From Isoetes taiwanensis (Eukaryota > Streptophyta > Lycopodiopsida > Isoetales > Isoetaceae): a stretch of DNA of 64,000 nucleotides. The notes beneath the pieces were generated by a model, which saw nothing but the letters and a program-made list of their open reading frames with translations, was not told the DNA's origin and made no database searches. The stretch spans positions 3,174,621 through 3,238,620 of the forward strand of contig JAJEKV010000095.1 in assembly GCA_021234155.1 (NCBI GenBank), read 5' to 3'. Positions 1 through 64,000 of the stretch are shown here, piece by piece (the stretch's first letter is position 1; each line of letters opens with the position of its first letter). The translations under genes were made by a program, and so were the position numbers.

Positions 1-679
1 CCATATACCTATTATTATAGTTATACATTTAATAGGATTACCTCAAGGTAATATTTATAGGACATTAATACTATTATGCAATCAATGGATTTATCACTTA
101 TGTCATTATAACAATAACTCCTAATGTCACCGGTTATTTATTATATATACAATTATTGTTGAGGGTACTCTTTATTCCTTGCAACACATTACAACAAAAT
201 TGTGTTGCAAGTCCTCCTAACCCTCAGGGGCTCTATTGGCACAAGGTCAACACTACATTAGTACCATTAATATGAAATAAAATTTTTTTGGTTATATGAT
301 GACCACCCCACCTATCTACATGGATGCATGGCTAATCTCTCGGTAGGAAGAGGTGAATCTTCCATTATGGCCGTGGGCCGGTACGCCTATATGCCTATAT
401 GCCACTCATGCCTACACCTTTGGTTGCCGTGGAGGATAGGTCCTTCAGGTATGGGCGTGAAGGCCCGATTCCTCCTATCAAAGCATATATGGGGCTAGAG
501 GTGCTTTTTCCTATCAATGCATTCCTCAATGACCTCCGTTCTCTCGAGGTTGTCTGCTTAGTGGACGGTAGACTTTCAAGCGGCTGACACAGCGGTCATG
601 CCCTACATTGACATTACACCACGTCCTAGAGATCCAAGTAGTAATCTCATCGCCGGTTACAAGCGCATGCAACCCTTAC
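1..679. other. No gene recognised
   Basis: AT-rich sequence with no supported coding region. It lies 3' of the chromovirus remnant and might be its untranslated tail, but it does not resemble the LTR seen at 57321-58878 and no LTR terminus is visible. Confidence 0.4.
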
Positions 680-817
680 CTCATAGGTTGCATCGTAGAT
701 ATACTAAGCAAGCTATTAATCTACCCAAATCGACATGCAAAGTCGATTTCTTGGAGAATGACCTTGCCGTCCCATTGCTCCATAAATTGTGTATACTATT
801 TTTCCAAATCTCTTTTA

Positions 818-1318
818 AAGTACCCATGTTGCGTCTTCCAGCGGCAAGTGTTTCCCTTGACCAAGTATTGGAGGAACTCCGATCTCCTTGTTTTCTTGAA
901 GGCCTTATCAAGAATTAGCTCTGGAACTATTTCTAAGCGCTCTTACGTCATTTCGGCATCGTTGGAGTGTCCAAAACTTCCTGCGGGTTGGGGTGTGTGC
1001 TTCTTACGGCAAGCTCGTGGAAGACTTTGTGGATCTTTAAGTGTCTTTGGTAAGTCAACTTGTAGGATTGGTTACCCACTCTACGGACTGATACGAAGGG
1101 TCCGCCCACCTTGGAGCAAGCTTCTTGCAATTTCCAGATCGCGGACTTCGCTGCTTTACCTTGATCTTGAGCCATCGTCTTCTCAATTTGGAATTCTCAT
1201 TTGTCCAGATGTTTTGGCAACAGTATCTAGCGGACTCCTTGCTGCTTAGAAGGTACCCTCGAACTTCTTCCACAAAGGCTGCGCATGTAAAGCTCAACAT
1301 TTGTTGCGACACTTCCAC
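818..1318 (-). pseudogene. Integrase C-terminal region and chromodomain remnant
   Basis: 1175-948 carries GGPFVSVRRVGNQSYKL and then LKIHKVFHEL, the GPF...V...YKL...IHPVFHVS segment of Ty3 integrases. Further 3' (about 920-818) ILDKAFKKTRRSEFLQYLVK runs, after a frame change, into LPLEDATW. These are the two halves of a chromodomain (YLVKWKGL-x-EDATWE). The chromodomain marks this as a chromovirus; such domains tether integrase to modified histone tails. Confidence 0.75.
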
Positions 1319-1556
1319 TGACGACGGGATTGTGCCAAATTAATGCGGAGTTAGGCATTGGTGGCCGTAGTTGATCATGAGCGGCGACATTTGGGATGAT
1401 TCACGCTTGGTGCTATTGTATGCAAACTCCACCAAGTGAATAAATTCCTCCCACATACCTTGCTTGTTCGGACATAGCGAACATATCTTCGAGTCTTTGA
1501 CTGCTCCGGTTTGCCCATCCGTCGTGGGTGATAGGCGTGCTCATGGGCGACACCGT

Positions 1557-1844
1557 TCAATGCGTCGTGAAGAGATCGCGCAGCGATGAACTTTGGATCG
1601 ATTGGGAGATAATTTCCCTTGGCATGCCATGAAGTGCGAAAATCTCTTTGGTGAAGAGCTTTACGTGCGTGTCCATACGTATTTGTAAGGTGGTCACGCA
1701 AGGTACAAAATGGGCCATCTTCGACAACTTGTCGCGACTACGACCATCAAAGGCGTCCTTACCTCTTCTTGTCCTTGGCGGTCTGTTATAAAGTCCATCT
1801 TTGGCGACTTCCCACTTAGCGTTTGGCACAGCTAATGGTTCCAA
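1557..1844 (-). pseudogene. Integrase core fragment (Ty3/gypsy)
   Basis: The frame reads DKLSKMAHFVPC, then LFTKEIFALHGMPREIIS, the two best conserved stretches of the Ty3 integrase core (D-RLSKMAHFIPC and LHGxPxxIISDRD). The second catalytic Asp, expected just after IIS, is replaced, so the core is dead as read. The zinc-binding HHCC domain is not visible upstream. Confidence 0.88.
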
Positions 1845-2172
1845 TGCTCACGGTATTAGGAGTTGTTACGCCTTTGTTGTTTTGGCATAAGCTGACACTC
1901 CTTGATGTAGCGAGCTATCTGCTTCTTCTTTCGGCCAATAGTAGGCTGCTCGCGCTTTGAAGTATGTCTTCATGAATCTGCGTGGCCAGCTATTGGGCTG
2001 TAATGGTAATGTCGTGGAGGATCAACTTTCTTACTCCGGATGATTAAGCACGCTACAACTGTTCTTATGGTATAGTAGGTTACCTTCCTTCTTAAAATTT
2101 TTTGAAGGCTTCCCCTCTCCTTGTCCGTTCGCTTCCTTGCAAGGGCTTGCCCATACTTCCCTGAAGTCGACA

Positions 2173-2415
2173 TCACATTGGCAAGGTTTCTTCTATCTTT
2201 TCGAAATCATTTGAAGCGAGGTTGCGTTCGCGATGCACCGCTGGTTGTCGATTGGATGTCTTGAAAAGCGCATCTGCTACCACATTAAGCTTTCGGGCTT
2301 GTGGAGCTATCTCAAAGTGGGTACTCCTCGAGAAACTCCATCCACCTTCTGCGCCACCAGTTGAGATGTGGTTGTGTGAATCGTCTTGGAGGCTCACTCG
2401 GTGATCGGTGTCCAA
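2173..2415 (-). pseudogene. RNase H C-terminal fragment (Ty3/gypsy)
   Basis: The frame has FEIAPQARKLNVVADALFK, matching the conserved end of Ty3 RNase H (pattern xxPGKxNxVADALSR). It ends soon after. Position between RT and integrase supports the call. Frames on either side are broken. Confidence 0.75.
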
Positions 2416-2865
2416 GCTGGAACTTCCTCCCTAAGAGGTAATGCCTCCATATTCTCAATCGCCCACTACGACAAGCGCTGGCGACTCTTGATCATCTTTT
2501 GTCGAATAGCAGCGTTTCGGTGTCGTTCATTTTTTCCTTGAGTAAATGCGCTATTACCAGCTCTTCTTGCATGACTTTGCACGTGGCTATCTTGCTTGCG
2601 TCGGATTAAGCCACTAACTTGTCCTTTTAAGTGCGGCGGGGTCAAGGCGAGGTGATTGTCAAAGCTTCCTTCAACAACTCAAATCTGCTTGGGCTTTCTT
2701 GAGCCAATGGTGAAGCCCAATTTTTGACTTTCTCAGCCTTTGTCAAGTCGCGTCGGTGGGGCTGCTATCTTTTCTGAAGTTCTTCGAACTTCTGTAATAC
2801 CACAACTAGGCCAAAACTTAGCCGACCTCATGGGCGTTCTTTGGTGCGGCCATTGGATTCTTGCT

Positions 2866-3126
2866 TCAATCTTGGCCTTCTGGCGAAATCACATGGCCAG
2901 AAATTATTCCACCTTCTGTTGCGAAGTGACGCCCGACAACTTGGCATACATGATGCCTCCTTAACTTCTCGAGCACCTTTTCGGCGTCTTTGAGCATGCT
3001 CTTCAATGGATTCTTGTACACGGGAATGTCGTCGAAGAATACTATCACAAAGGTGTCCAAGTATTCTCTGAAGATGTTGTTCATGAGTCTCATGAACGTA
3101 GCTGGGGCATTGGATAGCCCCAACAT
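2866..3126 (-). pseudogene. Reverse transcriptase palm fragment (Ty3/gypsy)
   Basis: The frame contains GLSNAPATFMRLMN followed by FVIVFFDDI, the Ty3 RT motifs normally written FGLxNAPATFxxLMN and YLDDI. The catalytic DD pair remains but the preceding Y-L is replaced by F-F. The frame continues with the usual VYKNP and EKVLEKLR segments. Only about 85 residues remain, and the upstream fingers motifs are missing. Confidence 0.9.
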
Positions 3127-3130
3127 AGTT

Positions 3131-6100
3131 TTGTGACATGGTATTGAAACATGGCAATTTTAATTGGTCTTTGTAACAACTTAAATTATACGATATGTAC
3201 TATTGTTTGGTATGTCAAGTTTAGTAGACTGGTATTTGATTGCGTCTATTTTCATTAGTATATTAACATGGTAATTTGAAGTGCATAATTATCATGATAC
3301 TTTACAGTGATTATTGGCCAATGCACAAGGTGGTAAATGATCTTGGCTTAAATATGATAATGACTTTTTTTACCCTATTTTTCTCCATGGTATTAAAAAC
3401 CTATTTATTTCACTTAGTTTTTCTAACAGCTTAAAATGTCCAATTCGAACTAATTTCTTAGTATTTTGAGTTAGTATATCAAGTGGAAATTTAATATGGT
3501 TTAAATTTGTTAATATGATTTTTTTCTATAATTTCAAATAGTTATTCAATACAATTTTTAAACGTTGTACATATGCATAATATATGATATTTAATAGTGC
3601 TTCCTGAGTAGCATTTAGTGATATGATATTGGAGCATGGTAAAATGTTTAATACGTAATGATTATTGATTGGTAGGTTTCTATTTCTATTTATAAAACAA
3701 TTTACTGTTTGTTTTTATTTAGGACAAAAATAACACAACATTTGGAATTAGTCATAGCAAAAATTTAGTACAATTCTAAAAGACAAATTGTTTAGATAAA
3801 CAACTCTTTCAACAAAAAGATTCTCCCACTAGTCCTCAAGTTCTGGCGACCATTGAGTGAAGGAGGTTTCACTACAAATCTCTAAGGCACTAACAATGGG
3901 ATTGAAGATCCTACACGATCATTCCTCTCTTTGTCTGCACAAAATCTGCTAGTGGTCTCTCTTGTTGCAACAACCAACCAAGTAGTAGCAGTACCAAGTT
4001 TTGAGCAAATATACTTCTACGTCCCAGTAGAATCACAAGCAGATACTACATGTTTTACTGTCCCAAGTCGTGATGACTGCATACAAGAATTGTGTGAGCA
4101 ATTGATTGCCAAATCAAACAATGTGATACATGAACACCCTGCCCATTATCAGATCAGAACTACTGCATATTTCTGTCATCCCGTCCAGGCTAGGGTCTAT
4201 TCATCACTTTAGTCCTTTCATAAGGACCATGAAATCCAGGATAAGAGTGCTTCCAAAGCAGAAAGCAATAGCAGCCCACAAGAACATGATTATTCACTTG
4301 AGGTTCAGGTCTTGTAATATACCATTTGAGGCTTTCGGTCAAAAAAGGCTGGTGATCTCAATATATCTCCTTTATTATGAAATCTTGGTGAGAATCGTTA
4401 CACTTGCAACCAAGATAGTGAAGGATCGACATTCTTTTAGGCTATACAATGATAAAAAAAACATAGGAGAATGCCATTTATTCACAAGGTCAAGATTAAA
4501 GGGAACAATCCAATTGCATGGCGGCGGATACATGCGGAAGTCGGCATACATGATCTAATACATGTGATATGGCATAGCACATTCCGGGTAGGAGTGAACA
4601 TGATTTCGTTATTTCCACAGCTTGCAATTTATTTGTGGTCCTCCAAGACACATACAAGACTCTTGTTTGCCTGGTAGAATATGTGTTTATGTCATTACTC
4701 CAAAGCAAATAAATCAATCAAATTTATATTACAAAATAGGCAACGCGAATTTACCACCGTTATCTTGTGCATCCTTCCCCGCAACATCCATATTGTCTCA
4801 TCTATAGCTGCGAGAAGCACAACATAAATAAAAGCATAAAATAAATCAATGAATTTTATATTACAAAATAGGCAGCGTAAATTTACCAAATTTACCCACC
4901 AGTTCTCTTATCTTGTGCATCCTTCCCCCAACCTCCATATTATCTCATCCAGCCTTGCGAAGCACGCACAACATAAAAAGCACGAGCAACAAAATCAGCA
5001 TTTATAGAAGTAATAAACAAAATCCAGGTTACCATCAAATTTTAACCAAAATTCGGAGACCATGTACTGCTCTGCTTTTCTATGCTTACCTACAATGCAA
5101 AGGCCGGATTTGCAAGAAACGCATGCCATATCTCTGCACCAAGCGGAAGCTTTTCACCTATTTCTCTGCTGCCTTCCTTCTTACCTACACAAACCCGACT
5201 TCTCTGCCGCTTTCCCGCATCTCCTCCACCGCCAGACTGTAGGGAATGGCTCCGCCATATCTGCTTTCCCATTGCTCTTCTTTGCCCTTTTCGTTTCATA
5301 TGGCTGATAACCTCACCTGCTATCCACCTATTTCATTTAAACCTTGGTGCTTCATCATATTTATTTTCTTTTGAATTGCTCCTTTGCCCCATGATCACTT
5401 CCTATGCCCAAAATATATTTTGAAGTTGAAGGTTTGTTTCGGCATTCATGGATCTCTTTATGCACAAGGGTCTCTTTATGCCCCCTGATTTATATTCACC
5501 ATGTTATTCTTGGGAAGTTCACCAAGTTCTGTTAAGACCTTAAGCCTTCTAGACCTGTCCGTCATGTACTACTATTCGCCACATTCTATGATTTTAAGAA
5601 CTGCAATGTGGCCACTTAACTTCCTAAGGTACATGCCACATGCCTCTAAATAGAAAGTAGTGCCGAAGAAAGACCTTGTGCCTACATTTCCAAAGGCCCC
5701 ATGAACCATGTCTGATTATCTGTCAAATTGTCACTCGATCCTATTTTTCAAACACCCATGTCAAAACCAACATTATGCATGCTCCATGCCCATTATGTTT
5801 GTATACCCATGCACTATACTCCCCTAGAGTTCTTGGTCCATGCTATCCTACTTACCCTGCAGAAGTTATGCTCCAATGGTTACATGCCACAAAGTCCATA
5901 TTTTCTGATAATATGGATCAGTTTACACAACGATCTGGGCTGTCAAACTTACAACTGGTCAAACCATAGGGTTCTGGGCGTGATCCGTTTGGCAAGGAAG
6001 GGTGTCATCCTTTGTTCCTTGGAGTTGTTCAAGACCATATGGGTGCATATTTTAACTTTGTAGGGCCAAAAATAGCATTTGAGATAGCTTGTCCTATATA

Positions 6101-6842
6101 TCTTCATAATCTTGCTTCAGTTTAGGGTTCAACTACCAACGTAAAAACCACTTAGTCTTTGTTTTTCCTCATTGTCTAATGATATATAGCCACGTGGCAA
6201 TGTTTCATTTCTAAAATCTCCATCAACCATGCCTCCACGCTTCATGTGTCGGCATGGTTTCCACACTGGACATTCCTGTATACATAACATCCAAACAAAG
6301 TACAACTTCCACAGTTGGTTCGAACTAAAAAAGACCCAAAAAGAAGAAGGGAAGAGGCAATGAAATAAACTTCAAACAACACGAAGACAAAAAACATCTT
6401 GAAGAACGTGTATGTTCAAATATGCCTAACCATTCTTTAGGGACCAATATAGCTTGAGGCACCTGGTAATTTCACCATTCCTCAAAACCTCAATTGCAAA
6501 ATGAGAACATGGGAAGCACAGTTTTCTAAACCAACTAACAAAAGTATATTATACGCTATTGTGAAAAGACGAAACTTCTTTAAAAATATTGAGCTATTAT
6601 CATACCTATGAAAAAATGAAACGAGATGAAACATTGTCATTTTGCTAGAATCCTTGAAATGACGTTATAAATATCTAGCTAGGCCATTATGTAACATTTT
6701 TTTTTTCTTGGAACTTTCAAATTGCATGTACAAAATCGATTTTGTCATTTTGTTTCCCTTATAATGCTTAATAGTTCTCTAGTGCTTTTTGGGTTGCCCC
6801 TGGGACAAACCTTTGTTTGATGGTGGGGGTGGCAATGAGCAA
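3131..6842. other. AT-rich interval without a recognised gene
   Basis: Strongly AT-rich at 3160-3780. Open frames at 3931-4212, 4130-4558 and 5062-5423 (plus) are short, overlap each other and contain no motif I recognise. No retroelement or transposon signature was found. The interval separates the chromovirus remnant from the truncated retroelement on the same strand, so it may be a later insertion or replacement. Confidence 0.4.
4705..4985. repeat. Two-copy tandem duplication, unit about 135 bp
   Basis: The phrases TTATATTACAAAATAGGC, TTATCTTGTGCATCCTTCCC and CACAACATAAA occur in the same order twice, near 4720-4830 and 4853-4975, with scattered substitutions and indels. Nothing indicates a coding role. 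Confidence 0.7.
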
Positions 6843-7124
6843 TTACATGTTTGTGAGATACTTGGCAATGTTTGGAACATCGCCTAAAGCTGCTTGAAGG
6901 GATTGCCTAGGAATAAAGTAGCCTATGCAAGGTGGAAGCTGCACTAGTGATGGCTCTACCCTAGCTTGGAATTCAGACAGGACTCTGCTGTAAGCTGGGG
7001 TTGCGTGCAAAGTTGCTTGGACATCTACCTCCTTCTAGAAGACATGGAAAATTTCATCGATGTCGGCCTCGGCGACATGGCATTTGGTATTTGTACCATC
7101 TACTTGAATCGAGGAGGTTGCCAT
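6843..7124 (-). pseudogene. Truncated copy of element R accessory gene B
   Basis: Reading from the ATG at 7124 the product begins MATSSIQ and then closely follows the plus-copy gene at 61494, sharing for example KEVDVQATLHATPAYSRVL and LVQLPPCIGYF. It has an in-frame stop about 30 codons in (between HVF and KEVD). Homology ends at about 6843, only about 95 codons in, so the gene is both interrupted and truncated. Function is unknown. A TATA box lies 107 bp upstream at 7231-7238. Confidence 0.85.
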
Positions 7125-7230
7125 GAGTTAAATCACGGAAGAAGAGTAGCAAGCGGTTGCAAAGCCTCGGGGAGTTGGAAAATTGGCTAAGAGGGCAAGA
7201 GCAAACTTGTAGGGTGCTACGTGAGGGACC

Positions 7231-7238
7231 TATTTATA
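7231..7238 (-). promoter_or_regulatory. TATA box for accessory gene B (inverted copy)
   Basis: TATAAATA on the minus strand, 107 bp before the ATG at 7124. The same octamer lies at 61372-61379, 115 bp before the orthologous ATG in the plus copy. Conservation of sequence and spacing in two diverged copies supports a real promoter. Confidence 0.7.
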
Positions 7239-7432
7239 GAAAAAAAGGAAAACCACGATTTTTTGGGTGACTTGGAAAATTCTTGGGGTTGGGCAATTCT
7301 AGCCTATCTTGAGGTCAAAATGGGAATTTGAAGACTAATTCAAAGGGTTTGAGCATGTTTGGATTACCTAAAGATGCTATACTCTGCGGGTTGAAGATCA
7401 TTTGGGCAAGTTACGGTGAAGAAATGGTAGGA

Positions 7433-7698
7433 GGTCTCCTGACTAAGCGCCTAAAGCTCAAAAACTAAAGTTTAGTTTCTTGACCCGGTAGCGACCTATG
7501 AGACATCAGTCCCATTTGATCAAAAGCGTGTCCATTTTAGGTAATTAAGGGTGTAAGGATGGCGGGCTCATCAAATCGGGTAGAATTGACCCCTTATTTG
7601 GTCAATTTGGGTACATTTTAGGCAGAAATTTTGGGCAAGGTTTCCACGGCTTAAGCCTGGCTCAAAACTAAAGTTTAGTTTCTTGACGGTGTGAGACA
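7433..7698 (-). repeat. Twin hairpin boxes upstream of accessory gene B (inverted copy)
   Basis: Two imperfect palindromic boxes (7433-7505 and 7641-7698). Each is centred on AAACTAAAGTTTAGTTT and flanked by GTCTC / GAGAC arms and a GCGCC-like segment. The same pair precedes the equivalent gene in the plus copy (60917-61182). They could be regulatory hairpins, transcript ends or small foldback insertions. Confidence 0.6.
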
Positions 7699-8049
7699 TC
7701 CGCCTTCGGTCTGCAAATGTCTATTTTACTAAAATAAAAACTAAAACACTGCTAACTTGTCCTAATTAAGCAAGTTCGGACAATTAAAAGTACTCAAAAT
7801 TGTTCTATATTACAAAATTTTTTGATTATTTACAAAGGTTTAAAGGCGTTCTCCTTAATGCGGTAGCAAGTTGCATATCTTGCCTCATCGGTGTTACTAA
7901 ACCCATGAGCGATTGCAAGCCGTCGGAGTCTTCAAAATGTTGCACTATTTTACGCTCGCCGCTTCTGCGATGGTGACATCTCATCCGTGACCACAGTAGT
8001 CCGTCCTAAAGTCTGCATCACCTCTCGATCTAGCCGAGCAAAGGGGCCG

Positions 8050-9126
8050 CGAGGGGAATTAGGAGGCCGTGGCTTCTTATTTGGAAGTGCGAATCTCCGT
8101 AGTGCTCTTTGCTCGATTTTGCTTCACTGGTGAGCTTCTTGCAGGCGGGGCTTTTTGGGACCTTGGGCTTAGGTGGTGGCGGCCTTAGAGTGGCTTTTCT
8201 TTGGGTGTCGCCCTCGATCGTCCGTTACCACATTTCTCGATGGTAGGGTTGTATGCCTCCCACTCCTACATATAGGCCTCATGCTCCGCATCTTTTAATT
8301 TCGTAGATTTTTAGGGGTTAGTTACATAGGACTCCGGCGGTGGGGGTTGCTTCTTCTGTCCCATTTGGATGGGGAGGGGGCTTCTTCAACGTGTCCCTCT
8401 TGCTCTTGTTATTTTGCTACACGCTCCAGCGGTAACACCTTTCGGCAACTAGGGGTTTGGAAGAACTTGCCCCTCTGTGTTGCGGTTAGGTTCTTCGTCG
8501 GAAGAACCCGAGGAGGTCGAGGGGGATGATCGGGTGGCGTTGGTAATGGTGATCTTGGGGTTGGGCTTTTTCACCATAGGGACTTCCTTGAGCTTCGGGG
8601 CTCCCACCCATTTCCCTTTCTTCTTCTTGGGCTCCTCGGCCGCTTCGCTCCTCTTCTTCCCTCTTCCTCTTCTTTTGTTCTCTTTTTCCTCTCTCGGCGT
8701 TCATACTTTCACGATAGCCTTGAGGTCTGCTTCTTCGCGGCTCTAGTCTCGGCTCGTTGTGCTCTTCTTTGCTCCTTTGTCCTCCTTTCGATGTGCCTCC
8801 TCCTCTTGAGTCTTGAGGATCTGTTCTTTGCATCAGTGGTTCTCTTTCCTTTCTGCTCTCGAATCTCGCTCTATCTCCTCGTAAACTTCCCTTGTCTCCT
8901 CATCCATGGAGGTTGGTGATGAGGCCTCGTCTTTACTCCACTGCTGATTGAAGATATCAATGGGATCAGATGTATCTTGCTCTTAAGGATGCTCTCCTGC
9001 GGCGAAGGCGAGCGACCCCTTTAATTAGCACATCCACGAAGCATCGCGAATAAGGTCGGCGCTTTGTGGCCCTGGTGCTTCGCTGGGCGAGGGCTTCCTT
9101 TGCCCGTCTGCTTGAGTCAGTGCCAT
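8050..9126 (-). pseudogene. Inverted copy of element R accessory gene A (diverged H3-like start)
   Basis: The ATG at 9126 aligns with the ATG at 59551 of the plus copy, but the product starts MALTQADGQRK instead of MARTKQTARK. A stop follows after about 33 codons. Further on, 8833-8486 encodes a basic, Arg/Lys/Glu-rich stretch (KREQKKRKREEEE) equivalent to the lysine-rich central part of the plus-copy gene, in a shifted frame. It is interrupted and not functional as read. It is useful because it shows that the histone-like tail is not shared by all copies. The end point is approximate. Confidence 0.75.
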
Positions 9127-9226
9127 GTTTGATGGTTTGACAATCGGATATCGGCCAAAGATGTCGCCTTAGGGGCGGGGAGCTAATTTCTAAAGCGAGG
9201 AGCGTGCAAATGAGGGGGTCTACTTC

Positions 9227-9234
9227 TATTTATA
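9227..9234 (-). promoter_or_regulatory. TATA box for accessory gene A (inverted copy)
   Basis: TATAAATA on the minus strand, about 100 bp upstream of the ATG at 9126. It matches the TATAAATA at 59438-59445, 106 bp before the gene A ATG in the plus copy. Confidence 0.7.
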
Positions 9235-9337
9235 ACTTAGTAAATTTTAGGTCAAAATTCAAGTTGCTCTATTTAACATGCTAAAGGCACCTATTTAATT
9301 AAAACTTACACTTATTTAGGACTTTTCCTACTTATTG

Positions 9338-9590
9338 GTCTCACGCAGGTGGCGCCATCTCAAAAACTAAAGTTTAGTTTTTTAGACCCGGTAGCGGTAT
9401 CGAATCTCCTAGTTACATGTAATTTAAAGTAATTTAAACATGCTATTCTAATTAATTCCTATCTTAGAACTAGCCTTACCACATTATTTTTCTCAAATTC
9501 ATCATGTTTGAGTGATCTTGGCTCGATGTCTCGCGGCTGGCGCCTAAGCTCAAGAACTAAAGTTTAGTTCTTTGACGGTAGCGACACGTG
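9338..9590 (-). repeat. Twin hairpin boxes upstream of accessory gene A (inverted copy)
   Basis: Boxes at 9338-9405 and 9528-9590, each with the near-palindrome AACTAAAGTTTAGTT and a GTCTC arm. Spacing between boxes is about 190 bp, as for the pair at 7433-7698. They correspond to 59081-59337 in the plus copy. Confidence 0.6.
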
Positions 9591-9627
9591 AACCACTATT
9601 ACTGGCAAAGATTTTTTAGCTCATTCC

Positions 9628-9650
9628 TTTTTTTTTTTTTTTTTTTTTTT
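9628..9650. repeat. Homopolymer T tract (23 bp)
   Basis: An uninterrupted T run between gene A and the primer-binding site of the inverted retroelement copy. The plus copy has no equivalent run, so it is a later change or an assembly feature. Confidence 0.9.
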
Positions 9651-9803
9651 GTCTTATTAAGTTCAATTCCTTAAATATTACTAGCTTAGCATAAGCGACA
9701 AAAATGAGAAAAATTTTTCCACTTTCGGGAGGCTTGAGGATCCTATCAAGTTAGTACTCTTTGGGAGCATAATCGGTGCTTTGCTCTTGGTCTCAAGAAC
9801 ATA

Positions 9804-9814
9804 GCTCGATACCA
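9804..9814 (-). other. Primer-binding site for initiator tRNA-Met (inverted copy)
   Basis: On the minus strand TGGTATCGAGC, one base short of the standard plant PBS TGGTATCAGAGC complementary to the 3' end of initiator tRNA-Met. The identical one-base-short form is present at 58879-58889 in the plus copy. It marks the inner edge of the LTR. Confidence 0.75.
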
Positions 9815-10954
9815 TTAATGACGTCCCCTACTTCATTATCACGATGCCGCGCATTATACAACGCGAGATTCATCCCCATACGATTGCCATACTGATATAG
9901 GGCCCTCCGCGAGATCTTTGTGATCATCACGGAATCCGCGGTGGGGAAGAATGAAGGGTCATTTTACCCGTCTCCTCGGGGCCTACCTAGCGGCGGGGCG
10001 TAAACATGCGTTAGTAACATAACATCATATATCCACCTCGAAGGGTGGTACATCAACATCTGCATAGACAAAGATCGGCACAATACAAAGGAAGTTCCTA
10101 CCCAAGGCTCGGACGGGGATGGGTGACAAGCTTAGGTCTCAAAGTTCATTTGAGAGGAGAATCATGACAATGGATTGGGCGGCATAAGAACATGGCATTG
10201 GGTTGTCCACTCCATCCGCCCCTCTGTACACACTTTGCAGAGTAGGTTGAAGAGTGTTGGGACTTTTGGCCTTAGCCCGCCGGGTGCATAGCCAAAGGGG
10301 CTACTCACGGTTTACATCTCCCGGGCCGATGGGGCGGTGGGGATCACTCCCACCGAGATCTACATGCTGACCCAAGGTGACTAGAGAGCCACTTTGCCCT
10401 TATTCGACTTAACCTTTGGAAGGTGAACTCCACCCCACGGTGTAGCCGAGCCCATGCCTTGCCCACACTTTGGCAAGCCATTGGAACCTAGTCACTCGAT
10501 CCCGGTAGACTTTACCGCGGTCGGTCAAGGGTCGAGGAACGAACACAGTTACGAGCGGTCTGGTCCCCTTCACCCCACAACCCGGTGGGGTTCTTGTACA
10601 GGCGAAATCTAGTAATGCACTAAGAGGGACTATCTAGGGCATCATCTACTAAGCTTCAAGTCTCTACCCCCTTCCCAATCTGGTGAGTTCACCGAGATTC
10701 ATAGTCCATCACATCATCATAGAACTAAAGAATAAGAACTAATCTATATCATACATAGAGTTAGGTTCTTTAGTTAAGTCAATCTCGGAATGCTTGGCTA
10801 CTAGGGGTGATTTAATAGGCTAAACCCTTTTGGTTGAAGGCTGGAATAAGGTTTAGGCTATTCAATCAACTAAATACCTAATCCACAGTTCCTCCTGCGA
10901 TTGACGCGTCCATGTCGCGGTTACGCCCGAGATCGCGGTCGGAAAGGAGATCGA
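9815..10954 (-). mobile_element. LTR of element R, inner (3') part, inverted copy
   Basis: Non-coding sequence homologous, in reverse, to about 57800-58878. Shared landmarks include the AGAGTTAGGTTCTTTAGTT region near 10760 and the CCGATGGGGCGGT region near 10330. The LTR is cut at 10954 by the CACTA terminus and resumes at 43123. Together the two parts give an LTR of about 1.46 kb, close to the roughly 1.56 kb of the plus copy. The end nearest the PBS contains GGGGACGTCA, complementary in style to the TGTGACGT start. Confidence 0.75.
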
Positions 10955-11515
10955 CACTACAAAGGGATCGTCGGCGTCCAGCGGCGTGGCGTCGTCGATG
11001 AAGCGTCGGATCGTCGTCGTTGATCGGCGCGATCATCGTCGTTCAACGGCGACAACGTCGTTCGGCGTCGTTCAGCAACGGTCATCCCGGTGGCGTGCCG
11101 GTTTACTGCGTGGCATGGATGCTGGCGCCAAATTTTGGCGAGCTGGAGTGTCAAACCACGAACTAAAGCGTCGTTCAACGGCGTTTCCTGAAACTGAAGC
11201 GTCGTGTGGCCGTCATCGCGTGGAAATGGGGCGATTCAAAGGCGGCGGAAAAGCGATGTCAAAACAGCGCCCCGATGCCGTCGTTGAGCGGCGTTGCACA
11301 ATCTTGGCGTGTCCACGTCACTGCGTGGCATGGTCTTTGAAGTGCCAAAATTTGGCGACTGCGTGTCAAAGGCAGCGCCCGCCGTCGTTGAGCGTTTTCA
11401 TGGCAATGACGATATCCGCGTATTGACGTGGCGCCAATGTCTTTTAATTTGCTTTGCACTTTTACTGCGTGTCAAGACGCGTCGGCTTAAGCGTCGTTTA
11501 ACGGCGTGACCGCGA
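10955..11515 (+). repeat. CACTA left terminus and subterminal repeat array
   Basis: CACTACAAA terminus followed by about 0.55 kb of irregularly spaced GCGTCGTTnAnCGGCG-like units in both orientations, the arrangement that CACTA TnpA-type proteins bind. The array ends at a T-run near 11520. Open frames read through it are by-products of the repeat. Confidence 0.8.
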
Positions 11516-12087
11516 AGGATTTTTTTTTTTTTTTGCCAAATAAAAACCCTAACCTAACCCTACATCCACGTTATAAGTGGATCCATCGATAAAGTTCTTT
11601 GTTATTCTTATTTTTTTGAGTGTTCTTCCTATCTTGCTATAATGGTCGTGGGTTGAAGACCACCACCTTATGATATGTTCCTTCTAGCGGTAATCCTCCT
11701 CCTCCAAGGGAAGACAACTCCGGCAACCCCCAGCTTCTCCGAGAACCCTCCCTTCACCATCGTGGCAAAGATGGTGAAAAGACTTCGATTGCACTAACAT
11801 CACGGCGTTCCATGCGGGGAGCGGAGGGTAGAATGGCTCAAGGCCAAACAAAAGAAAGCGACATTAATGGTGGGATAATGATGCAAATGGTTGCATCAAA
11901 GCATCGCGATCCTCGGGATGGACATAAGTAATGTATAAGCTTTTTTTTATGAATGGAAACAATAAGTTTTTATCTATTTGTGTTGTCGTTGTATAAGCTT
12001 ATTTTATGAATGGGAACAATCGGTATTTTTATTTATTTGTGTTATTTGTATTGTATGTTGTTTACGTTTATGTTAAACAATCCACGG

Positions 12088-12275
12088 TTAGTCGTTTAAG
12101 CGGCGTTATGATCATTTGGCGTCGTTAAGCGGCGTCATAATCATCGGCGTGGCATATGAGGGGGCATCGGTGGCGCAAAGGCGATGTGGCATGCCTAGGT
12201 GTCGGAGGCGGCGTCGGCTTGGCGTCGTTAAGCGGCGTCACCACCTGAGGCGTCGATAAGCGGCGTCAAATATGG
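12088..12275 (+). repeat. Internal array of the CACTA subterminal motif
   Basis: At least four units of the type GTCGTTAAGCGGCGT within about 190 bp, over 1 kb inside the left terminus. Such motifs normally sit only in the terminal few hundred bases, so this may mark an older nested end or a promoter of the transposase gene. Confidence 0.65.
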
Positions 12276-15200
12276 CGGGAACCCGACTTTCTTCGGGTTA
12301 TTTACTTGTTATTTTCACTTTCGTTTGTTTTGGATTTTTGCGGGCGTGGGTCTTCATAAGGTAAGATCTGCTGCTTTAATCTTTGTGTTAGAGTTAAACA
12401 CCTCCAAATGCTAATAGATTAGAAGATTGAATCTTGAAAGTATGTTAAAACTTGAGGGATGCATGATCAAAGATCTTGGTCGGTTCCATCGAATGGATGG
12501 AAGACTAAATGTATCGGGTTTATGCACCTCGAGCGAAGTTTCAATCTTCATAGATTACAAAAGATTTGAAAGGTTGCGTGAATATAAAGGTCTTGGTGCG
12601 ACTCCATTTCAAATGGAAGGACTAGATGTATCGGGTTGGGCACCCTTCAATCAAATGCTTTCTAAATATCATAAGCGTTGTATGAATCGAGATCTTAAGA
12701 ATAAACATTTGATAAAATCATGAAAAAAACATGGATATTTATAATTATTATATTATTACATGGTTTTTATTAATATTTTTATTGTTTACTAGAAAAACAA
12801 CATGAATGACGTCGGAAGGAATTTGAGCGTAAAAGTGAAAGACTTTGAGAAAGTTACATGGCGACTAGCAAGAATGTTACCCCAACAATTGCCACAAATA
12901 GTCAATTAGACCCGGTGGACCTAGTCTTCCTAGAATTTTGGGGTGGTGTGCATGAAATGAATCGTAGATGTATGTACCATAAACATGTTTTGAATGATTA
13001 GTTAACTTTATATCTTGACTATTAGCTTGATTGCCCGGCGTTCTTTGGGCATAGGGTGGAAGCGTAAATGACATAGGAGAGTATATATTATACTCGGCAT
13101 GAATTCATACTTCACAAATTATAGTATTATAGTTTGCAATGAATTCTTACTTCACAAATGGAACCCAATTTCTTGGAGTAAGTAATGTGTTAACATTTTC
13201 TTTCTTTCTTTGTTTGAATCCTTCCACGGTTAGTTGTTATAATTTTGATCAATAGTGGTACATGACCTCATGAGAATCTTTTGAAATATATATTTGCAAA
13301 CCAATGGCGAGCATGATGTGAAAACATTCCCTTGCTAATGTTTATCTGTCATCAAAACTACTTTGCCTTCTTAGATTGCACATGATAGAAGAAAAGAAGA
13401 ATGGAGTTTTAGCCTTCCTTGCAAAGAATAAGGCTACAACAGAATGGGGTGCATTGGAAAAATGATGTTTCTTGTTCTCGAGTTTGAATTTTCATGAGAG
13501 CTCCTCGGGACCATGATGCATAAAAAATCTTCAATAATCAAGCGTAAATTGCATATACAAAGGTTTATATGCGAGACCATGTCCTATCAAATTTGTATCT
13601 GTATACTTAATAATTTGCACGACTCCAATAGTTTCTTTTTCAAATTGAACTTCAAGTCAAATTCTATTTGCACTTTCTAAGTTTTTCTTATTCAATATAG
13701 TGGGTTGTGAAATGCCCAAGGTCATGGATGTGAAACCCGAATTTATTAAAAAGAAAATTGTATCTCCATTTATGCTCTTCGGTATCTTCAAATGGCTATT
13801 TCTTCTTGCATATAGTAGCAACTCAAGCATATAGTGGCAACTCAAAGCATAATTTGACATCAGGCACAACAAAGTACAATTGTTGCCACTATTGTTGCTA
13901 TACTATTCTTTGCATACATTTGCCTTTCTTCTTCAAAAGCTTGGCCACACAAGCTGTGGTGTTTTATAGAAGAAAATAGTTTCCCATTGTATTATGTTTA
14001 GTTGGCAGCTTCTTTAAATAACCGTTTCACCGGGGATCACTTGGTGCATTTTTTAAAGTTCCTACACCTGCAAAACAATGTGGAAGGCGAGAAAATAGAA
14101 CATTCTAGAAATGGTTCTTGTGATTAAGCAGAACCTACTAACTTGCACACATGAGATACAAAGGCATAACTGCCAAGATAAATTATTGTGGAGCCATGTT
14201 TAAATTATCTTTGCTTGGATGTAGAAAATGCAAAAGAATTGTCATTGTGGCATTGCCACCAGCTAATAGCTATTTGATAGAGGAATGTGTAAATGGGGAT
14301 CGAGCATACCTTGAAAGAAAGCTTTTCTTTTGCAAAGAATAAGGCTATAATATAATGGCTGCAATGGCTTCATAAACCGGTTATTTGTGCACATCACGGC
14401 AATCATCTTGTTCCATGATGGCACATCGTGCAAAGGCACGATTTGAAAGCGGCGTCATCCGCCTCTCGTATTTGAGAAACATATCAACTTACAAACTTAA
14501 GACTAATGGCTCAAGCATTATGGTACTTTCATAACATATACATATACATGGATCAGCTTACCATGTAAAGGTGAAGGTCCAATCGCATTCAAGATACAAC
14601 ATGATGTATTGATTACGAGGAAGCTTCAGGAAGACAAAACAGGTCTTTCTATTCATATTGTTGATTCTAAAACCAAAAGACATAAAACTTCGGTCCTCAC
14701 AGCGTGGGGCATACCTAAGCTAAGCAAATTATGACTACCAAAGCTATGAATGGACCAACTCATACACAAAAGATGATAATGGCATAAAAAAAGATGCAAC
14801 ATTTCTGAAAAAATTATTTGCAAAGCGGAAGAAAGCTTATAATTAAAAACATTTTTAAATGTTTCTCTTACGGAACAATGTGGAGAGGCTCGAGGCTCTG
14901 TTTCAAAAGGAAGAGGTGTGCAAACATGAGAAGAAGTATCATTACCTCTGTAAATAGAAGTTCGAGAAAGATGCCTAACATCAACGAAGCTGGGATTCTG
15001 GTTCTTGGGACGACCATCTAGCGAGTTGGACCCACATAAGTTCTTGCGATATCACGGATCATGGAGAAGCATACTTATTGTGTAGCGTGATCAAGGAGAA
15101 GAATACTTATTGTGTAGCATGCTCTGGAACCAAAAAGAAAAAGGTGTACCACGCCCGACTTTTGAGACATTATACGCGCTCTACTCGAGCGGCTTTTGAT

Positions 15201-16611
15201 CGATGAAGCGGCTTGAAGGAAAATAGATGTAAATTTGCACATTATCGCGTCAAAATCATATGCTTGTTCTTCAAGACTTTGAACCATGTTCGAGTTTGAA
15301 CTCCAAGATATAGCCACACCCTAGCTGTCGGATTCGAGGAAACAAAAAGCGGCAGCTCTGCTATTACATATGGCGGAAGGATCTTGAAGAGGGGGAGCCG
15401 CGATCTATTTGGGCTCGGGCTTCTTACCGATCTACTAATTTTTCGCCAACATCAACCTCAAAATAAATATCGTCGTTCTTGGCTGACCATCTTTTCGATG
15501 GTGGCCATAGCCCGCGAGAACTTCGAGCTCATGCTTGGAACCCTATAATACATCTTCGTTTTTGCCCAAATTTTGCTTTCGTAGAATGAGGATCAAATAA
15601 TGGTAGAGACCTCGAAGGTCGCGATGGCGCCCTCGCTAACCCTAGCCAAAAAAAACCCAAGTTATTTTTAAGGATATGGCGTGGCATCATCTCCTCCATT
15701 GGCTTGATCAAATGCGGATCGTCAAATTAAAATTTGGGGTCAACACTTACACAATAACATTATAATATAAGATGTTACTTTTTTTGCGGTTGTACTTGTG
15801 AGGCGGTTATATTGCAATTGTTCGATGTGCAAAGGACAAATAAAGCGGATGAGAAAAGGCGTCCTCGACCATGTTGAAATATGGTGAATGCGGAGCAAAT
15901 CCGGTGCTCGGGCCACATGTGGGGTATTCAGCGAGGTATAATAATACGAATCTTATGAGCGATAATCAACTACTCTCATGTACTTGAATCGATGTCTTAA
16001 CTTAGTTTGCTTGTATTTTGTTAGGAAGAAATTGAGAATGAAGTGAGCTTCGAAGCGATTATATAGATTTTTGGGGTTATGTTGTCATTGGAAGTAGATG
16101 ATGTTGATACTATGAATCGTTCATAGAAAACCCCAAACAAAAGCCATCAACTTCCTCAAAAGGTATCCCATTACATTGATAGAACTTCGTCGTGCAATGG
16201 TGGATTTGCCAAGATTGGAGGAATGACAATGTTCATCAAAATTGGAATGTACTAGATCATGTGAAGAAAATAATCTTCCACCTTCACTAGTCCATTTGGT
16301 CCAGCCCTTCTGAGATAAAGATCGTAAGAAATTCAATGCATGGCCTAGAGGCAAGCCAATTATTTATGGGGGAGCAATTTACATATTGGGGTAGAAGCGA
16401 TTACATGATTAAAATAATTGGTCCCGGTCTTTGGCTTTGGGATTATATATTATGACTAGTGTGAAAGTCAAAGATGAATACAGCCCATTTCCTTTAATGC
16501 CATATGTAGGTCTGAATATAACTTCGGACACTTGGCATAAATTGAGTAAAGCATCGATTGGCGCATGCTCATCTATGGCCTAAATTCAAATGCACGAACA
16601 ATATCAAGCCC
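12276..16611. other. CACTA interior without a recognised gene
   Basis: Only short open frames. At 12427-12723 a 98-codon frame contains an internal duplication of about 125 bp (both halves include AAATGTATCGGGTT or AGATGTATCGGGTT), so it is more likely repeat than gene. A 40-bp tandem (TACTTATTGTGTAGC) occurs at 15070-15120. The phrase TGCAAAGAATAAGGCTA appears at 13420 and 14330. No protein family was recognised. Confidence 0.4.
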
Positions 16612-16873
16612 GGTGACTCTCACTTAAGCTTCACATATATTGATGGTCGTCCTGGGTTGCATGGAAACCTTCTTGCTTTTATTAATAGCTCTATCGAGAA
16701 TCACTGAAGCTACCAATTGTGAATTTGTCGAGGGCAAACAAAGACCAAGAAGATTTTTTAGCCGTAAAATTGGCCGGAGATATATCATGGTTTATGCTAT
16801 AAAAACTTTGTGTATTGGTGATGAATTGTTCATTGAATATGAATACGGTAGACCAATACAGGAGGTCCTTTGA
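16612..16873 (+). pseudogene. SET-domain (protein lysine methyltransferase) C-terminal fragment
   Basis: Reads YIDGRPGLHGNLLAFINSS, then after a frame change ATNCEFVE, then YIMVYAIKTLCIGDELFIEYEYGR. This is the SET C-terminal order: GNxxRFINHS core, NCxF, then AxxxIxxGxELxxDYxY. The asparagine of FIN is present but the usual His in NHS is Ser (INSS), and one frameshift separates the halves. The N-terminal SET half, pre-SET and post-SET cysteines are not visible. It lies about 0.5 kb upstream of the transposase remnant on the same strand. It was probably captured from a host histone methyltransferase gene. The SET class cannot be assigned. Confidence 0.7.
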
Positions 16874-16916
16874 TGATGTACTCAAATTACTCATATAATT
16901 TTTGTCGGAATGCACC

Positions 16917-16960
16917 ATTTTTCTTCTTCTTCTTGAATTCTTCTTCTTCTTCTCTTGGAA
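16917..16960. repeat. TTC microsatellite
   Basis: Short run of TTCTTCTTC units with interruptions, directly after the SET fragment. Confidence 0.8.
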
Positions 16961-17199
16961 TGAGATTGCACATATTGAAGATAAATGTGTATTATATCTT
17001 CAATATATGCTTTGATTATGACATAAAATTTTATATTTAGATTCGTTATTAAATGCTTAAAATTTAACAAACGGGCTCTCAATGTATGTATCAATCACAT
17101 ATATTTCCGTTTAATCGGCGTGCGCGGGGTAGGCAAGTGGATATAAGACCACATCAAAGCGTCTTGAATTGGCGACATCAAAAGTCATTGCGGATAGCG

Positions 17200-19100
17200 A
17201 AATTAGAATACATTAAGCGGTATATGGTACAAACATGGGCACAAGCATAATGAAAATTACAATGATGAAGATGAGCGGGAATCACGATGATGAAGATGAT
17301 GACAATGCCCCTATGGGCGACTTCATGGAAGTTGAGGAACCCATATGAGACATGTTAGATGCATTTGGCCCAATCTTCGACAGCGACCTAGATGGCGATA
17401 TAAATACTCCCTAGCGATGGTCATGAAGATCCGCGTTTTATTGGAGGAGGCGCATAAAGCATTATATCAGTGCAAGCATATCTAGATTGGCGACATCTTT
17501 ATTGATATTAAACCTTCAAGCCAAATTCAAATGGAGCAATGCGGTATTACGGCTTTGTTAGAGTAAGTACAATTGCAATCACTTGACTTATTGAATTTGT
17601 AGTTGAATGTATCGTAAAGGTCTATTTTATACGAGGTTATTGCAAGAGAAAATACTCCCACAAAGGGAACACTATGCCCAAAAGTCGCACTAAAATAAAA
17701 AATATATTGGCGACCTCTTGGTTTTAGGCTACCATAAGATTCACGCTTGTCCAAATGATTGCATGGTATATTATCAGGATGACATCTACAAGAACGAGAA
17801 ACATGCCCTAAATGTGGTGCCTCTAGGTACAATCACGGATGCCAAAGGGAAAGATCGTCAGATGAAGGTGGTTCGCTACTTTCCATTGATCCCTCGCATA
17901 AGGCTATTGTTTTGATGTGAATCTCTAACCCAGCTCATGGGTTGGTGTGCGCTAATCGTCAGTGACAATGTACTCAGCGTGGTTAGTGACTGCAAGCAAT
18001 GGAAGCATATTGATGAAACATGGCGGAATTTGGAAGAGACCCGCGAAATCTCAGTTAGGGTTGGTAGCGGATGGGTGTTAATCCTTATGGGCGTCAATCG
18101 GCCAGCGTGGTCAACTTGGCGATGGTGTTGATCAACTATAATTTACCACCGTGGTTACTCATGAAGACTAGCCATTTAATGGTAGTACTATTAGTTCGAG
18201 GACCGAAGAAGCGGGAAAGTCTAGATCCATATCTGAAAATAGTTATTGATGAGCTTTTGACATTGTGGGTGAAGGTATTGAAGTTCACGATGTCTCAAGA
18301 GAACCGTCTTTGAGCGAAGATTTACCTTGAGAGCAATCTTAATGTGGACAACGGCGATTGGCTGGTTTGTATGAACTCTACGGACTCCAATTAATGCGGA
18401 TATGCGGCATGTCACTTGTGTGGGTTTGAGCAGTTGAACTCTCGCGGTCAGCGGCATTGCACAAAAATGTCTATGCAAACTTCAAGAGATATCGCCAATG
18501 GAAAATGTCGACCCCGATCACGTGGGTCCAAAGAGAAAAACATTGCACTGAAGAGCCTCCCAAAAGGTTGACAATGAGAGATTGGGGTAACATGTGGGAT
18601 GCCGCTGAAGGAAATAAGGTTAAGGGAATGAAGTGGAAAGCATCCTTCTTCCTTCTACCCTATTGGACAGAATTGAAGATCCATCATCTTCTTGATCCCA
18701 TGCACATCTTTAAAAGCGTTTGGCGTCTATTTGGAAGCATATCACCGGACGTAAGGACCGAGATCACGCGAGAAGATCTACAAGAAGCTGGATCAAAATC
18801 TAAAGCATGGTTAAATGTCGAAGAAGGAATAAGGCCACAAGTGGATTGGATCGTGCCTAGAAAATGTATGAAACCCGTTCGAGAAGCGATCAAGGCAATA
18901 AAAAGACTCCGACGGGGATATATGCATTCGTTAGCGTAATTGTTTCTCTAGCGAAGGGGAGTTAAGCGGGTTGAAATCTCATGATTGGCATAAGATGTTG
19001 CGGTTTGTTATGCCTATTGTTGTTAGGGTCGCGTCTGCGCCCGTAGACGGTCCACTACATGCAATATGTCTCCTATCGAGTTTTCGAGGTTAAATGCAGT
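17200..19100 (+). pseudogene. CACTA transposase (Tnp2/TnpD family), decayed
   Basis: Successive family signatures appear in order but in different frames. TWYKHGHKHNE and an acidic region lie near 17230-17390; GYHKIHACPNDCMVYY at 17727-17774; PLIPRIRLLF at 17884-17913. LPPWLLMKTSHLMVVLLVRGPK then DPYLKIVIDELLTLW follow at about 18144-18270. ASFFLLPYWTELKIHHLLDPMHIFKSV appears near 18640-18720; GLKSHDWHKM, the conserved GLKSHDxH signature, at about 18968-18997. These are the hallmarks of the DNA-binding and cutting subunit of CACTA transposases. The longest open piece is 18457-18939 (160 codons). Frameshifts or introns separate the pieces, so activity cannot be judged. The gene lies in the element's left third. 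Confidence 0.88.
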
Positions 19101-22100
19101 TTAGAAAACACTTTCGATCTTTGAACTCTCCTTAACTTTTTCTTTCTTAAATGATATTTAGATGGATTACAAGGAAGGAGATCTGCAAACAAATGAAATT
19201 GCGGACATCACGAACTAAGGTCGTTGAGGCATGTTGTATGCTAGAAAGAATTCCCAACAAGTTTTACGGACATACAAACTCACTTACTAGTGCATTTTAG
19301 TGGGCCAGTAGTGCTTGCGAGGCACAACAAATCCTAGATGGATGTTTTTATAGAAGCGGCTTTACGAAGGTCCTCAAGGACTTAGTGCGTCGAGAAGAGC
19401 AAGGCGAGGAGGGTTGCATGGTAGGGGTTGGATTATACGAGAGTCATTATTCTATGTCCAGGAGTTCTTGGCGATCTACACCCCAATGCTCCCGATTATG
19501 GACCCGATGAAGACACTCCAACTATAATTGGAGAAGTTCGAAGGAAGACCACGAGAAGAAATTGTTCACACTAGAAGAGCGAGGCAAAAGTCAATAAGTT
19601 TCTCATCTACAACTCCACTCCCATGGAAAAATGGATAAAAAATATGAGGAAGAAAAAATAAAAGAGATGAGGAGAGAAAGGCGCTATCGACAAAGAATGC
19701 GCAAACAACCACTTCAGGATCATCTAGGGGTCTGCCAAGTGAGATAAACAATAAATGGCTGCTCGAACAACTAGAGATGGCAAAGACAGCGTGTGAACAT
19801 GTTTCTAGCGAAGAATTTGCATATGCTAAAGGCGTGTCACTATTTGTAAGTGCAACTTAATAGCATATAATTCCACGAGTTTCGTTCGTTATTTTGAACA
19901 TTTGTTCCTTTACTTTGTAGTATAATTCATATGCATCAATATGGTCTTACGGTGCTCACTTTCGGCGACAAGTGTGGATCATGGCCGCGCACTTATGATT
20001 GTGGTATATCAGCAAAGTTTAAATGCAGGTTTGCGGTGGTAGTCTGGAACCCAAACCCAATCGAGGGCAATGTTGGAATGGATTGGTACTATAAAGACTA
20101 TCATGGAGGTTGATGTCGGTAGTGCATTCAAAACAATGTTGTTTGATGCGAATGGTTTGATCTTGTGTGTCTTGGTGCTCATGCCACGATCATAATAAAG
20201 ATGCGAGTGGCTTTTGTATTCACTAGATTCAACTTCGTCGGTATCGTGGTCAAGACACACTTTCGTGAGGGTTGAGCAATGTGAATAAGTATGTTTACTT
20301 GGATGCAATAAAATTTATATATGTCATTAACAAAGGAACTAATGTAATAGAGGTTTTGTAGGTCACCTTCGTTCGGATCCTTTGCAAGATCGGTGGTGGT
20401 TCGTAGTTCCATGTAAAGGCTCGCTCCGCATATTTGAAGGTGAAGAAAGAGATGGCGGTCGAATAGGGAGGTTGGGGGTTGGGGCGGACTATTGTCATGA
20501 TAGAAGACTACCATCGATTGAACCTTCATTACTTTATTATGATTATTATATTTTCTTCCCACATATGAATAAGAAAATACTTTGGCATGCGAATTTGTGT
20601 ATACTACAAACCATATTAGGCAACATTAGTATTGCAACTTGAAGTTATCATAGACATTTATGCCAAGTTAATTGGCATCCTAGTATAGACCTATGGCTTG
20701 CAAGGCGCCCGTCGGGGCAGTTCTACATACTGATTGAGTACCGCTTTTATGTTTAATTAATCATAAAATGTGAAGATTCCCTTCAAAATGCAAGATTCAT
20801 ATACAAAATCATATATGTATTCCTTCAAAATACAAAAGTCATATAAAAACCCATACACAATTCAAATACACAAAACAAAGTGGATGCGGTGCACATCTAG
20901 TGGTATATATCAGCATCGGTGTGATCCACTCAGCGAGGCTCGAAGGTGCTTTCGGCGGTGATTTCCTCCACCCCGTCGAGAACAAGCCTCGAGAAGCATG
21001 GAATCAAGCCCTCGGTGTGGTGTCTGTTTCCCCAAAGGAATTCGTATGCGAGCACTTCCCATGCCACTGGTTGGTGCAGTGCAACTTTTGAAAGTAGGGC
21101 TTGACAAATGTTTCCCTTCCCAAGGCCCTATCCTCTAGCATACGGGCCAAGCACAACGAAGCTCACCATGCATTTCTTGGGCACTTTCGAGCACGGCGTA
21201 TTGAGGAAGGTTCGCCTCCCGATAATCGCGGCGAGGTCTTTCTTACCCTATCCGCGCCGACTTTGTCATGGCTTGCTTGAACTCCGGCCTTTCTTGGGTT
21301 AGGTTTCGTCTCTAGCCACTTTCGATTTGGAAGGCGATTCAGGGTGCTCAGCGGCGCCTACCTACGGCCTGCAGTGCGGCATCAGCGGGCATGCATCGGG
21401 GAAGCGGCCATGGCGGATGTAGGTGAGGAGCTCGAAGCCGGAGGAGGAGGAGGAAAATTTGGAGGCGGGGGCGAGAGGGCCAGGCGGAGAATTTGGAGGA
21501 CTAATAGGGCAATATATATGGCATCTCGGCCTCTGAAAACAAAACAAATTTAAATGCGGCGTCGTTATAGCCCGAAAGCGTCGTTATAGGCGTCGTTAAG
21601 CGACCTTTAAGCGTCGTTAAGCGGCGTCTATCGTCTAAAAGCGGCGTCTCTGTTCTTTAAAGTCATCGGGCGGCTTTCATTTTTCCCATTTCTTTTATGA
21701 TTTGAGTATTGCGAGCGATCCACCGGATCCTAGTTTTTTTCATTCGCGATTATTGTGAGTTTTTTCTTTATTGCTTTTTGGGATACATGGCCATGGAAGG
21801 TATGCTTCGGCCTTGAACCAGATTGGGGAGGAGATGAGGATTCAAGAAGCGAGAGAGATATGGAACTGTCTTCACAAGTAAGGCTACACTCGTAGTTTAT
21901 ACACTTTATTGTATTTTATCTATTTTCTAATCTATAGCTTGGTGTAGGAGCCGTCGAGGGCATGAGAAGGAAGGGAATCCTCAAGTGAACCCCCTCCTCC
22001 CACTTTCGAAGATGAGGACTATGAAACAACGATCCATCGGATGAAAGTGTTAAAGAAGTATGTGATTGGTGAGAAGGCGACCAAATTGCTAGGAACCGAT

Positions 22101-22736
22101 TGAGCTGCCTAGCATGATGAGGGTGCTTCTTGAAAAGATGGTCGGGGTTTGGAAGCACCACAGGAAAACGGCATTAACATGATACTAAGCGTCGACATAT
22201 GCATGGTGACGCCCGGACATACTGACATGGAGCTATGGTTCAAAGGGGATGGACAAGTGGAGGACTTCCACGATAGAAACCATAAGCCAAGCTCGGGAGG
22301 AGTATCTTTGAATTGTTCAAGTGATCTTTTGTTCAATAAACCTATGTTTTGTACATTGTTATATTTTCTCTTGGGTACAATCTAGCATTGATACATATGC
22401 ATGAACATGATCCGAAGGATTCTTGAAGATATTTTGCATTCTTACATTTGGATATAAGCCTTCTTGATTCGATTTGCCATTTGAACCTGAGGTTTTCTGC
22501 GACATTTCGACTTGGATTTGGTAGAACCGGCTACGAGATTATTTGTGGTTTTGGACTCTCTGTAGCTCTTACAAATGGGACACTTCCATGTTCTAAATCT
22601 TTCAAATGCACATTCTTAGAAGTTTGTGATGGGCCGGTCGGCTTGGATTTTTCTCAACTTTGGTGATAGAAGCGACCACTAAATTTATGTTTCTTTGTGG
22701 CTTGAAGTCAAGCTGCATCTTCAAATCTTCCAAATC
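19101..22736. other. CACTA interior after the transposase, unassigned
   Basis: 19566-20110 may encode the extreme C-terminal part of the transposase (for example YGLTVLTFGD), but similarity is too weak to call. 20880-21560 and 21800-22340 hold short GC-richer frames without a recognised domain. 22470-22660 on the minus strand gives a short Cys-containing frame of unknown nature. Confidence 0.35.
21553..21662 (+). repeat. Internal array of the CACTA subterminal motif
   Basis: Five or more GCGTCGTTAnAGGCG-like units packed into about 110 bp between the transposase region and the satellite array. Confidence 0.65.
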
Positions 22737-25700
22737 AGCTCGGTTGCCCTGCATAGCGGGCTGCCCAAACGGTTCTAATGCTAACCCTTTGACCTAGACC
22801 TTCTCAAAAATTCGAAAAATTGGGCCGTGTCTTTGGAGATGAATTAGGGATCGGTGGCAAAAATCAGAATTTATTTTAGGTGCAATGCATTAATTATGAA
22901 TTTAATCGTGTGTTGCCCTTTGCAAAGCGCCCCCCGACTTCTAATTGCCACATCGGAGGAGGACGAGTCCAAACTCCGTTCCGTCGGTTCCCCTTGCTAT
23001 GCGTTCTCGTACGCGGCTTTCGACCCGCGTTCCAAGCTACCTTGAGACTAGGACTCGGCCCCAAAGCGTAAACCCTTCTAGAGCACGGCAACTCCACGGG
23101 GGTTTACGTTTGACCCCTCTCCTTGTCGGATTCGGTAGGGACCTAGCGGCGTGTCATGAAGTGGAGTTGGGGGGTGTTGGCCCGGAGGCGGACCCTAAAA
23201 TCCCTCAGGAGGCTGCTTTCCCCAAATTTCCTCTCCCTAAGGCCCAGGGGAAGAGCGGGCAACCTCCCTCTCAGGAACCCGCGATTTGGCTCTGCCAATG
23301 GACTCGAAGCGTTGACATTGCTGCGGAAACCAAGTTCCGTGGCCAAAGAGCCGGGACTTCGGCCCCAAAAAGGTAAACCCTTCTAGAGCACGGCAGCCCA
23401 CGGGGGTTTACGTTTGAGGCCCTCTCCTTGTCGGTCGGTAGGGACTTTGCGCCATGTCTTGAAGTGGAGTTGGGGTGTTGGCCTTGAGGCGGACACTAAA
23501 ATCCCCAGGAAGGCTGCTTGCCCCGAATTTCCTCTCCCCAAGGCCCCGGGGAAGGGCGGGCAACCTCCCCTCCCAGGAACCCTTGATTTGGCTCTGCCAA
23601 TGGACTCGAGAATGCCGACATTGCCACGGGGATCAAGTTAAAGTGGCGAGGAAGACCCGGGACTCGGCCCCAAAGCGTAAACCCTTCTAGAGCACGGCAG
23701 CCCGCGGGGTTTCACGTTTGGAGGCCCTCTCCTTGTCGATTCAGTAGGGACTTTGCGCCATGTCTTGAAGTGGAGTTGGGGTGTTGCCTGAGGCCTTGGA
23801 CACTAAAATCCCTCAGGAAGCTGCTTGCCCCGAATTTCCTCTCCCAAGGCCACGGGGAAGGGCCGGGCAACCCCCCCTCATCCGGAACCAGCGATTTGGC
23901 TCGCCAATGGACTGAGAATCGCAGGCATTGCCACAGGGGATCAAGTTAAAGTGGCGGAGGACCGAGGACTTCGGCCCCCAAAGCGTAAACCCTTCTAGAG
24001 CACGGCAGCCCACGGGGTTCACGTTTGGAGCCCTCTCCTTGTCGACATCAGTAGGGACCTTTGCGCCCGTGTCTTGAAGTGGAGTTGGGGTGTTGGCCTT
24101 GAGGCCGGACCCTAAAATCCCCCTCAGGGCTGCTTGCCCCAAATTTCCTCCCCAAGGCCACGGGGCCGGGGCCAGGCGACCTCCAGCTCTCGGAATGCGA
24201 TCTGACTCTGCCAATGGACTCGAGCGTCGACATTGCCACAGGGACCAAGTTACGTGGCGGAAGACCACCGAACTCAAGAAGCGCCAAAGTAGCTCACTTC
24301 CATCACACTTTCGTAGTCAATTGGCCTAGGATGTGCATGCGGGGATCTTGTCGTGGAGGCGTGAGTGTTTCCTTCTTCGCCAAAACCGGCCACCGTGTAA
24401 CTTGCTCCTAGGGTAATTTCGTCATTTCGGACGATTTGCATAGGGTCTATTTGCCATTCGGAGCATCCCGGTGCGAAACGACAAAGCAGTGTGTGGTTTC
24501 TACAAACCGAGCATCGGGGGGGCCAGCGGTTTGACAAGTTCTCGGACCGATCTGGAATCTTTTGGACCTTCGAAGAGGGGCCCTGAGCGGAGGATCAGCG
24601 GTCGGGATAGGGGCAGGAGCTCGGGAGGGTGGTCATTAAGCGTCGCGCCAGGGGGCCAGGCCGGGGAAAAGCTGCCTGGGGAACTTTTGGATCCGCCTCA
24701 CGGGGTCAGGAACTCTCCCCTCTTGTGGGGGGATCCCTGCAAGGTCCTGGCCTCGTTTGACTTGGGGAAGGGTGCGGCTCGGTTGCCACGCAAGCGGGCT
24801 GCCGGCCGTTCTATCACTAACCCTTTGACCTAGACCTTCTCGAAAATTCCGAAAATTGGGCGTGTCTTTGGGGAGATGAATTAGGGATCCGTGGCAAAAC
24901 CGAATTTATTTTTCGTGCAATGCATTAATTGCGAATTTACAAATGTCTTGCCATTTGCAAAAGCCCAGACTTCTACTTGCCACTCCGGGGAGGAGGAAAG
25001 GCCCAAACTCAGCTCCGTGGGTTCCCCTTGCTCGATTATTCACCGGCTGCGCTTTCGGCCAGTCCCAAGTTACCTTGAGACCGGGACTCGGCCCCAAAGC
25101 GTAAAACCCTTCTAGAGGCACGGCAGCCCACGGGGTTTTCGTTTGAGGCCCCTCTCCTTGTCGGTCGGTCGGGACCTTGCAGGTGTCTTGAAGTGGAGTT
25201 AGGGTGTTGGCCTTGAGTGGCGGACCCTAAAATCCCTCCGGGCTGCTTGCCCCAAATTTCCTCTCCCCAAAGGCCACAGGGGCCGGGCCAGGCGACCTCA
25301 GCTCTCAGGAATCAGCGATCGACTCGCCAATGGACTCGAGCGTCGACATTGCCACAGGGACCAAGTTAGTGGCGAGGACCACCCGAACTCCAAGAGCGCC
25401 AAAGTAGCTCACTTCCATCACACTCGTAGTCAATTGGCCTAGGATGTGCATGCGGGATCTTGTCGTGGAGGCGTGAGTGTTTCCTTCTTCGCTAAAAACC
25501 GGTAGTGTAACTTGCTCCCTAGGGTAATTTCTGCCATTCAGGACGATTTGGCGGGGTCTATTTGTCATTAGAGCATCCCGGTGCGACGACGGCAAAAAGT
25601 CGCGGTTTCTACAAAGGCCGACGCATCGGGGCCATGGCGGTTTGACAAGTTCTCGGACCCGATCTGGAATCTTTTGGACCTTCGAAGAGGGGCCCCTGAG

Positions 25701-28700
25701 CGGAGGATCCAACGGTCCGGATAGAGGCAGGGCTCGGGAGGGTGGTCATTAGCGTGCAGCCGGGGCTGCCCGGGAAAGGGCTGCCTGGGAACTTTTTGGA
25801 TCCAGCCTCACGGGGTGGGACTCTCCCCTCTTGTGAGGGATCACGCAAAGGTCCTGGCCTCGTTTGACTTGGGGAAGGGTGCCCATTTCGGTTGCCGCAG
25901 CGGGCTGCCCCGAGCCGTTCTAATGCTAACCCTTTGACCTAGACCTTCTCGAAAAATTCGAAAATTGGGCGTGTCTTTGGAGATGAATTAGGGATCCGCT
26001 GGCAAAAGCGAATTTATTTTTAGTGCAATGCATTAATTGCGAATTTCTGAATGTCTTGCCAGCGCAAAAGCCCCAGACTTCTACTTGCCACATCGGGGAG
26101 GAGGAAAGGCCCAAACTCCGCTCCGTCCCGGTTCCCCTTGCTCGTATTCTCGGCTGCTGCTTCTCGGCCAGGTCCCAATTGCAACGAGACCGGGGACTTC
26201 GGCCCCAAAGCGTAAACCCTTCTAGAGCACGGCAGCCCACGGGGTTTCGTTTGGAGGCCCTCTCCTTGTCGGTCGGTAGGGACCTTGCTTGGCGTGTCTT
26301 GAAGTGGAGTTGGGGTGTTGGCCTTGAGTAGCGGACCCTAAAATCCCTCGGGAGGCTGCTTGCCCCAAATTTCCCCTCTCCCAAGGCCACAGGGGCCGGA
26401 CCAGGCGACCTCAAGCTCTCAGGAATGTGATCTGACTCTGCCAATGGACTCGGAGCGTCGACATTGCCACAGGGACCAAGTTCGTGGCGGAAGACCACCC
26501 GAACTCCAAGAAGCGCCAAAGTAGCTCACTTCCATCACACTCGTAGTCAATTGGCCTAGGATGTGCATGCGGGGATCTTGTCGTGGGAGGTGAGTGTTTC
26601 CTTCTTCCCGCAAAACCCGGCCGTGTAACTTGCTCCCTAGGGTAATTTAGCCATTAGGACGATTTGGCGGGGGTCTATTTGCCATTCAAGGAGCATCCCG
26701 GTGCCGGCGACAAAGCGGTCACCCGGTTTCTACAAAGTAGACATCGGGGCGCCCGTGGTTTGACAAGTTCTCGGGCCGATCTGGAATCTTTTGGACCTTC
26801 GAAGAGGGGCCACGAGCGGAGGATCCAGCGGTCCCGGATAGAGGCAGGACTCAGGGAGGGTGGTCATTAAGCGTCATGCGACCGGGGGCTGCCGGGAAGG
26901 GCTGCCTCGGGAACTTTTTGGATCCGCCTCACGGGGTCAGGACTCTCCCCCCTCTTGTGAGGGATCCTGCAAAGGTCTGGCCTCGTTTGACTTGGGGAAG
27001 GGTGCCCGGCTCGGTGCCATCTGCAGCGGGCTGCGACCGTTCTAATGCTAACCCTTTGACCTAGACCTTCTCGAAAATTCGAAAATTGGGGCGTGTCTTT
27101 GGAGATGAATTAGGGATCGTGGCAAAAATTTATTTTATTTTGGGTGCAATGCATTAATTGCGAATTCTGAATGTCTTGCCGCTGCAAAAGCGCCCAGACT
27201 TCTACTTGCCACATCGGGGAGGAGGAAAGGCCCAAACTTCGCTCCGTCAGTTCCCCTTGCTCCGTATTCTCCAGCTGCCGCTTCGGCCAGTCCCAAGTGC
27301 AGACCGGGACTCGGCCTCCAAAGCGTAAACCCTTCTAGAGCACGGCAACCCACGGGGTTTACGTTTGAGCCCTCTCCATATCGATTTGGTAGGGACCTTG
27401 CCCGTGTCTTGAAGATGGAGTTGGGGTGTTGGCCTTGAGGGAGCTTGGACCCTAAAATCCCAGGAGGGCTGCTTGCCCCAAATTTCCTCTCCCCAAGGCC
27501 ACGGGGGCCGGTTGGAGGCGACCTCAGCTCTCGAATGTCCTTGTCGACTCTGCCAATGGACTCGGAGCGTCGACATTGCCACAGGGACCAAGTTCCGTGG
27601 CGAGGAAGACCACCCGAACTCCAAGAAGCGCCAAAGTAGCTCACTTCCATCACACTTTCGTAGTCAATTGGCCTAGGATGTGCATGCGGGATCTTGTCGT
27701 GGAGGCGTGAGTGTTTCCTTCTTTTCATAAAACCGGCCAGGTGTAACTTGCTCCCTAGGGTAATTTAAGCCATTCGAGACGATTTGGCGGGGTCTATTTT
27801 GCCATTAGAACATCCCCGGTGCCGAGCGACAAAGCAGTGCGGTTTCTACAAAGGCGGACATCCGGGGCGCCAGCGGTTTGACAAGTTCTCGGACCCGATG
27901 GAATCTTTTGGACCTTCGAAGAGGGCCCACGAGCGGAGGATCCAGCGGCCGGATAGGGAGCAGAGCTCGGGAGGGTGGTCATTAGCGTCTGCGACCGAGG
28001 GGGCTTGGCTGCCGGGAAGGGCTGCCTCGGGGAACTTTTGGATCCCGCCTCGGGGTGGGACTCTCCCCTCTTGTGAGGGATCCCCGCAAGGTCGGCCTCG
28101 TTTGACTTGGGGAAGGGTGCCGGCTCGGTTGCCACAGCGGGCTGCCCGGCCCGTTCTAATGCTAACCCTTTGACCTAGACCTTCTCAGAAAATTCCGAAA
28201 ATTGGGCCGTGTCTTTGGAGATGAATTAGGGATCCGTGGCAAAAACCGAATTTATTTTCGTGCAATGCATTAATTGCGAATTTACGAATGTCTTGCCAGC
28301 TGCCAAAGCCCCCGACTTCTACTTGCCACATCGGGAGGAGGAAGGCCCAAACTCCGCTCCGTCCGGTTCCCCTTGCTCGTATTCTCGGCTGCTGCTTCTC
28401 GGCCGGTCCCAAGTGCAGCAGACCCGGGACTCGGCCCCAAAACGTAAACCCTTCTAGAGCACGGCAGCCCACGGGGTTTACGTTTGGGAGGCACCCTCTC
28501 CTTGTCGGTCGGTAGGGACCTTTAGCGTGTCTTGAAGTGGAGTTGGGGTGTTGGCCTTGAGCCTTGGACCTAAAATCCCTCGGGCTGCTTGCCCCAAATT
28601 TCCTCTCCCCCAAGGCCACAGGGGCCGGGACGAGGCGACCTGGCTCTCGGGAATCGTGATCTGACTCTACGCCAATGGACTCGAAGCGTCGACATTGCCA

Positions 28701-31700
28701 CAGGGACCAAGTTCCGTGGCGAGAAGACCACCCAAACTCAAGAAGCGCCAAAGTAGCTCACTTCCATCACACTTTCGTAGTCAATTGGCCTAGGATGTGC
28801 ATGCGGGATCTTGTTGTGGTGGGCGTGAGTGTTTCCTTCTTTTTCGCCAAAAACCGGCCAGGTGTAACTTGCTCCCTAGGGTAATTTCGCCATTAGGACG
28901 ATTTGGCGGGGGTCTATTTGCCATTCGGAGCATCCCGGTGCGACGACAAAGCAGTCTGCGGTTTCTACAAGGCCGACATCGGGGCGCCAGCGGTTTTGAC
29001 AAGTTCTCGGGCCCGATCCGGAATCTTTTGGACCTTCGAAGAGGGGCCCACGAGCGGAGGATCAGCGGTCGGATAGGGGCCGGGGGCTCGGGAGGGTGGT
29101 CATTAAGCGTGCGACCGGGGGCATTTGCCGGGGAAGGCTGCCTGGGAACTTTTGGATCGCCTCACGGGGGTGGGACTCTCCCCTCTTGTGAGGGATCCGC
29201 AAGGTCGGCCTCGTTTGACTTGGGGAAGGGTGCGGCTCGGTGCATCGCAGCGGGCTGCCCGGCCGTTCTAATGCTAACCCTTTGACCTAGACCTTCTCAG
29301 AAAATTAGAAAATTGGGGCGTGTCTTTGGAGATGAATTAGGGATCGGCAAAAACGGAATTTATTTTACGTGCAATGCATTAATTGCGAATTCACGAATGT
29401 CTTGCCCTTTACCAAAAGCGCCCAGACTTCTACTTGCCACATCGGGGAGGAGGAAAGGCCCAAACTCCGCTCCGTCGGTTCCCCTTGCTCCGTATTCTCG
29501 GCCTGGCGCTTCTCGGCGGTCCCAAGTGCAGCGGACCGGGGACTCGGCCCCCAAAGCGTAAACCCTTCTAGAGCACGGCAGCCCACGGGGTTTCGTTTGG
29601 GAGGCCCCTCTCCATGTCATTTGGCGGGACCTTGCAGGTGTCTTGAAGTGGAGTTGGGGTGTTGGCGCCCGAGCCTTGGACCCTAAAATCCCTCGGGAGG
29701 TGCTTGCCCAAATTTCCTCTCCCCAAGGCCACAGGGGCCGGGGCCAGGCGACCTAAGCTCTCAGGAATCGATCGACTACGCCAATGGACTCGAGCGTCGA
29801 CATTGCCACAGGGACCAAGTTAGTGGCGGAAGACCACCCGAACTCCAAAAGCGCCAAAGTAGCTCACTTCCATCACACTCGTAGTCGATTGGCCTAGGAT
29901 GTGCATGCGGGGATCTTGTCGTGGAGGCGTGAGTGTTTCCTTCTTTTCGCAAAACCGGCCAGGTGTAACTTGCTCCCTAGGGTAATTTAGCCATTCGGAC
30001 GATTTGGCGAGGTCTATTGCCATTCGGGAGCATCCCGGTGCGAAACGACAAAGCAGTCATGCGGTTTCTACAAGGCGGAGACATCCGGGGCGCCAGCGGT
30101 TTGACAAGTTCTCGGGCCGATCTGGAATCTTTTGGACCTTCGAAGAGGGGCCTGAGCGGAGGATCAGCGGTGGGATAGGGGAGCAGGGCTCCGGGAGGTG
30201 GTCATTAGCGTCTGCGGCCGGGGGGCCCGGTGCCCGGGAAAGGGCTGCCTCGGGAACTTTTGGATCCAGCCTCACGGGGTGGGACTCTCCCCTCTTGTGA
30301 GGGATCCTGCAAGGTCTGGCCTCGTTTGACTTGGGGAAGGGTGCGGCTCGGTTGCCTACAGCGGGCTGCCCGGCCGTTCTAATGCTAACCCTTTGACCTA
30401 GACCTTCTCAGAAAATTCGAAAATTGGGGCGTGTCTTTGGAGATGAATTAGGGATCGCTGGCAAAACCGGAATTTATTTTCGTGCAATGCATTAATGCGA
30501 GAATTCACGAATGTCTTGCCCTTTGCAAAGCGCCCCAGACTTCTACTTGCCACGCCGGGAGGAGGAAAGGCCCAAACTCCGCTCCGTCGGTTCCCCTTGC
30601 TCGCGTATTATTCATTTCTTTGCTTCTCGGCGAGGTCCCAAGTGCAGCAGACGACGGGGACTCGACCCCCAAAGCGTAAACCCTTCTAGAGCACGGCAAC
30701 CCCCCGGGGTTTACGTTTGGGCTCCCTCTCCTTGTCGGTCGGTAGGGACCTTTTAGTGTCTTGAAGTGGAGTTGGGGTGTTGGCCTTGGTAGCGGACCCT
30801 AAAATCCCTCAGGAGGCTGCTTGCCCCAAATTTCCCTCTCCCCAAGGCCACAGGGGCCGGGCCAGGCGACCTCGGCTCTCAGGAATCGCGATCGACTCTG
30901 CCAATGGACTCGGAACATCGACATTGCCACGGGGACCAAGTTCGTGGGCGAAGACCACCGAACTCAAGAAGCCAAAGTAGCTCACTTCCATCACACTCGT
31001 AGTCAATTGGCTAGGATGTGCATGCGGGATCTTGTCGTGGGCGTGAGTGTTTCCTTCTTTCGCAGAAAACCGGTAGTGTAACTTGCTCCCTAGGGTAATT
31101 TTCGCCATTCGGACGATTTGGCGGGGTCTATTTGCCGATGGAAACATCCCGGTGCCCGAGCGACAAAAGCAGTCCGGTTTCTGCCGGAGGCATCGGGGGC
31201 CCAGCGGTTTGACAAGTTCTCGGACGATCTGGAATCTTTTGGACCTTCGAAGAGGGGCCTGAGCGGAGGATCAGCGGTCGGATAGGGGAGGCAGGGCTCG
31301 GGAGGTGGTCATTAGCGTCGCGACCAGGGGGCCAGCGGCCGCCGGGAAGGGCTGCCTCGGGAACTTTTGGATCCAGCCTCACGGGGTCAGGACTCTCCCC
31401 TCTTGTGAGGGATCCTGCAAAGGTCTGGCCTCGTTTGACTTGGGGAAGGGTGCCAGCTTCGGTTGCCTACCACAGCGGGCTGCCGGCCAGATTCTAATGC
31501 TAACCCTTTGACCCTAGACCTTCTCGAAAATTCCGAAAAATTGGGCCGTGTCTTTGGAGATGAATTAGGGATCGGTGGCAAAAATAGGAATTTATTTTCG
31601 TGCAATGCATTAATTGCGAATTCTGAATGTCTTGCCTTTACCAAAAGCCCCAGACTTCTACTTGCCACATCGGGAGGAGGAAAGGCCCAAACTCCGCTCC

Positions 31701-34022
31701 GTCGGTTCCCCTTGCTCGGTATTCTCGGCTGGCGCTTCTCGGCCCGGTCCCAAGTGCAGCAGACCGGGGACTTCGGCCCCCAAAGCGTAAACCCTTCTAG
31801 AGCACGGCAACCCACGGGGTTTCGTTTGAGGAGGCCCTCTCCTTGTCGGTCGGCCGGGACCTTGCGCCGTGTCTTGAAAGTGGAGTTGGGGTGTTGGCCG
31901 CCAGAGCGCGGACCCTAAAATCCCTCCGGGGCTGCTTGCCCCAAATTTCCTCTCCCAAGGCCACGGGGCGGGCCGGGCGACCTCGGCTCTCGGAATCGCG
32001 ATCGACTCGCCAATGGACTCAGAACATCGACATTGCCACGGGGACCAAGTTCGTGGCGAGGGAAGACCACCCGAACTCCAAGAAGCGCCAAAGTAGCTCA
32101 CTTCCATCACACTTTCGTAGTCAATTGGCCTAGGATGTGCATGCGGGATCTTGTCGTGGAGGGCGTGAGTGTTTCCTTCTTTCGCCAAAACCGGCCAGGT
32201 GTAACTTGCTCCCTAGGGTAATTTCGCCATTCCGGACGATTTGGCGGGGTCTATTTGCCATTAGAAGCATCCCGGTGCCCAACGACAAACAAGTCTGCGG
32301 TTTCTCTGAGGACATCGGGGGCCCGCGGTTTGACAAGTTCTCGGACGTCATCGGAATCTTTTGGACCTTCAGAAGAGGGGCCCGAGACGGAGGATCAGCG
32401 GTCCGGATAGGGGAACGGGGGCTCGGGGAGGGTGGTCATTAGCGTGCAGACCGGGGGGGCTGCCGAGGAAGGCTGCGCCTCGAGAACTTTTTGGATCAGC
32501 CTCACGGGGTGGGACTCTCCCCTCTTGTGAGGGATCCCCGCAAGGTCTGGCCTCGTTTGACTTGGGGAAGGGTGCCGGCTCGGTTGCCCTGCAGCGGGCT
32601 GCCCCGACCGGATTCTATGCTAACCCTTTGACCTAGACCTTCTCAGAAAATTCGAAAATTGGGCCGTGTCTTTGGAGATGAATTAGGGATCGGTGGCAAA
32701 AAGGAATTTATTTTAGGTGCAATGCATTAATTGCGAATTTCTGAATGTCTTGCCATCGCAAAAGCGCCCCAGGCTTCTACTTGCCACATCGGGGAGGAGG
32801 AAAGGCCCAAACTCCGCTCCGTCGGTTCCCCTTGCTCCGGTATTCTCCGACTCTTGCTTTCGGCCAGGTCCCAAGTGCAGCAGGACCGGGGACTCGGCCC
32901 CAAAAGCGTAAACCCTTCTAGAGCACGGCAGCCCACGGGGTTTCACGTTTGGAGAGCCCTCTCCTTGTCGGTCGTAGGGACCTTTAGGTGTCTTGAAGTG
33001 GAGTTGGGGTGTTGGCCTTGAGCTTGGACCCTAAAATCTCTCGGGAGGCTGCCCCAAATTTCCTCTCCCCAAGGCCACGAGGGGCCGGGCCAGGGCGACC
33101 TCGCTCTCGGGAATCGCGATCGACTCTCGCCAATGGACTCGAGAGCGTCGACATTGCCACAGGGACCAAGTTCGTGGCGAGGAAGACCACCCGAACTCCA
33201 AGAAAGCGCCAAAGTAGCTCACTTCCATCACACTTTCGTAGTCAATTGGCCTAGGATGTGCATGCGGGGATCTTGTCGTGGAGGCGTGAGTGTTTCCTTC
33301 TTTTCGCCAAAACCGGCCAGGTGTAACTTGCTCCCTAGGGTAATTTAAGCCATTCGGACGATTTGGCGGGGGTCTATTTGCCATTCAGGAGCATCCCGGT
33401 GCCGAGCGACAAAGCAGTCCCGGTTTCTACAAGGTAGACATCGGGGGCCCAGCGGTTTGACAAGTTCTCGGACCCGATCTGGAATCTTTTGGACCTTCGA
33501 AGGGGCCCGAGCGGAGGATCAGCGGTCGGATAGGGGCAGGGCTCGGGAGGGTGGTCATTAGCGTCGACGGGGAATTTGCCGGAAGGGCTGCCTCGGGAAC
33601 TTTTGGATCCGCCTCACGGGGTCGGACTCTCCCCTCTTGTGAGGGATCCCGCAAGGTCTGGCCTCGTTTGACTGGGGGAAGGGTGCCGGCTCGGTTGCCA
33701 CAGCGGGCTGCCCCGGCCGTTCTAATCTAACCCTTTGACCTAGACCTTCTCAGAAAATTCGAAAATTGGGCGTGTCTTTGGAGATGAATTAGGGATCGTG
33801 GCAAAAATCGGAATTTATTTTCGTGCAATGCATTAATTGCGAATTTCTGAATGTCTTGCCAGCGCCCCCGACTTCTACTTGCCACATCGGGGAGGAAAGG
33901 CCCAAACTCGCTCCGTCGGTTCCCCTTGCTCCGTATTCTCTCATTTGCTGCTTCTTGGCGAGTCCCAAGTGCAACGGACCGGGACTTCGCCCCCAAAGCG
34001 TAAACCCTTCTAGAGCACGGCA
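22737..34022. repeat. Satellite array inside the CACTA element, unit about 1.1 kb
   Basis: The landmark GCAATGCATTAATTGCGAAT occurs near 24918, 26026, 27146, 28263, 29371, 30484 (variant), 31601, 32719 and 33825, with a variant at 22883. Spacing after the first is 1106-1120 bp. Another landmark, TCTTGAAGTGGAGTTGGGG, keeps the same period. There are nine intervals plus a partial unit; the first interval is about 2.03 kb because it contains extra sub-repeats. The array begins near 22737 at GCTCGGTTGCC and stops abruptly at 34022. Units differ mainly by 1-3 base indels around CAG/CTG/CC contexts. No conserved open frame persists through all units on either strand, so coding is unlikely. Confidence 0.92.
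23060..24085. repeat. Expanded sub-repeats (about 305 bp) within the first satellite unit
   Basis: The segment from TAAACCCTTCTAGAGCACGGC through GAAGTGGAGTTGGGG recurs near 23070, 23375, 23680 and 23990 (about 305-310 bp apart). It is present once in each later 1.1-kb unit. This indicates a second, local amplification within the array. Confidence 0.85.
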
Positions 34023-34449
34023 ACAAATTAATTAGTGGCGGTCACATTCATATGGACTCATTATGGAGTGTGCGAAATTGAATATCTCGAACTTCGAAAT
34101 TCAAGGTGAGGCGTCGTTGAACCACGAAGGCGTGTCCAAAACCCTTAGCGATAATCTATGAAGAGGTCGCAACCATATATGAAGTTGTATGTGATCATGC
34201 GAGAGAATATGGCAAATCAAAGAAGCTCTTCTTGCGACTTTGCATGAATTTGTATGTTGGGCATGCCTTGTGTAGATTGTATGCGGAGAAGAGCAACTGG
34301 TGAGCCATATGTTTACCTTTACTCTGATCATGGTCGAAGTGATTGGCAAGCTTGATTTAGTATGAAAGTATGCAAGTGAAGCTCAATGGTGCACAAGTCC
34401 GGTTTATTAAAGTGGATAGATAAACAAGGATGGAGAGAAATATAAGTGG
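34023..34449. other. Spacer between satellite and Argonaute duplication
   Basis: AT-rich. No gene or repeat recognised, apart from a GCGTCGTTGAACCACGAAGGCG phrase near 34113 that resembles a degenerate CACTA subterminal motif. Confidence 0.4.
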
Positions 34450-34941
34450 ATAGATAAAGAAGGATAGATAAAATACATAAGTAATCATTGCCAACTAGTG
34501 CTCCATTATTATCGCTCCGGATGTGTTAGTTTCATTGGAAGCAATACCCAAGAATCATTGGCATCCGAGTTGCCTCCTCCCCATCTGTCATTTCCATTTG
34601 ATGCAATTCCCCAACTATCATTCTCACGATTCCTTGTTATACGTATCATTGTTACCAATAGCATCATGTTGATTTCCTCCCCATCGATATTCCACGAGTT
34701 TCAATGATGTTCAATGCTTTAAAATCTCGACTAAAAAGGGCCACGAGTTTATTCTATGCATTCTACCTCGGAAAAGATCTCTATCTTTGTGTAATGGTTT
34801 GATTCCTTTTATATGTAGTTTCTGAAGGAAGATGCAATGCATACTTATGCGGAGAGAGATGTTTTGCGAACCGTTTAACAAAGCTGTTTAAATCGGGGCG
34901 TTGGAGTTGTTAATCGGTGTATAGTTCCTCCCGTAATATAA

Positions 34942-35660
34942 ATGATCGATTACTTGGCGAATGTGGCTTTGAAAATTAATGCCAAGGTAACTCACTTGGT
35001 ACCCCATAATGGCTCCCTGTTCATTGAACGAAGACTTACTTTGGCTGTAGTGTGGAGGATATAATACGATGTTATCGATGGAATTTAAATTCCGTGGTCT
35101 TCCAAAGGTCTCAGGGGAGCCAACTATAATCTTTGGAATGGATGTGTCACATGGAGCCCCATTCTCGTCAAATTCACCATCAATTGCAATTGTAAGGATT
35201 GAAGCGTGTGTGCACTTGACATTTCAAATTTCAATTCATTACATTCCTATTTTAACTTGCGGCGATGGGCTCTGATTATTAGCGATATCGGTTTATCGCA
35301 TACGGGTCAAAACACAATCGAAAATGTGAAACTATGAATCGTTGTGCGAAGAACCTTACGGGGGCATGATTGCATAAGTAACATAAATAACTTTTTCAAT
35401 CGATATTGAAAGAATAATTAACTTTTGCTTGTGGGGAATTGTTGAAAGGGTTTTGCGGGCTCGGTAAGTATCGGAACAAAGCAGTTGCCTCCACTGACTT
35501 GTTGTATTCGAGGTTCCTACCCCTTATGGCTATGTATAGTTCTCTCCCAGCTTTCAGGTTCAATTTTAATAAATTTTATTGTATTGTGGACTTCAGGGAT
35601 GGTGTCAGCGAATCCCAGTTTGCAAGTGTTCTTAATGTAGGGTTGGCAGCAATACGAAAG
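34942..35660 (+). pseudogene. Argonaute PIWI-domain gene fragment, copy 1 (AGO4-clade-like)
   Basis: Exon-like pieces with GT...AG borders. 34942-34986 gives DYLANVALKINAK; 35115-35191 gives EPTIIFGMDVSHGAPFSSN then SPSIAI; 35262-35327 is a damaged copy of the next exon. 35430-35452 gives ELLKGFCG; 35558-35660 gives KFYCIVDFRDGVSESQF then ASVLNVGLAAIRK. These are consecutive PIWI segments. They include the first and second catalytic Asp (GMD and FRDG). GMDVSHG, rather than GADVTHP, is typical of the AGO4/6/9 clade that directs DNA methylation. N, PAZ and MID domains and the final catalytic His are absent, so it cannot be an active Argonaute. Retained introns indicate genomic-DNA capture. Confidence 0.83.
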
Positions 35661-36272
35661 GTGTGCAGATGTTGGTTTAAGAAATCGATTTTGAAATGTT
35701 TAATAAATTGATTTTTTGCAGGAGATGTTTAAAGGGCACGTCGTTTAACACAAAGACGTCGTTATAGATAAAGAAGGATAGATAAAGAAGGATAGATAAA
35801 ATACATAAGTAATCATTGCCAACTAGTGCTCCATTATTATCTGCTCCAGATGTGTTAGTTTCATTGGAAGCAATACCCCAAGAATCATTGGCATCTGAGT
35901 TGCCTCCTCCCCATCTGTCATTTCCATTTGATGCAATTCCCCAACTATCATTCTCACCTGATTCCTTGTTATCTGTATCATTGTTACCAATAGCATCATG
36001 TTGATTTCCTCCCCATCGATATTCACAGAGTTTCAATGATGTTCAATGCTTTAAAATCTCAGCTAAAGGGCCACGAGTTTATTCTATGCATTCTACCTCG
36101 AAAAGGCCTGATCTCTATCTTTGTGTAATGGTTTGATTCCTTTTATATGTAGTTTCTGAAGGAAGATGCAATGCATACTTATGCGAGAGATGTTTTTGGG
36201 GGCCGTTTAACAAAGCTGTTTTTGTCGGGCGTTGGAGTTGTTAATCCGTGTATAGTTCCTCCAGTAATATAA

Positions 36273-36996
36273 ATGATCGATTACTTGGCCGAATGTGGCT
36301 TTGAAAATTAATGCCAAGGTAACTCACTTGGTACCCCATAATGGCTCCCTGTTCATTGAACTGAAGACTTACTTTGGCCGTAGTGTGGAGGATATAATAC
36401 GATGTTATCGATGGAATTTCGTCATGGTCTTCCAAAGGTCTCGGGGAGCCAACTATAATCTTTGGAATGGATGTGTCACATGGAGCCCCATTCTCGTCAA
36501 ATTCACCATCAATTGCAATTGTAAGGATTGAAGCTGTGTGTGCACTTGACATTTCAAATTTCAATTCATTACATTCCTATTTTAACTTGCAGGCGATGGG
36601 CTCTACATTGGCCCAGCGATATCGGTTTGTCGCGCGGGTCAAAACACAATCAACGAAAATGTGAAACTATGAATGCGTTATGCGAAGAACCTTCGGGGGC
36701 ATGATTGCGTAAGTAACATAAATAACTTTTTTCAATCGATATTGAAAGGATAATTAACTTTTGCTTGTGGGGGGGAATTGTTGAAAGGGTTTTGCGGGCT
36801 CGGTAAGTATCGAACAAAGCGGTTGCCTCCACGACTTGTTGTATTCGAGGTTCCTACCCCTTATGGCTATGTATAGTTCTCTCCCGGCTTTCGGGTTCAA
36901 TTTTAATAAATTTTATTGTATTGTGGACTTGGGGATGGTGTCGGTGAATCCCGGTTTGCAAGTGTTCTTAATGTAGGGTTGGCGGCAATACGAAAG
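36273..36996 (+). pseudogene. Argonaute PIWI-domain gene fragment, copy 2 (AGO4-clade-like)
   Basis: Same exon set as copy 1. Here the third piece is clean: after TTTAACTTGCAG it reads AMGSTLAQRYRFVARVKTQ, matching the segment that follows PSIAAVVSS in AGO4-type proteins. The first exon piece has one inserted C. The FRDG exon is disrupted because the CAG sites of copy 1 read as GG or CGG here. No long open frame remains. Transcribed in either direction it could feed small-RNA production against the parent gene; that is inference. Confidence 0.83.
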
Positions 36997-37074
36997 GTGT
37001 GCGGATGTTGGTTTAAGAAATCGATTTTGAAATGTTTAATAAATTGATTTTTGCGGGGAGATGTTTAAAGGGCG

Positions 37075-37170
37075 CGTCGTTTAACACAAAGGCGTCGTTA
37101 TAGGCGTCGTTTAATGACTATGACGGGCGTCGTTAAAGCGACCTCACGGCGTCGTTCAGCGACGTCTGTA
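37075..37170 (+). repeat. Internal array of the CACTA subterminal motif
   Basis: Repeated GCGTCGTTnAnnGACG-type units just after the Argonaute duplication. A single unit also ends copy 1 near 35745-35765, so the motif was duplicated with the fragment. Confidence 0.65.
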
Positions 37171-37611
37171 ACTTTTATCGAAAGCGAGCCGGCTTTTCCG
37201 CGCCCTAGTTTTTGGTTCTAAGCTAGGTGGAGGGCGTTTTTTTGGCGATTTTTGGCGCGGATCATCCTTGCGGTCCTTTCCAAGCTTCAAGCAAGCATCC
37301 AAAGGTATTTCAATGGATCAATCAACTCTATTTTTGAATTAGGCTTGTTGTTTGATAGATTTAGGGCTTCTTGTTTTTTCTTGTTTGTTTTCAATCCATC
37401 CCATTTCTATCCTCCTCTTCTTTCCATCCTTGTTTTTCTTCAATCCATTTCGCCTCTTATTAGTATGAATCGAATCCTCCTCCTTCTTCTTCCAATGATC
37501 TTCCAATCATTGGTTTCTTCCTTCTAATCTTCCGTTCTTCCAATCTTCTATTCATTTTCTTCTTCTTCTTCTTCACCACTTTCTCATTCTATTCAATCTT
37601 TTTTTCCTATC

Positions 37612-37672
37612 TCCCTTTCTTCTTCTTCTTCTTCTTCTTCTTCTTCTTCTTCTTTTTCTTCTTCTTCCTCTT
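37612..37672. repeat. TTC microsatellite
   Basis: About 60 bp of nearly uninterrupted TTC/CTT trinucleotide repeat inside a longer pyrimidine-rich stretch that begins near 37480. Confidence 0.92.
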
Positions 37673-38049
37673 CTATTTTTTTTCCATGGAAGAAGGACGT
37701 CGTTGAAAGACGAGGCCCATTCTTCCTCTATTTTTTATTACAAGAAGGGGACGTCGTTGAAAGACGAGGCCCCTTCTTTTTATGTTCTTCCTTTTTTTTT
37801 TTATTTTCATTTTTTACATGTCAATATATAGTTCTTTTTAATTAACAATGTAAATAGTTTTAATGTTTTTTTTTTTTTTAATTTATTTCTTTATTTATGT
37901 AAGTTTTCTAATTATTGAATGCCTTTATTTTTTTGCATGTACACTAATAACAAAATCGTAAAGCTCTTGGAAATCGATTTTTCGATTTCGAAGACATTCT
38001 AGGTAAGAATTTGAGTTTGAGTAGGAGAATAAAATTTTAATGTTTTATT

Positions 38050-38395
38050 TAGGTTAAAAAAACTTGGGGAGACTTGGACAAAGGGCATGGTAGGCTCATC
38101 GCCTTGAGTGGGAGAAGACTAGGTGTTAGGGTCCAAGCTCACCGTTACTCTTGTAATTTTATTGATTAATGTATTTAGTTTAGAAAAAATTGGGGAGACT
38201 TGGACAAGGGCATGGTCGCCTCCGCCTTGAGTGGAGAAGACTAGGTGTTCAGGTCCAAGCTCACTTGGATTACTCTTGTAATTTTATTGATTAATGTATT
38301 TAGTTTAGAAAAATTTGGGGAGACTTGGACAAGGGCATGGTGGCTCCGCCTTGAGTGGAGAAGACTAGGTGTTCGGGTCCAAGCTCACCTACTAC
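38050..38395. repeat. Three-copy tandem repeat, unit about 127 bp
   Basis: GGGGAGACTTGGACAA...GGGCATGGT...GAGAAGACTAGGTGTT...GGTCCAAGCTCAC recurs at about 38066, 38190 and 38317. The units are separated by TTGTAATTTTATTGATTAATGTATTTAGTT. Confidence 0.88.
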
Positions 38396-39199
38396 TGTTT
38401 GTTTTTTTTTATTAATATATCAATAAATAGAAATCTTTCTGAGGATTGGACAAGGGGGGTTTTTGAAAAATTGCATTATTGATTTTCGGGTTTCTAGTTA
38501 AGAATGTTGTTTTTAAAGATGTTAGGGATGTCAAAGAAACAACGATGTGGAGTGGTTAAGAGCAAGAAAAAATTTAAATAGTTGGTTTTAAAAAAAAAAA
38601 ATTAAAAGGGAAACTAACTCTTAAGAAAGTAGGTAAAGATTCATAATGAAGGTTTGAAAAAAGTCACAAAGCAAGATTAATGAATCTAAATTGGTTTGTA
38701 GGTATGGCCCCGATTTGTGAAGACACTAATGATTAGTGAGATTAGCGCATGGTCATAAATGAGATATGTGCTAACGAAAGTCCCGATAGGGAGATGCAAA
38801 CTGGTCAAAGTGTCGACCATTTTGTCGGGCAATTGAAAAGGAAGTGCCAATTTGAGTTAGCACAAAAATGGCGGTCAAGAAGAAATGTTGACTTCTCTCC
38901 TTGACACACATGTAAAGCCAATGATTGGAAACCCCATGGATGAACTGAAGACATGTTTGAAGCATTAGGTCAGACTTAAAAGTCCCAATGCCGAGGCTCG
39001 TGTCAAGGAATGGGTAGCTTCATGGAATTCCTCAAAGAAGCGGCGTTTGGATCACAAGAACATCATTGCGGATCTCAATGCACGCGTCGGTTGAGGTAAT
39101 TAAAATGCTTTGCATCGTGGGGAAGCTCTAGTGGAGCAGGGCCTAGCAAGCCCCACTTTTCTTTGGAGAATCACATGAACACATCAATCTTTGTTGATC

Positions 39200-40259
39200 C
39201 CATGCCCGTAGAGGCCGTGGATGTGATACGCCTTATTGAGGAGAAACCAACACATCGCACGTATCAAATCAAAATCAACGGAACACAACACTTCCAAGAT
39301 GATGAGCTATCTGAGTGGATGGGTTTTCAAGGGCAAAGATAGGGCAGAGACGTATGAGATGGCTCAAAGATACATACGCTTCAAGAGCCCGCATCCTGCT
39401 TTGGCTACATCCATTGGACTTGCATATGAAGTTGCTAGCTCTAGTGGGGATACCATAGGGCCAATGGTGATTCTACCTTTCATGAATGGAGAGACACTTG
39501 CACACTTGTTTGACTATTTACCTAATAACTTGTCACGTTTTAGAAGATGGTCAAATGCAATTGCTAGCGCCAAGAAGAACCGACAAACACATAAAGCTGA
39601 ACTTAGGAGCAAAATGCGAGTTGTATATCAGTATGTTCCAGAGATAGCTCTTGCCCTAGCAGAAGGTGTCGTTGAGATCCACAAAGGCCACTTCACTCAC
39701 ACAAAGCTTAATTGCAAGAGAGTCAAATTACATTTTGATGATGAGTACCAAAATGTGTGGGTGGCCATTGGTGATTGGGACAATGCAATTCATTTTTCGC
39801 TAAAGGCGTCGTCCCTTGTTGAAGTGTCGGTACTTACTTTGGGATGGACAAGCAAAATATCCATGGTTAGAGGAAACTGTGTTTGAGAAATCAAAGGATG
39901 ATGATCGTGTATGGGGACACGAAATTCATGATGTCTATGCATTGGGATATATTTATGAGATGCTTCTGGATTTCGTGCAAGCTATGCGACGAATGGAGTG
40001 GTTTAATAATAACAACAATGCCCAATGGATTAATCCAACCCATATGTACCAACGACGTCTTGACAAGTTGGAGGAGCAAAAAACAAGAATGATGTGCCTA
40101 CGTGAAGACGTATTCTCATCACGACCCAAAGCTTCTGAAGTTGTTGAAGCCTTACAAAGTGTTGGAATATCTTCTACCATGGTTGTGAGACAAAGACGAC
40201 ACATGAAGTGCATGGATGCCTTGGAGATGTCAAAATTGTTGTTGTCACAACTCAAATAA
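39200..40259 (+). pseudogene. Protein-kinase-like fragment (catalytically defective)
   Basis: Open pieces 39236-39886 and 39816-40259 overlap in different frames. The first gives an N-lobe-like start (VFKGKDRAETYEMAQ, then HPALATSIGL and VILPFMNGETLAHLF). Next come LALAEGVVEIHKGHFTHTKLN and a DFG-region equivalent IGDWDNA. The second piece has DVYALGYIYEMLLDF and RPKASEVVEALQS, the F-helix and C-lobe end. In the catalytic loop the HRDLKxxN pattern has become HTKLNCKR, so the catalytic Asp and the metal-binding Asn are lost. A frameshift near 39820-39890 breaks the chain. It looks like a captured host kinase or pseudokinase gene fragment inside the CACTA element. Confidence 0.65.
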
Positions 40260-40710
40260 TGAATACAATATTGTATATCTTGCCATGTTTAAGAGTATTA
40301 AATTTTTTTAATTGTCTAATAACCAAATATATAAAGACACTTTTAATTATTCAAATCCCAATGTTTTGTAATGAACTTCCCATGTTGCTAACATTTGTTG
40401 CTTTCCTACTATGTTATTCATCGCACTCCATATAAATAACTTGCAAGTTTTTGCACATGTCCAGCAACCATGGGATGCGGCACGATGGCATATCTATTGT
40501 TCACAACTTTACTTCTCGCGTGGCTTGGTAGCCTTCTTGTGACCCTAAAACGCAAAAGGCCTTTAAGAGGCTTAAGTTGGTCGTTAGGGTTTAGCTCGCC
40601 ACCACCGCCACCTCCACCATTGTGTGGATTTGGTATGGATTTTTTCTAGGATAAAATGTAAGTTAACCATTTATTTTTAACGTTCTAATGTTTTTAAATG
40701 TAGCGTGTAA

Positions 40711-42160
40711 ATGCGGTTCGTCCTTCTTTTCCTATGCATAATGTTCGCCGTCGTGGTTATGGGCGGATCTTCTTTCGGACCATCACGTAGAAGAGGCGGA
40801 AAAAGGACCTCGCATCCAGCGGGGAAGGCGAAGAGCGTGGAACTCCGAGATATCATCGAGGCGATAACCACGAAGATAGGTGGAATGCCTTGCAATTCGG
40901 GATGTCGCCCCGAGAAATGGAGATTGCGGCGCCGGTTGTTGAACAAAGTAGGAGGTCTCCGGGCGCCCATGACCCTCCACGTCATAGCTCATACACTCCT
41001 TCGAATTCAATCTTGGGCCGTTCAGAACACGAGGAGAATGAACCCCACGAAGGAGGCGCCGACCGTCGTTTACGCCGGAGTGGACATAATTCCTCTTCAA
41101 GCTCTGTTAAAGATCGTGCACCACGCACCACCTCCACGAAGGCATCTCTTTCAATATGAGTGAGTTCATCTTGAATTATGCCCTTTTTTGTTCACTAACA
41201 CATATTCATATGTTAGTCGTATGTTGAGTGTAGTAGCAAGAAAGTTGCCGCCACAACGACCGCAGATGGCGACAATTTTTGGAAGATGGCTAATAATGTC
41301 ACAAATAGCGTTTGCCATAACGTCCACAAGGGTGAATGGAACTCGGGAGCCTATGATGAGGAAAAAGAGAGGATCAAGGAGATTTTAGAGCGAGAATATC
41401 CGAGCTCAAGTCGAGAGATCTCATGGAGGGAGGTTTGTTCAAAGCGGGGTAAACATGTTAAATCCACGTTTATTAGGCTCTTTCGTTCTTCATTATAACC
41501 TCATTGTACTCATATTTTATTTATATTTTGCAGAGGTAATCGGAAGAAGCGGTGAAAGCTCTTGCCAAAGCTTCTGAGGAGTCCCGATAGAGGAAGTGGC
41601 CTGACCTATCCGGGTTGACTAATGAGGCATTTCAAGTACATCATCTCTCCCATGAGTCATTATAATTAGATGATGCCATGTGGACTAAGTCCTTGTATTG
41701 CATTGTAGTGTTTGAAGGCCAACATATTATCAAAGAAAGGGGAAGCTAGAACAAAGCAGCATTTGACGCGAGGTACGACGAAGCAAGTGGCGACCATAGT
41801 GCCAATAAAAGACTGGTGCGGCGGTTATGGCTTTTCGGATAAGCTATTTGTAAGTATAAATTTGGTTTATAATGTAGGTTCTCGAAGTTGAACACTAACA
41901 TTAGTTTTGGTGCTCATTCTCACTAGGCGTCATTTCTTTGGTCGCCCTGCTAAAGATGAACGCGAAAGGGCCTTCAAACAAGGCGGATCATGCGACCATC
42001 GCGTCGCCAGCATGCTTGGCGTGAAAGGGGGATGAAGTGTGTATCATTCATTAGATAATTATTTGTGACTACAATGAACTAATTGTTTGCGATACAATAT
42101 AATGCGGGTAAATGAAGACGAAGCCAATGAAGAAGAAGAAGAAGAGAGCAACAACTAAAG
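40711..42160 (+). pseudogene. Possible second CACTA gene (TnpA-like), decayed
   Basis: Several short plus frames: 40890-41159 (Pro/Ser/Arg-rich), 41286-41498 (EKERIKEILEREYPSSSREISW), a broken stretch near 41540-41640 (EEAVKALAKASEESR), and an acidic end near 42110-42160. Position near the right terminus, a charged composition and a helical EKERIKEIL region suit the TnpA-type accessory protein of CACTA elements. I see no decisive motif. GT...AG-like gaps between pieces allow introns. Confidence 0.35.
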
Positions 42161-42599
42161 ACTTAATATATTTTGTAATGTGCAAATTACATTGTGAAAT
42201 ATATTAATTGAATTCAATTTAAATTTTTATGCTTTGTTCTTATTATTTGTGATTTTTTGTTATGTTAATTTTATGCTCGATTCTATTTTTTTATTCTTAG
42301 ATTTATTAAACATTTAATTACATATTAAACAATAATGCTTATCTACCATTAATATAATTTAATCAATATTTGTTTCTATTTTTCGAATTTTTAAATTTTT
42401 AAATATTTATTCTCGATTTATTTTGTTCATATTTAATATTTATTAATACTATTAATATTATTGATAATATTAATATTAATAAATATTACTAAATATTTAT
42501 TTATATTAAATATTTGTTAATTTTGCATATGAATATTGTTGTCCCGGATTAAATCATATTGAATAATATTAAATAAATTTTTTTTATCAAAATTCCTTA
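42161..42599. other. AT-rich spacer before the CACTA right end
   Basis: Almost pure A/T with many TTAATATT-type words. No gene. Confidence 0.6.
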
Positions 42600-43122
42600 A
42601 TCGTCGTTGAACGGCGTGTCGTCTGCGGTAGCGCGCCGCGTCGGCGTCGTTGAACGACGTTGTCCGGCGTGGCGCCGCCGCCAGAAGCCCGACAACCACG
42701 CGCGGCGAGCGGTGGCAGACAGCCAAAGAACGTCGTTGAGCGGCGTTTCACCGGCAGATACCGCGTCGGCTTCTGTACCGGCAACGCCCACCGGGCCGGA
42801 CATGATGGCGTGTACTTTTACCCGCCGTTGAACGGCGTTGCCAGTCATCGCCACACCCGCAACGGCCCGGCCGGGCGATCCACTCTGGCGGCGATGCGCG
42901 TCGACCGATGCGATAATGCGCGTTAACGGCGTTGAGCGGCGTCATGTAAAATTCGCAAAAACGCCAGCGGTTGCGGCGGCGTATAGCGGCGATAAGCGTC
43001 GTTTATCGGCGCTCGACGTCGAAATAGACGTCGTTTATCGACGTTTTGACGTCGATCATCGACGTGCAAACGACGTCTGGACGTCGTAATAGACGCCGTA
43101 ACAGGGCTTTGGTTTTGTAGTG
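42600..43122 (-). repeat. CACTA right terminus and subterminal repeat array
   Basis: GC-rich array of CGTCGTTGAACGGCG-type units in both orientations over about 0.5 kb. It grades into TCGTTTATCGACG and ACGTCGTAATAGACG words and ends CAGGGCTTTGGTTTTGTAGTG, the inverted CACTA terminus. Open frames here are repeat artefacts. Confidence 0.85.
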
Positions 43123-43450
43123 TGACTAGCTGGGGTGCACAGGCAGATCGTGGGAGTTGGAATTGACTCCTCAGGCGCGCGAATCGGAGCTCGGAAGGTC
43201 TGTGGGCGAAAAGGGGAATGTTAGGGTTTGATGCCTTATGTAGGCTATCAGTTAGGTTTAGGGTTTTCCATGACCCTTGGTCTACTTTTAATGGGTTAAA
43301 GGTCTAAAAAGTGTGCGCACCATTGCAAGTTGCCCCCTAGGCGTCCTTGCTTGGGTATACATCGGCGTACACGTCGACTGGACGGCGTGTACGCATGATG
43401 GCGGAGTACGGTATACGTCTTGAGACCGTATATCGTACTGGAACGTCACA
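43123..43450 (-). mobile_element. LTR of element R, outer (5') part, inverted copy
   Basis: Read on the minus strand it begins TGTGACGTTC at 43450, as the plus copy does at 57321. It shares CCTAGGGGGCAACTTGC (plus copy near 57433) and AACCCTA-rich sequence before being cut by the CACTA terminus. It abuts the tRNA duplication at 43451. Confidence 0.78.
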
Positions 43451-43572
43451 CTGATGTTTGATGGTTGGAAGAGCAAGATTAGCTTCGATCTCATTTCTCA
43501 CCCTATGGTGCAACGATTGCTCAGTTATCCTTATTGCGCCAAGAAAAAAATTAGAAGAGTTGAACCACAGGA

Positions 43573-43643
43573 TCCATTGGCCGAGAATCGAACTCAGGTC
43601 TGTACCGTGGCAGGGTACTATTCTACCACTAGACCACCAATGC
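43573..43643 (-). tRNA. trnG-GCC: tRNA-Gly (anticodon GCC), copy 1
   Basis: 71 nt, the usual plant length. GGTCTAGTGGTAGAAT D-arm, CCCTGCCACGG anticodon arm with GCC, and GTTCGATTC T-loop are all intact. The acceptor stem has one defect: position 1 G faces G, because CCAATGG replaces CCAATGC. It may be weakly functional or a pseudogene. Confidence 0.88.
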
Positions 43644-44057
43644 ACAAGTAATACAAATGAATACCTTTTTAATTAACAAGCACATACAACCAACTCAATC
43701 AAATGCATCTCATAATCCAGTTCTCAAAAAAATATCGTGGTCGTACAATAAGGTGTAGGAATGGTTGTTCTTCTAATAAGTCCAAACAAATGATTATGCC
43801 AAGGCATAAAGCGACAAGATTTGCTTAATCACCGTGTTTTGCCATGCTTGAACTTGATATCATCAAAAATTGAAAGAATTTAAATGTTAATGAGTAACAA
43901 TGTCGAGCATTGGTGTGCCACTAATGGGGCTATGCATAAACCCTAGAATATTGCGTCAGTGGAAGAGTGCGTAGGGAATCTGAATGACAAACTCTAAATA
44001 TTAATCGAATGGACGTATGTGATAGGGACTATAAAATAATATGAAAAAGCTCCTACA

Positions 44058-44139
44058 CGTGGATGATACGATTCAAACCTATGCGAGCAAAGCCCACATG
44101 ATTTCTAGTCATGCCCAATAACCACTCTGGCACATCCAT
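44058..44139 (-). tRNA. trnS-AGA: tRNA-Ser (anticodon AGA), copy 1
   Basis: 82 nt with a long variable arm, as expected for a type II tRNA. Anticodon arm CATGA-CTAGAAA-TCATG gives AGA. The first acceptor pair is A-C rather than G-C, and the T-loop reads GTTTGAATC instead of GTTCGAATC, so this copy looks degraded compared with copy 2. Confidence 0.85.
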
Positions 44140-44396
44140 GACGGCATGTGGAATACTTCCGTTTCTTCTTAGATCATTGAAATATTTAGGAGGATAGGAT
44201 TTGGCTAGTCATTTGTTCTCTTTCATTGTGATGTTTGATGGTTGGAAGAACAAGATTAGCTTCGATCTCATTTCTCACACTATGGTGCAATCGATTGCTC
44301 AGTTATCCTTATGTCATTATCAACATGGTTTAATGCATTAAATCTTCTTTTTGGCTCTTGCGCCAAGAACAAAATTGGAAGAGTTGAACCACAGGA

Positions 44397-44467
44397 TGCA
44401 TTGGCCAAGAATCAAACTCGGGTCTGTACCGTGGCAGGGTACTATTCTACCACTAGACCACCAATGC
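44397..44467 (-). tRNA. trnG-GCC: tRNA-Gly (anticodon GCC), copy 2
   Basis: 71 nt with a perfect seven-pair acceptor stem (GCATTGG/CCAATGC) and an intact GCC anticodon arm. The B box has GTTTGATTC in place of GTTCGATTC, which may reduce Pol III promoter strength. Confidence 0.88.
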
Positions 44468-44514
44468 ACAAGTAATACAAATGAATACCTTCTTCATTAA
44501 CAAGCACATACAAC

Positions 44515-44641
44515 CAACTCAATCAAATGCATCTCATAATCCAGTTCTCAAAAAATTATCGTGGTCGTACAATAAGGTCACCTTATTGTACGACCACGAT
44601 ATTTTTTTGCGAACTGGATTATGAGATGCATTTAATTGAGC
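44515..44641. repeat. Near-perfect palindrome, arms about 60 bp
   Basis: The arm starting CAACTCAATCAAATGCATCT and ending CGTACAATAAGGT is followed immediately by its reverse complement, to TTAATTGAG at 44641. There is almost no loop. Copy 1 of the duplication has only the single arm at 43690-43755, so the inversion arose after duplication. It could also be a foldback sequencing artefact. Confidence 0.82.
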
Positions 44642-44953
44642 ACCGTGCAGGAATGGTTGTTCTTCTAATAAGTCCAAACAAATGATTATGCCAAGGCATA
44701 AAGCGACAAGATTTGCTCAATCACCGTGTTTTTCCATGCTTGAACTTGATATCATAAAAAATTGAAAGAATTAACATGTGAATGAGTAACAATGTCGAGC
44801 ATTGGTGTGCCACTAATGGGGGCTATGCATAAACTCTAGAATATTGCGTCAGTGGAAGAGTGCGTGGGGAATATGAATGACAAACTCTAAATATTAATTG
44901 AATGGACGTATGTGATAGTACGGACTATAAAATAATATGAAAAAGCTCCTACA

Positions 44954-45035
44954 CGTGGATGATAGGATTCGAACCTATGCGAGCAAAGGCCACATAATTT
45001 CTAGTCATGCCCAATAACCACTCTGGCACATCCAC
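44954..45035 (-). tRNA. trnS-AGA: tRNA-Ser (anticodon AGA), copy 2
   Basis: 82 nt with perfect GTGGATG/CATCCAC acceptor stem, AGA anticodon loop (CTAGAAA), long variable arm and canonical GGTTCGAATCC T-loop. This is the best preserved of the four tRNAs. The poly-T edge of the Penelope-like element lies only 17 bp upstream of its 5' end. Confidence 0.92.
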
Positions 45036-45049
45036 TCCAGCATGTAGAA

Positions 45050-45052
<3 letters not shown>

Positions 45053-45080
<28 letters not shown>
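45053..45080. repeat. Poly-T tract (28 bp) at the edge of the Penelope-like element
   Basis: An uninterrupted T run between the tRNA duplication and AGATGGCTTGTTAATGGG, the start of the element copy. The second copy begins after a shorter T-rich stretch (51412-51418). Confidence 0.9.
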
Positions 45081-45084
<4 letters not shown>

Positions 45085-45498
45085 TGGCTTGTTAATGGGC
45101 TGTAAAATTCAAGCAGTAAATACAAAAATATGTTGGTCTAAGCATTACCCCTTATTGTGGTAAAATGATTATAGACGCTTATATTATACAGACCTTTACA
45201 TAATGTAAGAAAAAATAGAACTAGGGTTTATGGAATGAAAATGTTAGGGTTTCATCCTCACGAAAAGGTAACGTGGATGGATGGAGATGCAACTGCTTTT
45301 AGCAAGAATGATAACTAGATACAGATAAGCTGGACTTAGAATACGACCAGTGTGGTGCAACCCTACTAAGGACAGAGATTGCAGATAAATAGCAGTAATA
45401 TGAAGCATAGAGGCTTATACATGTGCTGGTCTCCCGCTGCCGGAAATGTTCTGCTATTGGTTTCAATGAGTATGGGCAGGAAAAAGGGTGATTTAAAC

Positions 45499-45861
45499 AT
45501 GGCTACTAGAAGGAAGCTAGATCTAGAAGCTAGTATGGCTCCCAAGAGAAAGAAGATTTGGGAATTTCGTAGAGTTGCACAGGCTGCAAAACCAACTGAT
45601 AATTCAGAAAGTTCCAAGAAGGATAAGGAGGCAGAGAGCTTAGCTGGGAAAAATGGAGAAGGCAATAGTAAGGCTGGTAAAGAGCATTCTACTAGTAATA
45701 AAGGCTATGGAGAATTCCCTGCAAACAAAGAGGCTGACTCAAAAGAAGATGATGGATCTGGAGCAATGGCCAAACAACACAAGGAAATCCCCTCTGGAGC
45801 GAAATTTATTCAGGTTAATGCTTACCAAAGTGATTTTACCCAATTGCCTGATGGGTTGTAA
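45499..45861 (+). CDS. Lysine-rich N-terminal open region of the Penelope-like element, copy 1
   Basis: Starts at the ATG giving MATRRKLDLEASMAPKRKK, chosen because it is also the first ATG in the second copy (54681). An upstream in-frame ATG at 45379 is possible. The product is strongly basic at first (two K/R clusters, possible nuclear localisation signal), then Ser/Gly/Glu/Lys-rich and low complexity, ending QLPDGL before a stop. It ends shortly before a possible intron, since further protein-like stretches follow at 45950-46050 and 46100-46315. Function unknown; a nucleic-acid-binding leader of the retroelement protein is plausible. Confidence 0.55.
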   Translation: MATRRKLDLEASMAPKRKKIWEFRRVAQAAKPTDNSESSKKDKEAESLAGKNGEGNSKAGKEHSTSNKGYGEFPANKEADSKEDDGSGAMAKQHKEIPSGAKFIQVNAYQSDFTQLPDGL

Positions 45862-46099
45862 AATTATTTGAATCTAATTACGTATATTCAACTTAATGTG
45901 CTTTAGTAGAATTCGATCTGTAAGTATTAGAATACATTTAATGAGGTTGATCCTGATTTGCTTAATAGGAAGCTAATTTATAGATCATCTTGGGGCGACA
46001 TTGTAGAGCTTGCTGGCTTGATGTTAACTCAGGATAATGTTTATGGAATAGTCCTATGTGTAGCTACTCTTGTATGATTAAATAGAGTTTAACTGCTGA

Positions 46100-46315
46100 A
46101 TGAGAAAAGAAATATGCAGAAATACCCTTCATAATGCATATAGGCAGAAATATCTCTGGTCTGGAGCTATGTTACATATGAAGGTAATCAACAGGGGATA
46201 TAAAGATGAGAAAGTGATAAAAGACAAGATCATGAAAAGAATAGGGCAGAATAGTCTAGTCTGGTTTATTCATCCTATTGGGCTATATGCTGGCATTAAA
46301 TCTCTGCCAGACTGA
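46100..46315 (+). CDS. Putative exon of the Penelope-like element
   Basis: 72 codons, including AYRQKYLWSGAMLHMK and VWFIHPIGLYAGIKSLPD. The frame is kept in the second copy across its interruption (end near 57304), which favours coding. It contains a GT at AAG|GTAATC that could be a splice donor. No domain recognised. Confidence 0.4.
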   Translation: MRKEICRNTLHNAYRQKYLWSGAMLHMKVINRGYKDEKVIKDKIMKRIGQNSLVWFIHPIGLYAGIKSLPD

Positions 46316-47288
46316 ACATGATACATGTGTTAGACGTAAACTGCAGATTTAAATATCATTTGTGCTTTGGTGCATAACTTCTTAGCTAATCCTAATGAAT
46401 TAAGGTGACCATGCTATTCTATATTAAATAGTTGTAGCCGGACTGAACATAAATAGTGAGAATAAACTTATGGTCTGTTTGGTTAAATGCTGGACACGAG
46501 TCACATTATAGAATTTTCTGATAAATAACATAGAATCTTGCATATACGTGGTAGCATAGGGGCGCACAAGAACATCTGGAGTTGCATGATTGCTGTACTA
46601 TTAACTCTAGATTTTGGCAGTCCAAAGAGCTTTTCATGTTAACATAGGATGGTTATTATGGAAATCCTGGGTATGATTGTATTGATACTTATGAAACAAA
46701 GGCATAGACTGGTCTGTGAACTGTGGAAGGTAATAGATATGGGACCATAAAAGTTACTGATAACCAATCGTCCATGGTAAGAATACTATCATATATACTT
46801 GAACAATGGCCAAAAGAAGGCTCGATATGCCACTGAAATTTTAGGCTCATGTGATCCAGATATGTCCTGCAGTATACTTTTGTATTGTTTCATCTATTTT
46901 GCATGGTGAAGGGGATAACCCAAGAGACCTAATGCTTACTGTCCGTCGCTGTCATCATTACCCTTCTTAGGCTAATTTTTGGCTGGTTTACTGCAGGTAA
47001 CCAGGTTTCTTGCTCCATGCTTTGATGTTTATAACGTTCTAAGCTGATGGTTCAAAAAACAAGACTGAAAGTAAGATATTTCCATTGGGAGATCATTGAA
47101 TATGCTGAGTTCTCAGTATTTGTATCTTAAAGTATAAGCTTGTCTTAAGTCTTTTCGGTTGATTATTTCTTAAGTTTGTAATAATTATTGATCTCTGTGG
47201 ATTATATGATTTTATTTCTATCATTCTTGGAATATAAGTTCTTTTTCTGAAAAAATATGATATCATTACAAAGTATATATTTTTTAGA
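46316..47288. other. Probable intron or spacer in the Penelope-like element
   Basis: AT-rich, full of stops in all frames. A plausible acceptor (ATATTTTTTAG) ends it at about 47288, just before a protein-like exon. Confidence 0.4.
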
Positions 47289-49044
47289 TCCTTACCACCC
47301 GCCTAGGAAATTGTTCCGGCAATTTTTAAGGGCTGCCAAAAGGCGATTTGATATTTTCAGTCAGAAATATCAAGTATGGAAGTCTGGAAACAGATTTGAG
47401 GTTTTTATTTTAAATTCAGTTTTCTAGTTCTGCAGGCGGTTACTACGAGGAAATACTAATTACGAAACTTTTGCCGATGATTATAGGATGAGGCCAGAAA
47501 AGATGACCATAATTACTGGATCAAAGAACTCAGGTTCTTTAAATATCATGAGTGTGGGGTCGATAGCCCTAATCTGGCAGTTCAAACAATAGTTGCTTGC
47601 ATCAGAAATAAGGAAATCCATGATTACATCACATTCAAGGAGACAAATCTAGTAGACAAGGCAAGATCTCCTATTACCTTTTTAGGTTTCAATGGTTGGT
47701 TTAAGCTGCTCCATACTATGAAGAAGAACAATTTTGAGTATACTAAATGCAAAGGCGCCATTCTGGAAATTTACAATGATATGAACAATATCTTGTACCA
47801 ACGAACCTGTCAAGAGGATGATATTGCCAGAAATTTCGTGATTGGCCTCACTGCACTTGAAGTAGGCAATGAAATCTATCCATCTTTTGATCCTACTGAT
47901 GATCTACCAAGCAATGATGATGAAACATGCCTTTTTTCTGAAAAGGATCTGATAGAACCTGATTTCTTCAATATACAGTCACAGTCACCTAACGTGGATA
48001 CTGCTGACAATGAACAACAGCATAATGTTGAGCAAGAGGAGGTCCCCAATCTTACTTTAGGAAACTCATCTTGTTTTCCTATCATCATTGAGCAATCTGT
48101 GGAAGGACTGGCAGCTGCGTACGACCACGCCATTTGGAAAAGTCAAAATTTCGGAGCTTTAGCGCCTATTAATTTGGAGACATGGATTGCACTTGCAGGT
48201 ATAACTAAAGATGAGATCATGAATGCTAAGGCCACTGCCTCCAGACTTGAAAAAACATTTTCCTATATTAACCCTGATGTTAATTTTGATATGTCCTTCT
48301 TTGATGAAGTCTGCATTAAAGATCCAGCTATCCAGGTTTGCCAAAAAGGCCACATGGCCTATCCCAATGAAGAAAGGAATGATTTCTTTTTGAAAAGGAT
48401 GTGGCGCACTCATTGCCCATACTTTAAATGTAAGTGTTTCAAGAACAAAAAATCCACATGCCATTGTGGCATTATTTGGCTGGATCAGGGTATATGGTTT
48501 TTATTAAACCACTTGGATGCTGTTTTTGAAGACTCCACACCAATCATGAAAATGGTGGCAATATATAAGCTCTTGAATAAGGTATTGAAACCGGCTGTTA
48601 TTGGTTATATTTCATACCTTGAAGTACGAAAAGTCATGATCAATATGACTCTCAAATATGCTGAAGATGCTGATGCCAATCTGAAATGTTTATATGGCAA
48701 CAACAGAATGGCTGATATAGTGGAGAAGACTATTAAACCTCTTTCCTTCTTGCACGACAATGCTGAGCAGAATGGAAAAAATCAGGGCTTCAAAAAGCAG
48801 AATGTTTACAAAGCCAAATCTAGCAAGCCTGCACCTAAGTTTACACCTAAGTTGGCTCCAAGAATTCATCGGCCGATCCCCTGCATTGACCAAATGTAAC
48901 AATATCCAGAACAAGAAACCTACCGCTATAGGTGCTGGAAACATGGAGGAAATGAACACAATCACTAAAGGTGGGAGCAAGATCATTACACTTGTGGAAA
49001 ATACTCCAGCTAATATTGAAATTGTGGAGGATTCTCAGGAATAA
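47289..49044 (+). pseudogene. Upstream exons of the Penelope-like gene with CxC cysteine cluster
   Basis: Exon-like pieces follow splice-acceptor-like sites. 47289-47400 gives DPYHPPRKLFRQFLRAAKRR. From about 47490 the frame DEARKDDHNYWIKELRFFK runs without stop to 48899, then a one-base shift continues to 49044. The 393-codon open part includes an acidic region and then CPYFKCKCFKNKKSTCHCG (about 48417-48473), a C-x4-C-x-C-x8-C-x-C cluster that probably binds zinc. Its C-terminus is Lys/Pro-rich. It lies directly upstream of the RT and probably forms one spliced protein with it. I do not recognise the family beyond the cysteine cluster. Confidence 0.6.
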
Positions 49045-49192
49045 TGTACTACAGTATAGTACATGACATTTGTCAATCGACTTTTTCTTGCAATTTCAAT
49101 ACAAAGACTATAGTTTTTTTTGAAACATGTATATAAAGTGATAATTAAAATTGCTGATTGCTTGTATGTTGCTAATAATCTGCATTGTGTAG

Positions 49193-51252
49193 GTACAGTC
49201 CAGACTCATTACTAAAGATGCAAACGGCAAAAGACATCTGAAAAATATTAAGGATACAAATGACAGAAAAATTGTGCATTTCACTTTCATATCCAAGGCA
49301 GTGGAAAAGATAGATATCAGAAAAATCTTCACATTAATACTAGAAGAGACATTACAGGAAAAAGGCACAGAATTGGTGGAGAACACCACGTTCGCATGGA
49401 GATATATTGAGCAGATAAAAGATAAGGTTTATAGACCCTTTATTATTTTTGCTGAAGATAATGAAGCTAGGTGTCCATGCCTAAATCCCAACCTGCAAAA
49501 ATACATAGACCCAAAGATTGGGCATGTGAGAACAACAGACTTGGGAATTATCCACTGCATGAAATTAAGAAAGGCATTTGCCAAAGGTCTAAACCACATC
49601 CCAGATTGTGGCCTCAGCATACAAAGTTTTCGTGAAGAATTTCTCAAACTTTGCAAACAATTTTGGGATGTCCACAAATATGAAACCATGGACCTGACAG
49701 ACATAGATACCAGTAATATTACTGAGATGCTACTGCAATATGCCCATAATGAAATTGTACAGCTAAAGGAAAGTCTACCTAACAGAAGGTTTTTGTGGGA
49801 TGACAAACAAGTCAAAAAGAACTTGGAATGGTTAACACATAACCTATTCATATCTGGTTTGGACAAAGCCAATAACAATCCGACCTTTATATGCCAAAAA
49901 CATATCCGTGAGATGGCAAGGGCAAGGCTTGAAGGGCCCGACTTTGAGTTAACTCAATGTACTTCTGAGCAAATAAAGGATGTATGCAGCAAGTTTATAC
50001 AAGAATCCTTGGATGTAGAACATGACAAAAATGGTAAATTACCGTACCTAATGGCTTGTTACAAAGCACATAAAGCGGAATACAGGTGGTTAACAAATGC
50101 AAGTGACTCTATCTTCTCATATGGGGCACGATGGATTACTGCAGTATTAAATGATATTATTGTGATCTGGCCTCAACTATGCCTAAGGCAAACTGCCCCT
50201 TACAGGTTGTTTAACAGAAACAAGATCAACGCATCATGGATGGTGAGCTCCTCATATGAGGTAATTCTGAATCTCCCATACAAAATAAGCAGTGTTTTCT
50301 CAGCAGATATAACAAGATGCTACGAAAATATACCAATATTTGGAGAAGATGGAATCATAGAAATCATGAATGATGTCATTGAACTAGCATGGGAACATAT
50401 GAGAAAAGACCAGCACCTTCTGTACATGCTGATAAAAGACAAGGCAGGAAAATTTGAAATAAAATGGGAAAGACACTTGAAAAAAGACTTGAACAAAACA
50501 TGCTAGACTGTGGTTGAAAAGGAAAAATTTAAAACTATAAACGAATGGTTATTATCACACTGCTTCCTACAATCAGGTACTGATATATGGCGTCAGAAGA
50601 AAGGTATCCCTATGGGATTTTCGTGTAGCCCAGCATGGTGTAATTTATACCTTGCTTGGCACGAATTAAGGTTTATGCTGAAACTTGCTCACAGCGGTAG
50701 ATTCAATGATATTAAGAAATTTGAAACAGCTGCAAGGTACATTGATGACCTCAGTATACTGAATGCAAATAACATTGGAGAGTTCTTTGATAAGCAGGCA
50801 GAGACTACTGTATACAACATGCATCATCTTGGCATAAAAGATGAAACTGAATATGAAACAGATGGAGATGAAACGCATGGTTACAGCATTAACTTCCTTA
50901 ATGTCAACATAAGGGTGATGGACAGAAATAGAGGTCTCTTTGAGATTTCAAGATATGATAAAAGAAACAAACTGCCTTTTGAGGTATACAAGTTTGTAAA
51001 AGCAGATAGTTGTAGACCATACTGGCATGCACTAAAAGTGATAATTTCGCAAATTCTACCATATGTTTACGCACATTCGATCACGCTAAAGCTGCTGAAG
51101 ATATACTTAACCTAATTGATACCTTTGCTAAGAATGGTTTCGGCAAGAAAGAATTATGCAGAACAGTCCTGAGATATCTACAGGAAGAACAATTTTCTGG
51201 GGTTCTATACAACATTGGGGATATGATACAAACTCTGAAGAGATTGATGTAA
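49193..51252 (+). pseudogene. Penelope-like reverse transcriptase with in-frame stop and frameshift
   Basis: The exon begins after TGCATTGTGTAG at 49192. RT motifs in order: ISGLDKANNNPTFICQKHI (motif 1), LPYLMACYKAHKAEYRWLT (motif 2), VFSADITRCYENIP (motif A, Asp present), GIPMGFSCSPAWCNLYL (motif B), ARYIDDLSILN (catalytic DD), INFLNVNIRV (motif D), then VYKFVKADSCRPYWHA and a thumb with HAKAAEDILNLIDTFAKNGF. This order and the late [YF]xKxxxxxRYxxxxxHxxK-type segment suit Penelope-like RTs. A single TAG at 50504-50506 splits the open frame between motifs A and B. A one-base shift near 51075 separates the thumb, and the protein would then end at 51252. All catalytic residues are otherwise preserved. 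Confidence 0.85.
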
Positions 51253-51407
51253 TTACAAATAAAGTGTAGAGATCAGAAATAAAAGCATTGTGAGGGTAGG
51301 GCCTTTGCTACAGCAAGGCCCTACACTCCTTGCTGTATGTATTGCAGTTATATTGACCTATTTAGGCTTGACTAGCAATAGCCCACCGAACAACGGTTGG
51401 AGGTAGG

Positions 51408-51812
51408 ATTTTTTTATTAGATGGCTTGTTAATGGGCTGTAAAATTCAAGCAGTAAATACAAAAATATGTTGGTCTAAGCATTACCCCTTATTGTGGTAA
51501 AATGATTATAGACGCTTATATTATACAGAACTTTACATAATGTAAGAAAAAATAGAACTAGGGTTTATGGAATGAAAATGTTAGGGTTTCATCCTCACGA
51601 AACCCTCAACTAGGTAACGTGGATGGATGGAGATGCAACTGCTTTTAGCAAGAATGATAACTAGATACAGATAAGCTGGATTTAGAACACGACCAGTGTG
51701 GTGCAACCCTACTAAGGACAGAGATTGCAGATAAATAGCAGTAATATGAAGCATAGAGGCTTATACCTGTGCTGGTCTCCCGCTGCCGGAAATGTTCTGC
51801 TATTGGTTTCAA
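51408..51812 (+). mobile_element. Penelope-like element copy 2, first segment
   Basis: Near identical to 45081-45475 (about 400 bp), including TTAATGGGCTGTAAAATTC and CTCCCGCTGCCGGAAATG. It is cut at TTGGTTTCAA by the TIR composite. It contains one extra phrase (CGAAACCCTCAACTAGGTAACG) where copy 1 has CGAAAAGGTAACG. Confidence 0.88.
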
Positions 51813-52719
51813 TATGTAGCATAATAACAGGGGGTTTTCTTTGTGTTTTTGTACGCTTTTAACTAAGGTTTTCCTAAGATTTCATGGCGTATTCGAATAG
51901 ATGTACTAATGCGTACATCTAGAGTGCGTCATTTCTTAGTCGTTGATTTAGCTTTTTTTTTTCAATGGTCCAACATCCAAGGGCTCACAACAAAAGCCCT
52001 CTTTTTATTTTAGGGGCTGAACATGCAAGCCTCGTGGATAGCATTTTAGGGCACGAAACAGAGCTTGCAAATCTGCAACAACAGGGATTAGCAAGATAAA
52101 ATTACAATCCACAATCTTGTTGGAGCGATTTAGGTCAAAGACCTCTTCTTCTTTTAAGTGATTGCATCTCCAATCTTTGGCTTCAGTTTGGGGCAAGCAT
52201 TACAAGAGTTATAGGTCCGACAGAGTGGAAAAGGTCATTTTGCAGCAGAATCTGAGAAGCAATCTAAGTATGGCGCATTACCCCATTCAAAACTCCGATT
52301 AGGCTCCTGGTTAATTTGTTTGTCCTCATGCCCTGAGTAAATCGCCATCAGAGCAAGTAAAGGCAGATCAGAGCAGAGGTAGATGATCGGGAGGTTCAAG
52401 CAGAGGTAGATGGTCGGGAGGTTCAACGGAGGATACATGGGTTCTGCTCCATTGCAACAGGGTTCTGGCAGGCTGAGGGCTAGCGCACAGGACACCGGAG
52501 ATGTTTTAATGTCTGGGAGTTCATAGTATTCTCTCATGCTCCTTTTCATGCTCCAAAGGTACTGAGGAAGTCTGGGCATTTTTGTGTCACCGCAAATCTT
52601 TTGTGTCAGACTGCCATGCACTTCTACAATTGCACTTCTACAATGTGCACTGTGATGAAGACTCAGCAGAGGTATCGAGTACTTTTTTGTGTAGATGGGC
52701 ATGAATGCCTTGCATGCAT

Positions 52720-53720
52720 ACCTTTTCTTGTTTACTGTTCAATGAATTGAGTCCTTACATTGATGCTGCACTAACTATGAATCAAGGGTTGGCTGGAGTT
52801 TCTTGGCATGCAAAGCAAAGATATTCTTCAAAAGGCCTCCCGAAAGTCGAAGAAGGTTCTTGGAGCAGCTCTAGTATTTGGATTAGCGATGCAAATCAGG
52901 TCCCTTCTTGAATGCCTCTTAGCTCTTATGGTTCTGGTGTTCCATACTTTGACCGAAGTATTATGTGTGGCGGGATGTACATGACAGGAACCGCTTTTAC
53001 TACTGTGCTTCTATTGCGTGGAGTAGTTGCGTAACATGTTATTAATCCGCCCAAACAGTCTCTGTCTTCGCGGACATACAAAGTAGTGAGATAAAAAGGA
53101 TAGAATTTTCGATGAATTTAATGACCTTTCGGTTGTTTATCGTCGGTAGATTGCCAAAAGACTTTATAGACCATATATAATCCTGCGACCCTTTATGTAT
53201 TAAGATGGTTTTTCAAATCTGCAACCTTCTTACCTGTTTCTTGACAAAGAGCACCGAGGTTTCGTGGAATTCTCAGATGATACAAGCACTTTAGCTGTAG
53301 GTTCTTCTACGGACAATATTTTGCCAAGTGAGCAAGTGGAAGCAAGTGGCAATGATCTATTGTTGGGTGCATCTGAAAAGGAAGATAGTCGAGCTACCAT
53401 AAGTAATGGCTCATATGCATCTGGGCATAGCATTGTGGACGCTAGCCAACATGACATGACAACAATGCAAAGACAGAAGCCTGTCTTAGCAATTGATGAT
53501 CTTCTTGGACTGAGTTTGGCACCAGAGGCATCTCCAGCACTGAAGCTTAATCCAAAGCCTATGCTTGACCCATCGTTGTTTCAGAGGAAGTGGAGTTATA
53601 TTAGAGTTTTCTTGTTGTCCATGTAATTCAAATTTACAGAGCTGCAGGTTGTAATGCAAGCAGCTCTAGTGTTGAACAGGAATCAGCTCTAGTGTTGAAC
53701 AGGAATGGAATTCCTGTAAT
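52720..53720 (+). pseudogene. AP4B1: AP-4 adaptor complex beta subunit gene fragment
   Basis: Reading frames, with shifts, match consecutive parts of plant AP-4 beta. 52830-52880 gives FFKRPPES then KKVLGAALVFGLA; 52970-53010 gives DVHD...FYY; 53040-53070 gives HVINPPKQS. Then FADIQSSEIK and IFDEFNDLSVVY follow at 53078-53160. From about 53221 an open stretch to 53626 gives YLFLDKEHRG, FVEFSDDT, DDLLGLSLAP and LNPKPMLDPSLFQRKW (hinge and start of the appendage). Only the later half of the protein is represented, exons run together without visible introns, and several frameshifts break it. It is a captured or retrocopied host fragment, not a gene. Confidence 0.78.
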
Positions 53721-54222
53721 CTGTGCACATATGTTTGGTGTTAAGTAGTCTGTCTGTACATGTTTGACTGTTTGACTTCAACGGAATACAATTGAGACAA
53801 CCTTTGGGTGAGGTGGAAAATGGGGTTTGACCCCATCTCGTTTTTAGATGAACGGCTATAGTTTGTGGGTTTGGAATAATCCATGGAATATTACTTGGAT
53901 CAAGGGCCAGGGTTAGACGAGCATTGAGGGTTAGACGAATATGAGAACCCCTTATGCTAGTTTGTGTATACGTTTTCATTTGCATTGTTTTTATGATTTT
54001 TATATTCTATAGGCCCTAAATTTCCTGTTCTTCACATATTTCACAAACATATAACAATATATAACAAATAAACAATGATTATATGACTTTTTTTTAGTTT
54101 AGATGCTACATATTCACTCAAGGGAGTTTGAACTATGTATATGTTGTATTGTTGCTTGTTTCTTTATTTGGTTTTGTTTTCTTTTGTTAGGGCCCGAAGG
54201 GCCAAAAAATTTTTTTAGTATA
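53721..54222. other. Unassigned spacer between the AP-4 fragment and MITE 1
   Basis: AT-rich. A small hairpin GGGCCCGAAGGGCC at 54191-54204 resembles GGCCCCGAGGGGCC at 56040-56053 just beyond MITE 2. The two may be outer parts of the MITE ends. Confidence 0.4.
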
Positions 54223-54677
54223 ACTACCAACTCATAACTATCATTAACATTAATTATTCCAAACCATTGCATTCCACACTTAAAAATAAAATTCCCCCTT
54301 AAACCCCCTTTGGTTTGGGTGCATATTCACACGGGGGGTGACGTAAGGCGGCGAGAGCCCCTAAAATCATGTTATACATATACAAAATCAATACCATATA
54401 GTACATTCTCTCAAATCTTATAGTATTTCGCAAATTGTGTTATACAGTATACCAAAACTTGTACAGGCATACCCCACAAATGAGGATCACTATGTACGGT
54501 CTAGATCGAGGAATAAAAGGCATATATGCTCATCCGACAGCTCTCGATGCCCGGAGTCACCCCCCGTGTGAATATGCACCCAAACCAAAGGGGGTTTAAG
54601 GGGGAATTTTATTTTTAAGTGTGGAATGCAATGGTTTGGAATAATTAATGTTAATGATAGTTATGAGTTGGTAGTTA
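54223..54677. mobile_element. Foldback MITE 1
   Basis: Arms of about 118 bp are almost perfect inverse copies: 54223-54341 and 54556-54677. Both contain CCCCCTTTGGTTTGGGTGCA and TATTCACACGGGGGGTGAC. The 0.21-kb centre is AT-rich and non-coding. It shares arms' inner half and centre with MITE 2. Confidence 0.9.
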
Positions 54678-55370
54678 AACATGGCTACTAGAAGGAAGCT
54701 AGATCTAGAAGCTAGTATGGCTCCCAAGAGAAAGAAGATTTGGGAATTTCGTAGAGTTGCACAGGCTGCAAAACCAACTGATAATTCAGAAAGTTCCAAG
54801 AAGGATAAGGGGGCAGAGAGCTTAGCTGGGAAAAATGGAGAAGGCAATAGTAAGGCTGGTAAAGAGCATTCTACTAGTAATAAAGGCTATGGAGAATTCC
54901 CTGCAAACAAAGAGGCTGACTCAAAAGAAGATGATGGATCTGGAGCAATGGCCAAACAACACAAGGAAATCCCCTCCGAGCTTAAATTTATTCAAAGTTA
55001 ATGCTTACCAAAGTGATTTTACCCAATTGCCTGATGGGTTGTAAAATTATTTGAATCTAATTACGTATATTCAACTTAATGTGCTTTAGTAGAATTCGAT
55101 CTGTAAGTATTAGAATACATTTAATGAGGTTGATCCTGATTTGCTTAATAGAAAGCTAATTTATAGATCATCTTGGGGCGACATTGTAGAGCTTGCTGGC
55201 TTGATGTTAACTCAGGATAATGTTTATGGAATAGTCCTATGTGTAGCTACTCTTGTATGATTAAATAGAGTTTAACTGCTGAATGAGAAAAGAAATATGC
55301 AGAAATACCCTTCATAATGCATATAGGCAGAAATATCTCTGGTCTGGATCTATGTTACATATGAAGGTAA
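54678..55370 (+). mobile_element. Penelope-like element copy 2, second segment
   Basis: Matches 45496-46187 closely, from AAACATGGCTACTAGAAGG to ATGAAGGTAATCA. It contains the same lysine-rich frame (54681-55001, starting MATRRKLDLEAS), truncated near its end by a small indel. It is bounded by MITE 1 on the left and MITE 2 on the right. Confidence 0.88.
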
Positions 55371-55374
55371 TCAC

Positions 55375-56020
55375 AACCAACACATAATTACCATTGACAT
55401 TAACAACCAACACATAATTACCATTGACATCCAACATATAAAAATTAAATCCCCCAACACATAACAACCAACACATAACAACCATTGACATTAACAACCA
55501 ACACATAATTACCATTGACATTAATTAACACAACCATTGAGTCCAACACATTTAAATTAAAATCCCCCTTAAACCCCCTTTGGTTTGGGTGCATATTCAC
55601 ACGGGGAGTGACTCCGGGCAACGAGAGCTGTTGGATAGGCATATTCACTCCTTATTCCTTAATCTATATCGTACGTAAAGTTCCTCGTTTGTGGGGTATG
55701 CAAGTACAAAATTTGCTATACTGTATACTAAGATTCACAAAATACTATAAGATTTCAAGCGGAATACTATATGGTGTTGATTTCATATGTGCAAAATACA
55801 ATTATGAGGGCTCTCGCTGCCCTACATCACCCCCCGTGTGAATATGCACCCAAACCAAAGGGGGTTTAAGGGGGATTTTAATTTAAATGTGTTGGACTCA
55901 ATGGTTGTGTTAATTAATGTCAATGGTAATTATGTGTTGGTTGTTAATGTCAATGGTTGTTATGTGTTGGTTGTTATGTGTTGGGGATTTAATTTTTATA
56001 TGTTGGATGTTAATGGTTTG
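55375..56020. mobile_element. Foldback MITE 2
   Basis: Arms of about 188 bp: 55424-55611 and 55826-56012, near-perfect inverses, sharing with MITE 1 the inner block CCCCTTTGGTTTGGGTGCAT. The left arm is extended by further copies of a 25-bp unit (AACCAACACATAATTACC...). Its central 0.2 kb is homologous to that of MITE 1 in inverse orientation. No coding. Confidence 0.9.
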
Positions 56021-57139
56021 TGTTGCAAAAAAAACTTTGGCCCCGAGGGGCCTTAGGGACGCCACCCCAAAGGTGACAAAAATTTTAGAATTCAAACCGT
56101 AAAAAAACTAGAATTCATTTGAGGCTTTCATCATTGTAGCTTTTGAATTTGATCACAATAAAACAAATAGAACATAAGTAAAAGTTACCATAAAGATAGA
56201 GCAGATTGATCCATTATTCGAAAGTCATAAAGTTTGCAACACAAAGAAAACCCCCGTTATTATGCTACATATTGTTACTTCCGCTACAACTATTTCTCTT
56301 TCACAATGACACCATTGTTTATCAATCCATATGATTTTGGATGCTCCATCTCTAGCTTAAAGGTAATGCATGATTCACCTTATGGTTCGATTAAAGTTCC
56401 ATTCCTACAATATAAATGCATCCTTGTGGTCGCTTTGACCGGGATCTCATGGACATGGAAAAAGGCGCGGAATAATCCTACATTGTGTGCATAAGAATCC
56501 GTTTGTTGATTGAAGCTAAAGGTCGGCTGCTATGAACAATCCAGGAAGCCAAGAATATCCAAGAGTTGGAAGCAAACAGAGGGCCTAAACTTGAATCAAG
56601 TAAAGCAAATCTTAGGAAGGAAACAAAAGGAGGTTTTGCAAAGACTACATTGTAGAATCAGAAACCAATACCTTGTAAAAAAAAAAACATTATGCTAATC
56701 AAGAAACATTAAAAAACAAATACCTTTGTAAGTGTGAGCAAAAAATCCATCTCGTGGTAGTAAAATCCACTCCGCAATAAGAATCCAAGAGGGCAAGTAC
56801 ACATGCATATGCACACATGCACACACATGCACACATGCACTTGCACTTGCACTTGCACATGCACATGCACATGCACATGCACAATACACATGCACATGCA
56901 TATACATGCACATGCACATGAACATGCACATGCACACACATGCACATGCATACACATGCGCAGTGTTCATGCACAAACACATGCAGAGAAAGACAACAAC
57001 CCTCGGATTGTTCCAACCAACGAAAATCAACGGCCCATAAAGGGTGCACTCTAGAAATACTATTTAGTACACCTCAACGAATACAACAACGAAATCATAG
57101 AAAAACCATGTGAAAAAGCGTATAAAAATCTAAAAGTAA
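56021..57139. other. Right part of the TIR composite, no recognised gene
   Basis: Contains a possible internal TIR at 56239-56271 and a TGCACA microsatellite. Open frames over the microsatellite are Cys/Met/His repeats produced by it. Confidence 0.45.
56795..56962. repeat. (TGCACA)n microsatellite with interruptions
   Basis: About 170 bp of ACATGCAC/TTGCAC units, imperfect towards the right. Confidence 0.95.
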
Positions 57140-57166
57140 CCCCCTGTTATTATGCTACATATTCAA

Positions 57167-57320
57167 TAGGGGATATAAAGATGAGAAAGTCTTAGATCTA
57201 GATCTGATAAAAGACAAGATCAGGAAAAGAATAGGGCAGAATAGTCTGGTCTGGTTTATTCATCCTATTGGGCTATATGCTGGCATTAAATCTCTGCCAG
57301 ACTGAACATGATACATGTGT
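57167..57320 (+). mobile_element. Penelope-like element copy 2, third segment
   Basis: Matches 46190-46335 (TAGGGGATATAAAGATGAG to GATACATGTGT), with a small insertion after GAGAAAGT. It is cut at 57320 by the LTR start of element R. Confidence 0.88.
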
Positions 57321-58878
57321 TGTGACGTTCAAAGACAAGATACGCTCCGTGATTTACATTGTATCGCCACGCCACGCCAGATTATCGCCACCCCGATTGA
57401 CGGTACGCCAACGGATAGCTGTGTAAGTAGCCCTAGGGGGCAACTTGCTAGGAGTGTTCATATATTATTAATGTGCACATGTGCACATTAATGAGGGCAC
57501 ACCTTTCCATGTTGGCATATTTTGCCACCTAGCCACTAAAGGCAAGTGGGGCCTTTCCAATTATCCCACATGCCAAATTGGGTAATTGGAAACCCTAGCC
57601 TAAACCCCCATGTCTATTTAGGGTAGGAAAACCCTAGCTTGCTAGTTTTTCGTCCTTAGGGTTTTAGAGCTCGGTTTTGGCTGCCCTGTGAGCCAAAACC
57701 GCCCCCGTGACGCTGCCTTAAGCGAATTGCGCCATCGGTTTCCACAATCCGATCAATTCGGCAGATGGTTGAACTCGGTCGAGGAGCCACTCAAGGATCA
57801 GTATTTGGTCAATTTAATAGCTTAAACCGCCTTCTAGTCATAGAATCAAGAGGTTTAGACTATTAAATTGCCCATAGTAGTTATCTAGATCTTAGATCTG
57901 GGACACTAACTAAAGAACCTAACTCTATGATTGGATCTAGTTCTTTAGTTCTTCCGTGATATATTTGGATGATGTATTTTTCGTGAACTCCTTGTATTGG
58001 GAAGGGGGTAGAGGCCCTAAAGCTTGTAGTTGATGCTCCTAGAGTAGCCTCTCTAGCACAATGTAGATTCGGCTGGTGGTACAAGAGCCACACCGGGTTG
58101 TGGGTGAAGGGGCAGACTGGCTAAAAAGGAGGTTCATGTCCCCGACTCTTGAACGATCCCCCGGTGTGTGTAAAGCCACCGGGATCATTGTGACTAGGTC
58201 TAATGGCTTACCACCGCGGGTAAGGCATGGGCTCGACACCCGTGAAGTGGTGTACACTTTCCGCTGGGTTGGTCGAATCACGGGCAAAGGGCCCTCTAGT
58301 CACCTTGAGTTAGCATGCAGATCTCCTGAGGAGTGATCCCTACCGCCCCATCGAACCGGGAGGATGAGACCCGTGAATAGCCCTTCGGCTATGCATCCGC
58401 TGGCTACTGGCCAGTCCCAACACTTTTCAGCCTTACCGCAAAGTGTGCATGGGAGGGGCGGATGGAGTGGACAACCCTATGCCATGTTCTTATGCCGCCC
58501 AAATCCATTGCCATGAATTCTGCCTCAAGAACGAACTGCGAGACCCAAGCCGCCACCATCCATTGAGTCCGAGCCTTGGGTAGGATCCCCCTATGTGATG
58601 TGCCGATCTTTGTCTATGCAGATATGAGGGGACCATCCTTCGAGATGGTCACAGGATGTTGATGTATGTGCTAATTGACATGTATGTTTACGCCCGCAGC
58701 CTAGGTAGGCCCCGAGGGAGACGGGTAGAATGACACCTTCACTCTCCCCACCGAGACTCGTTACGGGTGCGCAAATGATATGTGGAGGGCCCCCAGATCA
58801 GCATGGAGCTGGTGTGGGGAAGAACTTCCTGCTTGTATACGGTGAGTGCACCGTGATAATGAGTAGGGGACGCCACGG
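57321..58878 (+). mobile_element. 5' LTR of element R (plus copy)
   Basis: Starts TGTGACGTTC exactly where the Penelope-like copy is interrupted, and ends at GGGGACGCCACGG just before the primer-binding site at 58879. The inverted copy (43450-43123 plus 10954-9815) is homologous along its length. Terminal TGTGACGT and GACGTCA (inverted copy) suggest a short inverted repeat at the LTR ends. Length is about 1.56 kb. No coding region. The 3' LTR would lie beyond the window, so identity between LTRs cannot be measured. Confidence 0.75.
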
Positions 58879-58889
58879 TGGTATCGAGC
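58879..58889 (+). other. Primer-binding site for initiator tRNA-Met (plus copy)
   Basis: TGGTATCGAGC, the standard plant PBS TGGTATCAGAGC minus one A, directly after the LTR. It is followed by AATGTTCTTGG, as in the inverted copy. Confidence 0.78.
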
Positions 58890-59080
58890 AATGTTCTTGG
58901 AGACCAAGAGCAAAGCACCGACCATGTTCCCAAAGAGTACTAACTTGATAGGATCCTCAAGCCTCGAAAAGTGGGAAAAATTTTTTTCTCACCTTTGTAG
59001 TTATGCTAAGCTAGTAACAATTAAGTGAATTGGAATTTAACAAGATTAAAAAGAATGAGCCAAAATTTTCCAGTGAGGTG

Positions 59081-59337
59081 GTCTCACACAATTACCGGGT
59101 CATAAAACTAACTTTTTGTTTTGAAGCGAGGCGCAAGCTGTGAGACATCGAGTCAAGAACACCAAAACATGATGAATTTGAGATAAATAATGTGGTAAGG
59201 CTAATTCTAAGATAGGAATTAGTTAGAATAGCATGTTTTAATTACCTAAAACCCTAGAATGTATGAGGATCTCTCACATCGCTACTGGTCGCAAAACTAA
59301 ACATTAGTATTGGAACGAGGCGCAAGCCGCGGAGACC
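59081..59337 (+). repeat. Twin hairpin boxes upstream of accessory gene A
   Basis: Box 1 (59081-59146) runs from GTCTCACA to TGTGAGAC with AAAACTAAC...TTTTGTTTTG and GAGGCGCAAGC between. Box 2 (59269-59337) has CTCTCACATCGCTACTGGTC, AAACTAAACATTAGTATT and GAGGCGCAAGCC. Each can fold on itself. They are about 190 bp apart and end 100 bp before the TATA box at 59438. Confidence 0.65.
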
Positions 59338-59437
59338 AATGGGTAGAAAAAGTCTGAAATAAGTATAAGTTTTAGATAAATTGGTGCCTTAGCATGTTAA
59401 ATGAGCAACTTGAGTCTTGACCTAAAATTCCCCAAGC

Positions 59438-59445
59438 TATAAATA
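59438..59445 (+). promoter_or_regulatory. TATA box for accessory gene A
   Basis: TATAAATA, 106 bp upstream of the ATG at 59551, in the right place for a Pol II start near 59470. It is conserved at 9227-9234 in the inverted copy. Confidence 0.72.
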
Positions 59446-59550
59446 GATGTAGAACCCACTCATTTTTTTTCGGTCCAAGCCCTAGAAATCTGGCTCTCCC
59501 CAATTTAGGCGATCTTTCTACGCTTTTATCCGATTGACGATCCGTAAAAC

Positions 59551-60515
59551 ATGGCCCGAACCAAACAGACCGCAAGGAAGCGTCGCCCAGGCGAAACCAC
59601 CAGCGCCACTGAGACAGAGATCATTCGGAAGATGCTTCGTGAGAGGCTCGCAAGAGGGGATCGTTCGCCTTCGGACGAAGAGCAAGACACCTCTGATTTG
59701 ATCGATGTCTTCAACCGCCAGTGGAGGACGAGGCCACATCACCAAACTCCATGGACGCATTTTAGACGAGGGAGGTGTATGAAGAAATAGAGCGGGAGAT
59801 CCGGCAGCCAGAACAAGCGAGATGAGCAAGTGGCCGGGTTTGGAGCCCGGAGGTAGCGTGAACCTTAGAAGATTCATCAGGAAGTACGAGCGCCGGCAGA
59901 AGAGAAGGGAGGACAAAAAGAGGAAAAGGAAGGAGGAGGAACAAAAGACAGCAGAAGAAAAGAAGGAAGCAAAAGGGAAGTTCGTGGCTGGCATAAGGAG
60001 AACAAAGGACTGCCCGCCAAGGAAGAGGCCGAACCCCAACATTATCATCAAGGAGCGGCAACCTGACGAACCCCCAAACCCTTCCGACGACTCTTCTGAT
60101 GGGGACTTCAACCCTAACGCTGCAGGTGGAAGCTCTTCCAAGAATCCAGGTGACGAGCAAGAAGTACCTCGAGCACCGCAAGACCGAAAGCAACCCCAAA
60201 GAAGACCAAGTGCAGAAGCCCCCTGAATACCCGGCATGGGATAGAAAGAAGCAACCACGACCTGCCCGGGAAGCCTACGTCACCGACAGGGTGAAGATTT
60301 ATGAGAGGAAGATGAGAGAGCACGAGGCCTACATGAAGAAATGGGAGGCCTATAACAAATATTATGAGGAAAACAGGGTTAAGTTCATCGAGGAGGGCGA
60401 CCAACGGCAAAGAAACCCTAAGGCCGCCACCACCGGCCCAAAGGTTCCCAAGCCGCCACCCGTGAAGAAAGCGGATAGGAAGGAGGTGGAGAGAAGAGCG
60501 TTAAGGGGAGATTAG
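59551..60515 (+). pseudogene. Element R accessory gene A: basic protein with a histone H3-like N-terminus
   Basis: The start at 59551 gives MARTKQTARK, the first ten residues of histone H3 including K4 and K9. The next residues (RRPGETTSA) are unrelated. The first frame runs 79 codons, with an acidic EEQDTSDLID patch. Coding then continues in other frames: EVYEEIEREI near 59770, a Lys/Arg/Glu-rich coiled segment at 59822-60226 (KYERRQKRREDKKRKRKEEE), and 60150-60515 with KIYERKMREHEAYMKKWEAY and a basic end. About 320 residues in total if frames were continuous, but at least two shifts break it as read. Composition suggests a nuclear, nucleic-acid- or chromatin-associated protein; no enzyme domain is seen. 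It lies between the PBS and gag with its own TATA box. The start is fixed by the homologous ATG in the inverted copy. Confidence 0.7.
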
Positions 60516-60916
60516 ACACTTCCAACAAGCTTTCGGTCTCCTAATCCCCGCGGCCCCTCCGGTTGGTGCGTGAAGTTATGCGTGCCTATAGAACAGACTT
60601 TAGAGTCACGGGCATTTAGAAATTTGCTGGCAATGCAAGAGGCGGTTGAGGCAAAGATAGTGCAACATTTTGAAGATTCAACAGCCTGCACTATCCACGC
60701 ATGGCGGGTAACCTTAACGCGACAAGACATGAGTCTTATGACCGCATTAAGGGGAGAAGCCTTTAGAAACTTTTTTTGTTGTAAATAATTAAAAAAATTT
60801 TGTAATATAGAGCAATTTTGTGTACCTTGATGACATAAACTTGAGTAATTAGAGCAAATTAATAAGTTTTAGCTTTTATTTCAGGTGAAATAGGACATTT
60901 GGGAGCCGAGACATGA
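60516..60916. other. Spacer between accessory gene A and the next hairpin pair
   Basis: Includes a 72-codon frame (60570-60788) without recognised domain. AT-rich after 60785, possibly the 3' untranslated end of gene A. Confidence 0.4.
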
Positions 60917-61182
60917 TGTCTCCACATTTCACGCGCCTCGTCATAAAACAAAAGTTAGGATTGAAGCGAGGCAAAGCTGTGAGACCTCGCCCCAAACTTG
61001 ACCAAAACAGCTCCAAATTGACCAAATAAGGGGTCGATTCTCGCCTAATTTGGTGAGCCCATCACCCTTACACCATTAGTTTACCCAAATTGGACACCTT
61101 TAATGAAATGGGACTGATGTCTCATACTCGCCGCCGTGAAAACAAAAAGTTAGGATTGAAGCGAGGCGCAAGCTGTGAGACC
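60917..61182 (+). repeat. Twin hairpin boxes upstream of accessory gene B
   Basis: Box 3 (60917-60985) and box 4 (61118-61182) repeat the same plan: ATGTCTC(A), a GCGCCTC- or CGCCG-like segment, AAAGTTAGGATTGAAGCGAGGC and TGTGAGACCTC. They end 190 bp before the TATA box at 61372. In the inverted copy they correspond to 7433-7698. Confidence 0.65.
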
Positions 61183-61371
61183 TCTTACCAATTCTTCACC
61201 AGGACTTGTCAAAGTCACCTTCAACCTACTGCATAGCATCTTTTAGGTAACCTAGCCTTGTTCAAGCATCTCCTATAGTCCTCAAACTCCTATTTTGACC
61301 TCAGATAAGTTAGAATTACCCAATCCTAGGAAATTTCCAAGTCATCCAAAAATTAGGGTTTCCCCCTTTTC

Positions 61372-61379
61372 TATAAATA
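61372..61379 (+). promoter_or_regulatory. TATA box for accessory gene B
   Basis: TATAAATA, 115 bp before the ATG at 61494. The orthologous octamer lies at 7231-7238. Confidence 0.72.
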
Positions 61380-61493
61380 GACCCGTCACTTCTCACATAG
61401 CACCCTGCAAATCTGCTCCTGCCCTTCTAGCCGATTTCCTAACTCCCTGAGGCGCTCTTGCAACCATTTGTTACCTTCTTCTGCAATTAATCA

Positions 61494-63051
61494 ATGGCAA
61501 CTTCTGATTTCCAGAGATGGTACAGCGCCAGCGCTCATGCTGCTGAGGCCGACGTCGACCAAATCTTCCAGATTTTCAGGAAGGAGGTAGACGTCCAAGC
61601 AACCTTGCACGCGACCCCAGCTTATAGTAGAGTCTTGACTGAGTTCCAAGCTAGGGTAGAACCAGCGCTAGTGCAACTCCCTCCTTGTATAGGATATTTT
61701 GTTCCTAGACAGTCCCTGCAGGCAGCATTAGACGATGTCCCGAACATCGCCAAATACCTCACAAACAAAGCGCACCGCACACCTGAGCCAATGGTCCTAA
61801 CTGTCAACAGGACCAAGTACTTTCTTTCAACACCGCCTCGGGCAATCTTTCTCACCCAATCGCGTCGCCGAGAACATTGTGGGGGAAACCTCTATTCCCC
61901 CCATGGACGTGGATCCATTAGCCGTAGCAGCAGAACAACGGCTCCTCACACAGTATGAACAGGAGCAGGAAGGGAAGGAAGAAGACTCGGATGAACAGGA
62001 ATCCGAGGAGGAGGAAGACGATGTTGAGCTCGACCCAGCAGAGGAGCAGCGACAAGCAGAGCGGGAGTGGCAAGACTTCGAAAGAAGCCGGCAGACTCTC
62101 AGAGTCGCGCCACCCCTCGGGTTAGGCATCACAAGCCTGGCTCCCATTATCGTCGAAGGTGAGGAGTTTCTACTCCCTGGCGACATTCAAAACCTCCCCG
62201 GAGTGTGGAAAAGGGAATACCGACCTGAAGAGTTGCCGCACCAACTCGAAGAACAGACTTGGACGACTTCATCGTCTCGAGGAGTCCCGACTTCCCCTCC
62301 AAGTAAGGGAAGCCGACACTTACACGGGAGAGTTTACCTCCGACATCCAAGCCTACAGCAACATCAGGCAGATCATGGAGGCAGACAAGGCTGAGAACAA
62401 GCTACCGACGGAGGAAGAGTTCCTTGCTCTCCAGGAACAGATGGGGATCCGTTATGCGACCTCAAACATCCTAACGCAAGCTCGGCCCGCTAACCTCCCG
62501 GGATAGGACAGCTTAATTCGACCTCGAGAGGGCTTCAAAGAACATCAAGGACTACAGGGGAGCTCACACCACGGTGGAGGTTGATGATTTCGGAAGCAGA
62601 CACAGAGCTGGATACCGAGTGGCCGAGGACCCGTCTCGCAACGACAGGTCATTACGCTATTACCTGCCATTGCTGATGGATGGAAGAATAGCGGTTATCC
62701 ACCGCAAGTTCACCCCCGTGAGGCGAGGAAGGAGTATCGCTGCTGATTGCACTCTCAGGATTCGGCCGGCATGCACGGCTACCCCTTAACACCGAGTATG
62801 CAATCCTGGTGAAAAGAGCGGTAGCACTCGACGCCTTCGACTTCGCCATACCTTACAAAGCGGCAAAAGTAAGACTGGCCGCTGACAGCAGCCTTACACC
62901 TCCCACCTTGAGAATAGAAGATTTAGCAAGAGCATTACAGGTGGATCTCCAGCCAATGTCCTTAGGAACTTGGGCCATTCAAAGGGGAACAGCCCAAGTG
63001 AAAAAGTTCTTGGAGGATAATCCATCTTACCAGGCATCACCGTATGATTAG
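61494..63051 (+). pseudogene. Element R accessory gene B, unknown function
   Basis: The start MATSDFQRWYS is supported by the homologous MATSSIQ start at 7124 and by the upstream TATA box. The first frame (to about 61870) is conserved with the inverted copy at protein level (for example VDVQATLHATPAYSRVL). The next frame, from about 61879, holds a very acidic stretch (EEDSDEQESEEEEDDVELD). Further pieces at about 62260-62506, 62560-62760 and 62806-63051 (ending NPSYQASPYD) continue in shifted frames. Total about 510 codons with at least three shifts. No zinc knuckle, protease or known domain is seen, so it is not obviously gag. Replacement-tolerant yet recognisable similarity between copies suggests it was once a coding gene. 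Confidence 0.62.
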
Positions 63052-63408
63052 CGGTAGTTGCAAGTTCTTGTATTAGTGTAATATAAAATATAAATATAAC
63101 ATTCTCTTGCACTATAAATGTTTTGTTGATACATTTTGTGTCCCCTCAACCATGCCAACAAACATAAATAATGCAAGAAAGCAAGGAAAACTAACCATGT
63201 AGATATGAACCACTTGTGTATGCAAGCTAGGAGGCCCGAGCGCCAGAGAACGACAACCGAGGGAACTTACAGGGGAACAGAGCCCGCCTGTGCCACGCCG
63301 ACGCAAGGAACCCGCTTGAAGAGTTTGGACAAATGACTCCGAAGAAGAAATATCGCAAATGAGGACGGACCTCCTCGAACAGATAAAGTTTGCCTAGCCG
63401 CACAAGCT
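63052..63408. other. Spacer between accessory gene B and gag
   Basis: No supported gene. AT-rich at first, then GC-richer from 63230. A leader to gag is likely. Confidence 0.4.
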
Positions 63409-64000
63409 GTGAGCAGGTTGGTGGGTAACGCCAACCGCCGCAAAGCATCAGCTCGGAGAACAGGTAGAGACAGGAAGAGGAGCAAGAGAGGAAGGTCCCC
63501 AGCTTGGACTCCTCCGACTCAAGCTCTCCGATTCAGACCGATTCCGAGGAAGAAGAAGAGCGTAACCAAGTCCGAAAGGCATCTAAAGGCAAAGAGGAAC
63601 CACCCGAGGGACGACAAAGGGACACAAGAACCTCGACTACGGAAGAAAGTAGACTCTGATTGGGAAATGTTTGGAAGGCCAGGAAGCTCGAGCAATTCTC
63701 AAAGCAGAACAGGTCGCATGGAAGCGGAGGCTTGGCTTGACGAGATGAGCCGAACACGGCAATGCCTATGGTATGAAGGATAAGGATAAAGGCAGGGTGG
63801 CAACAAATAACTGAAGGGAGCAAAGACGATTTGGTGGAAGGGCTATGCCAAGGCTCATGGCTTGCTGGGGATGCTTGCGGTGTTCAAGAAGTTTGCTAAA
63901 GCCTTCTGCCGCCATTACGCCCAAGAGAGCACAAGTCCAAGATGATGCGCCAGCTTCTGTGTTGCAAGAAGGCAACAAGTCAAGATGCAAATACAATGAG
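63409..64000 (+). CDS. Probable gag, 5' part, running off the window
   Basis: 63409-63783 opens with a basic stretch (RRTGRDRKRSKRGRS). An alternative frame over 63500-63660 is Ser/Asp/Glu-rich, so a shift is likely. Near 63719 it reads MEAEAWLDEMSRT, and further on IWWKGYAKAHG and FKKFAKAFCRHYAP. This resembles the Retrotrans_gag order AExWLxxM..., WW, then FxxxFxxxYxP. Frames change at least twice. The assignment rests on these short patterns and on position after the accessory genes. Confidence 0.5.

Follow-up and report, generated by a model that had tools for sequence, protein, structure and literature searches.

We analysed a 64,000-nucleotide stretch of the Isoetes taiwanensis genome, the window (C1106:3174621-3238620), within a genome of 1,658,258,908 bases in 1110 contigs that was searched throughout. 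The assembly is described as 1658.30 Mb in 204 scaffolds and 909 contigs built from Illumina, Nanopore and Bionano data, with Gypsy elements making up 10.7% of it (PMC8566536; this and the other papers are cited for the parts of their text that were available). At its right-hand end the window holds the 5' part of a ~13-kb Ty3/Gypsy chromodomain LTR retrotransposon, and at its left an older relative of the same element, with the following features:

57321-58876 (+): 5' LTR, beginning TGTGACGTTC, with the 5-bp target site duplication (TSD) tgtgt (comparison of the LTR pair)
58879-58889 (+): TGGTATCGAGC, resembling a primer-binding site, immediately internal to the 5' LTR (sequence)
59438-59445 (+): TATAAATA, 113 bp before the ATG of gene 1
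59551-59790 (+): gene 1, first open piece, 79 aa, ended early by a frameshift at ~59726 (ORF)
59822-60515 (+): gene 1, charged linker, over two frames, 59822-60226 and 60099-60515 (ORFs)
60486-60758 (+): gene 1, region encoding the H3 histone fold; this copy is frameshifted and has partly decayed here (tblastn with the fold of an intact copy, E=4e-24)
61372-61379 (+): TATAAATA, 122 bp before gene 2
61494-63051 (+): gene 2, starting MATSDFQRWYSASAHAAEADVDQIF, broken in this copy (ORFs)
63300-64000 (+): gag-pol region, approximate start (ORFs, Pfam)
68892-70443 (+, window-extended coordinates): 3' LTR, beyond the window, 91.4% identical to the 5' LTR
6848-10877 (-): older, diverged and degenerate relative of the element (71-74% identity), with its gene 1 ATG at 9126-9124 and fold remnants at 8054-7853

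A chromodomain retrotransposon with two additional genes

The features that define a Ty3/Gypsy chromovirus are present: LTRs, a 5-bp TSD, gag, the order PR-RT-RH-IN and a chromodomain. The zinc knuckle, protease, reverse transcriptase (RT), RNase H, integrase and chromodomain lie at 64151-68046 in window-extended coordinates, past the window end (Pfam, ORFs), and the primer-binding-site-like TGGTATCGAGC is presumably of the initiator tRNA-Met type. Similarly spaced LTR pairs occur in eight of ten other copies fetched at length (one pair being split into two pieces); of the two that remain, one has just a 185-bp stretch and the other has none. The K2P distance between LTRs, gaps ignored, is 0.085 for the window pair and ranges from 0.047 to 0.092 over eight pairs including the window. 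A 5-bp TSD can be read in the window, L009, L010, L013 and L017, and also in L015 on the assumption that the LTR there has lost one base at its start; at L020 a TSD was looked for and is absent, and the LTR ends of L016 and L042 could not be placed.

Two extra genes lie between the primer-binding site (58879) and gag, each with an upstream TATAAATA (59438 and 61372). Gene 2 is open over 450 aa in copy L051 (3668-5017, minus strand), and searches of Pfam and the PDB gave no convincing relative for it.

Elsewhere in the window, a tandem array of about ten ~1.11-kb units occupies 22764-33845, and at its left end a shorter sub-repeat of ~305 bp is found. The region 54218-55997 contains inverted repeats nested within one another, which are 141-224 nt long and reach 95% complementarity. 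Another retroelement-like unit, at 47487-51112 (+), has long open frames and matches RVT_1 weakly (E=1e-4); a section of it is found again at a distance of 24 kb, with 98.7% identity. A small cluster of alternating tRNA-Gly(GCC) and tRNA-Ser(AGA) genes is found at 43570-45035 (-).

Gene 1 begins with the histone H3 tail

Codons 59551-59580 (+), read and translated, spell MARTKQTARK at the very start of gene 1. The frame at 59551-59790 translates as MARTKQTARKRRPGETTSATETEIIRKMLRERLARGDRSPSDEEQDTSDLIDVFNRQW..., running on after these ten residues as RRPGETTSATETEIIRKMLRERL until a stop at codon 80. A degenerate codon pattern for MARTKQTARK has this single match in the 64-kb window with up to three mismatches allowed, a result equalled by none of 100 shuffles. 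An earlier note on this DNA had described an exact H3-tail start at 59551 in a gene with its own TATA box inside an LTR element, and all three parts of that description are confirmed, the last by the paired LTRs. The TATA-type TATAAATA, which lies between the 5' LTR and gag, is retained in 39 of 39 related copies, always 109-117 bp upstream of the start. The note had further taken the inverted copy as proof that the ATG is the true gene start; the homologous ATG at 9126-9124 (-) does support this, and what follows it reads MALTQADGQRK..., with no H3 tail.

The window copy of gene 1 is dead. Its 79-aa product is a broken piece; other copies stay in frame beyond ~59726. This piece has no match in the PDB or the protein database and a single Pfam match that falls below the cutoff, and the 240 bases of 59551-59790 have no match among plasmids.

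An intact copy encodes a tail, a long linker and an H3 fold

Among ten copies read through gene 1, L055 is the sole one open across all 403 codons. Its product consists of H3 tail residues 1-9, a charged linker of ~300 aa (32 K, 36 R, 43 E and 21 D in 303 aa) and a C-terminal H3 fold. The Pfam Histone family (PF00125) matches residues 289-399 with E=2.1e-28 and 99.5 bits, compared with a curated cutoff of 26.4, and the best PDB matches are H3.3 and H3 chains (E=2.6e-26). The fold is of the H3 type and not that of H2A, H2B or H4, as all of the best 60 of 176 PDB matches are named H3. A protein database search with the full-length product (P0002) yielded no full-length relative among the best 120 of 2537 matches, all of which cover at most 40%; with the fold only, the best 120 of 908 matches were mostly H3s, many of them without names, and some CENH3s. 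The last 183 residues found no relative in IMG/VR.

The earlier note had likened the ten residues to the short H3-tail mimics known in a few host and viral proteins. This did not hold, and we reject an isolated mimic, because the same gene encodes both the tail and, ~290 residues downstream in the same open frame, a Pfam Histone fold, which makes the product a whole H3-like protein.

The window-family fold is 58-59% identical to host H3 and 63% identical to the fold of a second family, C4 (see below). Residues C110, H113, R116, T118, D123, L126, I130, R69, R72 and R83, which we take to form the H3-H3' interface or to touch DNA, are retained in each of the two element folds compared, and many positions that presumably contact H3', H4 and DNA are likewise unchanged. 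Contact residues are mostly retained, which at the level of sequence would be compatible with incorporation into nucleosomes with H4. Both folds also carry R63P and F84V, so nucleosome assembly may differ from that of host H3, a point that weighs against the reading we favour.

The tail recurs with different linkers throughout the genome

Genome-wide, the degenerate pattern has 1051 exact sites, rising to 1410 with up to one mismatch and 2321 with up to two; the reversed pattern, used as a control, has none at any mismatch level. The 911 sites with exactly two mismatches nearly match the exact ones in number and indicate that many copies have altered tails, which also counts against our preferred explanation. 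Twenty sites were read, picked for distinct spelling among 100 listed of the 1051; two are ordinary 136-aa host H3 genes (L086 and L087) and 18 are element genes, a ratio that is no estimate of the whole.

By eye, the 18 element sites fall into about five linker types (six window-like, three C4-like, four C35-like, four C33-like and one other), between which no alignment is visible, and one C33-like site has a stop directly after the tail. Together with the window these sites spell the identical tail in 19 different ways, all synonymous and on average 5.96 nt apart; as the sites were found through the tail, the spellings reveal codon drift and not how often the tail is retained. Serine at position 10 is present in none of the 18.

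H3-fold sequence follows downstream in all three of the other linker types checked (C4, C35 and C33, one site each). It is unbroken in L091, the C4 site, whose linker has one stop, and broken in L092 and L093. A motif, YY..(N/H)RV(K/R).IEGG.PT, lies directly before the fold in P0002, L091 and L093, and so is common to three families. The C4 element also has an RT on the same strand and at a similar distance, which over 200 aa shows 84% identity with the window-family RT. DNA searches returned 587 candidates for the window family, 249 for C4 and 484 for C35, and the family copies described below were drawn from the best 40 of each.

Conservation of the tail and selection on gene 1

In the window family 31 of the 39 copies fetched carry the exact tail (32 of 40 when the window copy is counted), as found with a query that contained the tail. 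For C4 and C35 we used linker queries free of the tail, taken from copies originally found by it, and fetched 20 of the 39 others listed for each. The start is kept in 19 of the 20 C4 copies and the exact tail in 11; the eight inexact tails differ by one or two residues (MARRKQTARK, MARTKQTACK, MARTEQTARK, MARTKQTAPK three times, MARMEQTARK and MARTKHTARK). The C35 family, with six exact tails among 20 copies and 14 without, is a further point against the favoured reading. In these 14 (among L115-L134) the KQTA codons are scrambled, each copy in its own way, mostly between ATGGCCCGC and AAGGAAG, with the flanks mostly intact; we suspect that the garbled tails may be systematic Nanopore consensus errors at methylated motifs.

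Gene 1 is under purifying selection in the C4 family. By the Nei-Gojobori method, applied to the query and 19 copies (L112, which has no start, was left out, and one stop codon each in L095 and L103 was skipped), dN/dS is 0.098 for the tail codons and 0.113 for codons 11-59, at a pS of ~0.34. The tail value is barely below that of the adjoining linker, so the tail shares in the constraint on the protein and is hardly singled out. Nor does the tail stand out from its surroundings in the window family, in which the 5' UTR is equally conserved. Between linker types, linker and fold vary far more than the tail does, a comparison that is biased because the sites were found through the tail. The earlier note had proposed that an H3-like tail be looked for in multiple copies and under purifying selection, and had named uniqueness to a single copy as the outcome that would speak against it: the tail recurs in all three families sampled, and selection on the gene start (dN/dS ~0.11) bears out the proposal in the one family tested.

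Relationship to H3, CENH3 and other histones carried by mobile elements

The two unbroken element folds, P0002 and L091, form one clade (support 99/98) apart from H3 and CENH3, in a tree with two element rows and five CENH3-type rows (one unnamed), without a lycophyte CENH3, in which L091 has a long branch and the bootstrap is not fully settled. We considered capture of a CENH3 gene. The element fold resembles plant CENH3 in its HFQ, LLIP..A.F and VTLM..D signatures, and CENH3 proteins typically have a long, divergent N-terminus. Although these signatures are suggestive, we rejected this origin, as the element folds do not group with CENH3 in the tree and loop 1 has the length of host H3, without the CENH3-type insertion; a C-terminus of the GG...PW type is also missing. 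Canonical plant H3, as represented by the host genes L086 and L087, shares with the element protein the MARTKQTARK start and a fold equally long through loop 1, whereas in the element the stretch from residue 10 to the fold is replaced by the ~300-aa linker and the fold itself is diverged.

The closest parallel is found in fungi, where H3-like (H3L) genes reside inside hAT DNA transposons of Pyrenophora tritici-repentis (PMC3538342) and other Dothideomycetes (PMC6710886). These too are H3-like genes carried by a transposable element, with an H3-type tail and a PF00125 fold, and amplified with it. The carriers differ: the fungal one is a DNA transposon, present in the P. tritici-repentis reference as 26 copies that closely resemble one another, and the Isoetes one is a plant LTR retrotransposon in several diverged families, with a long linker, its own TATA, purifying selection in one family, and LTRs and pol in place of the TIRs of a hAT element. 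Giant viruses likewise are mobile genetic entities that encode their own core-histone-like proteins, although they are DNA viruses with histone doublets (PMC9405923), in contrast to a retroelement with a single H3-like fold.

With group II plant chromoviruses the element shares the order gag-PR-RT-RH-IN-chromodomain (PMC3350952), to which it adds two genes with their own TATA between primer-binding site and gag, one of them H3-like. Its chromodomain reads YLVKWKHLP and, by reading of the sequence, lacks Y24 and Y48, as group II chromodomains do (PMC3350952). A chromodomain without the group I cage pattern makes a loop between the element's own K9 tail and its chromodomain doubtful.

Our literature search, which covered the best-ranked matches, few subscription journals and no preprints, found no LTR-retrotransposon-encoded histone. 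A review of plant transposable-element mimicry mentions no histone mimic in its available text (PMC12085086), and the word 'histone' is absent from the main text of the Isoetes taiwanensis genome paper as far as it was available (PMC8566536).

Discussion

Taken together, the ten residues most likely form the start of a histone-H3-like protein whose gene belongs to a Ty3/Gypsy chromodomain LTR retrotransposon. As to what the protein does, we think on balance that the element makes an H3 variant which would enter chromatin or compete there. An H3 gene would have been captured from a host in a single ancient event and would then have gained the ~300-aa linker. The product may be imported into the nucleus with or like host H3, where it could pair with H4 in nucleosomes, whether on the element's DNA or the host's, or compete with host H3. 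Its tail, identical to H3 around K4 and K9 and lacking S10, would at the least be offered to the host's writers and other enzymes and to its readers. In host H3, phosphorylation of S10 frees K9; the K9 of the element tail could not be freed in this way. The element might benefit by altered silencing or by integration into chromatin that it has marked. Against this reading stand the dead state of the window copy and the fact that nine of the ten copies read through gene 1 are not open over it.

The same tail could instead serve as a soluble decoy outside nucleosomes, where the free H3 tail, perhaps with the fold, would titrate away writers and readers of K4/K9 or chaperones of H3-H4 and thereby weaken silencing. 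The earlier note had proposed that the element could recruit chromatin modifiers or act as a decoy for them, and it may do so. That residues 1-9 are the same despite quite different linkers, in sites found by the tail, fits this idea, as does the missing K9-S10 switch in 18 of 18 element sites; a pure decoy would not need the fold, however, and the fold is kept, with its interface residues conserved in both unbroken examples, so that we regard a decoy as unlikely, if worth serious consideration. We consider it more unlikely still that the protein is a structural component of the particle, in which fold and basic linker would package element RNA or cDNA or act as a gag-side nucleocapsid or NLS module, and the tail would be a basic signal for import or nucleic-acid binding. 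The highly charged linker and the position of gene 1 upstream of gag agree with such a role, and virus-encoded histones are known in virions (PMC9405923). Yet gene 1 has a separate TATA and a separate ORF and is not fused to gag, and the exact order ARTKQTARK, which recurs beside different linkers, is more than a basic signal would call for.

That gene 1 is a captured fragment of host H3 carried along without function, like many transduplicated genes, is very improbable. Most copies read are indeed broken, and in several species the H3 sequences in fungal hAT elements are RIP-damaged (PMC6710886); a passenger would nonetheless be hard to square with a dN/dS of ~0.11 (58 codons, 20 copies of the C4 family), a pre-fold motif common to three families and a TATA retained in 39 of 39 related copies. 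We give almost no weight to chance codons or to host H3 misassembled into repeats, for which one could cite the partly Nanopore-based assembly (PMC8566536) and the many small indels in the repeats. A chance tail was rejected on copy number, with 1051 genome sites against none for the reversed pattern, on the 19 distinct synonymous spellings in element context and on the H3-fold homology downstream.

Returning to an H3 variant that acts in chromatin, a broader proposal, which we advance tentatively, is that one lineage among plant LTR retrotransposons has for a long time encoded an H3 variant of its own, with the K4/K9 tail and without S10, and may thereby build or mark its own chromatin or jam host K9 methylation, controlling silencing and integration. 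Plant transposons are silenced largely via H3K9 and DNA methylation (PMC12085086). An element-encoded H3 with an intact K9 reader and writer peptide and no S10 would, if this is true, offer a direct handle on how a parasite manipulates silencing. It would also provide a natural test of the importance of individual tail residues, and because this is a large family, with 249 to 587 candidates in each DNA search, selection on each residue is measurable. Element- and virus-encoded histones would then extend to plant LTR retrotransposons, and the Isoetes element would be a parasite with a nucleosome component of its own making.
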